NCBI GenBank assembly: GCA_009741485.1
Contig: CM019236.1
Span: 42,863,791 to 42,927,790 of the forward strand
Length of the DNA: 64,000 nt
DNA from: Malurus cyaneus samueli
Taxonomy: Eukaryota > Chordata > Aves > Passeriformes > Maluridae
Reading direction: 5' to 3'
In this document: positions 1-64,000 of the stretch, one piece after another
How the letters are laid out: each line of letters begins with the position of its first letter
Numbering within the stretch: the first letter of the stretch is position 1
The notes under the pieces: generated by a model
The model's input: only the letters and a program-made list of their open reading frames with translations
The model's database searches: none
What the model was told of the DNA's origin: nothing
Made by a program: the position numbers and the translations under genes

Positions 1-3000
1 CCAGCTTATGCAAAGGCTGCTCCAGAAAACATCCCCCTGTAGTTCCCACACATCTTGGGCCTAGTTAAACTGCTTTTCACTTGAAAAAGAGGTGCCATGC
101 TTGCTGTGCTCTGCATGTACCATGCAGCCATAACGGATTTGTAGCATTGTCAAAATGGAGACAGAGAAGTCAAAAGTCAAGAATAAGTCAAAAAAGACAA
201 GAACTCCATCCATCAGGATGACAATGTGTTGTTCTGGTATCTTCCAGAGCTGTGCTCTGGCTTTCCATGTGCATCCTGGGACTGCCTCCCTTGTAAGCAG
301 AGGCTGATGAAATCGGGTTGCAGAGAAAGAGCTTTTAAGCTGAAAGTTCTTCTTGCTCCTTCATGGACTTGAGCTATGTCTGCAACACATCAATTTTCCG
401 AGTCAGATTTCTCCTCTGACTTCTCAAAACAACATTGGCCCTGACAGTAAGCAAGAATGTCCCCACGAATGTCTAGGTCTGGTGTGCTTCTGGTGCCCCA
501 CAGCATGCCAGCACGTAGTGCTCTGCTCCAAAACCCTGAGCGACAGAATGCCAAATCCTACCAAATCCTACCATCATTCTGTTCATCATTCTCATGAAAT
601 CCAGTGGATTTCCTGGCTACCTGGACTCTCTCTGGGTGCACAGCTGCAATGCTCTCTTGCTCAGATGTCTGCTCTCATCCGATCCCAGATTATTGGGGTA
701 CATCCTTGCTGATGCTCCAGCCTTCGGCCCCCAGATTTCTCCGTTAGCTCTTCCACCAGCGGCATTGCCTTCTGTTTGCCCTGAGCTACACAGGACAGGG
801 AAATCTTCTCGCTGTTCAACTGCCAGGCAGGGAGAGGACTGTGTGACCTGCACCATTCACTGAACAAGTACTCTGCCTGCGACCTGTCTGTGCTGCTCTG
901 CGGTGTCACTGGAGGAGTCAGAGGGGTCAGAGCAGTAGTGAGTGATGCTCAGAGGCAGACGAAGAGCTCCCCTCCCTTCTGGGTGGCTGCATGGGCATGC
1001 CTGGCATGGCAGGCATGAGGGATCACTGACTGCAGCCATGGATGCCCGTGGGGAGGGAGAGGAAAAGGCAGGAGTCCCTTAAATGTGCCAGAGCAGAGCT
1101 CAAAATGTCCTGCCAGAATACAAAACCCCTTGTCACAGTCCAAGGGATGGTGGTGCTCTGGGAGAGTGGCAAGGGAAATCTGCTATGAAAGGGCTTGAAA
1201 AGCAGAATGTGCTGTAGGACTGAGAAGTGGGAAGAACCAAAACTCAGTGCCATGAAAAAGTCTGGATTAGAGGAACATGACAAGTTTTCCTGGCTGTCAG
1301 AGGATGAGGGAGGCTGCACAAGAGTGCAGGGGCAAGGTCAGGAAGGAGGTGGATGGGAGAAACACTGGCTCCTCCATCCTTTGCCCCGAGCCTTGGCCTG
1401 GAAGTGTTTTGCTAGTGCCAGCAAGACATGAGTCATTACTCAGAGCCTGAATATGCATCCTGCATCACTTCAAGCTTCCCACCTGATCAAGTTGTGCCAC
1501 AGGGTGTTGATGGGGTTGGCAAGATAAAAGAGGGGGCAGAACTTGCTAGATGGAGCTGGATGTTGCTCTTTGGCCAAAAAAAAAAAATTGCTGCTATGAT
1601 TATTCACCCTTTCTGAGGCTATTAGTGGGCTGTAGGCGTGTAGGGTTTCAAGAAAAGCGTTATCCATTTAAAAGTCAGATTCAGAAAAATCTGCAACAAA
1701 CCATGTTTCTGAATAGAAATAGGAATTTTTGGAGAGCCAAACACATATTCATTATTACTGAGAAGCCAATTTTTTTTGAAAAACCTGGCTCCTTGTTGCT
1801 TCCTATATTTTGAAATGTGATGCAGTCGCACGTGGGGACAGTTCAGCGGTGGGAGCTTTTCACACAGATTTGTAGCACAATGGGTGCAGGAGCAGAGGGA
1901 ACAGTTTGTGCCATTGCATCACAGCAGCTAAGAAAGCCATATGTGAAATATCAGCCTCCCATCAGCCACACAGACATACATCTCTATTCTTTCCTCTCCA
2001 AATGGCTCCTGTTTCAGAAGGCAGTGAGGAATGGAATGCTGTATTCGGAGTGCAGTCCCTGATTGCAGAAGAAAAGCCAGTCCTTGGTGAAGAGGTTATC
2101 ATTCAAGCTTTGTGCCTGTTCCAGAAAAGCTGGGATTTAACATTGTTTGTGAGCAAAGGGAAAGGAAGGATGGAGTGGGGCAAACCACTGTGCATTTTAA
2201 ACAGCTTTGATTCTGACTTGGAGCTTTATGTTAAATACCATGATTCATGTCTATTTATTTTGTTAAGCAGTGAGCAAGCAGAAAGTCTAGCAGCTGAAAT
2301 GATGTGCCTGAAAGACTCCTGGCAGGCAATCCATCAAGCAACTATTGATTAGTGCTGCTACAGGAACCATTTTGCACAGCAAGACCTTATTCTTTACTCT
2401 GACAAATGCTCACTTAGATGTAAATTAGCTGAAGGTGTCCTTCTCTCACTTGTTAGGGCTGAACTGGGAATGAGGGTTTGTTCTCCTAACAGCAGAACTG
2501 TGGAAAGCATAGGCAAGAGCCATGAGGAAAAAAAAACATGGGTAAGATTCTAGGGCTTCAGGAGGTGTGCTGTCCTTTTAAAAAGGAAGAAGATAAATCC
2601 AAAAATTTCCCCAAGGAAGACAGCATGCTATGACAGAAAAGCGCTCTAGTGTGCTGTAATGGCTCAACAGAGGCTTGTTGGTCATGGTGCTACTGAGCAG
2701 TCCAGCCTCCCTCACTTCCTGAGCTGAATCATGTGAAGGAAATCAAAGGTGAGGAAGGTGCAATGGAGGTGCTGTGATACCATTTAGATTTGCACTGCAT
2801 TTCCTGCATTGCCTCAATAGTGTACATGTTTGTACAATGGATAAGCCAAGCCACCTTTGTTCTCCCAGAAGGGGTCTGAATGTGCTGCCCTTGTTATCTC
2901 CCAAAAATGGTTAATTTCTCCTTAATTTTGCAAATATTTCTAAACCCACTGTAAATATCTGACTTCAATTTCCAGTCTTTGGTTCCCATTGTATCATTCT

Positions 3001-6000
3001 CTGCTTGATTAAACAGCCTGTCAGAATCCAGAATTTTCTGTCCTGCAGAGGTGCTTTTGCACTGAAGTCATGGCCTATTTAGTTATTTCTTGAAAAACAG
3101 ATTGAGCTCTCACTGTCCCTCAGTAGCAGGCATCTGCTCTGCTTTTAGCTTCAAATGCCCATTCTAGTTTTCTTGCTGTTCCTACTCATGGACATTAAAG
3201 AATATTGTTCTCAAACACAGTATTACATCTTTGGTTTCCTTCACATGGGGTGCAGAGACACAATCACACTTCTTGTCCTGCACCCTGGCTCTCTGCAGAG
3301 ACCCTAAATAGTTGGTGCTGATAGCCAGAGCAGAATGCTGCATTTTTTTCTGGGCTCCACGGTGGTCTCTGGGTGAATTTGTTCCAGATGAATGACCCTG
3401 AGCTTCATCTTGCCCTCAGCCATGAAAACACATGGGTAATACTATGTCTGTTGCCACTGTTGAGCTTATTATTCCTTGGTTTGTTTTTTTTTTTTCCAGA
3501 GCTGAGGTGTGCAGATCTTGTTCTTGCATCATAACTGAAACCTTTTCCCAAATTCAGGAAAAATACGTTGGTGGTGAAACAATCAGTATGAGCCCATGCT
3601 GGGCTGTTTGTAAAGACTGGATGAGAAGCACCTTGCTGATTTTGTCTGGAGAGGTCTCTACATGCGTGGTTTTTGGTCTCCCTGTGGGGGAAGCATACTT
3701 GACATTGCTGTAGTCAGATGCCCAGTCCATCTCCTGGAGTGGTGTTACTGCACCTGAATGAAGCAGTACATTTAGGCATGGTTCATCTTGCACCCTGAAT
3801 GAATGACTTGAAGTTGCATTAAAACAACTAAGCTATGAAGAAAATATCCTGTTATGTCCAGGAGTATTAGCCCATGCAGAAAATAATGTGGCAGAGAAGG
3901 AAAATGAATCAGTCTCTTCTAAACCATTGCCTAAATCCACTTTCTGTCATGGATAAATTATTTTATTGCAATGATTCTGGCTGCTGATTCTGGATGACTT
4001 CAACTTCTTTGACTTCAATGTAATTTTAACCTGTGTCTAAATGAATTTGAACCGAAGCTGATGTGAAAATAAAACAGTCTTAGCAAAGCTGTGACTTGTA
4101 CTTTTTTCAGATTTTATAATTTTTTGTTTGCTTGTTAATTTTCTTTTTCCTTTGCAATTAATTATTTCAGGAACAGGTGGCAGGAGAGAAGGTGAATGCT
4201 TCTGTAGAGATGTCTTCAATCTCAGCCATTTAAACAGCAATTAATTGTAATTTCTTGTCTAGTTGATTAGCTTGTGCAGTATCACAAAATATTAACAAGA
4301 GCTGAATAGGGAATTCCGCAATAATGATCTGCATACACTTGATTGAGTGTTCACTTTATAAAATTGTACCTATAGTACAATTTGAAGACACTCTACTGTG
4401 TAAACTGATGTGACCTCACATATTTTACTCTGTCTTTCTTGTCACTGAAGTCTATCAGTATTCTTCTCTCTTTCTTTGGGGCCGTTTTTATGTCACAGCT
4501 CATATATTGATTTCTCCTATTAAGGACAGACAGAAAAATTATGAAAAAAAGACATAACAAAATCCAACCAGGGTACTGAAAGTAGAAAACCTGTATCTAT
4601 GAACTATTGGTGTTTTAATTCTATCATTAATTTTTCAGGAAAGGGATCAGAATATATATCAACAGCCAAAGATAGGCTGACAGCAGCTGGTAGGGTCTCA
4701 TGTACCACATGCTCTGCTTCCATGGTACCCCCTCACTGTCACAAATAAGTGCTTTGCTTTTCTGTTCGTGTTTCTGAGCTTGCTACTTGCAACACCTCAG
4801 GGTTTTTTTCCTGTTACATGTGGATGCCATTAGCCAAATGCTGTAAGGCTTGATCTCCTGTCCTGCTGTCTAAAATGCAACAAGAAGGATTTTCGTTGGA
4901 TCTAGGAGCACTTTTACTGATCATTCCAGCTGCACAACTGGCCAGGCCACAAAAGTGGGTGAGGAGAGTGTGGGGCAGGGGAGCCAACACAAAGATGGAG
5001 CAGTCCTTAAAGGTTTATGATCATAGGTTTCACAAGCGGTGCCATTCAGGCTGTGATCTCCCAGTATTCACCATATGGAAACCTGGAAAAAAGACTCGGT
5101 GGTGGTAGTACATCATCACTGTCTGCTGCCTTAGTCCAGCTGTTCTAGACAGCTCTGACAGTGTCACCACACTGGGGACAGCAATGAAAGGCAATGGGAC
5201 CTGAAGGCACTGAAAGAATGGTGGCCACCCGAAAGGGCTGCTGGGTAGCAAGGAATTCTGGCATGCTGTGGCCAATGCTGATGAGCCTCTGACTGAGAGA
5301 CACAAGTGCAGGCATGTCTTCTTGGAAGCTGGTATGGGATCACTGAGTCCAGGCACTGCTGTGCTCTGTGTGCATGGCTCCAGCAGTCTGGTCACAGCCC
5401 CTGGGGTGTCTCCTGCTGTCTCTGATGCTTGCAGACTGCCAGGTGCTGCCTGTGTTTGAGCATGGGGTCATGGGCAGAGGGGATGGTTGTGCAGCACCAG
5501 TATCCCTTGTTTTAACCCACCCACCGAAAGCCCCATTTTATGATAGTGAACTAAAGAGACAGAGAGCAGCCTCTCATGGAAGATGGGAAATAGGCAAAGA
5601 AGAACACCCTTTTCCAGGCCTCATACTCATTTTCTTGCATGAGAAACTGGCAGATATTTTTTGTGCTTTCACCCAGCCGGTGAGTCAGAGGTAGGAATGC
5701 AGGACCCATCCTTGTCCTGTGCTCACATATTGACTTTGTGTGTATCCCTGCTACAGTTTGACTATCCATGCCATGGGCATGAAGGAGGATGGGGAAAGGA
5801 AACTTGGCAAGCCAAGGGGAAAGTCGTTCTTGGGTGCAGCCAGGGACACAGGACTGGCTCTGGGGCAGGTGTTCATGGCACCACTTGTGCTCGCAAGAAC
5901 AGGGGCTGACAAAATGGTCAGAAGTACCCTTAATGCAGTCATGGAAAAGAGGATGGCCACTGCTGTGGGATAAGTAGGGAGTCTGCCCTCCCAGTTCTTC

Positions 6001-9000
6001 AGAGCTGACATCCTCCTTTGCCCTATCAGAGGACACAGTCCACCTTCTCTGGCTTGGCTCCTGGCAGTGGTCTCTTGGGTTTCGCATCCTCTGTCCCTTG
6101 GACTTCAGAATGAGCAGAGCTGGGAAATAATCAACACTTGGAAATGTTCTCCACTGATGCATTAACGCTTGCATCAGTGCACCTGACAGCTGGACATGAG
6201 ATGGGGGAATCCACACAAACAGTGGTGTTTGCCTCAAGAATATCCTGTAGTTTAGTTACAGGCTTTGTTATTTCTCTTCATGTGTTCTAAGCCTATTATT
6301 TGCAAAACTCTGCATCCGTGTTATTATGAGAATGGAATTACTCTGCTGTCCATCCACCAAGCCATTCAGTGTTTGAGACATGGCCTAAATTTCCATTTAT
6401 GACTTGTCCTTCTGAAATGAAGCCCTGATCCTTCAGTCCCTGAAGCTGTATGAGATTCTTCACCTCTCAGAGGCTTCTCCTAAACCCAATTTGCACTAAC
6501 CCACAAATATTGCTAGGCAAGTGTGTAATTTCACCCAATCATTTCATGTTCATCTTCTGGGGAGATTCAAGGGCTGCCTTGGCATGCAGGCTCCACATCA
6601 ACACCAGGTCTAGTTGCTACTTTACTCATTATTCATTCTCAAATGGTGAAAGCAAGTGACTCAATTGCTGAATGTTTCCTACTAAGCTTAACCGAGTAAC
6701 ACTTGTGAGGAGAAAAGCTCCTGTTTGCCTCCGCCTCGCTTTCAGCTGCAAAAGACCATCTGAAGAACACTGACAGCCCTCTCCTTTATGATCTTTCCAT
6801 AGCACCAGCCCACCGGAGTAGTTCAATTTTCCTTTTTGGTGCCAGTAGGTGGCATTGCATAATCTCCTAAATGCCCAAAAGCTAAGCAAAACATTCGGCC
6901 ATGCCTTTAGAAGAAGTACCCAGTTGGAAAGTCTCACGACCTTTCTCAACACAGCAACAGCTTCCAAATCCAGCATCTAAATTTTGGCTGGAAATCAGTC
7001 TGGTTTCTCACTCCCAGAGGAATGAAGTTGTGTTAGCACTTCCCTGCTGAAATGACAGGGCCAGAAGAACTGGGCGGTTTCATGCTATGACATGATAAAT
7101 TTTTGAACCAGGTGGCATGGTGAGATTACCTGTGATGTGATTGAACAGCAGTCCATGATCTTGCCATTTCTACAGCGATGTGCTAATGCCATCGGCTCGA
7201 TGGAGGCGTGCTGCTGGCAATTACAGCTCCTTCTTGTGCTGGGTTGTAACCGTGATTGCAATCGTGTTATGTCACCCCATGGCACAGACTGACAATGATG
7301 TGGCCATGCCAGCTTTCTTCCCAATGGATATCCATTTCCTGCCCTGAAAATATAGCGCATGGGACACCATCTCTTCGTCACAAAAAGACTGGAGAGATTT
7401 TTCCAAGTGGATGTTGAAAGTTTCTGACACGGCAAATGCAACTTTGCTGAGAAGCAGCGCTCCAGGAAAGACAGCTTGGCAGGCAGGGGATGGCCATGGT
7501 GTCATCGCCAGAGATGACTCTATGGGCTGCTGGGAGAGGGGCGGCATATGAGGAGAAAGGCAAGCAGCACAAAGGCAATAGGAAGGCTGAGCGCAAACCC
7601 CGTCCAATGTTGTTTTGCATCCAGGAAAAAAAGCATACATAACTGTGGGGTAAACTTCAAGGTTTATTTTCTCTTTGTGAGCAAGGAGTCTTTTGGGCAA
7701 CTCTCAGAGTATTCACTACCACCGAATTAGATTTATGAGCAGAAGACATATCCTTGGTCTCTCAATGAGAGCACTGCTGAAATGAGAGAGACATAAAGTG
7801 GCATGCCCAAGATCACCCTGGACACCTAACTCATGCAAGGGGCTAACCATCCTGCTGCTCATCCTGGCTCAGGGAAACAGAGGGCCAAGCACAACTTTCA
7901 TCCAGCCATTTGTGTGCCATCACAGGGCAGGCTGGGATGTGTCCATTAATTACTCTTGCTCGTTGTGGAATGCTTTGAGCATGCTGATGGGGGTCTGCAT
8001 GATTCAGAGGGCAGGGCACTGAGACACTGAGCAGCTCTCTGAACAAGACCCAGGCCCAGCTTGGCTCTGGCCTCTGCACAGCACCAAATGCCAGTGCTGT
8101 AGCTCCAGTACCCAGGATGGCTCTGCCTTTGTTTGCACAGCAGGTAGACCACTGTTTTCTGAACTATGCATGGCATCTAACACAAATGTGGAATTAATGT
8201 GGGGCACCATGCAATCTGCCCATGGCAAAGGCAAACAGCCGTTCCTGGCTCTTCAGTGATCTCCTCCTATATGTTCCCATCTTCTGGTTAGGAACAGCTT
8301 GTTACAGTGCATGTCTAACGAGGAGCTCTGTTAGTTCAGATGGACTGGGCCTTTTGTGGTCGCTCCTTGATCTACAGCAGTGAGACGCCACTCTAGATCT
8401 TGATGGTGTAGGAATGCTGCTTTTGTGGCAGAGTAACCTAATCCATGTGGAAGACACCTCATCAGGAGCTCCTTAGGACACAGACAGTGATTTTAGGGCC
8501 TTTCCTTCTTCACCCATGTCTGAAAGGTTATATATTCCACCTCTCACCTCAAATTGCTGGCAGTGGTGCTGATTTTGGGCCCTGAACATCAGCTGTGGAG
8601 CAAGAGCAAGGCATGGAGGATACATTTCCTTATCAGATGGCTGTTATTAAATACCTTTCAGTTTGTTTCATAATCCTTTGTTCCAGAATGAAGACTCCTG
8701 AATGACGAATATAGTTAGCATCAGGTGATGTTCACTGTGAATTAAAAGATTTTCAATTCCATTGTATATAATTTCTGGGAAGCCTACTTACATTACATTT
8801 TCATGGTTTATTTTTAAATTGTGGCAAAGCACTGGAGTCTATTCTTCTTGGAAACTGATGTATGACAAGATGTGGGATGTTCTCTTGAGTGGATTCAGAC
8901 TGTCTTCTTACATAGTCACTTTACCAATTTTGGTTGAAGAATCTCAAAGAAAATTTGAGGGTGATTCAGATTCCTAAGCACGTGTACCCAGCAACATTTA

Positions 9001-12000
9001 AGATATTCCTAGGGTATCCAAACCCTCCACTCAAAATAGGCAGATCTTCTGTGGGCCCACAGGGTTCACAGACACTCGCTGTGAGGTGCAGGTTTGGTAG
9101 TTAGTCCTTTGACATGCATTCTAAATCTTTTCTTGCATATTGTTCTCTGATATTGGAGGAGTTATGAGGAAATTAGCCCCATAGGCATGAGCATATTTGC
9201 ATATTCTATGTCATTCCCATTTATTTTGTCTCCAGTCAGGAAATCCAGCTGTGGCTACAATGGTCTTCACTGCAAATCTCACTGGTCAGGCTGATGTGGA
9301 GACGCTTGTTCCTTGGATTGAGAGAATTTCTGAAGCAGCAGCGGCACAAAAGACGATGTCTCCTCCTCAGACATGGCTGGGAGCCCACTCTGCTGCTGGC
9401 AGCCCTTCTTCAACTCTGGTTTTTGTCTTGCAGGATATGTCATTGCTGCCCTAGACTGCATTGGCCCTAAAAGCAGCATCCTTGGGTACACATTACGGCC
9501 ATGCAGGAATAGCAAAGAGCTGAGAATGGTTCAGCTGCTGGAGTACGAGGGGCTGGTGAACACGGAGGTTCTGGTCATTGCCATGGGCCATTCACCCCCA
9601 GGTGTGCAGTTTTCAGGACTGTTTCAGACTCTCTTACAAGAGCTGTGCTGGTGGTGTTGTCTATGGCATGGGAACAGGGAAAACGACAGCAAAGGAAGAA
9701 AAGACAACGCTTCACTTGCTCACACTGCACATACCTGTGTGGCTTGACTTGAGAGGAAAAGGATCCTTTCTGAATAATGGAAAAATAACTTTTTTAAAGA
9801 AAATTACACAGTGCTAAGTGTAAAAGTGTCTTTCCTGCTTCTCAGGACAAGCGAAGTGTAGTACTTAGTACCAAAATTAGTCACCTCACCAGAAGCTGGG
9901 CGACTTTGGATGCTTCCCCTCACACAGGTGCAGCATGGTACCTCCTTCTGGAAAAGGAGGGCTGTTATGGAAAAAGTGGTCATGCAAAGCCTCTGAAGGA
10001 TGATAGTGCCTGGAAAATAGTGTACATTGGCACTTCCCCCTAGCCCCCGTGACAGAATAAGGAGGCATATAAGCAAGGATCTTTATTTGTTCCTAAGTGT
10101 CTGTAGTGACTGCAGATGCCCACCACGAGGGGGAAGATGTGTCCAGAATACACAGCTCCTTAGGACCTCTTTGATTTCCTGAAAGTTAATTAAAAAAATA
10201 TCCAGTAGCAGAAAAAGGATGTAAAACAACAAATTGTTTTAACATTATGTGTGTCCCTGAAAGACTCTGTGACTGCTGGATTTGCAGCCAATGGGTATCT
10301 CTTCATTAGGAGGAAAATAAACTGGTCAGTATAAGCCACAGAGAAGGGCCTTGGGATTTTTTGTGCCTCGAGGCAATGAATTCCAGAAATCTTTTCTTTC
10401 TTTTATAGCCTGTTACTAAGCTCCACCATTGACCTGGGTTGTGCCAAATGCTCCTAGCTGTGCTAGGCAGGAACTTGGAGGTGGTGTCTGAGTCCAAGGT
10501 CCTCTTTCTACTATTTTCTACTATTTTGTATTATTTTCACATACTAGGCACATAGTGAAAGACATTTTCAATGTTCATGAAAGTTCTCTTGAGCGCAAAA
10601 CCAGACCCCCGACCTCTTATCAAAGCACCCCATGAGCAGGTTTGAACTGGGTTTCAGGGTTTGCTCTTCCAGTTCAGGAGTAATTCCTTCTAAGGGCACA
10701 TCAGCTATTGGTAAGGATTCACCATGGCAAGGTTTGGCACGGAGCTCTGTGCTCTCAGAGCAATGTAAGAGTACACACTGAATATGCTTGTGATTGTTTT
10801 TCTAGAAATATCAGTTGGCCAAGAACCTCAGCTGTGTAGTGCTGTGGACCTCAATGTGTCTCCCGCAGAGTTTGGCAGATGAAACACCCAAGGGAGGAAA
10901 CTGAGGCATAGCAAAGTGTTTCACCTCTTTTGATAGCGTTTGTGGCCCCAGAATGAGAGAAACTGGTACAAGATCTTCTGTCCATGATGAACATTATTTG
11001 ATGCCCATGAGTCGGGGTTTTAGCAACCAAGGTATTTCAGGTTAAGTTTGAAATTAAGATTTGCCCAATGCTATTATTTCTCCTTCCAGGGTCTTGCTGT
11101 GTAATCTTTCAGCACCTCTTTGGGACTGTACAAATGTGTTTCAGTTTCTGGGGCCCACAAATTCTTCAACAGCTCACCACAAAAAAAAATACTCAGAAAT
11201 CTTGTGTCTTTTGACTCAAAAGCCTCATCTGTTCCTGCCTGCAGACCTGAAGGGAAAGCATCTGAGAAAATATATGGGAAAGAATTATTCCAGATAATTT
11301 TACTATCTCAATATTGAACCTGAACTGAATCTAGGATTTGGGATTACTTGCTTTAGGACAGGGATTACTTGCTTCAAGACACTTTAAGACTTAAAATCTG
11401 TTTCATCCACAGTGTAATAAGTTGTCTATGGTCAATTTGCTTGTAGTGAGAACCTGATTGTTGAAAGAGAGCTACAGGTTAAAGATACTGATCAACCCCA
11501 CTGGAATAAATTGTCCTGCAGCAAGTGACCTTCCTGAGGCAAAACCATATTAAGAAATATTTCTAAACATCTTAGCTTGCATTTAATTTAAGTAATAATG
11601 AAGAAAATTTAAAATAGATCAGGACTAGCAATATGTTTCGTAATTTGTGTAATATTGTCTTTTTCCTAACAGTACACTAGGGATGAATGGTAGGAGCTTA
11701 TGTCCTGTTGCAAAATTAACCAATTCATGCTGTTCTTTCCTGAGTTTTCACAATAGTCTGGATACTTCTGTAGCAAAATGACGGTCTCCTGTCCAAAAGT
11801 TTTTGTTCCTTCTTTCACTTTTCACTGTTTATGATACAGACTTATGGAAATACCTGCACCCACTTCGCCTCTAACTTGTTGCCTTATCAGAAGCCACCAA
11901 GATGGTTCCTCCTTTATCTTTTGTATCTAATGATGCATGTATTGGGGCTGCAAACTCTTTTTCCCTTTCTCAGTATTTCCCCTCCTCTCACCTGTATAAC

Positions 12001-15000
12001 AGAAATGCTCTTGGGCTCCTTGTTGAAGGCACTGGAAAAACAGTAACAGATCTTCCAAAACTGTATGTCCTTTTAATCCTCATGTCTGAACACCCACACT
12101 GGAACAGGTAGGAGCTCCCATGCTTTTCCTGCAGGCACTTCTTTCTGTAATGGCTTGTTTGCTTTTGATACTGTCTAGTAATGCTGAGTTCTTCCATAAT
12201 AGTTAATGGATTTAGGAGCCTGCTTTAGAAAAAAACAAGTGTCAAGGGTTCCCCTATGAAACTGTGAAACCTTTCGTCTCTCTGTATGAGATCTGTGTCT
12301 TGACATCCAATTTCACACAGAATACAATGGGATTATTTGGATGAGGCCCTAAAACTGCTTTTTTTCCCCCAGTGCATCAAATCCTGTGTGTAATATTGAG
12401 AAAACGAAACAACTGGAAATTTTCTCTGGCTGAATTAGCTGAACTGCTCTTAGAACTTGTGTTTGACTTTCTGGGGGCTGATTTATATTCTTGAGGGACA
12501 AGGAGCAAGGGAACAATTTAGAAGACAACTGCCAAAAGTTGGTGGTAGGGACTTGAGTAGATGGAGGGATATAAACAGAATTTTTTCTGCCAGGGAGTTG
12601 CCCCAGTGCACTCTCTTGGGTTTGCAGGGCTGAACATGTGAGTGGGAAGGGCTGTGATGCCAGGTGCTTGCCATGGCCCTTTAGGGCTTGGAAAGGTTCT
12701 AAGTGGTGAATACTGCCCCTCTAAAGGGGAGTAGGGGACAAAACATGCAAGACATCATATTCAGAGACGTTTTCTGCTCAGAGACATTTTCTGCTTATTT
12801 CTCAGCAGACCTCACTGAGAGTGTCTTCAGGCAACTGGAATTTTATGAGGGTGACGTGTTTCCACTTGGGATGCTTCTCTGCAGTAAGTCTGTGCTGAAT
12901 CGGGACATTTCTAAGGGCATGAAGCGCTTTGGAGCCTTCCTTGAAACTATGACAGGCTTCATAGGAAAAGTATCCTTGCCAGCGTGAGACTATGTGGAAA
13001 CAGATACAAATACTCGACACAACCAAAACGCCCAGGCCCCAGCAGTGAATGAGAAGTCTCAGGAGGTGGCGAGGACATCCTTCAGCCGTGTTCAAGGAGC
13101 AGTTTTACAATGGAGTCTGTGGTGTGCACATCAACCTTGCCTCAAGTAGCTGTCTCCAGAGCCACACCAGCTCCCAGATTCATGGTTGGGAGACGGTGTT
13201 TGCAGGATCTGCGGGGGATGTTGAGTTCCACTTAGCAATCACTTGGCAAGGCTGGCTGCAGTGCAAGCACAGTTCATGCAATTCCAACTGTGTAATCTCT
13301 CCAGGGTGTTGTGTCATGCAGGAAGGGCCTCTAACTTTAAAAAGGTCGTGACTGGACTCCCGAGGGGCTGAGATAGCCCTTCTCCATCCTTGGGGAAGAG
13401 GTTAATTTTCCAGTGATTGTTGGTGTAGATAGAGAAAGGATGGTGTAAGGTCTTGGAACAAAACATCAGGCTGGGGTTTAAGTAAGTTCGAGGCTAGAGG
13501 GGAATGAGCCTGATTCTCCTCTTGGATTATTGGGCAGTCATTTATTGAGAAGGTTTACCCAAGTGCAAGGACCCTTAAGCACAAGTTTGGCTTTCCTGTG
13601 TTGAAAGAAAAAGAAGTTCTTAGGTCAGAGCCAGGAAAAAGGTGATCAGCACAAGGAAAAGTTAGAAAATGTTATATAGACCTCTAGGAGAATAGATGAA
13701 AGAAAGCCTTGTCACAGGAGGAAGAACTCAAGACCTGAATTTGCAATTTATGTATTTTTATTCTCAGCAGAGGTTTTAATTTTAGAAAGAAACAAATAAT
13801 TCTTTTCTTATTCCCTGGTTTGACCGCATATCCAGCTTATGCAGTCACAACACACAAAGCTAGTGACCTGATCTACCCAAAGTCCTATTAAGTAGATGAG
13901 AGGCAACTTTTGTGCTATACAGATGTAGTAAGAATTATTTGGCCAGGACACAGCAACCATCTGCATGAATCTGCTGTATTTTTGTAGGGTTGGAGTACTG
14001 GAACACAGTGACACCATTTTTCACGATGCTTTTCACAAGGATTGGTGTGTACACCATGAGACTTTGAATTTTGGGTTGGATGTTGCAGGAGCACGGTAAA
14101 CAGCAGGGGCTGCTGAATGGACCAGGCCATACAATTCCATGTCCAGGCCATGATTTTGCCCCCAGAACAGGTGCTTAAGGGCAGGCTGGTCGATACACCA
14201 CTCCACAGGGCTAACAGTAGTTGGCTGGCTGACACAAGGGAATGTGTGCCTGGAGACAAACTGGATTCATCAGCTGTTTCACACACTTCATGTGATCCTG
14301 GGGGCTGTAACCTCCTAGAGAACTCTCTATATAAATTTCATTTGCAGTTTCAGGGTGCAAGAGCCCTCTTCCTCCAGACTGTTTCCTTTTGCCTGTTCCT
14401 GGGGCAACCCAGCCTACAGAGGTTTTGGAAACTTAGCTTCCACTGTGATCATCGGATGACAGGTGGTGAGGAAATTTATCATTGCTGTAAGTCTCCTGCT
14501 CTCTGCCTGCATCCAACCATGGTAAAAAAACTGGGGAAGGGGATTTCTCACTGAGCATCAGCAAATGCAGCGAGAGGAGTAGCCAGGCACAAATACACAC
14601 ACTCACATATTTCTGCAGGCCCCCCAGTAAGAAAATAATTCTGTTCTCTGCTCAAGTCAGCCAATGCTCCCAGCCCTGCCTGTGCTTCAACAGCACCAGC
14701 ACTGCCGACAGGCTGGGCTGGGAGGAATGAGCCTGCTGCCTTGCAAATCCTATCGGGATAATGGGTGACTCCTCTTCAAGGAAGCACCAGATTTTGTTTC
14801 CACACATGTAAACCCTTCATTGCAGAAGGAGGGTGATCCGGTCAGGAAAAGAGCTGTATAGTAAAAGATCTTGTTTCACTGTAAGGAAACTTCACTACCA
14901 GCTATTACAAACTTACTAGTAGCTCATTAGAGCTGACTTAAATGGCACTTAGTGTGTTATTCCAGAAGAAAATACTTTCTCACAGAAAGCAAATGCAACA

Positions 15001-18000
15001 ATTATACAGATGCCAAATTATGAATTATCCTTTATATTTTTTGTGCATTTGCATTTTCAAATTCTGTTTCAAGGGCTGGGTGGTCATTTCCTTTTCTACC
15101 CTTTGAAAACAAATTTAAAATGAGGTTATAAACCAGAAAGTTTTAAAAATTTGCTTTTGAAGTGTCACAACAAAAAAGTTGGGTGGAATTACTTTTTAAT
15201 CTTGAGCATTTCAGTTAATTCAACTCCAAACAGCAAAATGCTCTGATTGAATCATTGCCTAACTTTTCAAAGCCAAGAACTATTTAGGCTGAAAATACTT
15301 TGCTGAGCTCTACTTCTGCCTCAAAAGAGAAGCCTGCAGCTGTTTCATCGTGAATTATCCATGGAGCACTGGCTCCTTCCTTTACCATGCCTAATCAGCC
15401 CCAAATTTGCCTTAATCCATTAGCTTTGTTTGCTCTGTTGTCTGTCTCTTCTTTATCTTGGGAAGGAATAAAGGTGACAGCCCAGAACCAAACAGTGGAG
15501 GACTGTCCTCTTCAATTGCTTGCAAAGCAACTCACAGGGTAGTTCTTCCCTCTAATCAAAGTCCTGTAAAGACCCTAAAACACAAGGAAAGAATTTTTTA
15601 AGATGTCCCTCGTGAGAAGAAAACTTTATAGGGAACTGGTTTAACCATGTCCACAATGGAAGCTTTTTTGAGGCACTCTTTTTTTCCTTCTACAAAAACT
15701 TGGTTTGGTTGTTTTTTTTTTTTTTTTTCTCAAAGACTGTTAAGGAAAAGAAAGAGAGCAAATAATAACAAATTTAAAAAAAAAAAAAAAAAAAACAACA
15801 AAACAACAAAAAACAAAACCTGCTTTGGTTGCGATGACAAACCACAATACCCAGATATGAACTACTGAAGAGTCAGAGAGTGGCTTTCCACTAATTTGCT
15901 CGCCAACATAAATAAATGATAAAAGGGAGAGATTAGCAAGCAAGAGAAAACTAGTGGCAGGTTGTGAGCTGTTCACTAGTCCTAATAGATGCTGAATGTT
16001 TCAGGAATGAAGCCATATCTTATGGAAGCAGGTAGTTTATGAAAGACTCTCCTTCTGGTCCTGCAATTACTTATGACTCACAGCTTGCATTACAGAAGAG
16101 TAAATGTTTAGCCTTCATGGCCACAGAGAAGAGTTTGACGTTGAGAATGTTAAACCTTAAAGACCAGAAGGCAAATAAAAATTAGCCCAGCATTTGTCTT
16201 TTGAAACAGAACAAAGAAAGCCCAGCAGTTTCTAAGCCAGACGCAGCAGTGTTCATTCTTTCTGCTGTTTGTGTTTTCTGTAGTTTCTTCAGTTCAACCC
16301 TATACTGGAACCACAGAGCTTCTAGAAAACCACAGAAGCATGCAGCTCTGTTTCTCCCTGTGGTGGGGCAGGTATGCATGGGCTGGGCTCATGCACAGCC
16401 AGCCTCTCCAGTGGGAAGGGGAAGTGTTGTCCCAATTCCCAGCATCTCATCACGTTTTCTGCAGCAGCACTTGCAGCAGGTTTAGAGGCATTTCTGAGCC
16501 TGAACTCAGGATCACATCTAGGTCAAGGACTGCAGCCAGAGAGAGCCTTCGTTTTGGCCTTCAGGGTGCATAAGCATCGAGCAGCAAAGCATCTCCAGAA
16601 TGACTGGTAAATCCTTGGAAAAAGCTATCTGTGTTTGGAGCAATGTGAGGGAGTGGAAGAGATAGAAAGGGGCTTTTGTATGAAAATCAGTGCTACAGCT
16701 CCTGGATGGGACAATGCTTGTTTGGCTCTGGACTGGAGGCAGGTTAAGGCATCCAGCAGGAGCTGGGCAGCAGGAATGAGCTCCGAGAAGGCTGAGGCCA
16801 TTTGGTAACGGGAATCAGTCTGTGGGATTGGGGCACGGATCCACTTCCAACAGGAAAGCAGACATGTTCCTGGGACCTTCCCACTTGGTCAAAGAGGGTT
16901 TTCCCTGCTTCTGCACATTCACCTTAGTTGTGTGAGTCCACAGTACTGTGTGCATTAGGAACCTCATCGGATTTTCCCTACCCGTGAGTTTTAGGTGCAA
17001 AAAAACCCAAAACAAAACCACAACCTTTTTATGTGTGACTTAGGTCAAAAATGCGTTTTTATGTTCCTACATGCAAAGGACTGAAAGCCTTTTCTAACAC
17101 CAATAGAAAATGTACCTAAGGATGTGAACGGCTAAATAATAACGCTGGTCAATTTGAAGAAGAAGTTCACACAATAACAAAGGAAACAATATTCCTTAAA
17201 AAACTGCATTCCCAGAGTTCTCATGGCATCAGACAGATTGAAAATCAAGTTCACATGTCCCTAATTATTTAACAGGAATTCTTAAAATTCCTGCAGGATA
17301 AGTAATTTGAAACAACCCACAGAGCTATTTTGCTTGTTTCCTGGGGCAAATTTGTGTCACAGTTTGGTAGTTACAATGTTATCAGCTGCCTTGGAAAAAC
17401 AGGCTTTACTAATATGACCATTACCTAATTCATGCCTGGAGTCTGATCCTTGGAGATTTCTAAGCCTTTTAGTGGCCCCTTGAATGGCCTCTTTATAACT
17501 TTAAACACAGCGACATTTACTGAGGTGGCTGCCATAGTAGGAAAACAGGAAGGTTCATAAGAATAACCATTTTTGTTTGATGTCCTGTCATCTGCACAAC
17601 TGTAGACTTGTTTATAAACACACATGACTACTTTTTCACCACTATACACGAAGAAAAGATTGCCCAAGGCTCTCTGGGAGATGGAAATGTGGAGGAGATG
17701 AAAGTACTGGTGGGAGTCTGATATCTCTGGCTTTCAGAGGAGATGGAGGCAGAAAATATTTCCCTCTCTTTTCCATTGTTTTTTTTCCTTGTTTTACATC
17801 CCTTAGGAAGGACAGCAAGTGGAGGCCCCTTCCCTGTTGAGGGCAGTCTCTGCTCTGGGTTTCTTTCTGCTCCTCATTTGTACACAGCCTTGGAGCAAGC
17901 CATTTCAACCCTCGGTGCCTCATCTTCTCACCCTCCTGTAAGAGCTTACACATGGCCTTAGGGGCTGCGGAGGTGGTTTCCTCTCACCCGGATCCCGAAG

Positions 18001-20754
18001 CTGCCTGCTGCGATCCCACGGGAGCACTGAGGCACAGCAGCAGTGAGTCAGGAGGAAGGTGGTGTCACAGACCGTCGAACCAGCCAAGTTTCTATCTGCT
18101 CTGTGTGTGCTGTGGCTTGTGGAGAGGACCCTGAAGTGGACTGGCTGTACTTTCTGCTTCCAAGGCTGCCCTTGATACACAGAGCTGGTGCCCCTGGGCT
18201 CCAGCAGGAGCTGGAACGTGCCCTGTCGGTGGCGTGCCATGTGGCAATGCCTTCAATGACAGGCACGTGGCTTGCACAGTGAATGTGACAAACGGAGCAC
18301 TTCCCAACTTTGAAATCAGAAAAGAGTTTCACCAGGTTTGTGGCTGCAGATGACAATGATGGCATCAATTGGCATCCTGAAGGCCAAGTTGGTGCACTGC
18401 CCTCACAAGCTGCCTCTGAAAGAAGGATCCACAGGGAAAATGTGATTTTCCATTTCAGAGTATCCCATCTACAGGATCTGAAGCCCCTCATGACCAGGGA
18501 ATCAGATCTGCTGTGTTTCAGGCTTCTCCCATAGTTTGCAGAGTGTTTGGACTTAATTGAATAGTGAGATTTGCTTGAAATCTTAAATTTCCATGAGAAG
18601 TAAAATGGATAGATATAAAAATTAGGAGCACAAAATCATGCCAAGATTTCCCTGTAGTTCCTGGAGTCACTGTACAAGTGTGCTTTGACTCCAGGCAGGC
18701 TGAGCTGTCCTTTGGGAACACACCTCTCACTCCATGAGCACTTGGTTTGGATGTTCAGAGCAGAGTCTTGGGCCAAGGGGGTGTTTTTCCTTACTGGTTG
18801 CAAAATCCAGAGAAGCAATGCTAACTCAGCCAAAACTTTAAATGAAAATTAAAACAATTCCCCTTTGGGATGAGATGGAAATGTCAGCCCAAGGATGAAT
18901 CTGTTCTCAGTAAGTTGCAAGCAACTAAAGGAGATACAAGTTGGAATCCAGCCTTGGCTGCACCACACACCATCTGTCAACCCTGTAGAGTGAAATAAAG
19001 GAAAAGCAAAGAGCCTGCAATTTTCCTCTGCCTCGCTGGATAGACCAGAGGCCGGAGAAGTGGATTCTCCTCCCTGGTACATTTCTTGAGATGGAAATGA
19101 CACATGCATTTTCCCGTGCGTGGCTCACTCATCCTACTTGCTCTCCCCTTGGCAAGCAGGAACGCAGACTGGCAGGCTGGGATCAGAGTGAGAAGGCTCT
19201 CTTCCCAGGGTTTGGGATATGGATTTAGCAAATTTCTGGAGAAGAGCATGAGAGAGCAGGGGACACTGGAATCTCTCCACCAGGCACACTGCTGTCAAAA
19301 TGCAGGGACTTGCTTCTGCCCTTATGGGCGGCTGAGTGCTGCTGGTACTGAGCACTTTGAGTCAAGAAAAATCTCTTCTCTCTCTCCTTCTCCCCCCTGC
19401 CCTTGCACATTTTCGTAACCTTGCAGAAGTTTCAGACAACGTCATCTTTAACCTACTGCAGGCAGGGCTTGGGAGCCACATGAGGAACAGCGAGGGGGAC
19501 TGTGCTTGATCAGAACACCAGTCCCCATGGCCAATGAATGGGGGACTTGGACTACACTCCCCTACACACCACCCCAAACAGGGGGCTGGAATGTCTCTCC
19601 CTTGGCATTGCATTTTGAAAGATGTGTCTGGCAAGATAGCTAGCTGACTTTGGCAGGCGCTGCCATCAGTGTGATAATTAATTAAAGCTCAGTTGAGAAA
19701 ATCACAGCATGAGCTTACTCCACAACAGGATCTGCAGCTCAGTCTCAGAGTAGGGTATCCTGCTCTATTCCCTATCTCTATTTTTTTTTTTTTAAGGAAT
19801 CAGTAGCTTACATTGTGCATTGCAAATAAGAGAATGTGATGAAGAGGAATGAATCCTTGTGCTAATCAATGAGAGGACCTTGTCTGTGAGATAAGGAAAC
19901 AGAACAGCAAGTGATATCACAGCAATAGAACAGACAAACATGAGAAGACATAATAGCTAAAAGCTATTTTACACAAACCTGCTCCTGCTTCCTATGTGAC
20001 ACCAAAGACTTAAAGAACCTTTCTGCGAAACAGGAAAGTAAGCAGGAGGAACAGGTGTCCCATTTATTGCAGTCAGAGCTGCAGCTGCTGCACAGCTCCC
20101 TGTGCTTCTGTGTCTTCAGCTGGGCTCTTCCAAGTCCCAGCAGTGAAGCTGAGCATGTTACGTTCCTGAAGAGACACCCAGGTGGCTCCTGCTGTCACCT
20201 TTCCCACTGCTGCTCATTTAGGGAGATTCAAGAAAAGCACCTCCCACAAACATTGGTGCAACTGTGCTTCTCCCCTGCCTGCACACCTGCCTGTCGCTGG
20301 GCTGTCCCTGCCACTACTGCAAGGTGCTTGTGGCCCTCGCTCAGTGCCAGTGTGGAAAAGCAGCAAATACTGGGACACAAAAAGGGTCTGTTGATGAGTG
20401 TTGGTGGGACAGACTCACTGCTCAACCTCCAGCCCTTGCAGGTCTGGATATTTTGCTGCTCCTTACCGGAAAGCAAGAGGCTCAGCCCAGGACAATGGGA
20501 CCTCAGTAGCATGTGAAGTTATTGCTGCAGCCCAGTTATTGGTTACTGAAAACAGGCGAGGAAGAGTAATTTTTTTATTCCCAAACTGGGGCTTCATTAA
20601 AAATGGATGATTTTCAGAAAAATGAATTTTAAAAAAGATTTAATTTATACCTTTGAATAAACTAAAAGTAGGAGACAGGGATCCTTTTTGTTTGTTTCTT
20701 TGAACTGAATAATGCATAAATCATCTGGAAGCTTACTCTGACTTTTTGGCTTTA
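1..20754. other. Upstream intergenic DNA, no gene recognised
   Basis: No exon of a known gene could be supported on either strand in this stretch. Open reading frames here are short, overlap one another on both strands, and show no recognisable domain or family motif. The longest is 228 codons on the minus strand at 5,551-6,237. Visible small-scale structure is limited to short tandem duplications (for example 11,339-11,381 and about 12,763-12,798), a poly-T run near 15,712-15,729 and a poly-A run near 15,777-15,797. In mammals the neighbour on the 5' side of LPL is INTS10, but no INTS10-like coding was seen. Conserved enhancers may be present, but this cannot be judged from one genome. Confidence 0.7.
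11339..11381. repeat. Short direct tandem duplication (about 21 bp x 2)
   Basis: The unit begins GGGATTACTTGCTT and occurs twice head to tail with a few mismatches. This is a small local duplication in non-coding DNA with no function inferred. Confidence 0.6.
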
Positions 20755-21382
20755 NNNNNNNNNNNNNNNNNNNNNNNNNNNNNNNNNNNNNNNNNNNNNN
20801 NNNNNNNNNNNNNNNNNNNNNNNNNNNNNNNNNNNNNNNNNNNNNNNNNNNNNNNNNNNNNNNNNNNNNNNNNNNNNNNNNNNNNNNNNNNNNNNNNNNN
20901 NNNNNNNNNNNNNNNNNNNNNNNNNNNNNNNNNNNNNNNNNNNNNNNNNNNNNNNNNNNNNNNNNNNNNNNNNNNNNNNNNNNNNNNNNNNNNNNNNNNN
21001 NNNNNNNNNNNNNNNNNNNNNNNNNNNNNNNNNNNNNNNNNNNNNNNNNNNNNNNNNNNNNNNNNNNNNNNNNNNNNNNNNNNNNNNNNNNNNNNNNNNN
21101 NNNNNNNNNNNNNNNNNNNNNNNNNNNNNNNNNNNNNNNNNNNNNNNNNNNNNNNNNNNNNNNNNNNNNNNNNNNNNNNNNNNNNNNNNNNNNNNNNNNN
21201 NNNNNNNNNNNNNNNNNNNNNNNNNNNNNNNNNNNNNNNNNNNNNNNNNNNNNNNNNNNNNNNNNNNNNNNNNNNNNNNNNNNNNNNNNNNNNNNNNNNN
21301 NNNNNNNNNNNNNNNNNNNNNNNNNNNNNNNNNNNNNNNNNNNNNNNNNNNNNNNNNNNNNNNNNNNNNNNNNNNNNNNNNN
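20755..21382. other. Assembly gap of 628 N
   Basis: A run of 628 undetermined bases. The odd length suggests an estimated gap size rather than a fixed placeholder. Open frames that cross it are meaningless. Confidence 0.99.
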
Positions 21383-23519
21383 GAGACACTTCTGGGTTGT
21401 TTTGACTTTAACCTTCTACATGGTCTGTGGGTGCAAGCACCAGTCTAGTTATGCAACTCCTCTCTTTATTGTCCAGGCTTTCCCCTGTCATTATCAGAAA
21501 AAAAAGTATTTTAGCTCTCATTATAATACCTTCCACCCACTTGGGAGTCCATGAGTACCATAAATCAGCCTCTGTTTTACAGATGGATCTTTGCTTTCCC
21601 CTCTAGGATTATGTGTTTCACAGAGGACAAGGAACTCAAGTCCAGTTAATGATTGCACTGAAGCATCTTGAGTTGATGCCATGAAGCTTCTTCTCCATCC
21701 AATCATGATTATCTGCAAGAGACAAAAGGTTTTTAAAAATTGGAAAATGTGCTATGTTCCATCTATTGCAGATTATTTTGCATCTGAGTTTACAACAGAC
21801 TTAGCAATTTGTTCAAGATCCAAGAAACCAGAATTATCCCCTTCGCCCTGTCTTTCATCACTTGAAGGTTTCCCTTTTGTGTCTCATTTTTAATCTTCCT
21901 TTTTTTATTTTTATTTTATTGCTTTTTTTTTTTCTTTTTAATTTGGTGGACACTTTGCATAACTCTTTCTTAAATATACATAACTGTGTCTTAAAGTGAA
22001 GCACTGGCATGAAGAAAAAGTTATGCAAACAAGCATTTTCAGTGTAACAAATTAGATTTCATTCTGTGTAAATCTGCAGCCTGCCCTTGCGGTTGATGGC
22101 TTTCACAATCTGTATTGGGAATTAACTAGAAGTCTGATTACAGCCTGTGGATTTGCAGATGGGGCCAGCAATCCAAACAGGACTGGCGTGCCAAGCATTG
22201 CCACTGCTCCTTTCTACATTATTCTATAAGCAGTTAAAACTTCTTTTCCCACACTCACTTGTAATGTAAGCTTTTTAAAATTTTTTTCCCCCTCAGTAGC
22301 CATGGATGTAGTTGTGTAAACCAGACTTCATGTTCTGTTTTGCTCTGGGGGGGTAGGTAGCTCACCTGTGGCTATGGTGACCTGACAGTCTCTCTTACAG
22401 CAGCTTGCCTTAAAGTGTTTGCTCATTTAGCTGGCCACATGTTGCCATCAGGGAATTAAATTTTCTAGGAAGGATGTCTGACTCTACAGAGAGTCAGGCT
22501 GATTTCAAAGGGGGAAATCACGCTATAGAGTTTCAACCAAATTAGATCAAGAGAAATGCACTGTTAGTTCCACACTCAGGGAAAACAAAGACATGAAAAG
22601 ATACTTGCTATTGTTTTGACAAGAGTGTCAGAAGATGTGCTCAGGACTCCACAAGCTGCAGTACAAACCATATTTTTCTCTGCTCACATCATTACCACCT
22701 GGTGAGGAAGGCTGGTCTGTCTTTACTCCCAGCCTCTTCACTGCCAATCCCCTGCTCTGACTCCCAGCCTCTGCCCCTGCCTCACCCACTGTGTTAGCCC
22801 CCTCCTCAACCTGCCACTCCATTGTCTCAATGGAAAAGTCTCAGCATGAACAGTTTGTACCCTCACTAAATTCTTCCAATGCCTTCTGGTTATAAATAGG
22901 GATTGCTGGTGGAGGAAATTCTAGTTGTGTCTTGGGGGAAAATGTATTTTCCCTTATTGATCTTACTGCTCTTTTAGGGGAACCTAAAGTTGAAAAGGTG
23001 ACCCAGTACTGCTGCACTTCAGCAGCCTTTTATTGAATAGTCTCACTAATATAAAACAGATTCATTTTAGTCTCCTAAGGTGCCTGGTATGAGAAAGATC
23101 CATTACTCTTGAAGTGAATCCCATTTGCTTCACATTGCAAAACCCAGGGAGTCCTCATTCCCTGTGTCATAAGCTTCTTTATGAAGATGGGCCTTTGGCA
23201 ACAAACTGCAAATGAAATGAAAACTGCTATTGTTATTAAATTAATGTTCTTACATAACTGATCTTTTACCCAGTGGCTGCCAACACAAATCTCACTGCAA
23301 ACCACATTTCTAAGAGGAGGGCAGAGAGAGTAGAAGATGTCAAAGAATCAATTTTTTGCTTCTCAGGAGCACAAATGTAGTCTCCAGCAAGCTATTTTTT
23401 TTTCTCTGAACTTGAATCCACGAGCGCTGGCAAAACAAGGCAAAGATTTTTCAAGTCAACAGTGGAAAGGCCCTACAGAAAATGTAGTTATCTGGTCACT
23501 GTTGCAAAAGCATGAACGG
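21383..23519. other. Intergenic DNA between the gap and the LPL CpG block
   Basis: No exon or repeat family was recognised. There is T-rich low-complexity sequence at about 21,896-21,945. The segment may contain distal LPL regulatory sequence, but nothing specific can be pointed to. Confidence 0.6.
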
Positions 23520-23719
23520 GAAGGCAGACCCCAGCAGAGGCACGGCAGAGCTAGGTCGCCACAGGCAGGAAGGACCAAGGGGGTGAAACGCTGGGATCGC
23601 ATCCTGTTGTGCGGGCAGGGCTGGCCAGAGGGCTGCGGGAGGGCTGCGGGAGCCCGGCCCGAGGAGGGCTCAGAGCCCAAAGAGGGCTCTATGCATGCCG
23701 TGCCGAGCCGGGACCGGGC

Positions 23720-23800
23720 CATTCCGTTCAATTCCATTCCGTCCCATCCGTCCTGTCCATCCCGTCCTGTCCCACCCGTCTCCGCTCCATCCCCCGCCGT
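23720..23800. repeat. Imperfect pyrimidine-rich minisatellite in the promoter CpG block
   Basis: Degenerate units of about 5 to 10 bases of the type ATTCCGT, ATCCGTCC, TGTCCATCCC are reiterated on the + strand. The tract lies about 75-155 bp upstream of the CCAAT box. Such tracts are length-polymorphic in general; no regulatory role is shown here. Confidence 0.6.
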
Positions 23801-23874
23801 GGGGTCGTCCGACCCCGACCCCGCGCCCCGCCCGTCCCGGGCAGCGCCGGCCCCGCCCCATCCCGCGGCGGCCG

Positions 23875-23879
23875 CCAAT
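23875..23879 (+). promoter_or_regulatory. CCAAT box (NF-Y site) of LPL
   Basis: The sequence GCCGCCAATGGGC contains a consensus CCAAT element. It lies 23 bp upstream of the canonical octamer at 23,903, and the mammalian LPL core promoter has the same order, with CCAAT near -65 and an octamer near -46. The position relative to coding exon 1 is also similar. The assignment rests on motif order and spacing; binding is inferred. Confidence 0.8.
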
Positions 23880-23894
23880 GGGCGCGGGGGGCTC

Positions 23895-23910
23895 GTTTGC
23901 ATATTTGCAT
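23895..23910 (+). promoter_or_regulatory. Tandem octamer motifs of the LPL core promoter
   Basis: GTTTGCAT at 23,895-23,902 is followed immediately by the perfect octamer ATTTGCAT at 23,903-23,910. In mammalian LPL a single octamer at about -46 binds Oct-1 and stands in for a classical TATA box together with the upstream CCAAT element. Applying that spacing puts the transcription start near 23,945-23,955, which is an inference. The extra half-mismatched copy immediately upstream is noteworthy. Confidence 0.8.
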
Positions 23911-23949
23911 ATTGCCCGGGACTACGGGTGGGCAGGAGCGGCGCTGGCC

Positions 23950-24128
23950 GTGCTGGCGCTCTCTGTCCCCGTCCATTGCAGCACTTCTGCGCTGCAGCTG
24001 TGTTTGTTATCACAGTTTTTGAACCAAAAAAAAAAAAGTTTTAATTTTTTTTTGTTTTGTTTTTTTTTTGGTTTTTTTTTTTTTTTTTTTCCCCGCTCCG
24101 AAACTTTGGTGCCGCGGCGGGAGGCGAG
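23950..24128 (+). other. LPL 5' UTR (start inferred)
   Basis: This is the interval between the transcription start inferred from octamer spacing and the ATG, about 180 nt, similar to the human LPL leader length. It contains an A12 run (about 24,027-24,038) followed by several long T runs (about 24,047-24,090, the longest about 20 T). These could pair with the A run or be homopolymer-length errors. No ATG in the LPL frame lies between these T runs and the chosen start. Confidence 0.6.
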
Positions 24129-24192
24129 ATGGGGATGAAGGCGTTCCTGGCCGCCGTGTGCCTCTGCCTGCGCTGGGTGTCTGCTCTCGGCG
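24129..24192 (+). CDS. LPL: LPL exon 1 (signal peptide)
   Basis: It encodes [21 protein letters not shown] and one base of the next codon, followed by the donor GGTGAGTCC. A basic residue, a hydrophobic core and small residues near the end make a typical signal peptide. The ATG at 24,129 is the first in frame after the T-rich leader. A second ATG two codons on (24,135) could also serve and would leave a functional signal peptide. Exon phase matches exon 2. Confidence 0.92.
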
Positions 24193-27100
24193 GTGAGTCC
24201 CGGGGCCGGGGGGACAGGACGGGACACGGGGTGCACGGGAGGTGCCGGGCCCGCCTGTTGCTTTTGGGAAAGGAGCTCTTGGAGGGAAGGGCTGCTGGCA
24301 TGGCGGGAAAGGGGAGTTTGTAATCTTTCCTTTGTGAAGCTGTCCCGGGATCTTGGGATGCTGCGGGATCCGGGTGTCGTGGAGTGGGCTTGAAGGGCGC
24401 TGGAGAACGACGCTGGGGGGAAGCTCCACCGTGTTAGGAGAGACCTTCAGCCTGCTCCCCAATCGAAACTCCTGCCGGGTTGAAGGCGCGACCTGTTGAG
24501 GTTTGGAATGTGTTCTTTCCCCCAGCAACAAGGTGGCTTTCAGAGTCCCTTGGCCCGGCAGGGGATTTGCACGGCAGTAGCACCACGGTAAGGTCTCTCG
24601 GCTCCCTCCTCTGTGGGACTCATCCATCCCAGCTTCCCTCAGTCCCTGATCCTAGGCAAGGCGAGGCTGAGTTTCTTCGTTATCATGGTAATGTGTTCGA
24701 GTTGTAGTTAAGCCTGTAATGAGCAGGATCCACTGCGGAAAAGGGAACAGAGGGATGAACTCTCTGTAGGTTCACTCACGGCTGTGTTTGTTGTACCCGT
24801 GCTTGTTCATAGGCACCCTGTCCAAGGAGAGCAAGTGGAATGTGTGCAAATGTTGACGGCTAGGTGTGCACCAATGCTCTCTCAATTAATCACAACATGA
24901 TTGAATTTGTTATGAGCAAAGAGACCACTTACTCCTCAAGCTTACAAACGTAAAAAAGCTCTTAAAATGTTGTTAGCAGTGCCCTGTCACAGGCTGACTT
25001 TGTTACACTGATCCCCCAGAGTATCTATCTTTAAAAGTTTCTGGCCTTAGAAGAAAGGGTGGCTGTAGCTCCTAGAGCTGCTTTGTGATCCTAAAATGGA
25101 ATATATAAACTGCTGGGTTCTTTTTCTTCTGTGGGTACCTTTGTTACTGCTTTGTGTACAGGGAAGCTGATGGAAAGTATTCAAAAGTAAGAGGATGGGG
25201 TGCTAGGGTACAGCGAAAGGAATGTATTCTAGCTTTGAATCCAATCTTGTGCCACCAGACACAATCAAAACCAGTTTTCATCACGGCATCCAAATTCTAT
25301 ACAGTAAAATAACTATCTTTCCAGACAAAGCTTTCATCCCTGTAAGAACTGATTTGCCACAAACTTACTAGTAATTTTATTATTTCTTCTTAGGAAGGAA
25401 CAGGTTATCTGAAAGCAGGTTATGTGTTTATCCTAAAGCAATTCAAGCCCTTAGTTTCACACAATTTCTTGGACACCACAGTAAAAAGTCTTTTGAAACC
25501 ACAGAAAACATACGATCAAATGCTCCAGGAATCCAGAGTATTTAAAAAAACAACATAGAAAAAACTTTCTAGGTGAAGAAAGTGTTGGTGTTCCAGGAAA
25601 AGATAAAAACATTGTTAGGAATACCTTCAGATCCTTATTTTCACTAGTGTAAATCCAGAGTCAGCATGTTTACCCTGTTGTGTGATGTGAGCTCCTGGCT
25701 TTTTCTATGGCTGTGTTTGGGATAGACATACCAGGGCAGCTGAAACAATACATTTCTGAGAAGGCACAGAGGTGAGGCTCTCAGGCCTCTCAGTTGTGCT
25801 GGAGATTAGCATGATCACCAGCACTGCTGAAAGTTTGCTGGAATGTCCTCTGTGCAGAGGTACTTGCATGACAGGCCCTTCTCATGCATCCTTACCTCCC
25901 TATTACTGCCAAGTCTGGCAGTGGTTGTGCTTTAATTATCTTGGGCTAATTCCAGATATCCCAGACGGACGTGTGGATGGCAAGATCTCTGCTGGACTGA
26001 GTTCCAAGTGTCCCAGCTGCAGCTGAGTAAAGATTTGACAGGGAGTACCTTGGAGAGGGGTGGGACCCCTGCTCACAGGGCAAGAGCAGTGGTTTGTCAG
26101 TGTGGAGCTTGAGCTGGGAGCTCCTTGCTCAGCTTCTAAACTGGTGCCCAGTCAGAGGTGCCAGAGCTTCTGAACTGGTGCCCAGTCAGAGGTGTTGCCC
26201 TTTCCTTTGGCCCCTCCTGGGAAGTGAAGCAGAACGTACTCTCATGGCTCTGCCATTAAGGAATACATAAATAAACTTGGAGTTGTAATATTTTTACAGC
26301 AAGGTTAAACAATAACCTGACGCGTGAGGTAGGTTTCCTGGGATTGCAACACACTCCAGTGTGCTTTCAGTTTGCGGTGTAGATCAAATTAAATGATAAC
26401 TGTTTCTGTGATACAGCCCCTTTATTGCACCTGACTGTGAGTTTGCTTCAGAACTCCTGGGAATTCAGTGTGACTGATTGATGGGTGAGCCTAATGCTGA
26501 TTGTCGGCTGAGGGAAGATTTAGTCCAGTTAACCATAGCTGGTGAATGTTCAATGTTATGTGCAGATGTTTGCTGCTGTGCATTTGTGTGTAGGCATGTC
26601 TCTCTGGCTTATAGTTTACACAGTCTAGCGATGTACTTTGAAGGATCTTTACACATAGTGAATAGTATGTCCATTTCTGAGTACATAATACTAGGAAATC
26701 ATTATTTATCAAAGATTCCCTTTCTGAAACCATTGTTTAGTTGCACTCATTCTGGCAAATGCATGGTTATAATATTTTGGCAACTTGTGTGATGTGGGTA
26801 GTTTAACTTTTGATTAATATTCCAGATGTTGCTACTTCCTCAAGACTCATGTTCTCCACCCAGCTGACCGGTGGTAAACAGTTTCACAATCAAAATAATT
26901 ACCAAGTTGTCTTGGGCTTCCTGTGAAAGAAACTTGAAACTGAATTTTCTTGATTAATGTGTCAGAATGCCTAAAGTCAATGGGATGTTTTCAAAATCGA
27001 TTGGAGTCCCTAACTGAACAGAATTTCACAAGCTGCAAGTCCAAAGTATCACAAACTTTGAACAGGAAAAACAAAACTACTGACTTTTCCCAGTTAGTAG

Positions 27101-30100
27101 GCTTTTCCTCTGCCCCACTTTCTTTGAGTTCGGTGAGATTCTTGTTACCTTGACATACAGGACAGCTTTTTTTTTGTTGTTGTTTTTAATATGGAAACTC
27201 AGACTGTGGAAATAGGGGTGTAAGAAAACTTTGTATAACATGACAAAATGGTGATACAACCTGTAGACCCTTAGAAAAGCCAGCTTGTAATAGGTGGTTG
27301 TATTTGTAACTGTGTGCCTGGAAGCTTTGCCAACACACAACACGTGCTTTTGTACCTTTGCCAAATTGTGTCTAGGAAAGTGTAGTTTTTAGCAAAAGTA
27401 TAGATTTCCTTTTTGTCTGCCTATGTTTTCTTCCAGTCTGTTTTATTCAAGGAGTTGTTTAGAAATTGACTTATATTCTTGTCATGAAAACCTACTTTGG
27501 TACTTCAGCATGGGTGTATATATATTTATTGATACCTAATTTTGGTATCTGCACTATGCAAAATGTGATGTGACTTCAGACAAATTTTTGTCCACCTTTC
27601 AGAAACAGAAATTTTTGGGTTTTTCCTGGTTTAAATGAGTTAAAGTTACTGTTAACTGAACCGTGGTGAGTGTGTACCTTGACTCTGCACTTCTTTGTGT
27701 GAGACTAAGAATGAGGCCCTGACTCAGGGGGTTCAGTGAATGAGGTTCACTGACTCAGGACATGATTCAAGGAGACTTCTCCCTTTAAATCTGTGTGGAA
27801 AAGGTCTGTGGCAGAAGTCCACGAATGATGAAGCTTGGTTGTGGCTTATTTTTATAATAGACCAAGAAGTATGATCAGGTGCAGAAACAGAAGTGGGAAA
27901 TGCTAGTTTTCTGAGCTGACATGCTGTGCAACTTCTCTGCTTCAGTTTTAAAGGATGGTACATGTAGGTGCTGGTCTGTGTGGTGAGTGTGTACATTCTA
28001 GGGGAACCTCTGTGCTGTATTTCTAAAAGGTATTCTGCAGAAACTGGGATGTCAGGTGGCACTGCAGCAGACATGCAGCACATTAGGTGCAGACAAGGTA
28101 TCTTGTGCTCTGAGCCAGGGAGAATTTGCAAAGCCAAACTCAAGCAAGTTCTGAGGAAAGCTTCTTGGAGAGTGCACCGCAAAGTCTGCAATAAACTCCA
28201 CTGCGCGCACACACACACGTCCCTCATCCAAAGGATATCTTGCCTGCTGGAAGCTGACCATATGTGGACATAAGATAACATGACACTTTTTGTGGGCATA
28301 AGTTGATAACAATAATTTTTTCTGACTTTCTTATTCCTTGTACAACATAGTTAAATGAGAAGCATGGCTGCCTGCCATTTCCCTAACTCATGGGCTGCTG
28401 CTTTGCAGCTGCTGTTTTCTTGGTGGCAACTGTGTCTCAGAGATTTTATATCCTCAAATCCCCACCAAAGATTTTTAGACTAAAACAAGCAAATATTGTG
28501 AAGCACTTAACACTTAGTATTTAGTAGCAGATTCCACTGTACTGCAGTCTTTCTAAGCTTGGTGCACTTTTCCAAGAGCACTGTTAAGTGTTGTAAATTT
28601 CCTATAAGCTTGTTTTCAAAGGAGCTGTGGACTGAACTTGGATGCAAATCCTATCATGTGTTTGTAATTGAAAACACACTACAAGACAGGATATCAATGT
28701 AATTTGGATTTTGGATTATTATCAGATAAATTAAATTCAGAAGGGAAATGATATCTAGGTATGAAAGGAAGCACTATTAACTCATGAGCAGGTTGACTAC
28801 TCTTGTTTGCCTTCCTGTACTAGGAGGGAATAGACATAATTGAAAATCCCACTGCTGTATGCCTTCCAGTTGAAAGTTGTTCCTGTTTCTTTCAAGATTT
28901 TACTGAGTGAAAAGTTATATCTGATATTTAACCAACCAGCCTTTGGGACTTTTCTTTTTCTGGCTAAAAAGTACATGATTCAAGTATAAAGGTACATTTC
29001 AGAAAAGTGTTTTTTACTAATGGTGAGAAAAAGGAATTTTGAACATGCAAAGATATAGAAAAGGGGCAAATATTTGGCTAGTTTGGTAAATTTAGCTTTC
29101 AGTATGTGCATAAAATGTTATATTCACCATTATGTGAATCCTTCCACTGGTTTGAAGGAAGGGTAAGGTCTATGAAAAACACCTTTCTCTAGGAGGAAGG
29201 AGGCAGGAAGGGGGCCCTCAGTGCAATTATCCTGGATTAGCTAGCCAGCCTAGCGCACTCAAGGTCAGAACTTAAAGCTGACTACGGCCTCTGTTCAGTG
29301 AACAGTCCTTGCTTTCCTGCCTGTGCTTTGACAGGTGAGAAATCCCACTGAACGTGGGCAATGTTAAGCCATTGATTACAGATGACAAGCTTCTCTGAGG
29401 CTTTTACAGGAGCATTTGTTGCAGGACTGTATGCTGGTTTCAGACCTCATGCAAGAGGTTAGAGCCTGATTTCTCATGACCCTTGAAGCACAGCAAGAAA
29501 TTCCCAGACTTTATAGAATTCCCAGTGCATTAGGTGAGGTCAGGCATAAGTCAGTGCCCGGCTCTGTATGGTAGCTTGAATGAGAAGACCAGAAAATCCA
29601 TTTTGGAAAACAATGAGTTGTTAGTAATTCATGACTTGAGTGGTACAAGTCAGCACAACTTCGTGCAAAAATGCGAATCTACCAATCATAGAAAACCTTA
29701 TCTGCAGTGGGAAAAAGAAGAGGAGTGGAAATCTGTTTTGCATGCCTGACATAAGGTCCTGGCCCTGTCCATTTGTATTCCCCGTGGTGGCTCGGAGCCA
29801 TTCATTAATGTGTGTTCAGGAGTTTGTGAAAGGTTGGTGGTCTCGATGCCAGGAATGACAACGCTGAGCAGGAAGAGTTGGCCGAAGTTCAGCTGCACTT
29901 GACAAACAGGCAATCAATATTTACCAAACTCAAGTTGCCAGACTAGGGCCTGGGTTTTGAAAAGTTAATTACAGGGTTTGCTGTACACAGAGGCATTTAA
30001 ATGTTGAACCAGGCATGAAAAGAGGAGACATTTAAGTTTCTTACCAAAGGAAATAGTGAGTATGAAGCCTGAAGTCTCTTGTCTGTCTTGGCAGGAACAA

Positions 30101-33100
30101 TAGGAGTGCTTAATTTTTGAAGCTGGAAGTGGGAGGGAGTAATCTTTGCAGGCCATGACATACTTTGTTACCACCAGTGCATGATCTTCACTTCCTTCCC
30201 CACCCTGGACTCAAAATAGCTTCAGGCGGAGGAAGATATTTTTCTGCAGCTTATTTTTCTGTAGTTTATCAGATGATCTGAAAATGTACTTCATTCAAAC
30301 TAGACTAGCTTGTTTGCTAGTTGAGTTTCTCTGATGGGTGTCTGATCCTCTCACCTGCTGTTTCTTGGTCAAAAGTTAAAACTAGCATTTTGTAAAACAG
30401 TGACGACTTCAGAGCTCTTAATGCATTGCAACTACACAGTGTTATAAAAGGCCTTATTAGGCAGTGATTATTGATGAGGTGATGTGAAAGATGCACCACT
30501 AAAATATGTAATAGTGTGGTAGTAACTCGCTGCTTTCCTGGATGACTGTGACAGTCCTGTGCAGTTTTCCGTACTCTTGTGATACTTAAGAGATTTCCTG
30601 TTTAATGTAATGGGGAGGATACTGGCTCTTAAAATGGATTCACACCTCTCTGACAGCTTGGCAGATTCTTACAGTTTTAACAGGATCTTCTAGGGGGAGC
30701 AATTTTCACCCTTTGATTTCCTCTTCTTGTGGCTATTGTGTGGCCACTGAGCGCTGTAGGAAATGAAAACCTCATGTCCTGTTTTTTGAGTGTTCCAGAT
30801 ATCTCTCCAACATTGTACCTGTGCCTTCTAACTTTGTCCTAGTGCTCCTAAAACACTGCTGTTTTTTTTTCGTACCCTTGCACAGCAGAAACGGAAAACA
30901 ATTTCGAGGGAATTGAGAGCAAGTTTTCCTTACGGACGCCTGCAGAGCCTGATGAGGATGTCTGCTACCTGGTTCCTGGGCAGGTGAACAGCCTAGCACA
31001 GTGCAACTTCAATCACACCAGCAAAACCTTTGTGGTCATCCATGGGTGGACGGTAAGACAAAGTGGGAGGAATCTCCCTTTTAACCACACGTGTGACCAG
31101 CTGCGCAGAGCTGTCTCACAGGTATGTTAATATATCTCTTTTTTTAATTAAAATCCCCCAAACCAACAGGTGACAGGGATGTATGAAAGCTGGGTGCCGA
31201 AGCTGGTGGATGCTCTGTACAAGAGGGAGCCCGATTCAAATGTCATTGTGGTGGACTGGCTGGTCCGGGCTCAGCAGCACTACCCGGTGTCTGCGGCATA
31301 CACCAGGCTGGTGGGGAGAGATGTTGCCACCTTTATTGACTGGATGGAGGTAAGACATTCTACATAATGTCCTAGGGGACAAAACAACAATGATCTGTGT
31401 TAATCATCTCCTGTCAGGTACATGGGGTTAGACTCTTGCAGAGTGTAGTTCTGCTGGACTGGTAAAATTCCAGCGTTAGTTGCTGGTTATCTCCTACTCA
31501 GAGACATTTTGTAGTGCCTTCCAGAAACTTTACCTTGTGGTCTGTGGAGCCCTGCAAGCCCACAGGATTTCTGAAGGCACTGTGAGAAGGAGCTATGAAA
31601 CACAGGTTCCTGTATGTTATACAGTAGCCAGCTCTTGGGAATCAGAAATATGCCCGGCCTGTGGAAAATACGTGGGAGATCCAGAAACTGATGGGGAGAG
31701 GGTGTCTGAAAACCTGTGTAATACACAGCCCTGTGTTCTTCCCTTTATTCTGCTTTCCCCTCAGCTTAGATTTCAGCCATAAATTAGTTAGATCAAGAAA
31801 TCTATTATGGAACAAAATTATGTGTTTCTTCTATTATTCATAGCTCAGACAAAGACCCCAGTATTAACAAAACACTTTATTTCATATCTTCTGATTTTTT
31901 TTTGTGTTTGGCTTTGAACTAAGAACAAATTATTCTCTTCTGCAGGAGCAATTCAATTATCCTCTCAACAATCTCCACTTGCTGGGGTACAGTCTGGGGG
32001 CTCATGCTGCTGGGATTGCTGGGAACCTGACCAAAAAGAAGGTGAACAGAATTACTGGTAAGAAAACTTGTGACTATAGAGTGGAGAGTCCTGTCTGTTC
32101 CATACTCAAACATTGTATTCCACTGAAAATCACCAGAATAATTGTTGCTTGCTGGGATTACTTTGGTTATGTGTTCATGATTTAATGGAACAGCAGAGTT
32201 GATATTTCTGTTGTGGAAATGGAAAAAGATTGAGAAAATAACAGCAAGGGTGGTGACTGAGAAACCTTAATTTGCTTCTTCACAAGAAATGAGTGAGTAG
32301 GCCATTATGAAAGAGTAGTTGAGCGGGTCAGCTGACCAATCCATGGCTTGGAAAAGGTCAAAGTATTTTTTGCAGCATGAGAAATTCAGCTGATGGTCTG
32401 AATCCTGATTGTCTGATGACTGCTCCGAGGCAGTCATCCTCGGAGCTGATGGGAGCCATTGTAAAACAACAGGAAGCAAATCCTGCTGCAGCAAGTTTGG
32501 CACCCGCAGTACTCTTTGCCATGGGATGATACAGTTGCAAGAAGTTTATATGGGCTCAAAGGGAGACTGGACAGATAACCAGAAAAAAATCAGTGTGGCT
32601 TATTAAAAAGTTAACAGGCTCAAGAAATATTCTGGGCTGGAAATAATACTGTGAGAAATTGGGAACGAGGAAGGGAGCACATATATAGTCACCCTGTTGC
32701 TATGTGTGCTTAGATGTCTGTTGAAGGTGATTTTTGGAGACGGAGAAGTATGTTAGACAAGGCAGAGTGCAAAGCCACTGGGGGCTGGTTTACAGCCCAG
32801 CATCTGGAGAGCTGAGCCCCTAGCACTGATCTCAGTGACAAAGGAATTGCCAGCATCAGCAAATGAGGCTAAGAAAATTACTCATCTGTGGTGTCTTTGT
32901 AGCTGAGAGAGCTTGGGAGCAGCATTCAGAAGAGAGCCTAGCTCCTGGCACCCTTTAATCTTTCACCTGAGCCTGGCTGTGATCCCAGATCCATGGGCAT
33001 GCTGAGAGATGGGCTAGGCAGCAGTCACATCCAGAAATGTCAAGTCCTGAGAGGTAGCAGATGAAAATCAGGAGGCCAAAGCTCTAGTCCCTCTGCCCTT

Positions 33101-36100
33101 CCTTTCTCTGAGTTGCAGCTTTCACTGAGGTTCCCAAGACACTGACATGCCAGTAATACTCTGCTGTGCCTCCGGAGTTGCTCTTGGTGCTGAGGATGAG
33201 CTTTTCCCTGGGAAAAGCACAGGGAGCAATGTAATGCAATCCCTGAAGCCCTCACAGCTGAGGGGAGGCAGCTCAGACCTGGGGATGCCAACAGTGAGTG
33301 AGCAGCACGGGTGCTGTCCTCAGCTCAGGGCTGCAGTAAAGACACATCCCTTCATCTCTGCCTTCAGCCGACTCTCAGCTGTCTGGACAGGAGACAGCAC
33401 TTGTTCACTGGCAGAGTAGTTCTGGGCTTTTTTTTTTGGTGTCAGTGTTGATGCAGCTTGACAGTTGACCATGATGGTCCTCTTCCCCTTAGATACGTAG
33501 ACAGTGAAACTTTCATTTATGTTTCCCGCTTGTTCCCTTGGCATGCAGTTGTCAGCAAGAGTTTTCCATACTTCAGACACTTCAGATACAAGTTACAACT
33601 CTCTACAAGAGAGGAAGACATTGAGAAAATACTTGTGAGCTTGTTTCTTCCATCCATTGGAAATGCTACAGCTCTGAGGAAGCTGGCTGGGCTTCCTTCC
33701 ATGTGTTTGCATACACTTTTATTTTTTTTAGACAGTGACAACATTTCCAGGTAGTGCATTTGATTCTCCTGCATACATGAATGTTATTTAAATGATCCCT
33801 CTGTAATGTCTGCAGGAAAACCAACATTGTACTCAATACTCCAGCCCAGCGTGGCAGCTGAGTTTGGCATTTGCTGTCAATGTCAGTGTCTTTGGCAGAC
33901 AATAATCTCAGTTTTTCATTGTGGCTTGCCCCACAAAGGGCTGGATCCTGCTGGTCCTACCTTTGAGTACGCTGATGAGCTCACCCGCCTGTCCCCGGAC
34001 GATGCTGACTTTGTGGATGTCCTGCACACCTACACCCGAGGTTCCCCAGACCGCAGCATTGGGATCCAGAAGCCTGTTGGACACATTGATATCTATCCCA
34101 ATGGTGGAGGTTTCCAGCCGGGCTGCAACCTGGGAGAAGCTCTGCGTCTGATTGCTGAAAAGGGCTTTGGAGGTGAGTGTGCTCTGATGCAAACAATAAA
34201 ACAGAGGGAAACCTGAATAACCCTGCAAGGTGTCTTGCAAGGAAAGATCTCCGAGAGGCACAGGGATATGCTCTTTCAAGTGCTTTTAAAAATCATCCTG
34301 TAAACCACAGTCCTGGCATAGTGGATCATACCTGTTGACAGCATTGCTCAGGGGTTTATATCATTTTATATCCACTCGTGTATGCATATTGTACATTTTA
34401 ATTTTTTCAAGATGTGGATCAGCTGGTGAAATGCTCCCATGAGCGATCCATCCACCTCTTCATTGACTCCCTCCTCAATGAGGAAAAGCCCAGCATGGCC
34501 TACCGCTGCAACACAAAGGAGGCCTTCGAGAAGGGCCTCTGCCTGAGCTGCCGCAAGAACCGCTGCAACAATTTGGGCTACAAGGTCAACAGAGTGAGGA
34601 CAAAGAGAAACACCAAAATGTACTTGAAAACCCGTGCTCAGATGCCCTATAAAGGTAGGTGAGCAAGGCTGGGTACTTGTGCTCATGTGTGTGTCACGGT
34701 GGGCATGTGCTGCAGATCACAATCCTGTGGTGAGCAGAGGTGAAGCTGAGCTGCAGTTTGCCATTGAATTCAAGTTTCAGAGAAGTGTGATCTTGCTCAA
34801 GGTGTGGAGGTGTGGGGTAGAGCACAAAAAGAAAGGAATTTGTGATCAATTTCTAAGTAGCCAAAGTTAGACTTACTCTGCTGCCCAATCACTTGGAACA
34901 GCTGAGTCTTACAAAATTTTCAGTGTTTTTCATCCAGATGATTACTTCCTTCTGTTGGGACAAGAATTAGTAGAACTCATTCTGATTAGCAACTTATTTA
35001 AAGATATGCAAACATCTGATCTGTGCCTTTGGTAGTATGTTTGCTAGAGGAGCACCAGTCCTCGAAATATCACAGCACTTCTTGACTCCAGTTGCTGCTG
35101 TGGGAGGTCTGAGAAGGACAGTGCTAGAGAGAACTGGGAGGTTTTCAGCGAGGAAAATAGCTTCTGAGTTGGGTTTTACTGCTTTATTTTCCTCCCTAGC
35201 TTTGCCTGTGTGCTTATAGTGCATGTTGTGTGATGCACCAGCAATCAAAAAGCACTTTGCTGCAGTGTAAGAACTGCTGCAAGACTGGTGTTCAGCTGGC
35301 TGCCTAATCTGCAGTGTCAATGGGTTGATTTTTTTTTTTTCCTTCCTTTTACCAAAGCTCCTGTAAGAGGTGGGCACAGCTCACTTTTTTAAAGTCAAGG
35401 ACAGCAAGTCTTACATGTTCAATACCAGGTTTAAAGGTGATACTGCACACTCTGGGGTTATTACAGTGGCAGCTTGAACGCAGAGTTTAGTTGCAAGAAC
35501 TGCAAAGGTGTTCTTTAATGGTGATTGGCTTATTTACTAATATTTACTTTCTCACAAAAATTGTTCCCTGGATACCTGCGGGGAAAAAACCCTTATTTTA
35601 GTGAAGTTACATATTCTAGACTAGGATTTTCAGAGGTAAGGCAGAGTGGTTTTGTCACCAGCTGTCTCTTTGGAACTGATTTCTAATGGTTTTTTTTTTT
35701 TTTTTATTCTTCCAGTCTTCTATATCAGGCAAGATGCATTCTTTTGGAAAGGTAATCAACCAAGACAAACCAGCCATTCCTGATCTCTCTCTTGGCACTC
35801 TGGATGAGAGTGAGAACATTGCTTTCACACTGTGAGTAACTACTGAACAACTGAAAATACTGTTGAATTCACCTAAATTTGTTAAAGCCTCAAGTGAAAA
35901 ATTTGCTGTAGCTCCTGCTACAGTAAACTTACAGAATTCAGAATCTGCTTCTTGTCCTTGATCAGGGAGTTGCATTCACTTCTGAAACTGATGAACCAAA
36001 CCCTACAGGAGGTCTTTTTGATAAGACATTTGAAATATTGAAATGTGAAGTCTGACCTGTGACTCAACCTAACAGGGGTTTTTCTAGTGCTTCCTTGTTT

Positions 36101-39100
36101 TCTTTTCAGTGTCCTTATACCATGTTCCAACTATGTTAAATCTTTTTAAAAGTAGACTTATGGGTCTGAGGGCCCCAGTGCATAAGCTGAGGCAGACATG
36201 GGATTTGCTTTCACAGCTCTGCAAATGCACAGAAATTTGTGTGTACATCCCTGAACATGGGCTGGCAGGGGATGGAGCTGCAAAGCACCCAAGTCTGTTT
36301 TCTGCTCTGAGGAATGTAAACTGTCTCTGGGTGGTGTTTGTCTGGCTTTTCTGAGAGTTACCAGCACAGGAGGGGACAACCTTTGCCCAGCAGACTGTCC
36401 CGGGGTTTTACCAGCCTGATCACAGAAGGCTATTGTCTCTACAAAAGCTTAAGGCGTTTTTTTTTTCCTTATTTGATCCATCAGAATGATGCAGAAAGGT
36501 GTTTCCTTCTTTGGAGTACAAAAATTCCAGCCTGAATTTTCTTTTTCTGTCCAAGAGTTTCAGGATTTTGTTTGTTTTGTTTTTTCTTATTCTCTTTGCC
36601 ACAGGCCTGAAATCTCCTCAAACAAGACCTTCTCCTTCCTGATTTACACAGAAGTGGATATTGGAGATCTGCTTATGCTGAAGCTGCAGTGGGAAAAAGA
36701 CACCTTTTTCAGCTGGTCAGACTGGTGGACTCCTTTTACATTTGACATCCAGAGAGTCAGAGTGAAATCAGGAGAAACTCAGAAAAAGTAACTTCTTTTG
36801 TTATAAGCTGTACTAATTTTAATTGACAGTGCTTCCGATTTCTGCTATCTCATGAGCTGGTTCAAACATGTTAAGCAGTTACAAATAGGTGCAACGTTGA
36901 TAATTGGGGCTCCAGTGGTATCAAACCACCATTTATATCAGCCAGATTCAGTTGTTTACTTTCACTGCAATTTGCAATTTGTAGTCTTACTCCTACGCAA
37001 TTAATTTGTACCCTACTGTTGTAACTTTAGGTTAGTTACAATATGCAGGCGAGTATCTTCATGAACCAGCACCAGTCACTGTATTTGCAATTTCTCTCAT
37101 CTTTTTTCATGCTGGGTGTTTGCATAAGTTTTGTCACAAAGAGCCTGCTTCAGTGGAGATTTTTAGAAATCCTTCCAAAAGTGTGTTTGCACAAGAAATT
37201 GTTGCTTAGTTAAGCTGGATTTTCTTAGGGGTTGAAAACCTGAATGGTGGGTGAAAAACTGAAACACATGACTGCTTCAGGACATTGCTAATGCGTGAAT
37301 GTTAAAACATCAAAGTCTGNNNNNNNNNNNNNNNNNNNNNNNNNTAGCCCAGAGAGACAGAGGGGTATCTCTTAGTGAATATAATGTCTCATGGTGGGCC
37401 AGAAGATGGTGCCAGACTCTTCCATGATTTCCCATGACAGGATTTGAGGAGCAATGGCCATTACCCAGACAGAGAAATTCCGATGACAACATGAGGGAAG
37501 GACTCCTGATGTTCAGAACTCTGAACAGGCTCCCCAGGAAGTTGTAGGTCCCCTACTCTTGGAAAATTCCAAATCCACCTTCTTGTGTTTCCTGTTCACG
37601 GTGCCTCAGGTGACCCCTCCTTGGAAGGGATTTGAACTAAGTAATCTCCAGACAATCCTCCAACCCCACTATTTTGTGATTTTTGTACATACACAAACCA
37701 AGAGTGGAGTAAGTGATCTTAACAGTCTGCTTTCATGTATGTTCCTCTACACTTGCTTGTATATTCTTCTAAAATTAAAATGTGTGCAAAATGTAGAAAG
37801 AAATTATGGCATCATAGAAAAATAAGGATTCAGGAAAATATTACTGAGTTGTATTAGCCATCATCCAACTCCAAATTGGCCTGAGGGAGCTCAGATTAAT
37901 TCTTTTCCCCTGCATGCAGGCAAGTGAGTTTTATAGAGTTTGGTATTCATCAATCTGTATTTACAAATCCTCTTTCAAAGAATGCATTTATTTCCACTTC
38001 GATTAGTTCAGGGTTATGTAAAGAAGATCTGAGTGTGGTAATAAAATGGTAGGAAACAGAACTCAACATAATGTTTATTTCGTGGACATCTTTGCCTTCA
38101 GTCCAAGTTAGTAAGTGTGTATTAAATGAATGATGAGGTGTTCTCTCAAGGATAAATATTCCTTGTCTCACTCTTAGAATTATTAATATAGGATACAAAC
38201 ACACATATAAAATAATATTATGGGTTTTTTCTGACTAACATAGACTAGCATGAAATTGGATCTTTCCCAGCAAACACATGGCACACATGCAACGACGAAA
38301 ACTCTTTTAGAGAGAGCCTGTGTTCCTGTTCAACAGCACTTGTCTACATCAGCAATGAATAATAGAGAAAAAAAGGTATGAATAAGGTGATTGTTCTGAC
38401 AGGATATGGATCCAAGTCCCCAAGTGTTTATCTGGCACAGAGGAAATCCACAGATTTCTGCTTTTCTTAAATTTTAAGTAGCATGCACATTGCAATGAGA
38501 AGGGAGTTCCATCTGGTCCTTTTTACCGATCAACTTATGGAGAACTCAAACACTCTTTTGTATCCAATACAGTACCTTTTTCTCCGAGTCTGTGAGTTTT
38601 AAACCAATGTGGGGCTTAAGAGAAGCTTAACAGAAAGGCAAGGAAAATGTTGGCAGGACCTTAGATAGAGTGACACTGTCTCCGCTCTGGGGGTGGAGCA
38701 GGGTTGCCTTGCAAAGAGTTACACGAAATTTATTCAGGGTCCTGTGCAGTCATGGACAGGGAGACAGGGCGTGGTAGGAGGAAGGATGCTGAATTCTGCA
38801 AACTTGCCAAAGAGGAATGAAAGGAAGTGGAAAACAGGATTCATCAGCAACTAGGAATAAGTTTGGAGAGAAGGTCATGGAGACTTATAACACACAAAAT
38901 GTCCAAGCATCTGGTCTAAGCTGGGGTAAGAAACACAGTTCTCCATGCTTCGGTTACGTAAAAGCTTCTTCAGGATCTTTGCCAACTTGGTTACATTCTT
39001 GAGAAAATGCTCCCATTGCTTACCCCCACCCTAATGCCCAGAAAATCTTGAAGGCAATGGGTCGACTATCTTGACACCTAAGGGTCTTTCATAGGATCTG

Positions 39101-42100
39101 GCTCAAAAAGTGGCTTGAGAAACAAAATGTCAGGACGAGTCAGTCAGAAAAGCACCACTGAGCAATGAAACATCTCAGAGAGGGTTGCTAAAACACTGAC
39201 AAGAAGCCCAATAAACCTTAATACAGAAGATTGCCCTCTTTTTCGCTCTCCTAATCCTTCCCATGCAAGTTCAAAATATCTCTTCAAATCAGGGGAGATG
39301 AAGACTGGGAAAGGACACCCAATTTTGTGCTGTTGCTTCAGCCTTTTCATTAAAAAAATACAGCCATGAAAAATATGTTTTTTTTTAGTTTACACCAAGT
39401 ATTGGAGTTAAAATATTGTCAAAAGAATTTCCCCAGCATTCCTAATGAGTTTCTCCCAGGTCTTTAAATCGCTGATTTAAAGAGAAAAAATAGAACTACC
39501 AGCAAACGCATGAACACAGCTCTTAAATTAAAAAGGGGGAGAAAGAACATTTTTCATTTTTCATCAGCCTTGTGTAGTTCATTTGGCTTACTCTCCATCA
39601 CTGCTCGTGCTCAGGACATTAGAGAAGTGCGTACTAATTGGAGTCTTTCTGTTCATGGAGCCCTGACCTTGAGTTTCTCTGTCTAAGGCCTGGAAATGAA
39701 ACCAGAGAGGATTAAGATCTCTTACTTTACCCTTGTGCTGAAAACTTCCTACTAAAGGGCAAAAGTTTTGCCAGATAAACAAAAAAATTTGGCTTAATTT
39801 GTTGGGTTATAAATACATAAAAAGGGGGAAATTAGTCATCAGATGAAACATATAAATAATAGCATTCAATTACCTTCCAAGGAATCTGTGGGGGATGTCC
39901 TGGCGGAATAATTTGCTTAAGGCCAAAGGCATTTTTCTTCCCCCCCTTTGGGGGGGGGGGGCTTTTTCCCTTCTTTAATTATTCCCTTTTCTGATATGTG
40001 ATTCTAGTTTTTAAACTTTATTATATCTGCTTTTTATTCTGTAAATCTGGTGATCTTTCATAGCTGGTCATATATATTTTCCTTAGATTAGTTGTTATGG
40101 ACTAAAACATTTTAATGGATACCAAACAGTGTAAAAAAAAAAAATTAACTTTAGGTTACCTAGCCTCTGGGCACACTCCATTTTTCTGGATGTCAAGAAA
40201 CTTAAAATTCAAGAAAGAATGTTTAACTCCTGTTGTGCAAGGTCTTGCTATGTTGTTTTTGCCAATTACGATGGTACCTGCTGCCAAATCAAAGACCCCT
40301 CCTTCCTTCGATGCCTGTTCTTAGAACATTTCTGCTCTCGCTTTTTGCCTCGTTTTGATTTTGTTGGATTTGTCATTCAAAATTTCTGCCGACAGAGTAA
40401 CAAAATTCTCCAACATTTAGATTTCTGTCAAGTCTGCCTGGCTGATCAAGGCTGTCAAGAACAGGACCCAACCATTTTAGCTATTTGTGTTTCTTGCCTG
40501 TGCAGTCTGGCAGCAGCGAGAGGAATGTAAGGATTGGTTGACCATGCCGCTTCAAGCAAGACTCAGCAGGACCTGGAAGGAGTAAAGCACCTGAACAGGG
40601 TTAGGTTGCCACACCAGAGCAGTGAGCTCGACACGGAGAGCATCCTGATATGGCTCCCATTGCCCATGCCTAGGCCTGCAAGAGAGCAAGGAGCAGCGTG
40701 AATTTGCTTGGGATTGTCTTGGTTTCAACCTTCCTAAAAAAGCCCCCATGTGTTACAAATTACTGTGTTATTGTGTGTTGTCCGTCTCTCAGGTAGCTTT
40801 TTTTTTTATTGTGTATGATTTCTTTCTTAACTTTAAGTAGGGTGCGTATTTATATCACTGCAATTATCAGTTTTTCTGTGTCGCCATAAAATAGATGCTT
40901 TTACTTCCAGAGAGGCAGGGAATATTTTGTGAGGAACTCATCCAGTGCTATGTTTAACTAGTGCCTGAGCACATCATGCCTGACAATCACGGCACACAGT
41001 GTTGGAACATGCCTAAGAGTATCAAAAGACAAGAAAGATTGAGCTTGTGCTTGCATTTTAATCTGGTGCTTATGCCAAATGGAACAAAAGTTCTTTCTTG
41101 TGAGAAAAGACATTCAAAAAATACCACATGCCAACTGAAAGTTTTTGCCTAGCCTGAGTGGAGTTTTGATTATGCTCTTACTGAAGCCAGTTGGCCCTCT
41201 CTCTAAGCACAAGACTGGTAGCATTCTCCCTACGTACACCAGTCACCCATTGAGGGTTCTAATCCCAAAATTAAAGTGCAGTCCAAAGGAAGCTCGTGCA
41301 GCACAACTTCTCAGCTTATGGAGCAAGAACAAAAAGCTCCTGAATGAAACCCCAGAGAAAAAAAACAAGGCCTGATACAAGCCTGAGGAATCTGGCAAAA
41401 ACAAAACTTAAGAAGTCTTTTTCAGTGCTTTCTTTTGAAATGTGTGAATTATTCTTAGCACCTTTTTAACTGCTGCTAGCATGTTCACTCCGTTCCTACT
41501 CTTCCTAATTTCTGTATTGGAATGTGCCCTTGTTCACTACTTAGAAGATTCAGGTTATTACGCTAATTGTAGGTACAAAAGCTTCTGGAGTGGAACAATA
41601 TGAAACAGCCCCGCTTCCTGGTCTTTTGAGTACAGTAACATACGACCAGACAGCGTCTAGAGCACTGAATTGTCTCACGGTGGGGTGATGAACAGCGCAA
41701 ATATCCAGGTCATTGCAAGGATGAGACTGATGACATGTGTCAGCTTCCACAGGAAGCCTACAATGAAGGACAGTGTTTATCTCGACGGATGATTGGGAGA
41801 TGACATCATTGGAATTCACTGCACCCCCACATCACACCCGCTGATATCCAGTGGACCCATTTGCATCTGATTTCTGATGGTGGTGCAGTCTGTCTGATGT
41901 TAACTTCGAGCTGTTATGGGAAGGCATGCTGGCGTAGTGAAGCAGAATGAGCACCACACACGATGCCGAAGCATGAGGACAAGCTTGAGTGGGATTTCTG
42001 GCCAAGGATGTCGCCTTCCGCGATCTCTTGTCGATTCCGTGTTCTCCGTGTTGCAGCCACTGGAGAATGCTAATCCCTGTTGATTCACTTATGCATAAAT

Positions 42101-45100
42101 TTGGTGACTTTCCAGATGTGGATACAGGAAGGACTTTGGATTAGGAGACTGTATTTGGAGACAGCAACGATGAGGGAGAAGGATAGTTTTCAGAAATTCT
42201 TGGTCGCTGGGAGTGATGGCACGTGTGATGGGCAGCTGGCGTGTTCAGGCTGTTGACGTTCAGGATTTAGAGTATGCTATGGTTGTGGAATACAGTGCAC
42301 AGAGTATAGGATGAGCTTGCACTGAAAGCGTGCAAGAGACAAAAAGGAAGAAGTACGGGTACAGGGCTGACTGTGAAGTTCTTCCCGTGCTTGGAGCTGC
42401 GAACTGTCGTGGTGAGAGTCTGGGTTGCCGTGAGAACAGGACACGGATGGCACAAGGTGCGTGCTTGCTCATCCAAGGCGAGTGTGAGCATTTGTGTCAG
42501 TAACAGCACAGAAGAGGCAACACGACAATGTAGTATCTGAAGGAGAAGATATGGAACCTATGGATGGAGCGAAGAATTGTTGCTGGCTCCAAAAAATGGC
42601 AGCAGAGCGGTGTTACTCTTGAAAAGAGAGAATGTGAATGCTAGAACATTAAAGAAACTTGAGTCAGGTTTCCTCTCAGCGTTACGAGGTGACGTTGGGC
42701 GTAAAGATGGCGCTTTTTCGTTGTCAGGCTCTTTGCGTTTCGCAGCCAGGAGTGTCCGCTTGCTGTCTGTCCAGCCGCACTTGGCTTGATGGTTGGCGGA
42801 GTCTCGTCCGCGGTCCAGCCGGATCCCGAAACGATAACTGGGAGGGTGAGCGGACATCACCGTCTCTGACGGTGGCGGTGGGCATGGCGAGGCAAGTCAC
42901 GAGACGGGGAAAGAGCAGCAGGGCGCGTGCGTAAAGGTTAGCACAGGAGAAGGACTTGGAGTTCCTGTGCGTCCGACCAGAAAGTATTCTTTGGCCTTAC
43001 CTGAAAACATTAAGTATTGAGCTACTGTTGATGATAATAAGATGAGAGTTCTAGTGGATGTACCCCAGGCCTGTCTGTCCTACAACTGGGAGCCTTTTAT
43101 CCCTTAACCCGACCTGACACAGGGAAAAGCAGTGTCCTGAACACACCACTTGCAGCATTCAACTTCAACTGTCAGATGGATTCTTTCTCTCTCCACTTGC
43201 ATTCCTCAGGGTATCCTACCCTCCTCTCCCCCTCCTCCAGTTCTCCATTCCACTCCATCCCCCCTCCATTGGCCTCTTCAACCATCCATTTTCCGTGGCA
43301 ATAATCGCCCCACTGCCTTGCACAAGGAGTGAAGCTCTGCTCCCATTCGAAAGAAGCCTCGCACCTGGACGGAAGTGAGGAGCTCCCCTAGATCACCTCA
43401 GCTGCTTCTAGATGACCCTAACATGTGTTCACAGTCTCCACATGTGTGTTGTCACCTGCAGTCCTCCTCAAGTTCCAAACTCCTCCCATATCCTTGTGCA
43501 GAGCTGTTGGCATGTGTGACAGAGCAAATTCTGTGACAACCACGTGATGCTCAGGCTGCATGCCCGAAACACATGGGTGAGTGATTTTTCAGAGATGTTA
43601 CTCCTTATAGATAATGGCTGTGTGTGAGGGACTGTGCTTGCCTCCTTACACACAGGACAGACAGCCATCAATTTGCTTAAAGCATGGAAACAAGCATAGT
43701 TCGACAGAGGCCAAAAAAAATTTAAAAATTAGTTAAGACCTTTCAAAATTAAGGACTGCTCTTTGGCTGCTCTTTAAAATGGCGCGAAACTAAAACAACA
43801 ACGCGGTGAAAAAGTACTTCTTTACGATTGATACGTTTGTTTTCACACTGTGTTCCTTTATGTCTTCAAACAGATTTGCATTCCAGAAATGAAAATGGGG
43901 CGATCGAGCAGTAGCAGAAACCACACACTGTTTTTTTTTAGTGGCTCACGTCCAATTCTTCTCATCCAGAGTTCAAGAATAGAGGCTCTGCCCTCACATC
44001 AATTAAGAAGGCATAGCAGAATGTTCATCAAAAGGAAATATGACTTCAGTATCGTTTGAAGTATTAAAAACCATAGATTCTTTCTATACAAACTGAGGAG
44101 TTTGCTAAAAATAAAAAAAAAAAAGTATTAAGCCACTCAGAAACAATCGCAATGAAGTGGCTTTGGGGAAAAAAACTCTGAAGTCTATATACGTAGGAAG
44201 TAGTACACAACTGCCATTATGTGAGACTGTCACAACTTGGCAATAACAACTACCTTTACACTCATAAATATCTTTTACAGCAAAAATAGACATCCCAGAG
44301 CTAAATTCATGTTTCCTTATGAAAAGACTTTCACTATTGTGTCCAAGTTTTAAATTTTTGTAATTGGATCCTCGTATAAGAGCACAGCGTTCCAGATGCT
44401 TTGTTCTGAAGAATTAACTTCTGAAGGAAAATTGCAAGAAAAGTGGAAATCTATAGGGAAGAATCACTTGTTTATTTGGAGCTCAAATGCAGTGGCCATA
44501 CTCCAACCCCTCAGTGACTCGATCACATCTCCTGCGTGTTGATCAAATGTGAAATCACTTAGCATTTCCAGAGCTTTAACTATTGCACAATGGACCATCG
44601 TTTAAGACTTTTTATCCCCATATAGTTAGCATGCTACAGTTGGAAAAGAAACAAAACTGTGCACATAACACATACACTTTTCCTTTGGCTTTAAGGATGG
44701 ATAATGGGAGAATCACCCATCTCACACTGTCTTGCACATCAGAAAAGCAAACACCACATCAGTAAGAGTATCACACTCCCAAGTGTCTCCCTGCAGGCTT
44801 CTACACTCCCACCATCTTTGGTTTACCTTAGAAAGCTAAAAAGGCTATTGGCACCTTCAGCACACTACGAAAAATTATTATACTTACGACAGGAAGCAGA
44901 ATGCCTTCATATACTATTTTGTCAACCACACATGCTAAATTCAGCTGTCCTTCAGGTTTTTGCATAGCACTGCGTGGAACACACCAATCAGCTCCCTGTA
45001 ACTGGCCTCGGCTCCTGCTTCCTGCCTGAATTCCATCTGTGGCAGGAAACTAAGCAAACTCCTATGCGCACCACAAGGCCAAAAAATAAACTGAGGTGAT

Positions 45101-46538
45101 TACTGGCAGTCAAATTCCAGGCACAGGGAAGCATGGACATCCCTGTCACATATCAAGGGGTTCACTGCACTGAAAACTGCACACAGAGCCCTAGCGCCTA
45201 TGACTTGACACTGGTGTCGAAAGCAAGAAACGTGACGTTTGGCATACATGACGCAAGCAGCAGGAGAGGGTGGAGGGGGGAAATATCTGTTTCTGCTATT
45301 TCTGGATAGCCTCAGTTCCTCTGCAGTTCTATATTCACAGTGTTGATCTAGACATGACTAAAGCACAGATAAATAATAAATGTCTGCGTAGGACACGGCT
45401 GCTCTCTCCTACTGCTGTGACTTATCCAGGGCAAGCGCATAGAGCTCTAAATCTTAAAACGATACTACCTATTGCTAGCAGCACTCGGCATCTACCCCCC
45501 ATAAAAACATTCAGCAGACCATAAACTAAAAAATCCATACCCCATAGTTAATCAGTCCCTGACCTTCTAAATACACCCCAGCCAAGGATGGTTTTTTTTC
45601 CACTGAGAACCTACTCACTTGCTAAAACACACCTTGAAAATTATGAACTCTCTCCACTGAACTGCTGAAAATTCAGTTAGCTAGACGAACAAAACTTGTC
45701 CCGTTCAAAACTACTCCTGAAAAGAACAAAAAAAAAAACCAACTAACCAAAAAAAACCCAAACAAACACAAAAACAACAACAACAAAAACATACAGGTCT
45801 TTGTTTCTTTTCAATAGAATACTAAAAAATGCTGTAAGGATCTGATACCAAGAACCTTGTCACAGGCACACGATTAAGCAAAATTACTTATTTTTTACCA
45901 CTACCAAACTTTGGTAAGGTTTGTGCAGGTCTCTTTCTGTTTAACTATTTAATGTCTTATAGTTAACTTGTAATCTGAGACTTCCTTGATAAAAGTCTCC
46001 TAAATTAACTAGGATACGCAGCAAAAATCCAGCAGCAGATAAATATTTCTATATATTGATTCCCTGAACATCCAGTCCACAGGGAGAACAGACTCTTCCC
46101 TCGCCCAGTGCTAAAATCATTGCTTGTCAACTTAAGCAGATCCATTCAGCAGATATCGCTTTAGAGCTTCTGGAGCGTAGAGAAAAAAAAATGAAAATAA
46201 AGTGTAGGACATGTAAATATAGTTCTCTTTTGCTTATTTTAAGAATTAAGATTTATAAAATCCCTGCTTAACAGGAAAAAGAAATTGTATGCTTGAGAAA
46301 AAAATATCTAACAATAGACATATAAAATGACAATGAAAATAATATAAAAATATAAATACGAGAAGATATAATTAATAAATAAAATCAAGATGTAGTAACA
46401 GAATAAGAAAAAAACAAAAAAAAAAAAAAAAAAGAATCTACAAGAGCAAAAAAAAAACTACACCACCAAAAGTCAATTGCCAAACACGATGTAAAGGCAG
46501 TACAAATGGACAATTTATTTATAGACGAAGAAAAAACG

Positions 46539-46614
<76 letters not shown>

Positions 46615-49594
46615 GGATTCAAGTAATAAGAAGTATCCCCAATAAGACCAAATCACACACAAAGACTGAACTAAATAAAATTAACACTTTCTCTATCTCA
46701 GACTTCAGTGGATAAGTTCCAAACATGTGTCGCCCAAGCTTCCTCTGGGTTGGAAAATTATTGATAAATTAAAGTGCACAAAAGCTACCGAACAGAGCAG
46801 AATCTCTGATCCATAGAAGGAAAATCTCAGGAAATCATCATCAGAAGGGCAGTGTGCGAAGGAGGGGACCTGCAGTTATCGACTGGCTCCACTCCTGTTA
46901 CCAAGTCGCCAGAGGAGGCTCTGAACTGACTCAGTACGGAATTCTGAGTTGTTCTGAGCTACAGAGGTAAGTGTAGGGCATCTTAAGACAGAGGCATGCT
47001 TCCTCTTTGTGTCTGTGAACCCTCCCTAACCCCCTTATATGCTTTTCTGACATGCTGAACCCACACCAGGAGACAAATTAAGAGGCTTTTACTGCCAATA
47101 GCGCCATAAGCAAATCCTCTTGTGCGTTGCTGACTTCTGAGCCTTGAAAGACCAGTGCACGAAATCAATTAATGGGGAATTTATACCACTAATCAATAAA
47201 CCCAATGTATTACTCATACCCGTCCGCCTTCCTGTTGGCGGGCTGCTCCGAGCATTTCACGAATACTCTTGCCTTTCCTCCTTATGAGACCGTTGAGTCC
47301 ATCTCGAAACGAACACGACGTTGTGGGAATAAATATGAAAAATTACCGACTGAGCCAAACACCCCTTTTTAATTTAGAAAGTAAGGACTTGCTTGGAAAC
47401 AGCTTTTACATTGTATGTGGCACTAATTTGCAGCCTGTGAGAAGTATTTCGAACAGAGATCCATGACAAAAAGAAACGCTGTGCAAGAAAAGCTGGTAAA
47501 TGAATGTATGCTGGGCATTCAAACCATAGCCAACTTTCATTGATCCTCTGCGATAAATCTTTTGTGGCTAAGACAGACAGAATCACCACAAAGTCTCCTC
47601 GATCTTTATTTACCCCAGTTTTTACAGGATTTGTTTGTCAGGTGATCATGAACTTGAAGAAAGCCTTTAGCTCAAATGTTGCAAATGAAGTAGGTTGCAA
47701 TTAGAAAACCTGATGCACCTTTTTTCTAGCTTATCAGTACTTCCCCTTATTTGTTCAGCTCGATAAGCTGCTCTTTTGATCAAGTGACTGACCTATTGAT
47801 TCAAAAGAGGAACTTATTGTGTGTTTAACTACACACAGGAACAATACTCTGTTCTGGGCCCATGGTTCTGCAAAAGATTCATGTTAGGAATAGTGAGTAT
47901 TTCAAAAGATTCATTGCCAAAGCATTTTGTTCAGATGAATCTTTTGAAATACTCATATTCACTAAACATGAGATCTGTTTGCAGAACATGGGCCCAGAAC
48001 AGAGTATGTGTGTCCTGTGTGTAGTATAGTAAACAATAATAAGTTCCTTCTTTGAATAAATAGGTCAGTCACTTGATCAAAGAGCAGTTATCAGAGCTGA
48101 ACAAATACAGGGGTGGGGGAAGTACTGATAAGTAGAAAAAAGTGCTCAGGTTTTCTGGAAATTGCAACCTACTTCATTTGCAAACATTTGAGTGACTATG
48201 GCTTTCTTCCAAGTTCATTCACCTGACAAAAAAATCCTGTAAAAACTGGGGTAAATAAAGATCGAGGAGACTTTGTGGTTGAACTTCTGCTGTCTTAGCC
48301 ACAAGAAGATTTTATGCAGAGGATCACTGAAAGTTATGGCTATGGTTTGATGCCCATGCATAATTCATTTACCAGCTTTTCTTGCACAGCGTTTCTTTTG
48401 TCATGGAATTCTCTTTCGAAAATAACTTTCTCACAGGCTTGCAAAGTAGTAGTGCCCCACATGACAATGTATAAAGACTGTTTCCAAGCACCAGTCTTCT
48501 TTCTAAGATTAAAAAGGGGTGTTTGGCTCAGTCGTGTGAATTTTTCCAATATTTATTCCACAGAGTCGTGTTCTGTTCTCGAGATGGCACCTCACGTCTC
48601 AGTAAGGGAGAAGAGGCAGCAGTATTCGTGAAATGCTCGGAGCAGCCCGCCAACAGGAAGAGAGGAGGGTATGAGTAATACTATTGGGTTTATTGACATT
48701 TGAGTGGTAATAAAACTTCCCCATTAATTGATTTGTGCACTGGTCTTCTCAAGGCTTCAGAAGTAGCACAGCACAGAGGTTTGCTTATGGCAGCTTTTGC
48801 AGCTTAAAAGCTCTTAATTTGCTTCTCCTGGTGTGGTTGCTAGCATGTCAGAAAAGCAGTATAAGGGTGTTAGGGAGGGTTGCAGACACAAGAGGAAAGC
48901 ATGCCTCTGTCTTAAGATGCCCTACACTTACCCTTAGCTGCAGAACACTCAGAATTCCGTACTGAGTCAGTTCAGAGCCCTCCCTCTGGCGAGCTGGTAC
49001 AGGAGTGGAGCAGTCATATGCAGGTGCCCTCCTTTGCACACTGCCTTCTGATGAGTGATTTCCTGAGATTTTCCTCTCTATGGATCAGAGATTCTGTCTT
49101 TGTTCGGTAGCTTTTGGTGCACTTTAATATTTTTATCAATAATTTTTCCAACCCAGAGGAAGTGTGGGGACAATGTTTGGACTTTATCCACTGAAGTCTG
49201 AGATAGAGAAGTGTTATATTTATTTTAGTTCAGTTGCTGTGTGTGAATGGTCTAATGGGGACACTTCTAGACTGATACCCAGCTCTGCATAAAAATGCAC
49301 ATGTACTGGCCTTGACTCTGGGGCAATGACCTGGGGAGGCCTTGAGACCTCTGTGTCTCAATCTGACACACTGATATATAAAATACCCGATATAAAATCA
49401 AGCAGAAGCTAGGAGAAGCCCAAGCATACAATTTCTTTTCCTGTTAAGCAGGGATTTTTAAAATCTTAATTCTTAAAAATAAGACAAGAAGAAACAAGTA
49501 TCTTACATGTCCTCACAACCTTTATATTTCATTTTTTTTTCTCTACAGCTCCAAGAAAGCCTCTAAAGAGAATTCTGCTGATGAATCTGCTTAA
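24129..49594 (+). CDS. LPL: Lipoprotein lipase, 10 exons (exon 7 damaged)
   Basis: LPL is a secreted triacylglycerol lipase that works on the capillary wall, hydrolysing chylomicron and VLDL triglyceride. Joined exons: 24129-24192, 30886-31052, 31170-31349, 31946-32057, 33939-34172, 34412-34654, 35716-35831, 36605-36787, 48564-48668, 49549-49594. The product would be 484 residues if exon 7 had the family length (human 475). Visible features are a signal peptide (1 to about 21), N-glycosylation at N64 and N380, catalytic Ser153 in GYSLG, Asp177 and His262, lid between C237 and C260, a basic heparin-binding stretch at 300-327, the convertase site RTKR (315-318), and the lipid-binding WSDWW loop (411-415). 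Each aligns with human at a constant offset of six. Exons 3, 4, 5, 6, 8 and 9 match human lengths exactly. Exon 7 is five bases short and shifts the frame. Intron 8 is inflated by an inverted artefact. The gene is probably intact in the animal. Confidence 0.97.
24193..30885 (+). other. LPL intron 1
   Basis: A 6.7-kb intron with GT-AG ends. Apart from a 30-bp direct repeat at 26,131-26,194 and a short (CA)n near 28,206-28,218, no repeat family or embedded gene was recognised. The longest open frame within it (minus strand, 27,733-28,299) has no recognisable domain. Confidence 0.85.
26131..26194. repeat. 30-bp direct repeat, two copies, in LPL intron 1
   Basis: A unit beginning AGCTTCTRAACTGGTGCCCA occurs at 26,131-26,160 and 26,165-26,194 with a single mismatch and a 4-bp separator. 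It looks like a recent small tandem duplication or an assembly stutter. Confidence 0.85.
30886..31052 (+). CDS. LPL: LPL exon 2
   Basis: It encodes the mature N-terminus and the first beta strands of the lipase domain, residues 22-77 of the model, ending at the HGWT motif that follows the oxyanion-hole region. It contains the N-glycosylation site N64-H-T. The first cysteine pair of the family corresponds to C48 and C61. The acceptor is the tandem CAGCAG at 30,883-30,888, so exon starts at 30,886 and 30,889 are both in frame and differ by one alanine. Donor ACG/GTAAGA. Confidence 0.96.
31053..31169 (+). other. LPL intron 2, only 117 bp
   Basis: A very short GT-AG intron with a T-rich tract before the acceptor (AACCAACAG). 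Both flanking exon ends fall on codon boundaries (phase 0). Confidence 0.93.
31170..31349 (+). CDS. LPL: LPL exon 3
   Basis: 180 nt, the same length as human exon 3, encoding residues 78-137 of the lipase fold, including the VDWL and [10 protein letters not shown] segments. The acceptor is CAACAG and the donor is GAG/GTAAGA. The reading frame is open and phase 0 at both ends. Confidence 0.97.
31350..31945 (+). other. LPL intron 3
   Basis: A 596-bp GT-AG intron with no recognised repeat or embedded gene. Confidence 0.92.
31946..32057 (+). CDS. LPL: LPL exon 4 (nucleophile elbow)
   Basis: 112 nt, identical in length to human exon 4. It encodes the GXSXG nucleophile elbow [13 protein letters not shown] with catalytic Ser153 of the model (human Ser159 in precursor numbering). 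Acceptor TCTGCAG, donor ACTG/GTAAGA, ending in phase 1. Confidence 0.98.
32058..33938 (+). other. LPL intron 4
   Basis: A 1.88-kb GT-AG intron with no recognised repeat family or coding sequence. Confidence 0.9.
33939..34172 (+). CDS. LPL: LPL exon 5 (catalytic Asp, lid start)
   Basis: 234 nt, identical in length to human exon 5. It begins by completing the Gly codon before [10 protein letters not shown], which carries catalytic Asp177. It continues through [20 protein letters not shown] and ends inside the lid loop that begins at C237. Phases are 1 at both ends. Confidence 0.98.
34173..34411 (+). other. LPL intron 5
   Basis: A short 239-bp GT-AG intron (donor GAG/GTGAGT, acceptor TTTTTTCAAG). 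Nothing else recognised in it. Confidence 0.92.
34412..34654 (+). CDS. LPL: LPL exon 6 (catalytic His, heparin binding)
   Basis: 243 nt, identical in length to human exon 6. It closes the lid at C260 and provides catalytic His262 in [10 protein letters not shown]. Four cysteines at 285, 296, 299 and 304 match the family disulfides. The basic run from R300 through R327 is the heparin/GPIHBP1-binding region and includes RTKR (315-318), the site where furin-type convertases cleave LPL between its two domains, a cut promoted by ANGPTL3 and ANGPTL4. The exon ends in phase 1 before GTAGGT. Confidence 0.98.
34655..35715 (+). other. LPL intron 6
   Basis: A 1.06-kb GT-AG intron ending in a long T run (about 35,689-35,705) just before the exon 7 acceptor TTCCAG. 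No repeat family or coding sequence was recognised. Confidence 0.9.
35716..35831 (+). CDS. LPL: LPL exon 7, frame broken (5 nt short)
   Basis: This exon starts the PLAT/C-terminal barrel domain. Acceptor (TTCCAG) and donor (CACACT/GTGAGT) are intact, but it is 116 nt where the human exon is 121. Read from exon 6 it hits TGA at 35,781-35,783. The stretch ending GTLDESEN is clearly homologous but in another frame. The family pattern returns if one base is missing near each of 35,722, 35,729, 35,753, 35,760 and 35,792, which is exactly the 5-nt deficit and restores the phase needed by exon 8. Scattered one-base deletions in a single exon of an otherwise clean gene point to uncorrected sequencing errors. 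A true null allele is less likely because loss of LPL is severely harmful in mammals. Confidence 0.9.
35832..36604 (+). other. LPL intron 7
   Basis: A 773-bp GT-AG intron with no recognised repeat or coding sequence. Confidence 0.9.
36605..36787 (+). CDS. LPL: LPL exon 8 (Trp lipid-binding loop)
   Basis: 183 nt, identical in length to human exon 8. It encodes most of the C-terminal beta-barrel, with N-glycosylation site N380-K-T and the tryptophan loop WSDWW (411-415) that contacts lipoprotein surfaces. Donor CAGAAAAA/GTAACT, ending in phase 2, which fits exon 9 at 48,564 and nothing in the nearer inverted arm on this strand. Confidence 0.97.
36788..37319 (+). other. LPL intron 8, proximal genuine part
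   Basis: Intron sequence from the exon 8 donor to the 25-N gap. No feature recognised. The real intron probably continues on the other side of the inverted artefact, close to 47,935. Confidence 0.75.
37320..37344. other. 25-N gap
   Basis: Exactly 25 undetermined bases. A round placeholder of this size is used by some long-read gap-filling tools when both sides are extended but do not meet. The left arm of the inverted repeat begins at the next base. Confidence 0.99.
37345..37685 (+). mobile_element. Mirrored copy of a CR1 3' end (left arm)
   Basis: This is the degraded reverse complement of 58,202-58,556 and so contains the CR1 3' tail in the opposite orientation. It ends near the sequence CTATTTTGTGATTTTTGT, the complement of the tail repeats. 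It is not an independent insertion if the left arm is an artefact. Confidence 0.85.
39940..39961. repeat. C7-T3-G12 homopolymer block in the left arm
   Basis: A run of seven C, three T and twelve G. The matching place in the right arm (about 55,850-55,920) has ordinary mixed sequence instead. This looks like base-calling noise. Confidence 0.85.
46132..46174 (-). pseudogene. Degraded antisense copy of LPL exon 10 (left arm)
   Basis: The reverse complement resembles the coding part of exon 10 (49,549-49,594) with several indels and substitutions. Fragments such as CTTAAGCAGA around the stop codon are preserved. It is part of the inverted left arm and is very unlikely to be a biological pseudogene. 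Confidence 0.85.
46300..46613. repeat. A-biased garbled block ending in a 74-base poly-A
   Basis: Sequence here is strongly A-rich and ends with 74 consecutive A at 46,539-46,612. The corresponding right-arm interval (about 49,230-49,430) is about half to two-thirds as long, has normal composition and no poly-A. This suggests low-quality inserted base calls rather than a retroposon tail. Confidence 0.85.
47221..47321 (-). pseudogene. Degraded antisense copy of LPL exon 9 (left arm)
   Basis: The reverse complement matches exon 9 (48,564-48,668), including a perfect block around GGCGGGCTGCTCCGAGCATT, but indels break the reading frame several times. It is part of the inverted left arm. Confidence 0.9.
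47915..47934. other. Loop at the centre of the inverted repeat
   Basis: TGCCAAAGCATTTTGTTCAG separates GAGTATTTCAAAAGATTCAT (47,895-47,914) from its exact reverse complement (47,935-47,954). This is the turning point of the 21-kb palindrome. No long-read hairpin adapter sequence is visible in it. Confidence 0.92.
48564..48668 (+). CDS. LPL: LPL exon 9
   Basis: 105 nt, the same length as human exon 9. It encodes residues 435-469, including VVFCSRDG and FVKCSEQP with a conserved cysteine pair. In human the stop codon lies in this exon; here the frame stays open through RKRGG into exon 10. Acceptor TTCCACAG, donor GAGG/GTATGA. Confidence 0.96.
48669..49548 (+). other. LPL intron 9
   Basis: An 880-bp GT-AG intron in the right arm, ending in a T-rich tract before CTCTACAG. 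No feature recognised. Confidence 0.88.
49549..49594 (+). CDS. LPL: LPL exon 10, coding part (avian C-terminal extension)
   Basis: It completes the split Gly codon and adds [14 protein letters not shown] before TAA at 49,592-49,594. In mammals exon 10 is entirely untranslated. A similar lysine/serine-rich tail is known from chicken LPL, so this supports a bird and confirms the exon 9 donor. The role of the tail is not known to me. Confidence 0.92.
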
Positions 49595-51785
49595 GTGACA
49601 AGAACAAAGATTTTTCACACTGGGGAGGAGAAGAGTCTGTTCATCCCTGTGGACTGGATGTTCAGAATCAAATATATAGAAATATTTATCTGCTGCTGGA
49701 TTTTTGCCTGCTATTCCTAGTTATTTAGGACTCTTATAAGAGTCTCAGCATACAAAGTTACTAACTATAAAGATACATTATCCAAATAGTTAAAAACAGA
49801 AAGAGACCTGCAAAACAACTTACCAAAGTTTGGAGTGATGAAAGAAATAAGTAATTTTGCTTAATCGTTGTGCCTTGTGACAAGGTTTCTTGATATCAGA
49901 TCCTTTACAGCAATTTTTTAGTATTTATTGAAAAGAAACAAAGACCTGTATGTGTTTTTGTGTTGTTTTTGTTTTGTTGGGGGTTTTTTTTTATGTTAGT
50001 TGGTTTTTTTGTTCTTTTCAGGAGTAGTTTGAAACGGGACAGATTTTTTCTGTCTCAGCTAACTGAATTTTCAGGCAGTTCAGTGGAGAGAGTTCATAAT
50101 TTCAAGTGTGTGTTTAGCAAGTGAGTAGGTATCCATGTGGAAAAAAAAACCATCTTTGCCTGCGTGTATTTCTAGAAGCGTCAGGGACTGACTTAATATG
50201 GGGGAATGAAATTTTTTAGTTTATGGTTCTGAATGTTTTTTAATGGGGGGTAGATGCCAGTGCTGCTTAGCAATAGGTATGATGTTTTAAGATTTAGAGC
50301 TCTATGCCGCTTGCCCTGGGATAAGTCACAGCAGTAGGAGAAGGCAGCAATGCCAGTGTCCTACGCAGACATTTAATATTTTATCTGTGCTTTCAGTTGT
50401 CTAGCCTTCAACACTGTGAATAAGGAACTGCAGAGGAACTGAGCTACCAGAAAATGCAGGAAACAGATATTTCCCCCCCACCTCCACCCTCTCCCTGCTG
50501 CTTGCGTCATGTATGCCAAAACTGTCACAGTTTCTCTGCTCTTCGACACCAAGTGTCAGTCATGCAGCTGAGTGGCTCCTGTGTGCAGTTTTCAGTGCAA
50601 GTGAACCCACTTGATAGCTGACAGGGATGCTCATGCTTCCCTGTGCTGGAATTGTGACTGCCAGTAATCCACCTCAGTTTATTTTTTGGCTGTGGTGCAG
50701 CACTAGGAGTTGCTTAGTTTTCTGCCACAAGATGGAATTCAGCAGGAAGCAGGAGCCGAGCCAGTTACAGGGAGCCTGATTGTGTGTTCCACAAGAAACA
50801 GTGCTCTGAAAAACACTGAGACACTGAAATTAGCCATGCTGTGAGTTGACAAAAATAGGTATATTGAAGGCATTCTGCTTCCCCATTCGTAAGTAATATA
50901 TAATTTTCCTAGTGTGCTGAAAGGTGCAATAGCCCTCTTTTAGCTTTCTAAAGGATAAACAAAATGGTGGGGAGGTAGAAGGCCTTGAAGGGAGACACTT
51001 GGGGAAGTGTGATACTCATTACTGATGCTGGGTGTTGTAGTCTTTTCCTGCATGTGCAAGACAGTGTGGAGATGGTGATTTCTCCAGTATCATCCCATCT
51101 TAAAAGCAAAGGAAAAAATGTATGTGTTTATGTGCACAGTTTGTTTCCTTTTTCCAACTGTAGCTGCTACTATATTTGGGGATAAAAGTCTTAAACAGTG
51201 CAATATGTTGGAATATTAATAGCTCTGAAATTGCTCACATGTGATTTCACATTTGATCAAACTACAGCAGAGATGTGATGAGTCACTGAGGGTGGGGTTG
51301 GGTATTGAGCCACTGCATTTGAGACCTCCAAAAATAAAAACAGTGATTTATTCCCTATAGATTCCACATTTTCTTGCAATTTTCTCTTAAGAGTTTAATT
51401 CTTCAGAAACAAAGCATCTGGACAGCTGTGCTCTTAATACAGGATCAATTACAAACACATTTAAAACTTGGACACAAAATAGTGAAAGTTCTTTTCATAA
51501 GGAAACATGATTTAGCTCTGGATGTTATTTATTAGCTGTAAATAAGATATTTATGAGTGTAAAGGTAGTTTGTATATATTGCCAAAGTTGCTGACAGTCT
51601 CTACATTAATGCAGTTGTGTAGTACTAATCCTGTATATAGCATTCAGAGGTTTTTATCAACAAGCCACTACATTGCATTGTTCTGATGTGGTTAATACTT
51701 TTTTTTTTTTTTTTTTGAAAACTCCTCAGTTTTGTATAGAACAGAAATCTATGGTTTTAATAAAACTCTCAAACTGATACTGAAG
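49595..51785 (+). other. LPL 3' UTR (end inferred)
   Basis: T-rich non-coding sequence follows the stop codon without another recognisable exon. AATAAA hexamers occur at 51,333-51,338 and 51,759-51,764. Using the second gives a UTR of about 2.2 kb, similar to the roughly 2-kb mammalian exon 10 UTR. A low-complexity G/T tract occupies about 49,950-50,016 and a poly-T run lies near 51,699-51,716. Confidence 0.65.
51759..51764 (+). promoter_or_regulatory. Candidate LPL polyadenylation signal AATAAA
   Basis: A canonical hexamer within TTTTAATAAAACTC about 2.17 kb past the stop codon. An earlier hexamer at 51,333-51,338 is an alternative and would give a shorter transcript. Neither is confirmed by transcript data. 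Confidence 0.55.
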
Positions 51786-54700
51786 TCACTACTTTCCTTT
51801 TGATGAAACAATCTGCTGTATACCTTCCTTATATGTGAGGGCCAGAGCCTATTCTTGAACTCTGGACTGAGAAGATTGCTGAGACACTAAAAAAAAAGGC
51901 AGTGTGTGGTTTTCTGCACTGCTGCTCCCCCATTTCATTTTGGGAAATGCAAAAATCATGTATTAAGACATCAAGGAACCACAGTGTGAAAAAAAGTATC
52001 CCACATCGTAAAAGAAGTAACTTTTTCACCCGCAGTTTGTTGTTTTCAAGTTTCAGGCCATTTTAAGAGCAGCCAAAGAGCAGTCCTTATTTTGAAAGGC
52101 TCTTAAAATTTTTTTAAATTTTTTTTTGGCCTATGTCAGAACTATGCTTGTGCTCCATGCTTTAGCAAAATTGAGCTGTTCTGATCCTGTGTGTACAGGA
52201 GGCAAGCACCAGTCCCTCACCACCACCATTTCTTAAGGAAGTAACAATCTCTGAAAAATCACTTCCACCCATGTGTTTCGGGTGCAGCTGAGCTCAAGAG
52301 TGGTTGTCACCAGAACAGTTTGCTCTGTCACACATAGCAAAGCTCTGCACAGGCAATGGGAGGAGATTGCTGGAATTGAGGAGGACTGCAGTGACACACA
52401 CACACACATGTGGGACATGGCACACATGTCAGGGGTAATTAGAGCAGCTCTGAGGTGATCTGGGGAGCTTCCATCACCCTTTCCCAGTCCAAGGTGACGG
52501 CTCTTTGAAAGGAGCAGAGCTTCACTCCTTGTGAAAGCAGTGGGCGATTATGCCACGGAAAATGGATGGTTGAAGAGGCCAAATGGAGGGAGGGATGGAA
52601 GAGGGAATGGGAGGAACTGGAGGAGGAAGGGAAGAGGAGGGTAGGGAGTACCCTGAGGGAATCAGTGGAAGAAGAAAGAATCCAATCTGCAAACTTGAAG
52701 GCTTGGAAATGCTGACAGTGAGTGTTCTAAGGACACTGCTCTTTCCCCTGTGTCAGTGTTCGGGTTAAGGGAATAAAAGGACTCCTACAGTTGTAGGACA
52801 AGACAAGGCCTGGGGTCACATCTCCTAAAAACATCTCATTCTTTTATCATCACAGTAGCCTCAATACACTTAATGTGTTATTAGGTAAGGCAAAGAAATA
52901 GCTTTTGGTGGAGCACAGGAATCCAAGTCTCTTCTGTGTACATTTAGAGCCGTCCCTGTGCTCCTTTACTCTTGTGACTTGCTCTGCAATGCCCAGCCAC
53001 GTCAGAGAAGGTGATGATCCCTGCTCACCCTCCCAGTTATGTTTGGGATGGGCTGGAGGGAAGAGACTGCCCAACAATCAGCCAGTGGGTGGACAGACAG
53101 AAAGGGACACTCTTGGCTGGAAAGAAAGAGTGAAGAAAAAGGATTTTAGCCAACGTACCTGTAAGATGAGGAAACCCTGACTCAAGTTTTTAATGTCTAG
53201 ATTTCAATTTCTTTTTTAAGAGTAATACTTAGCTCTGTGAAATTTTTGGAGCCAGCAACAATTTTGCTCTCCATAGGTGTCTCCATACTTTCTCCATTCA
53301 GATACAATTGTGTGTTTGCTCTTTTGTGTGTTATGAACAAAATGTCAAAGCTTGCTTCTTGGGATGAGCAAGAGATTGTGCATGTGTTGTTTCTAAAGGT
53401 CAAAACCAGATATTCAACAGAAGTTGCAGTAAGAGGGAAGAATTAAAGTAGCTGTAGTATTTTCCTTTTTGTTTGCAGCTTTCAGTGCAAGGCTCTCTAT
53501 ATTGTGACTGTCAATACAAACATAGCCATATTAAAATCCTCAAGTCCAAAAGAATCAACCCAGCTGCTATCAAGTTGCCATCACTCAGGAAAGATATTTT
53601 GAAAGATATTTCCTTCTCCTCATGGTGTGTCTCCCCAGAAAAGTCTTCTAGTCAAATGTCTTCTGTAGCACATCTGGAAAGTCACAAATTTATGCATAAG
53701 TGAATAAAGGGATTAGCATTCTCCAGTGGCTGAAGGAGAACAAGGAAATGAGAAGAGGAAGGGAAGGGAACCATTTGGCAGAACATCCCATATAAAGCTT
53801 GTCCTAACAATGCTTCTGCATCCGTGTGTGGTGCTATCTCTGCTCACAACGCTCAGCATGCTTCCCTAAACCAGCTCAAGTTAACTCAGACAGAACAATG
53901 CACCCACATCAGAAATGCAGATGCTAAATGGGTCCACTTTGGATATAGCAGGTGTGAGTGTGGGGGTGCAGTGAATTCTCAATGATGTCATCTCCCAATC
54001 ATTCCTGTCAGATAAACACCATGTCCTTCATTGTAGGCCCTTCCTGTGGGAAGTGACACAATGTCATCAGTCTCACTCCTTGCCAATGACACTGGAGAGT
54101 ATTTGCTGCTGTTCATCACCCCACCGTGTAGAACAATTCAGTGAGCTCTAAGACAGCCTGTCTGGTCGTATGTTACTGTCCTCAAAAGAGCCAGGAAGCG
54201 AGGGCCTGTTTCATATTGTTCCACCTACCAGAAGCTTTTGTACCTACAATTAGCTGTAAACCTGAAATCTTCTAAGTAGTGAAACAAGGGCATTCCAAAT
54301 ACAGAAATTAGGAAGAGTAGGAACAGAGTGACATGCTACAGCAGGTTAAAAAGGTGCTAAGAATATTCACACATTTTCAAAAGAAGCACTGAAAAAAGAC
54401 TTCTTAAGTTTTGTTTGCCAGATCCTCAGGCTTTGTTCAGGCCTTGCTTTTTTTTCTCTGGCAGGTTTCATTCAGGAGCTTTTGTGTTTGCTCCCATAGC
54501 CTGAGAAGTTGCTGCTGCACGAGCTTCCCTTTGGACTCACTTCTAATCTTTGGGATTAGAAACCTCTCCAATGGGTGACTGTGTACGTAGGGAGGATGCT
54601 ACCAGTCTTGTGCTTCCAGGAGAAGGGCCAACTCTGCCTTCAGTGAGAGACATAATCAAAACTCCACTCAGGCTAGGAAAAAATCTTTCAGTTGGCATTG

Positions 54701-57700
54701 TGGTATTTTGAATGCTTTTCTAACAAGAAAACCTTTTCCATTGTGGCATAAGACCCCAGATTTAAAATGCAAGCACAGCTCAATCTTTCTTGTCTTTGAT
54801 ACTCTTAGGCAGTGTTCCCAAACTGTGTGCCCGTGATGTCAGGCCATGATGTGCTCAGGCACTAGGTTAAACATTAGCACTGGATGAGTTCTCACAAATA
54901 TTCCCTGCATCTCTTGGCAGTAAAAACATTCCTATTTATGGGACACCAGAACAAACTGCATAATTGCAGTGATATAAATAGCACCCTATTAAAGTTAAAA
55001 GAAAGAAATCCATACACAATAAAAAAAAAAAAGCTACCTGAGAGAAGGACATACACACAATACACAGTAATATTTAACACCTGGGGGCTTTTTTAGGAAG
55101 GTGTGAAACCAAGACAATCCCAAGCAAATTCCACTGCTCCCCTTGCTCTTCTTGCAGGCAGGCATGGGCAATGGGAGCCATATCAGGGATGCTCTCCTGT
55201 GACTCGAGCTCACTGCTCTGTGTGGCACACTAACCACATGTCTCAGGTGCTTTACTCCTTCCAGGTCCTGCTGAGTCTTGCTCTGAAGCCAGGCATGGTC
55301 ACACCAATCCTTACATTCCTCGCTGCTGCCAGACTGCACAGGCAGAAACAGCATAGCTAAAATGGTTGGGTCCTGGTTCTTGACAGCCTTGATCAGCCAG
55401 GAGACTTGACAGAAATCTAAATGTTGGAGAATTTTGTTACCTGTCGGCAGCAATTTTGAATGAAATCAGAACAAAATCAAAACAAGAGGCAAAAAGCGAG
55501 AGCAGAAATGTCTAAGAAAAGGCAAGAAGGAAGGAGGGGTCTTTGATGTTGCAGCAGGTAATATGTAATATGGCAAAAACAACATAGCAAGACTTGCACA
55601 ACAGGACTGTTAAACATTCTTTTGATTTTAAGTTCTCTTGACATCCAGAAAATGGAAGTGTGCACCAGAGGCTAGGTATACCTTGAAGTATTTTACACTG
55701 TGTTGGTATCCATTAAAAATGTTTAGTCCATAACAAGCTAATCCTAAAGGAAAATATATATAGACCAGCTATGGAAAGATCACCAAGATTACAGAATAAA
55801 AAGCAAGATATAAATAAAGTTTAAAACCTAGAAGCACATATTCAGAAAAAGAGGAATAAATTAAGAGGAAGAGGAAAAGCAAGGAAGAAGAATGCTGCCT
55901 TAGCAAATTATTCCGCCCAGGACATCCACCCACAGATTCTTGAAGGTAATTGAACTATTATTTATATGTTCATATGACTAATTTTCCCCTTTTTAATGTA
56001 TTTATAACCCAACAAAATTAAGCCAAATTTTTTGTTTATCTTGGCAAAATTTTGCCCTTTAGTAGGAAAGTTTTCAGCACAAGGGTAAAAAGTAGAGAGA
56101 TCTTAATCTCTCTGGTTTCATTTCCCAGGCCTTAGACAGGAAACTCAGGTCAGGCTCCATGCAACAGAAAGACTCCCATTAGTACCAGCCTTCTCTTAAT
56201 GTCCTGAGCACAGAGCAGTGATGGAGTAAGCAAATGACTACACAATGCCTGACTGAAAATATGAAAAATGTTTGCTTTTCTCCCCCCTTTTTTATTTATA
56301 GAGCTGTGTTCATGCGTGTTGCTGTAGTTCTTTGTTTTCCTTTTAACATCAGCGAATTTAAAGACCCTGGGGAGAAATCAAGGAAATGCTGGGGAACATT
56401 CTTTTGACAATATTTTTACTCCCATACTTGGTGTAAAACTAAAAAAAAACATATTTTCATGGCTGTAATTTTTTTTAATGAAAGGCTGAAGCACACAGCC
56501 ACAAAATTGGGTGTCATTTCCCAGTTTCTCCCCTGAATTTGAAAGCAGAATTTTGAACTTGCATGGGAAGGATTAGGAGAGGAAAAGAGGGCAGATCTTC
56601 TGTATTAGGTTTATTTGGGGCTTCTTGTCAGTGTTTTAGCAACCCTCTCTGAGATGTTTCAATTGCTCAGTGGTGCCTCTTCTGACTGACTCGTCCCTGA
56701 CCATTTTGTTTTCAGCCACTTTCTGACAGGATCCCTATGAAAGCACCCTTTAGGTGTCAAGATAGTCGACCCATTGCCTTCAAGATTTTCTTGGGCATCT
56801 TAGGGGTGGGGGTAAGTCACATGGGAGCATTTTCTTCCAGAATGTAACCAAGTTGGCAAAGATCTCTGACAAGAAGCTTTTACGTAACCAGAGAGGAGAA
56901 CTTGTGTTTTCTTACCAAGCTTAGACCAGATGCTTGGACATCTTTGTGTAGGTATGACTAAGTCTCCATGACCTTCTCTCCAAACTTATCCTAGCTTGCT
57001 GATGAATCCTGTTTTCCACTTCTCCTTTCATTCCTCTTTTGGCAAAGTTTGCAGAATTCAGCATCCTTCCTCCTACCAACGCCCCTGTACTCCCTGTCCC
57101 ATGACTGCACAGGACCCTGATAAATTTCTGTGTAACTCTTTGCAAGGCTACCCTGCCTCCACCCAGAGAGGAGACCAGTGTCAGCTACTTCTCTAAGGAT
57201 CCTGCAACATTTTCTTGCCTTTTCTGTTAAGTTCTCTTTAAGCCCAGCATGTGGTTTAAAACCCTCACAGATTCGGAGAAAAAGGTACTGTATTGAGATA
57301 CAAAAGAAGTGTTTGAAAGTTCTCCATAAGTTGATCAGAGTAAAAGGACCCAGATGTGAAACTCCCTTCTCATTGCAGTGCATGTACTTAATTTAAAGAA
57401 ATAGCAGAAATCTCCTGTTTGGACTTTCCTCTGTGCCATGATAACATCTTGGGGACTTTGGATCCATATCCTGTAGAAACAATCACCTTTATTCCATATC
57501 CTGTTTTCTCTATTATTCATTGCTGATGTAGACACAGTGCTGTTGAACAGGAACACAGCTCTCTCTACAGAGTTTTGTGTGTGCATGTGTGCATGTGTTG
57601 CTGGGAAGATCCAATTTTACATGCTAGTCTAGTGTTAGTCAGAAAAAACCCATAATATGTATTTTATATAGCTGTGTTTGTATCCTATATTTAATAATTC

Positions 57701-58201
57701 TAGAGATGAGACAAGGAATATTTAATCCTTGAAGAGTAACACCTCCATCATTCATTTAAGTAACACACTCTATATTGGACTGAAGGAAAGACTGTCCACA
57801 AAATAAACATTATGTTGAGTTCTGTTTTCCTACCATTTTACCACACTAGACTTTCTTACATTACATGAACTAATAGCAAGTGGAAATAAATGCAATTGTT
57901 TGTAAAAGAGGATTTGTAATACAGATTTGATGAATACCCAAAACTCTATTAAAACTCACTTGACTGCAGGGGAAAAGAATTAATCTTGAGCTCCCTACAG
58001 GCCAAGTTTGGAGATTGATGCATTTGAGCCTAATACAACTTCAGTAATATTTTTCCTGAATCCTTATTTTCTATGATGCAAATAATTTCTACATTTTGCA
58101 CACATTTTAATTTTAGAAGAATAATACAAGCAAGTAGTGGAGGAACATCACATGAAATAGAGATGTTAAGATCACTTACTCCCACCTCTTGGTTTGTGTA
58201 T
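51786..58201. other. Downstream intergenic DNA
   Basis: No gene or repeat family was recognised between the inferred end of LPL and the CR1. In mammals SLC18A1 lies downstream of LPL, but no transporter-like exon was seen. A short (CA)n lies near 52,395-52,409. Confidence 0.65.
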
Positions 58202-58570
58202 GTCACAAAATCACAAAATAGTTGGGGTTGGAAGTGATGTCTGGAGATTACTTAGTTCAAATCCCCTTCCAAGGCAGGGTCACCCTGAGCAGGTGACACA
58301 GGAACACAGAAAGGTGGGATTTGAATATTTCCAGAGAGGGAGACCCTACAACTTCCCTGGGGAGCCTGTTCCAGAGTTCTGACACCATCAGAGAAGTCCT
58401 TCCTCATGTTGTCATGGAATTTCTCTTGTTCTGGGTAATGGCCATTGCTCCTCATCCTGTCACTGGGAAACATGGAAGAGTCTGGCACCATCTTCTGGCC
58501 CCACCATGGAGATTTATATTCACTAATGAGATACCCCTCTCGTCCTCTCTGGGCTAGGCCCCGCTCTCCA

Positions 58571-58629
<59 letters not shown>

Positions 58630-60130
58630 ACTCTCTCTCTCTCTCTCTCTTCTCATAAGAGAGATGCTCCAGACCCTGAATCACCTCTGTGGCCTCCACT
58701 GGACCCTCTCCTTGTCTTGCACTGAGGAGCCCAGACCTGGGCACAGAGCTCCAGATGTGTCCTCACCAGAGCCGAGCAGAGGGGGACAATCACCTCCCTT
58801 GACCTGCTGGCCACTGTCCCCGATGCCCCCCAGGATCCCACTGGCCCTCCTGGCTGCAAGGGCACTGCTGGCTCATGGACAGCTCCTCGTGCACCAGGAG
58901 CCCAGGTCCCTCTCTGCAGAGCTGATTCCAGCAGGTCAGCCCCAGCCTGTGCCTGCTTGGGTTATTCCCTGTCAGGGTCAGGACCATACCTTGCCCTTGT
59001 TGAACCACTGGGTTTCTCTCTGCCCAACTCTGCAGCCTATCAAGTCCCACTGAGTGGCAGCCCAACCTTCAGGTGTGACAGCCCCTCCCCAGTTTTGTGT
59101 CATCTGCAGGCTGGCTTAGGGCTCATTCTATCCCTTCACCAGAGCTATTGATGAACAAGCTGAATGAGGATGAACTTAATTTCTTTTACATGCTTGGTGA
59201 TTACCTCCAGAATGATCTGTTCAGTCAGTTTTCCAGAGATGGAAGTGAGGCTCACTGGCTGGCAGTTTCCCAGGTCTTCCTTCTTGCCCTTTTCGAAAAT
59301 GGGAGCATTTCTCCAGACATCAGGCACCTCTCCTGTTCCATGAGTTTTCAAAAATGATGGAGACTGGCTTAGTAACATCTGCCAGCTCTCTCGGCACACT
59401 TGGGTGCATCCCATCAGACTCACGCATTTATGGGTGTTTAGTCTGCCTTAGTGAGCTCTAACCCAACCCTCTAAAACATTCTCCAACATTTACTCTTACC
59501 TCTGAGGCCTGGGGTTCCTTAGGGCTGTTCTAAGCTGTAAAGAGGCAAGGAAGGCGTTCAGTGATTCTACCTTCTCTGTGTCTACCAGGATCCATCTGAT
59601 TCAGCAGCAGCTCTACATCTGCCTTATCCTTCCTTTTGCTGCTGATGTACTTGTAGAAACCTTTCTTGCTGTCCTTGATATTCTTGCCAGTGTCAATTTC
59701 ATGTGGTCCTTGGCCTTCCCTGTCACATCCCTGTGTACTCTGGACATGGTCCTGTAGTCCTTCCACCTGGCCTGTCCCTTTCTCCATATTCACAAATCTC
59801 TTACTTCCATTTGAGATTTGCTAGGAGCTCCCTGCTCATCCGTGCAGGTCTCCTGCCTCCTTTGCTTGATTTCTTATTCATGGGTGTACATTGCTCTGGA
59901 TCTTGGAGGAAGTGATGTTTGAATACTGACTGGCTGTCTTGGAGCCCCTTCTCTTCTGGATACTGAGCCATATCCCATGGGATTTGTCCAAATAGTTCCA
60001 TGAGGAGGTCAATTAGCTCCCCAGAAATTTAAGGTTCTAGTCCTGCTTGTTGCTTTGCTTCTTCTGTGCAGGATCCTGAATTCCACCTTGTCACTGAAGA
60101 CAAAACTGTCCCTAACCTTCACATCTTCAG
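58202..60130 (-). mobile_element. CR1 LINE, 5'-truncated, decayed
   Basis: On the minus strand, broken frames give reverse transcriptase fragments typical of CR1 ORF2: [30 protein letters not shown] segments, and [21 protein letters not shown]. Upstream of these lies the linker between endonuclease and reverse transcriptase (SSKGGRRPARMSRELLANLK, then KDSKKGFYKYISSKRK). The 3' end near 58,202 has the short tail repeat (TCACAAAA twice in + sense). The 5' end near 60,130 is the inferred truncation in the endonuclease C-terminus. Stops and frameshifts show it is inactive. CR1 is the dominant LINE of birds. Confidence 0.9.
58573..58653. repeat. (CT)n microsatellite inside the CR1
   Basis: About 80 bp of almost pure CT dinucleotides, interrupted near 58,611-58,613 and 58,629-58,631. 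It sits inside the CR1 in place of the less repetitive C/T-rich sequence usual at this point of the element, so it probably arose by local expansion. It begins about 17 bp beyond the end of the inverted repeat. Confidence 0.93.
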
Positions 60131-61500
60131 TCTTGAGCAAGGGAAATCACCTTAGTGTGCACACCTAAGTGTTGACATAGCACTCAACATGGGGATTTAA
60201 GGTGTTGCTGCTTTGGGGGAAACATTGTATGGCTCTCTGCCTCAAGGAAAGATGACTGCAACGTGACAGTAGCTAAGTCGGAAAACAACTAGTGGATTCG
60301 AAGATCCTTGTATCCAGGAGCAAGAGTAAACCACATGCTATGGTTAAGGATTGACACAGGAAAACACATCACAAGGTGACTTCTCTGAACAGTATTTCTG
60401 TTGTCTTCACCCAAGCATTTTCATTGATTTTGTAATTTTGATTCCATGCCGTCTTCTCCTGTGGAAGAAAACCTGTCAGTACTGCAGTCACCAGGTACAG
60501 ATGTGTGAAGTGCAGTGAAGAAGAGTAGCCAGATGTGCAGGTCTGTAGCACATGCAGGCTGACTAGGAGCATGGCTGGGCTCCTGCTGCCTCTGCTGAAC
60601 TAACCTGACAATAACTCTTACATAAAGGAAGAAAGGTCCAGTGTAAAACCCTGAGCAGCTGGAAGCAACAAGAGTTAATGCAGAGGAAAAGGTGACCCTG
60701 ATCAATATTGGGGCTTCGGATATGGGCATATGAAAGAAAGATCTTTCCCCTTTAACAGTGTTGAGAAATTCACAAATGAAGGGGAGCATAAGCAAGTAAA
60801 TACTGTATCGTTCACTTGCAGTATTTATCAGCACCTTTCACATTTGTTAAAAAACAGTGAGGGAAAGAGAGAGAAGGGGGGCTAGGAAGCTTTCCTAGTA
60901 AGTCACTACCCTGAAGACTGAATGCTGAAGATAAGCTAGTCACGGCTGTGCAGTGCAGGGATACCGTGCACATTCACCCTCCCAACCCTGTGAAGTAGTG
61001 GCAGTGTCCTTAGTCAGTCACAGCACAGATAGATCAGAGTTCCTCAACTTCTGACCACATGCCCTACCAGACATGCAGTATTAGGTTGCTACTAACCCCT
61101 GATCTTCCTCTTCTCCCACAGGAAACGTGAGGAAAAGTTAGTTTTCTTTAAGAGCATGGACAACATAACAGTAAACTCAGGAATCTGATCCTTTTCTCTC
61201 CTTTTTGTTCATAAATTTCAGTCGACCGGTACTGTTTCTAGGATCAGAGGGTTTTTATTTTTGACTGAAAAATACATCAGAATAAAACTGGGCATGAAAA
61301 TGTCCTTTTACAGCATTACCAAGGATGCTCCCAGGGATACACGTGAGCAGCTGTGCAGGTGGGCCAGTGGTCTGGCATTGCAACATCCCTGTGGATGTTT
61401 AAGGTCGTGCTGATGTGAGAAGAATGTGCTGTAAGTCTCCTTTGCTAGACTTGTTAGCACATCACTGCTCAATTATTATTGAGGGCATGTATAGTAACAT

Positions 61501-61540
<40 letters not shown>

Positions 61541-64000
61541 GCTTTTTAATTTCCTGATAGCTATGGCCAAAGAAAAATTCCAGCAGTTCCACAAGCTCTT
61601 CATGTTGTACAGAGCTGCTAGTGGGTTGCTTCAGCTGCTTTGAGAGATTTCTGCTCTCTTGGGAAATGGCAGAATCAGGTAGACAGGTTTAGAAGCCTTT
61701 GCTTCTCCTGGAGAGATTGGTCCTTCACTCCTGCTTCCTAGAAGATACCTGCTTTGCACATTTTCCACAGGAAAAAAAGAGGCCCTGAGCACAGGGTATT
61801 TCCAGGCTTCATGTCCTCTGACCATATGTTGAAAATGGCCCTTTCATGTTATCATTTCCTGGGAGACTTGTTTGTCTCTCTCAGAGGCCCCGTGGTGAGG
61901 AGATAAGTTGGTGAGAGCTAGAAGCGGGGGAAAAATCTTGAAGGATGGATGTAGGTCTGTCTGAGAGCTGTAAAAGCAGCCGAAGTGCAAGTTGCTCTTT
62001 TTAACAGAGCAAGGAGGTAGTGGTACCTGCCAACACTGTGAGAACTGCAGCTTCTGCAGATCTGCCCTTCCCCTTCTGGTGTGGGTAGGCACGGAGCAGC
62101 TAGCACCAGCAGGCAGACCCAGGAACCCATGGCTTTGGAAGAGACAGAAACCTGAAAGCAATATGGACTAGGAAGAAACGGTATGCAAATGGCGTGAGTG
62201 GGCAGTGCAGAGTTACTCACTGCATCCTTGTCATGTTACCCGCCTTCCTAAATATATCTTGTCCCCTGTCCCTAGAGTACAAATGCTTAGCTCTTTCCAG
62301 AGCCTTCTTGACCTCTCTCTCCTTTGGGATCTCAATCTGGCCCACTTGCTTCTTCAGGCTTGTTCCTTTCCTGCAGAAGCTTTCCCATAATGAGGCACAC
62401 GGAGAAAAACCAGAGAGGAATAAAGGGTAAGATACACAAATACATGTCATAGAGCCCATGACAATTGCTTCCCACATGGAAATTAAGCCTTCCTTTGCTT
62501 CCAGGGGAAAACAAGACTTGAAGTCTCTGAAATCAGCAGCCTCCAGTACCACCCTATCTAAAATCACTACATCTACATACAATCCATAGGAATATACATA
62601 TACATATTTATACGTATTTATACATATTTGCATACTGACTCGTCTAAACTCCTTTCCCTGCTTAGCTTTTCACTTGTTACAGCTGCTGCCTGACAGCCCA
62701 CCATGAGACTAACATGAAAAGGGAGTTAAACAATGCCACTGCTTTAGGAAGGAAAGGTTACTTTCGGACAAATTCCTGCTGCAGCGCCAGGATGGCTATT
62801 TGCATGTGACAGCTGTGCAGGGATGAACACAAGGTTTGGTGCTGAGGGAAGATGTTTGGCTGTTTTGAGCACTTGACTTCAGAAGTAACATTTCTGAAAG
62901 GATTGCCTTGGCTATGGACACAGGCAGGCTGAGGGAATAATGTTTGACAGAGCTTAAAGACTCTTTTTGTTTTCTAAGATACTGCCAGTTCGCATAGGTT
63001 TGAACTGGCATATTATTTCCTTTTTTGTTTTCCCGTTTCCACTTTGTTATCTAGGCTCTTGTGGGCCAGCACCTTCCCAAAGCTTGCATGTCCAAGAATC
63101 ATTAAAGAGTTTTATTCTCCATAGAGTATACTTAAGAAATGCAGAACAGTCAGAGTGGGGTAGGTTAAATGACTCACCTACAGAGACCATGGACGGTTCA
63201 GCAAGCGTAAGAATGCTCCTAAGTATTCTTTCATAAGCCTCTTTCTTGCCTGGCCCTTCAAAGGCAGCTAAGAGGAGAAAAGAATTTTGTGATCACCTCA
63301 GATTCAAGTATGTGAAAAACTGGGATCACTGTATAATAGTGCAATGGTAAAAACCAACTCCCTTTCAAGAGCAAGCTGAGTCCTAGGAAAGAGAAGGGAA
63401 CAGAGCAACACATTTGTTTGACAAACCTTTCTTGCCCATTTTTCTCACTTCTGGTGACTCCATCATTTCCTAGAGTCATCAGCATGGGATCTGGAAGTCT
63501 GAACCCTGTAGTGTTGATGAGAGCAGAAGAGCATATGTATAGTGTCTACAGGTATAGGTGTAAGCAATTTCCTAATGAAATTTAGGCTTATCCCTATTAG
63601 GGAAATTTAAGCTTTCTCATTGTCAGACAGTGGGTCTTCTTCCTATGTCTTCCCACTCCCTGCTCCACTGCCACAGGTCAACAGCTCTGCAGTGAGACCT
63701 TGCATCTCAGGACTGCCACAGCAGTGCTAGTGGATAGAGAAAGGGTTCTGCAAGTTCTTTATGTGTGTCTTTTTTTAGCCTGTCATACCCAGCCATGCCG
63801 TGGCTGTGTGAGGAGCTCTTACATGGAAAACCTTTCAGCACACTCTAAAGAAAAAGAGATATATTATTCTGAAGCTACTTTCTGCAATATGCAATACCCA
63901 TGCTATGTGGCAAACAAACCCAGCAGGTTCACCAAGGCAGCAGTTCCCCGGTGTGATGAGGATACTTGTGGGAACTTTCCCTCCTCACAGCTACAGTCCA
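60131..64000. other. Downstream intergenic DNA
   Basis: No coding exon, RNA gene or repeat family was recognised apart from an (AC)n microsatellite. Open frames are short and overlap on both strands. Confidence 0.65.
61503..61537. repeat. (AC)n microsatellite
   Basis: About 17 uninterrupted AC dinucleotides followed by ATATG. It is likely to be length-polymorphic. Confidence 0.97.

Follow-up and report, generated by a model that had tools for sequence, protein, structure and literature searches.

The window analysed here, a 64-kb stretch of a Malurus cyaneus samueli assembly, includes the LPL gene, with its exons on the + strand. The exons were placed with a human LPL chain and then with the canary and blue tit LPL sequences found by search. 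Among the best 120 of 3,823 matches, the closest relatives of a 312-residue LPL piece are passerines (96–98% identity). The coding start in exon 1 lies near 24,129–24,215, and exons 2–6 were found between 30,888 and 34,653. From the positions of exons 8 and 9 (Table 1) it follows that a run of 25 N and the left arm of a long inverted repeat are situated inside LPL intron 8.

Alignment within the window demonstrated that the left arm (10,570 bases) matches the right arm (10,622 bases) in reverse-complement orientation over its full length. The whole-arm identity is 84.4% in a global alignment and 84.35% with re-weighted scores. Self-BLAST of the window recovered the repeat as two inverted matches, both with E = 0, one pairing 37,345–46,295 with 49,421–58,556 (85.5% identity) and the other folding 46,629–49,268 onto itself (87.0% identity); the gap between these two matches is an insertion-rich part of the left arm. 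A first-pass annotation of this DNA had described a 21.2-kb inverted repeat, and its coordinates proved exact by self-BLAST and whole-arm alignment, with the N run and the spacer at the positions listed in Table 1. In five order-1 Markov sequences the best inverted match was only 16–26 bp, so that a chance origin of the repeat is excluded. The second half of the structure is thus the reverse complement of the first across a short (20 bp) spacer, as in a fold-back, and the first base of the left arm directly follows the N run. The outer end of the arm is presumably a CR1 3' end.

Table 1 Features of the LPL intron 8 region and of the inverted repeat (positions in the window).
Feature	Position	Strand	Basis or detail
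LPL exon 8, last exon ahead of the gap	36606..36788	+	LPL alignment
25-N gap bounding the left arm	37320..37344	.	self-BLAST
Left arm, noisy and reverse-complementary; most likely from the returning half of a fold-back read	37345..47914	-	self-BLAST, alignment, CpG, error spectrum
Insertion burst, six bins (left arm)	41995..43000	+	+ strand G in 133/157 inserted bases (C on the complementary strand)
Broken antisense copy of the exon 10 coding end (left arm)	46135..46174	-	LPL alignment; 1 frameshift
Insertion burst, two neighbouring bins (left arm)	46282..46765	+	+ strand A in 181/195 inserted bases (T on the complementary strand)
Broken antisense copy of exon 9 (left arm)	47219..47322	-	LPL alignment; 2 frameshifts
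Spacer, 20 bp, at the centre	47915..47934	.	adapter scoring; scores like random 20-mers
Right arm, clean and regarded as genuine genomic sequence	47935..58556	+	self-BLAST, CpG/sequence models, exon reading
LPL exon 9 (right arm)	48562..48669	+	LPL alignment; no frameshift
LPL exon 10 (right arm), end of the coding sequence with the avian C-terminal tail	49550..49591	+	LPL alignment; no frameshift
(TC)41 microsatellite, starting 18 bp past the outer end of the right arm	58574..58654	+	

The left arm is the noisy copy, because it has an excess of CpG, a higher number of bits per base and frameshifted copies of exons 9 and 10. It includes 180 CpG dinucleotides and the right arm 55 (122 and 50, respectively, outside the insertion bursts), and in bins of about 500 bp its mean is 17.1 CpG per kb, versus 8.5 in the remaining window. 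Sequence models of order 3 and 5 that were trained outside both arms assigned more bits per base to the left arm in 20 of 22 bins; the two exceptional bins were one that includes a homopolymer burst and the short last bin. The antisense copies of exons 9 and 10, which the first-pass annotation had called broken, indeed require two and one frameshifts in the left arm, while their right-arm counterparts require none. In the right arm the sequence is clean as far as the centre. Assuming 13.4% noise, a single noisy arm is favoured over two by ~29:1 over the first 50 columns, by ~490:1 over 75 columns and by ~180:1 over 100 columns, and noise in both arms near the centre is therefore disfavoured.

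Indels dominate the differences between the arms. The re-weighted alignment includes 529 insertion runs and 684 deletion runs (1,213 indel runs) versus 174 mismatches, of which 53 are transitions (P = 0.24 if one third is expected, P = 3e-15 if 60% is expected). The claim that most differences are one-base indels held in the global alignment, where 430 of the 528 insertion runs and 573 of the 683 deletion runs are one base long. Differences are as dense in exon columns (25/161, 15.5%) as in the other columns (1,759/11,240, 15.6%), so there is no sign of selection. The deletion rate in the left arm followed no clear trend with homopolymer length. When the arm was divided into 150-bp bins, 13 bins had at least 12 inserted bases, and eight of these 13 were dominated by one letter, which made up 75% or more of the inserted bases. 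Outside the nine burst bins with at least 18 insertions we counted 753 deletions (8.1%), 408 insertions (4.4%) and 117 mismatches over 9,272 bases. The left arm differs through sequencing noise rather than through divergence, and it shows the errors of a raw single read in its CpG content, its error spectrum and its bursts.

The one-letter bursts suggest that a single colour channel of SMRT sequencing was noisy, and the left arm probably derives from PacBio CLR sequencing. Its errors are dominated by indels and form one-letter bursts, yet deletions exceed insertions outside the bursts; in PacBio subreads insertions are the leading error, as reported in PMC5553090. The same report gives a mismatch share of 37% for PacBio subreads and of 41–48% for ONT, and the ~10% of the left arm lies under both of these values. 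Fold-backs also occur in nanopore data, where they make up ~0.55–0.6% of ONT gDNA reads according to PMC12870357. The nanopore fold-backs described there with Breakinator resemble the LPL case in that the second half aligns with the same locus on the other strand, often with little or no sequence between the halves, and the deletion excess of the left arm fits nanopore sequencing better. In contrast, the few mismatches of the left arm, its one-letter bursts and its lack of a clear homopolymer trend fit less well with nanopore reads.

The spacer was compared with adapter sequences from PMC5218489 and PMC12886913. Its score against the SMRTbell adapter, 12, is reached by 38% of random 20-mers from the window, and its score against the nanopore adapter, 13, by 21% of random 20-mers. 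Simulated noisy pieces of the SMRTbell adapter score 20 or more in 99% of cases, and the spacer scores far under the simulated noisy pieces of both the SMRTbell and the nanopore adapter. An adapter remnant from either platform is consequently unsupported, as the spacer scores like a random 20-mer. Because the spacer carries no adapter signal, a missing adapter or a strand jump fits better than an adapter that went unrecognised. Elsewhere in the window the spacer has no other 12-mer match and only a few 10-mer matches, which argues against its being a copy of other window sequence. The fold and the end of the left contig both lack unusual hairpin potential (z 0.15 and 0.2), and a self-folding site at either position is likewise unsupported by folding energy.

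As assembled, exons 8 and 9 are 11,773 bp apart. Once the left arm and the spacer are removed, this distance becomes 1,183 bp, the 25 N included, in line with the first-pass estimate that intron 8 is inflated by about 10.6 kb. Human LPL intron 8 is ~1 kb long. It includes a known variant at position 495 (PMC6171722) and thus measures at least 495 bp. The intron as assembled in Malurus is most likely about ten times too long.

We estimate at roughly 90% the probability that positions 37,345–47,914 are an assembly artefact, namely a fold-back read that was joined to the end of a contig and left without correction. The inverted repeat is, with high confidence, not a real feature of the genome. 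An uncorrected long read that doubled back and extended a contig was also the first-pass interpretation. It gains support from the polarised noise, the indel-dominated spectrum without transition bias, the one-letter bursts, the one-sided noise from the centre outward and the shortened intron. In the most likely course of events a long read, most likely PacBio CLR, would have run leftward through ~10.6 kb of the 3' half of LPL, crossed at ~47,935 to the complementary strand of the same molecule, through a missing end adapter or a polymerase strand jump, and then returned to the end of the molecule. An assembler or a gap filler would have extended the clean contig, which starts at ~47,935, leftward with this read, and the returning half of the read would have become new sequence in LPL intron 8. 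Accurate reads map to the clean right arm, so that the left arm would have escaped correction.

PBJelly probably marks the gaps that it overfills with exactly 25 N, although a printed rule by which a gap filler writes 25 N was not found in a limited search of the literature. As described in PMC3504050, PBJelly lengthens contigs at their ends with reads whose alignment reaches to within 25 bp of a gap, and 25 N counts as a gap; a fold-back read ending at the contig edge would pass an alignment filter of this type. Sequence inserted by PBJelly had a mean identity of 88.6–95.2% in simulations (PMC8848313), and overfilled gaps have been reported in bird assemblies (PMC7757076, PMC9883250). The LPL case would be similar to such overfilled gaps (PMC3504050, PMC7757076, PMC9883250) in that long reads extend contig ends into a gap that is left open, 25 N being the default gap threshold of PBJelly. 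If the assembly was built from long reads, a fold-back read at a contig end would leave an identical pattern and would, in addition, account for the clean sequence reaching the fold.

Suitable reads have been described. In an unamplified PacBio control, 0.5% of the reads looked palindromic, for which PMC6218980 blames false positives together with missed or missing SMRTbell adapters. PMC6304105 lists polymerase strand jumps and missed adapters as PacBio read artefacts, which the patch step of MARVEL handles. The palindromic PacBio reads treated by Pacasus (PMC6218980) are, like the structure in LPL, error-rich and made of a read followed by its own reverse complement, at ~0.5% even without amplification; unlike them, the LPL case sits in an assembled scaffold and has a spacer without an adapter remnant. 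The absence of a recognisable adapter counts against an artefact, as do the excess of deletions over insertions outside the bursts and the low mismatch share. The stop of the clean sequence at the fold counts against it as well, and would be fortuitous if an existing short-read contig had been extended with a random fold-back read.

That stop is what would be expected if the locus held a real and very young palindrome. The 3' half of LPL would then be duplicated in inverted orientation, the arms being 10.6 kb or longer and separated by a 20-bp spacer; short reads would have collapsed the two arms, and one raw long read would have supplied the left one. If real, such a palindrome would be remarkable as a young inverted duplication within a metabolic gene. 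Two arguments of the first-pass annotation lose part of their force when set against it. The left arm is noisy, as had been claimed, but noise in one arm is not decisive, as it proves only a lack of polishing and is uninformative on whether a left arm underlies it. Similarly, the start of the left arm exactly at the 25-N gap is correct in its coordinates, but a collapsed real palindrome filled by a raw read would be expected to start there too. We nevertheless consider this explanation quite unlikely. Removal of the arm leaves an intron of ~1.2 kb, near the human length of ~1 kb, and exons 9 and 10 would have to be duplicated in antisense within LPL. As no evolutionary signal is seen in the detectable differences, near-identity of the arms would be required, and palindromic read artefacts are common (~0.5% of reads).

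The left arm might also have arisen with no fold-back at all, from an ordinary raw read that a gap filler or a long-read scaffolder placed in the wrong orientation beside the contig. The spacer, which is not an adapter, agrees with this, and so does the outer end of the arm, which lies 18 bp before the (TC)41 microsatellite, a possible end of a short-read contig, so that the arm might match one whole contig. However, an extension requires a read that is already the reverse complement of the contig at its edge, which an ordinary read is not, and the exon order demonstrates that the right arm is correctly oriented; we regard this route as very improbable. An old inverted duplication with a decayed left copy is barely credible: it would account for the broken antisense exon copies, but not for indel runs ~7 times as frequent as mismatches, transitions at the random proportion, an increased number of CpGs and one-letter bursts. 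A decayed or diverged duplication was rejected, as there is neither an excess of transitions nor a predominance of substitutions over indels.

Read as the trace of a fold-back read, the region is ordinary as biology and useful as a warning. A single fold-back read can lengthen an intron by ~10.6 kb and simulate antisense exon copies as well as a palindrome; such an artefact escapes polishing, as accurate reads prefer the clean copy. Assemblies could be scanned for its signature, a long inverted repeat at a short N gap in which one arm exhibits a CpG excess and indel-dominated differences.

Of the nine LPL exon pieces tested outside the left arm, eight are without a frameshift. Exon 7 (35,715–35,832) requires four frameshifts, and 30 of 41 residues match canary LPL. 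The first-pass statement that the broken copies are all in the left arm is thus correct for exons 9 and 10, but does not hold for the gene overall. Exon 7 is located 1.5 kb to the left of the N gap. Its condition suggests that LPL contains another patch of long-read sequence that was left uncorrected.

Comparison with canary LPL revealed that four frameshifts are needed to follow the protein through exon 7, and none in the remaining LPL exon pieces outside the left arm, the noisy copy in the palindrome. Exon 7 is probably a further patch of uncorrected long-read sequence. Beyond the window, unrelated residues take the place of exon 7 in the LPL record of the blue tit, so assembly of this exon may be difficult in other birds too. 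Within the left arm, a third insertion-rich patch was observed, of mixed type, with both C runs and G runs.

Sequence features in the window and their positions
Feature	Position
628-N gap	20755-21382
CpG-rich region	23383-24882
First LPL coding exon	about 24,129-24,215
LPL exon 7	35715-35832
Third insertion-rich patch, left arm	39780-40250
Palindrome outer end and (TC)41 microsatellite	58556-58654

The 628-N gap differs in size from the 25-N gap that bounds the left arm, and thus at least two kinds of gap are combined in the assembly. At the outer end of the palindrome, a (TC)41 microsatellite begins 18 bp past the last palindromic base; this tract may be what ended the molecule, the read or an earlier contig. 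The first LPL coding exon is located inside a region rich in CpG (38–78 CpG per kb in three bins), which is likely a promoter CpG island.
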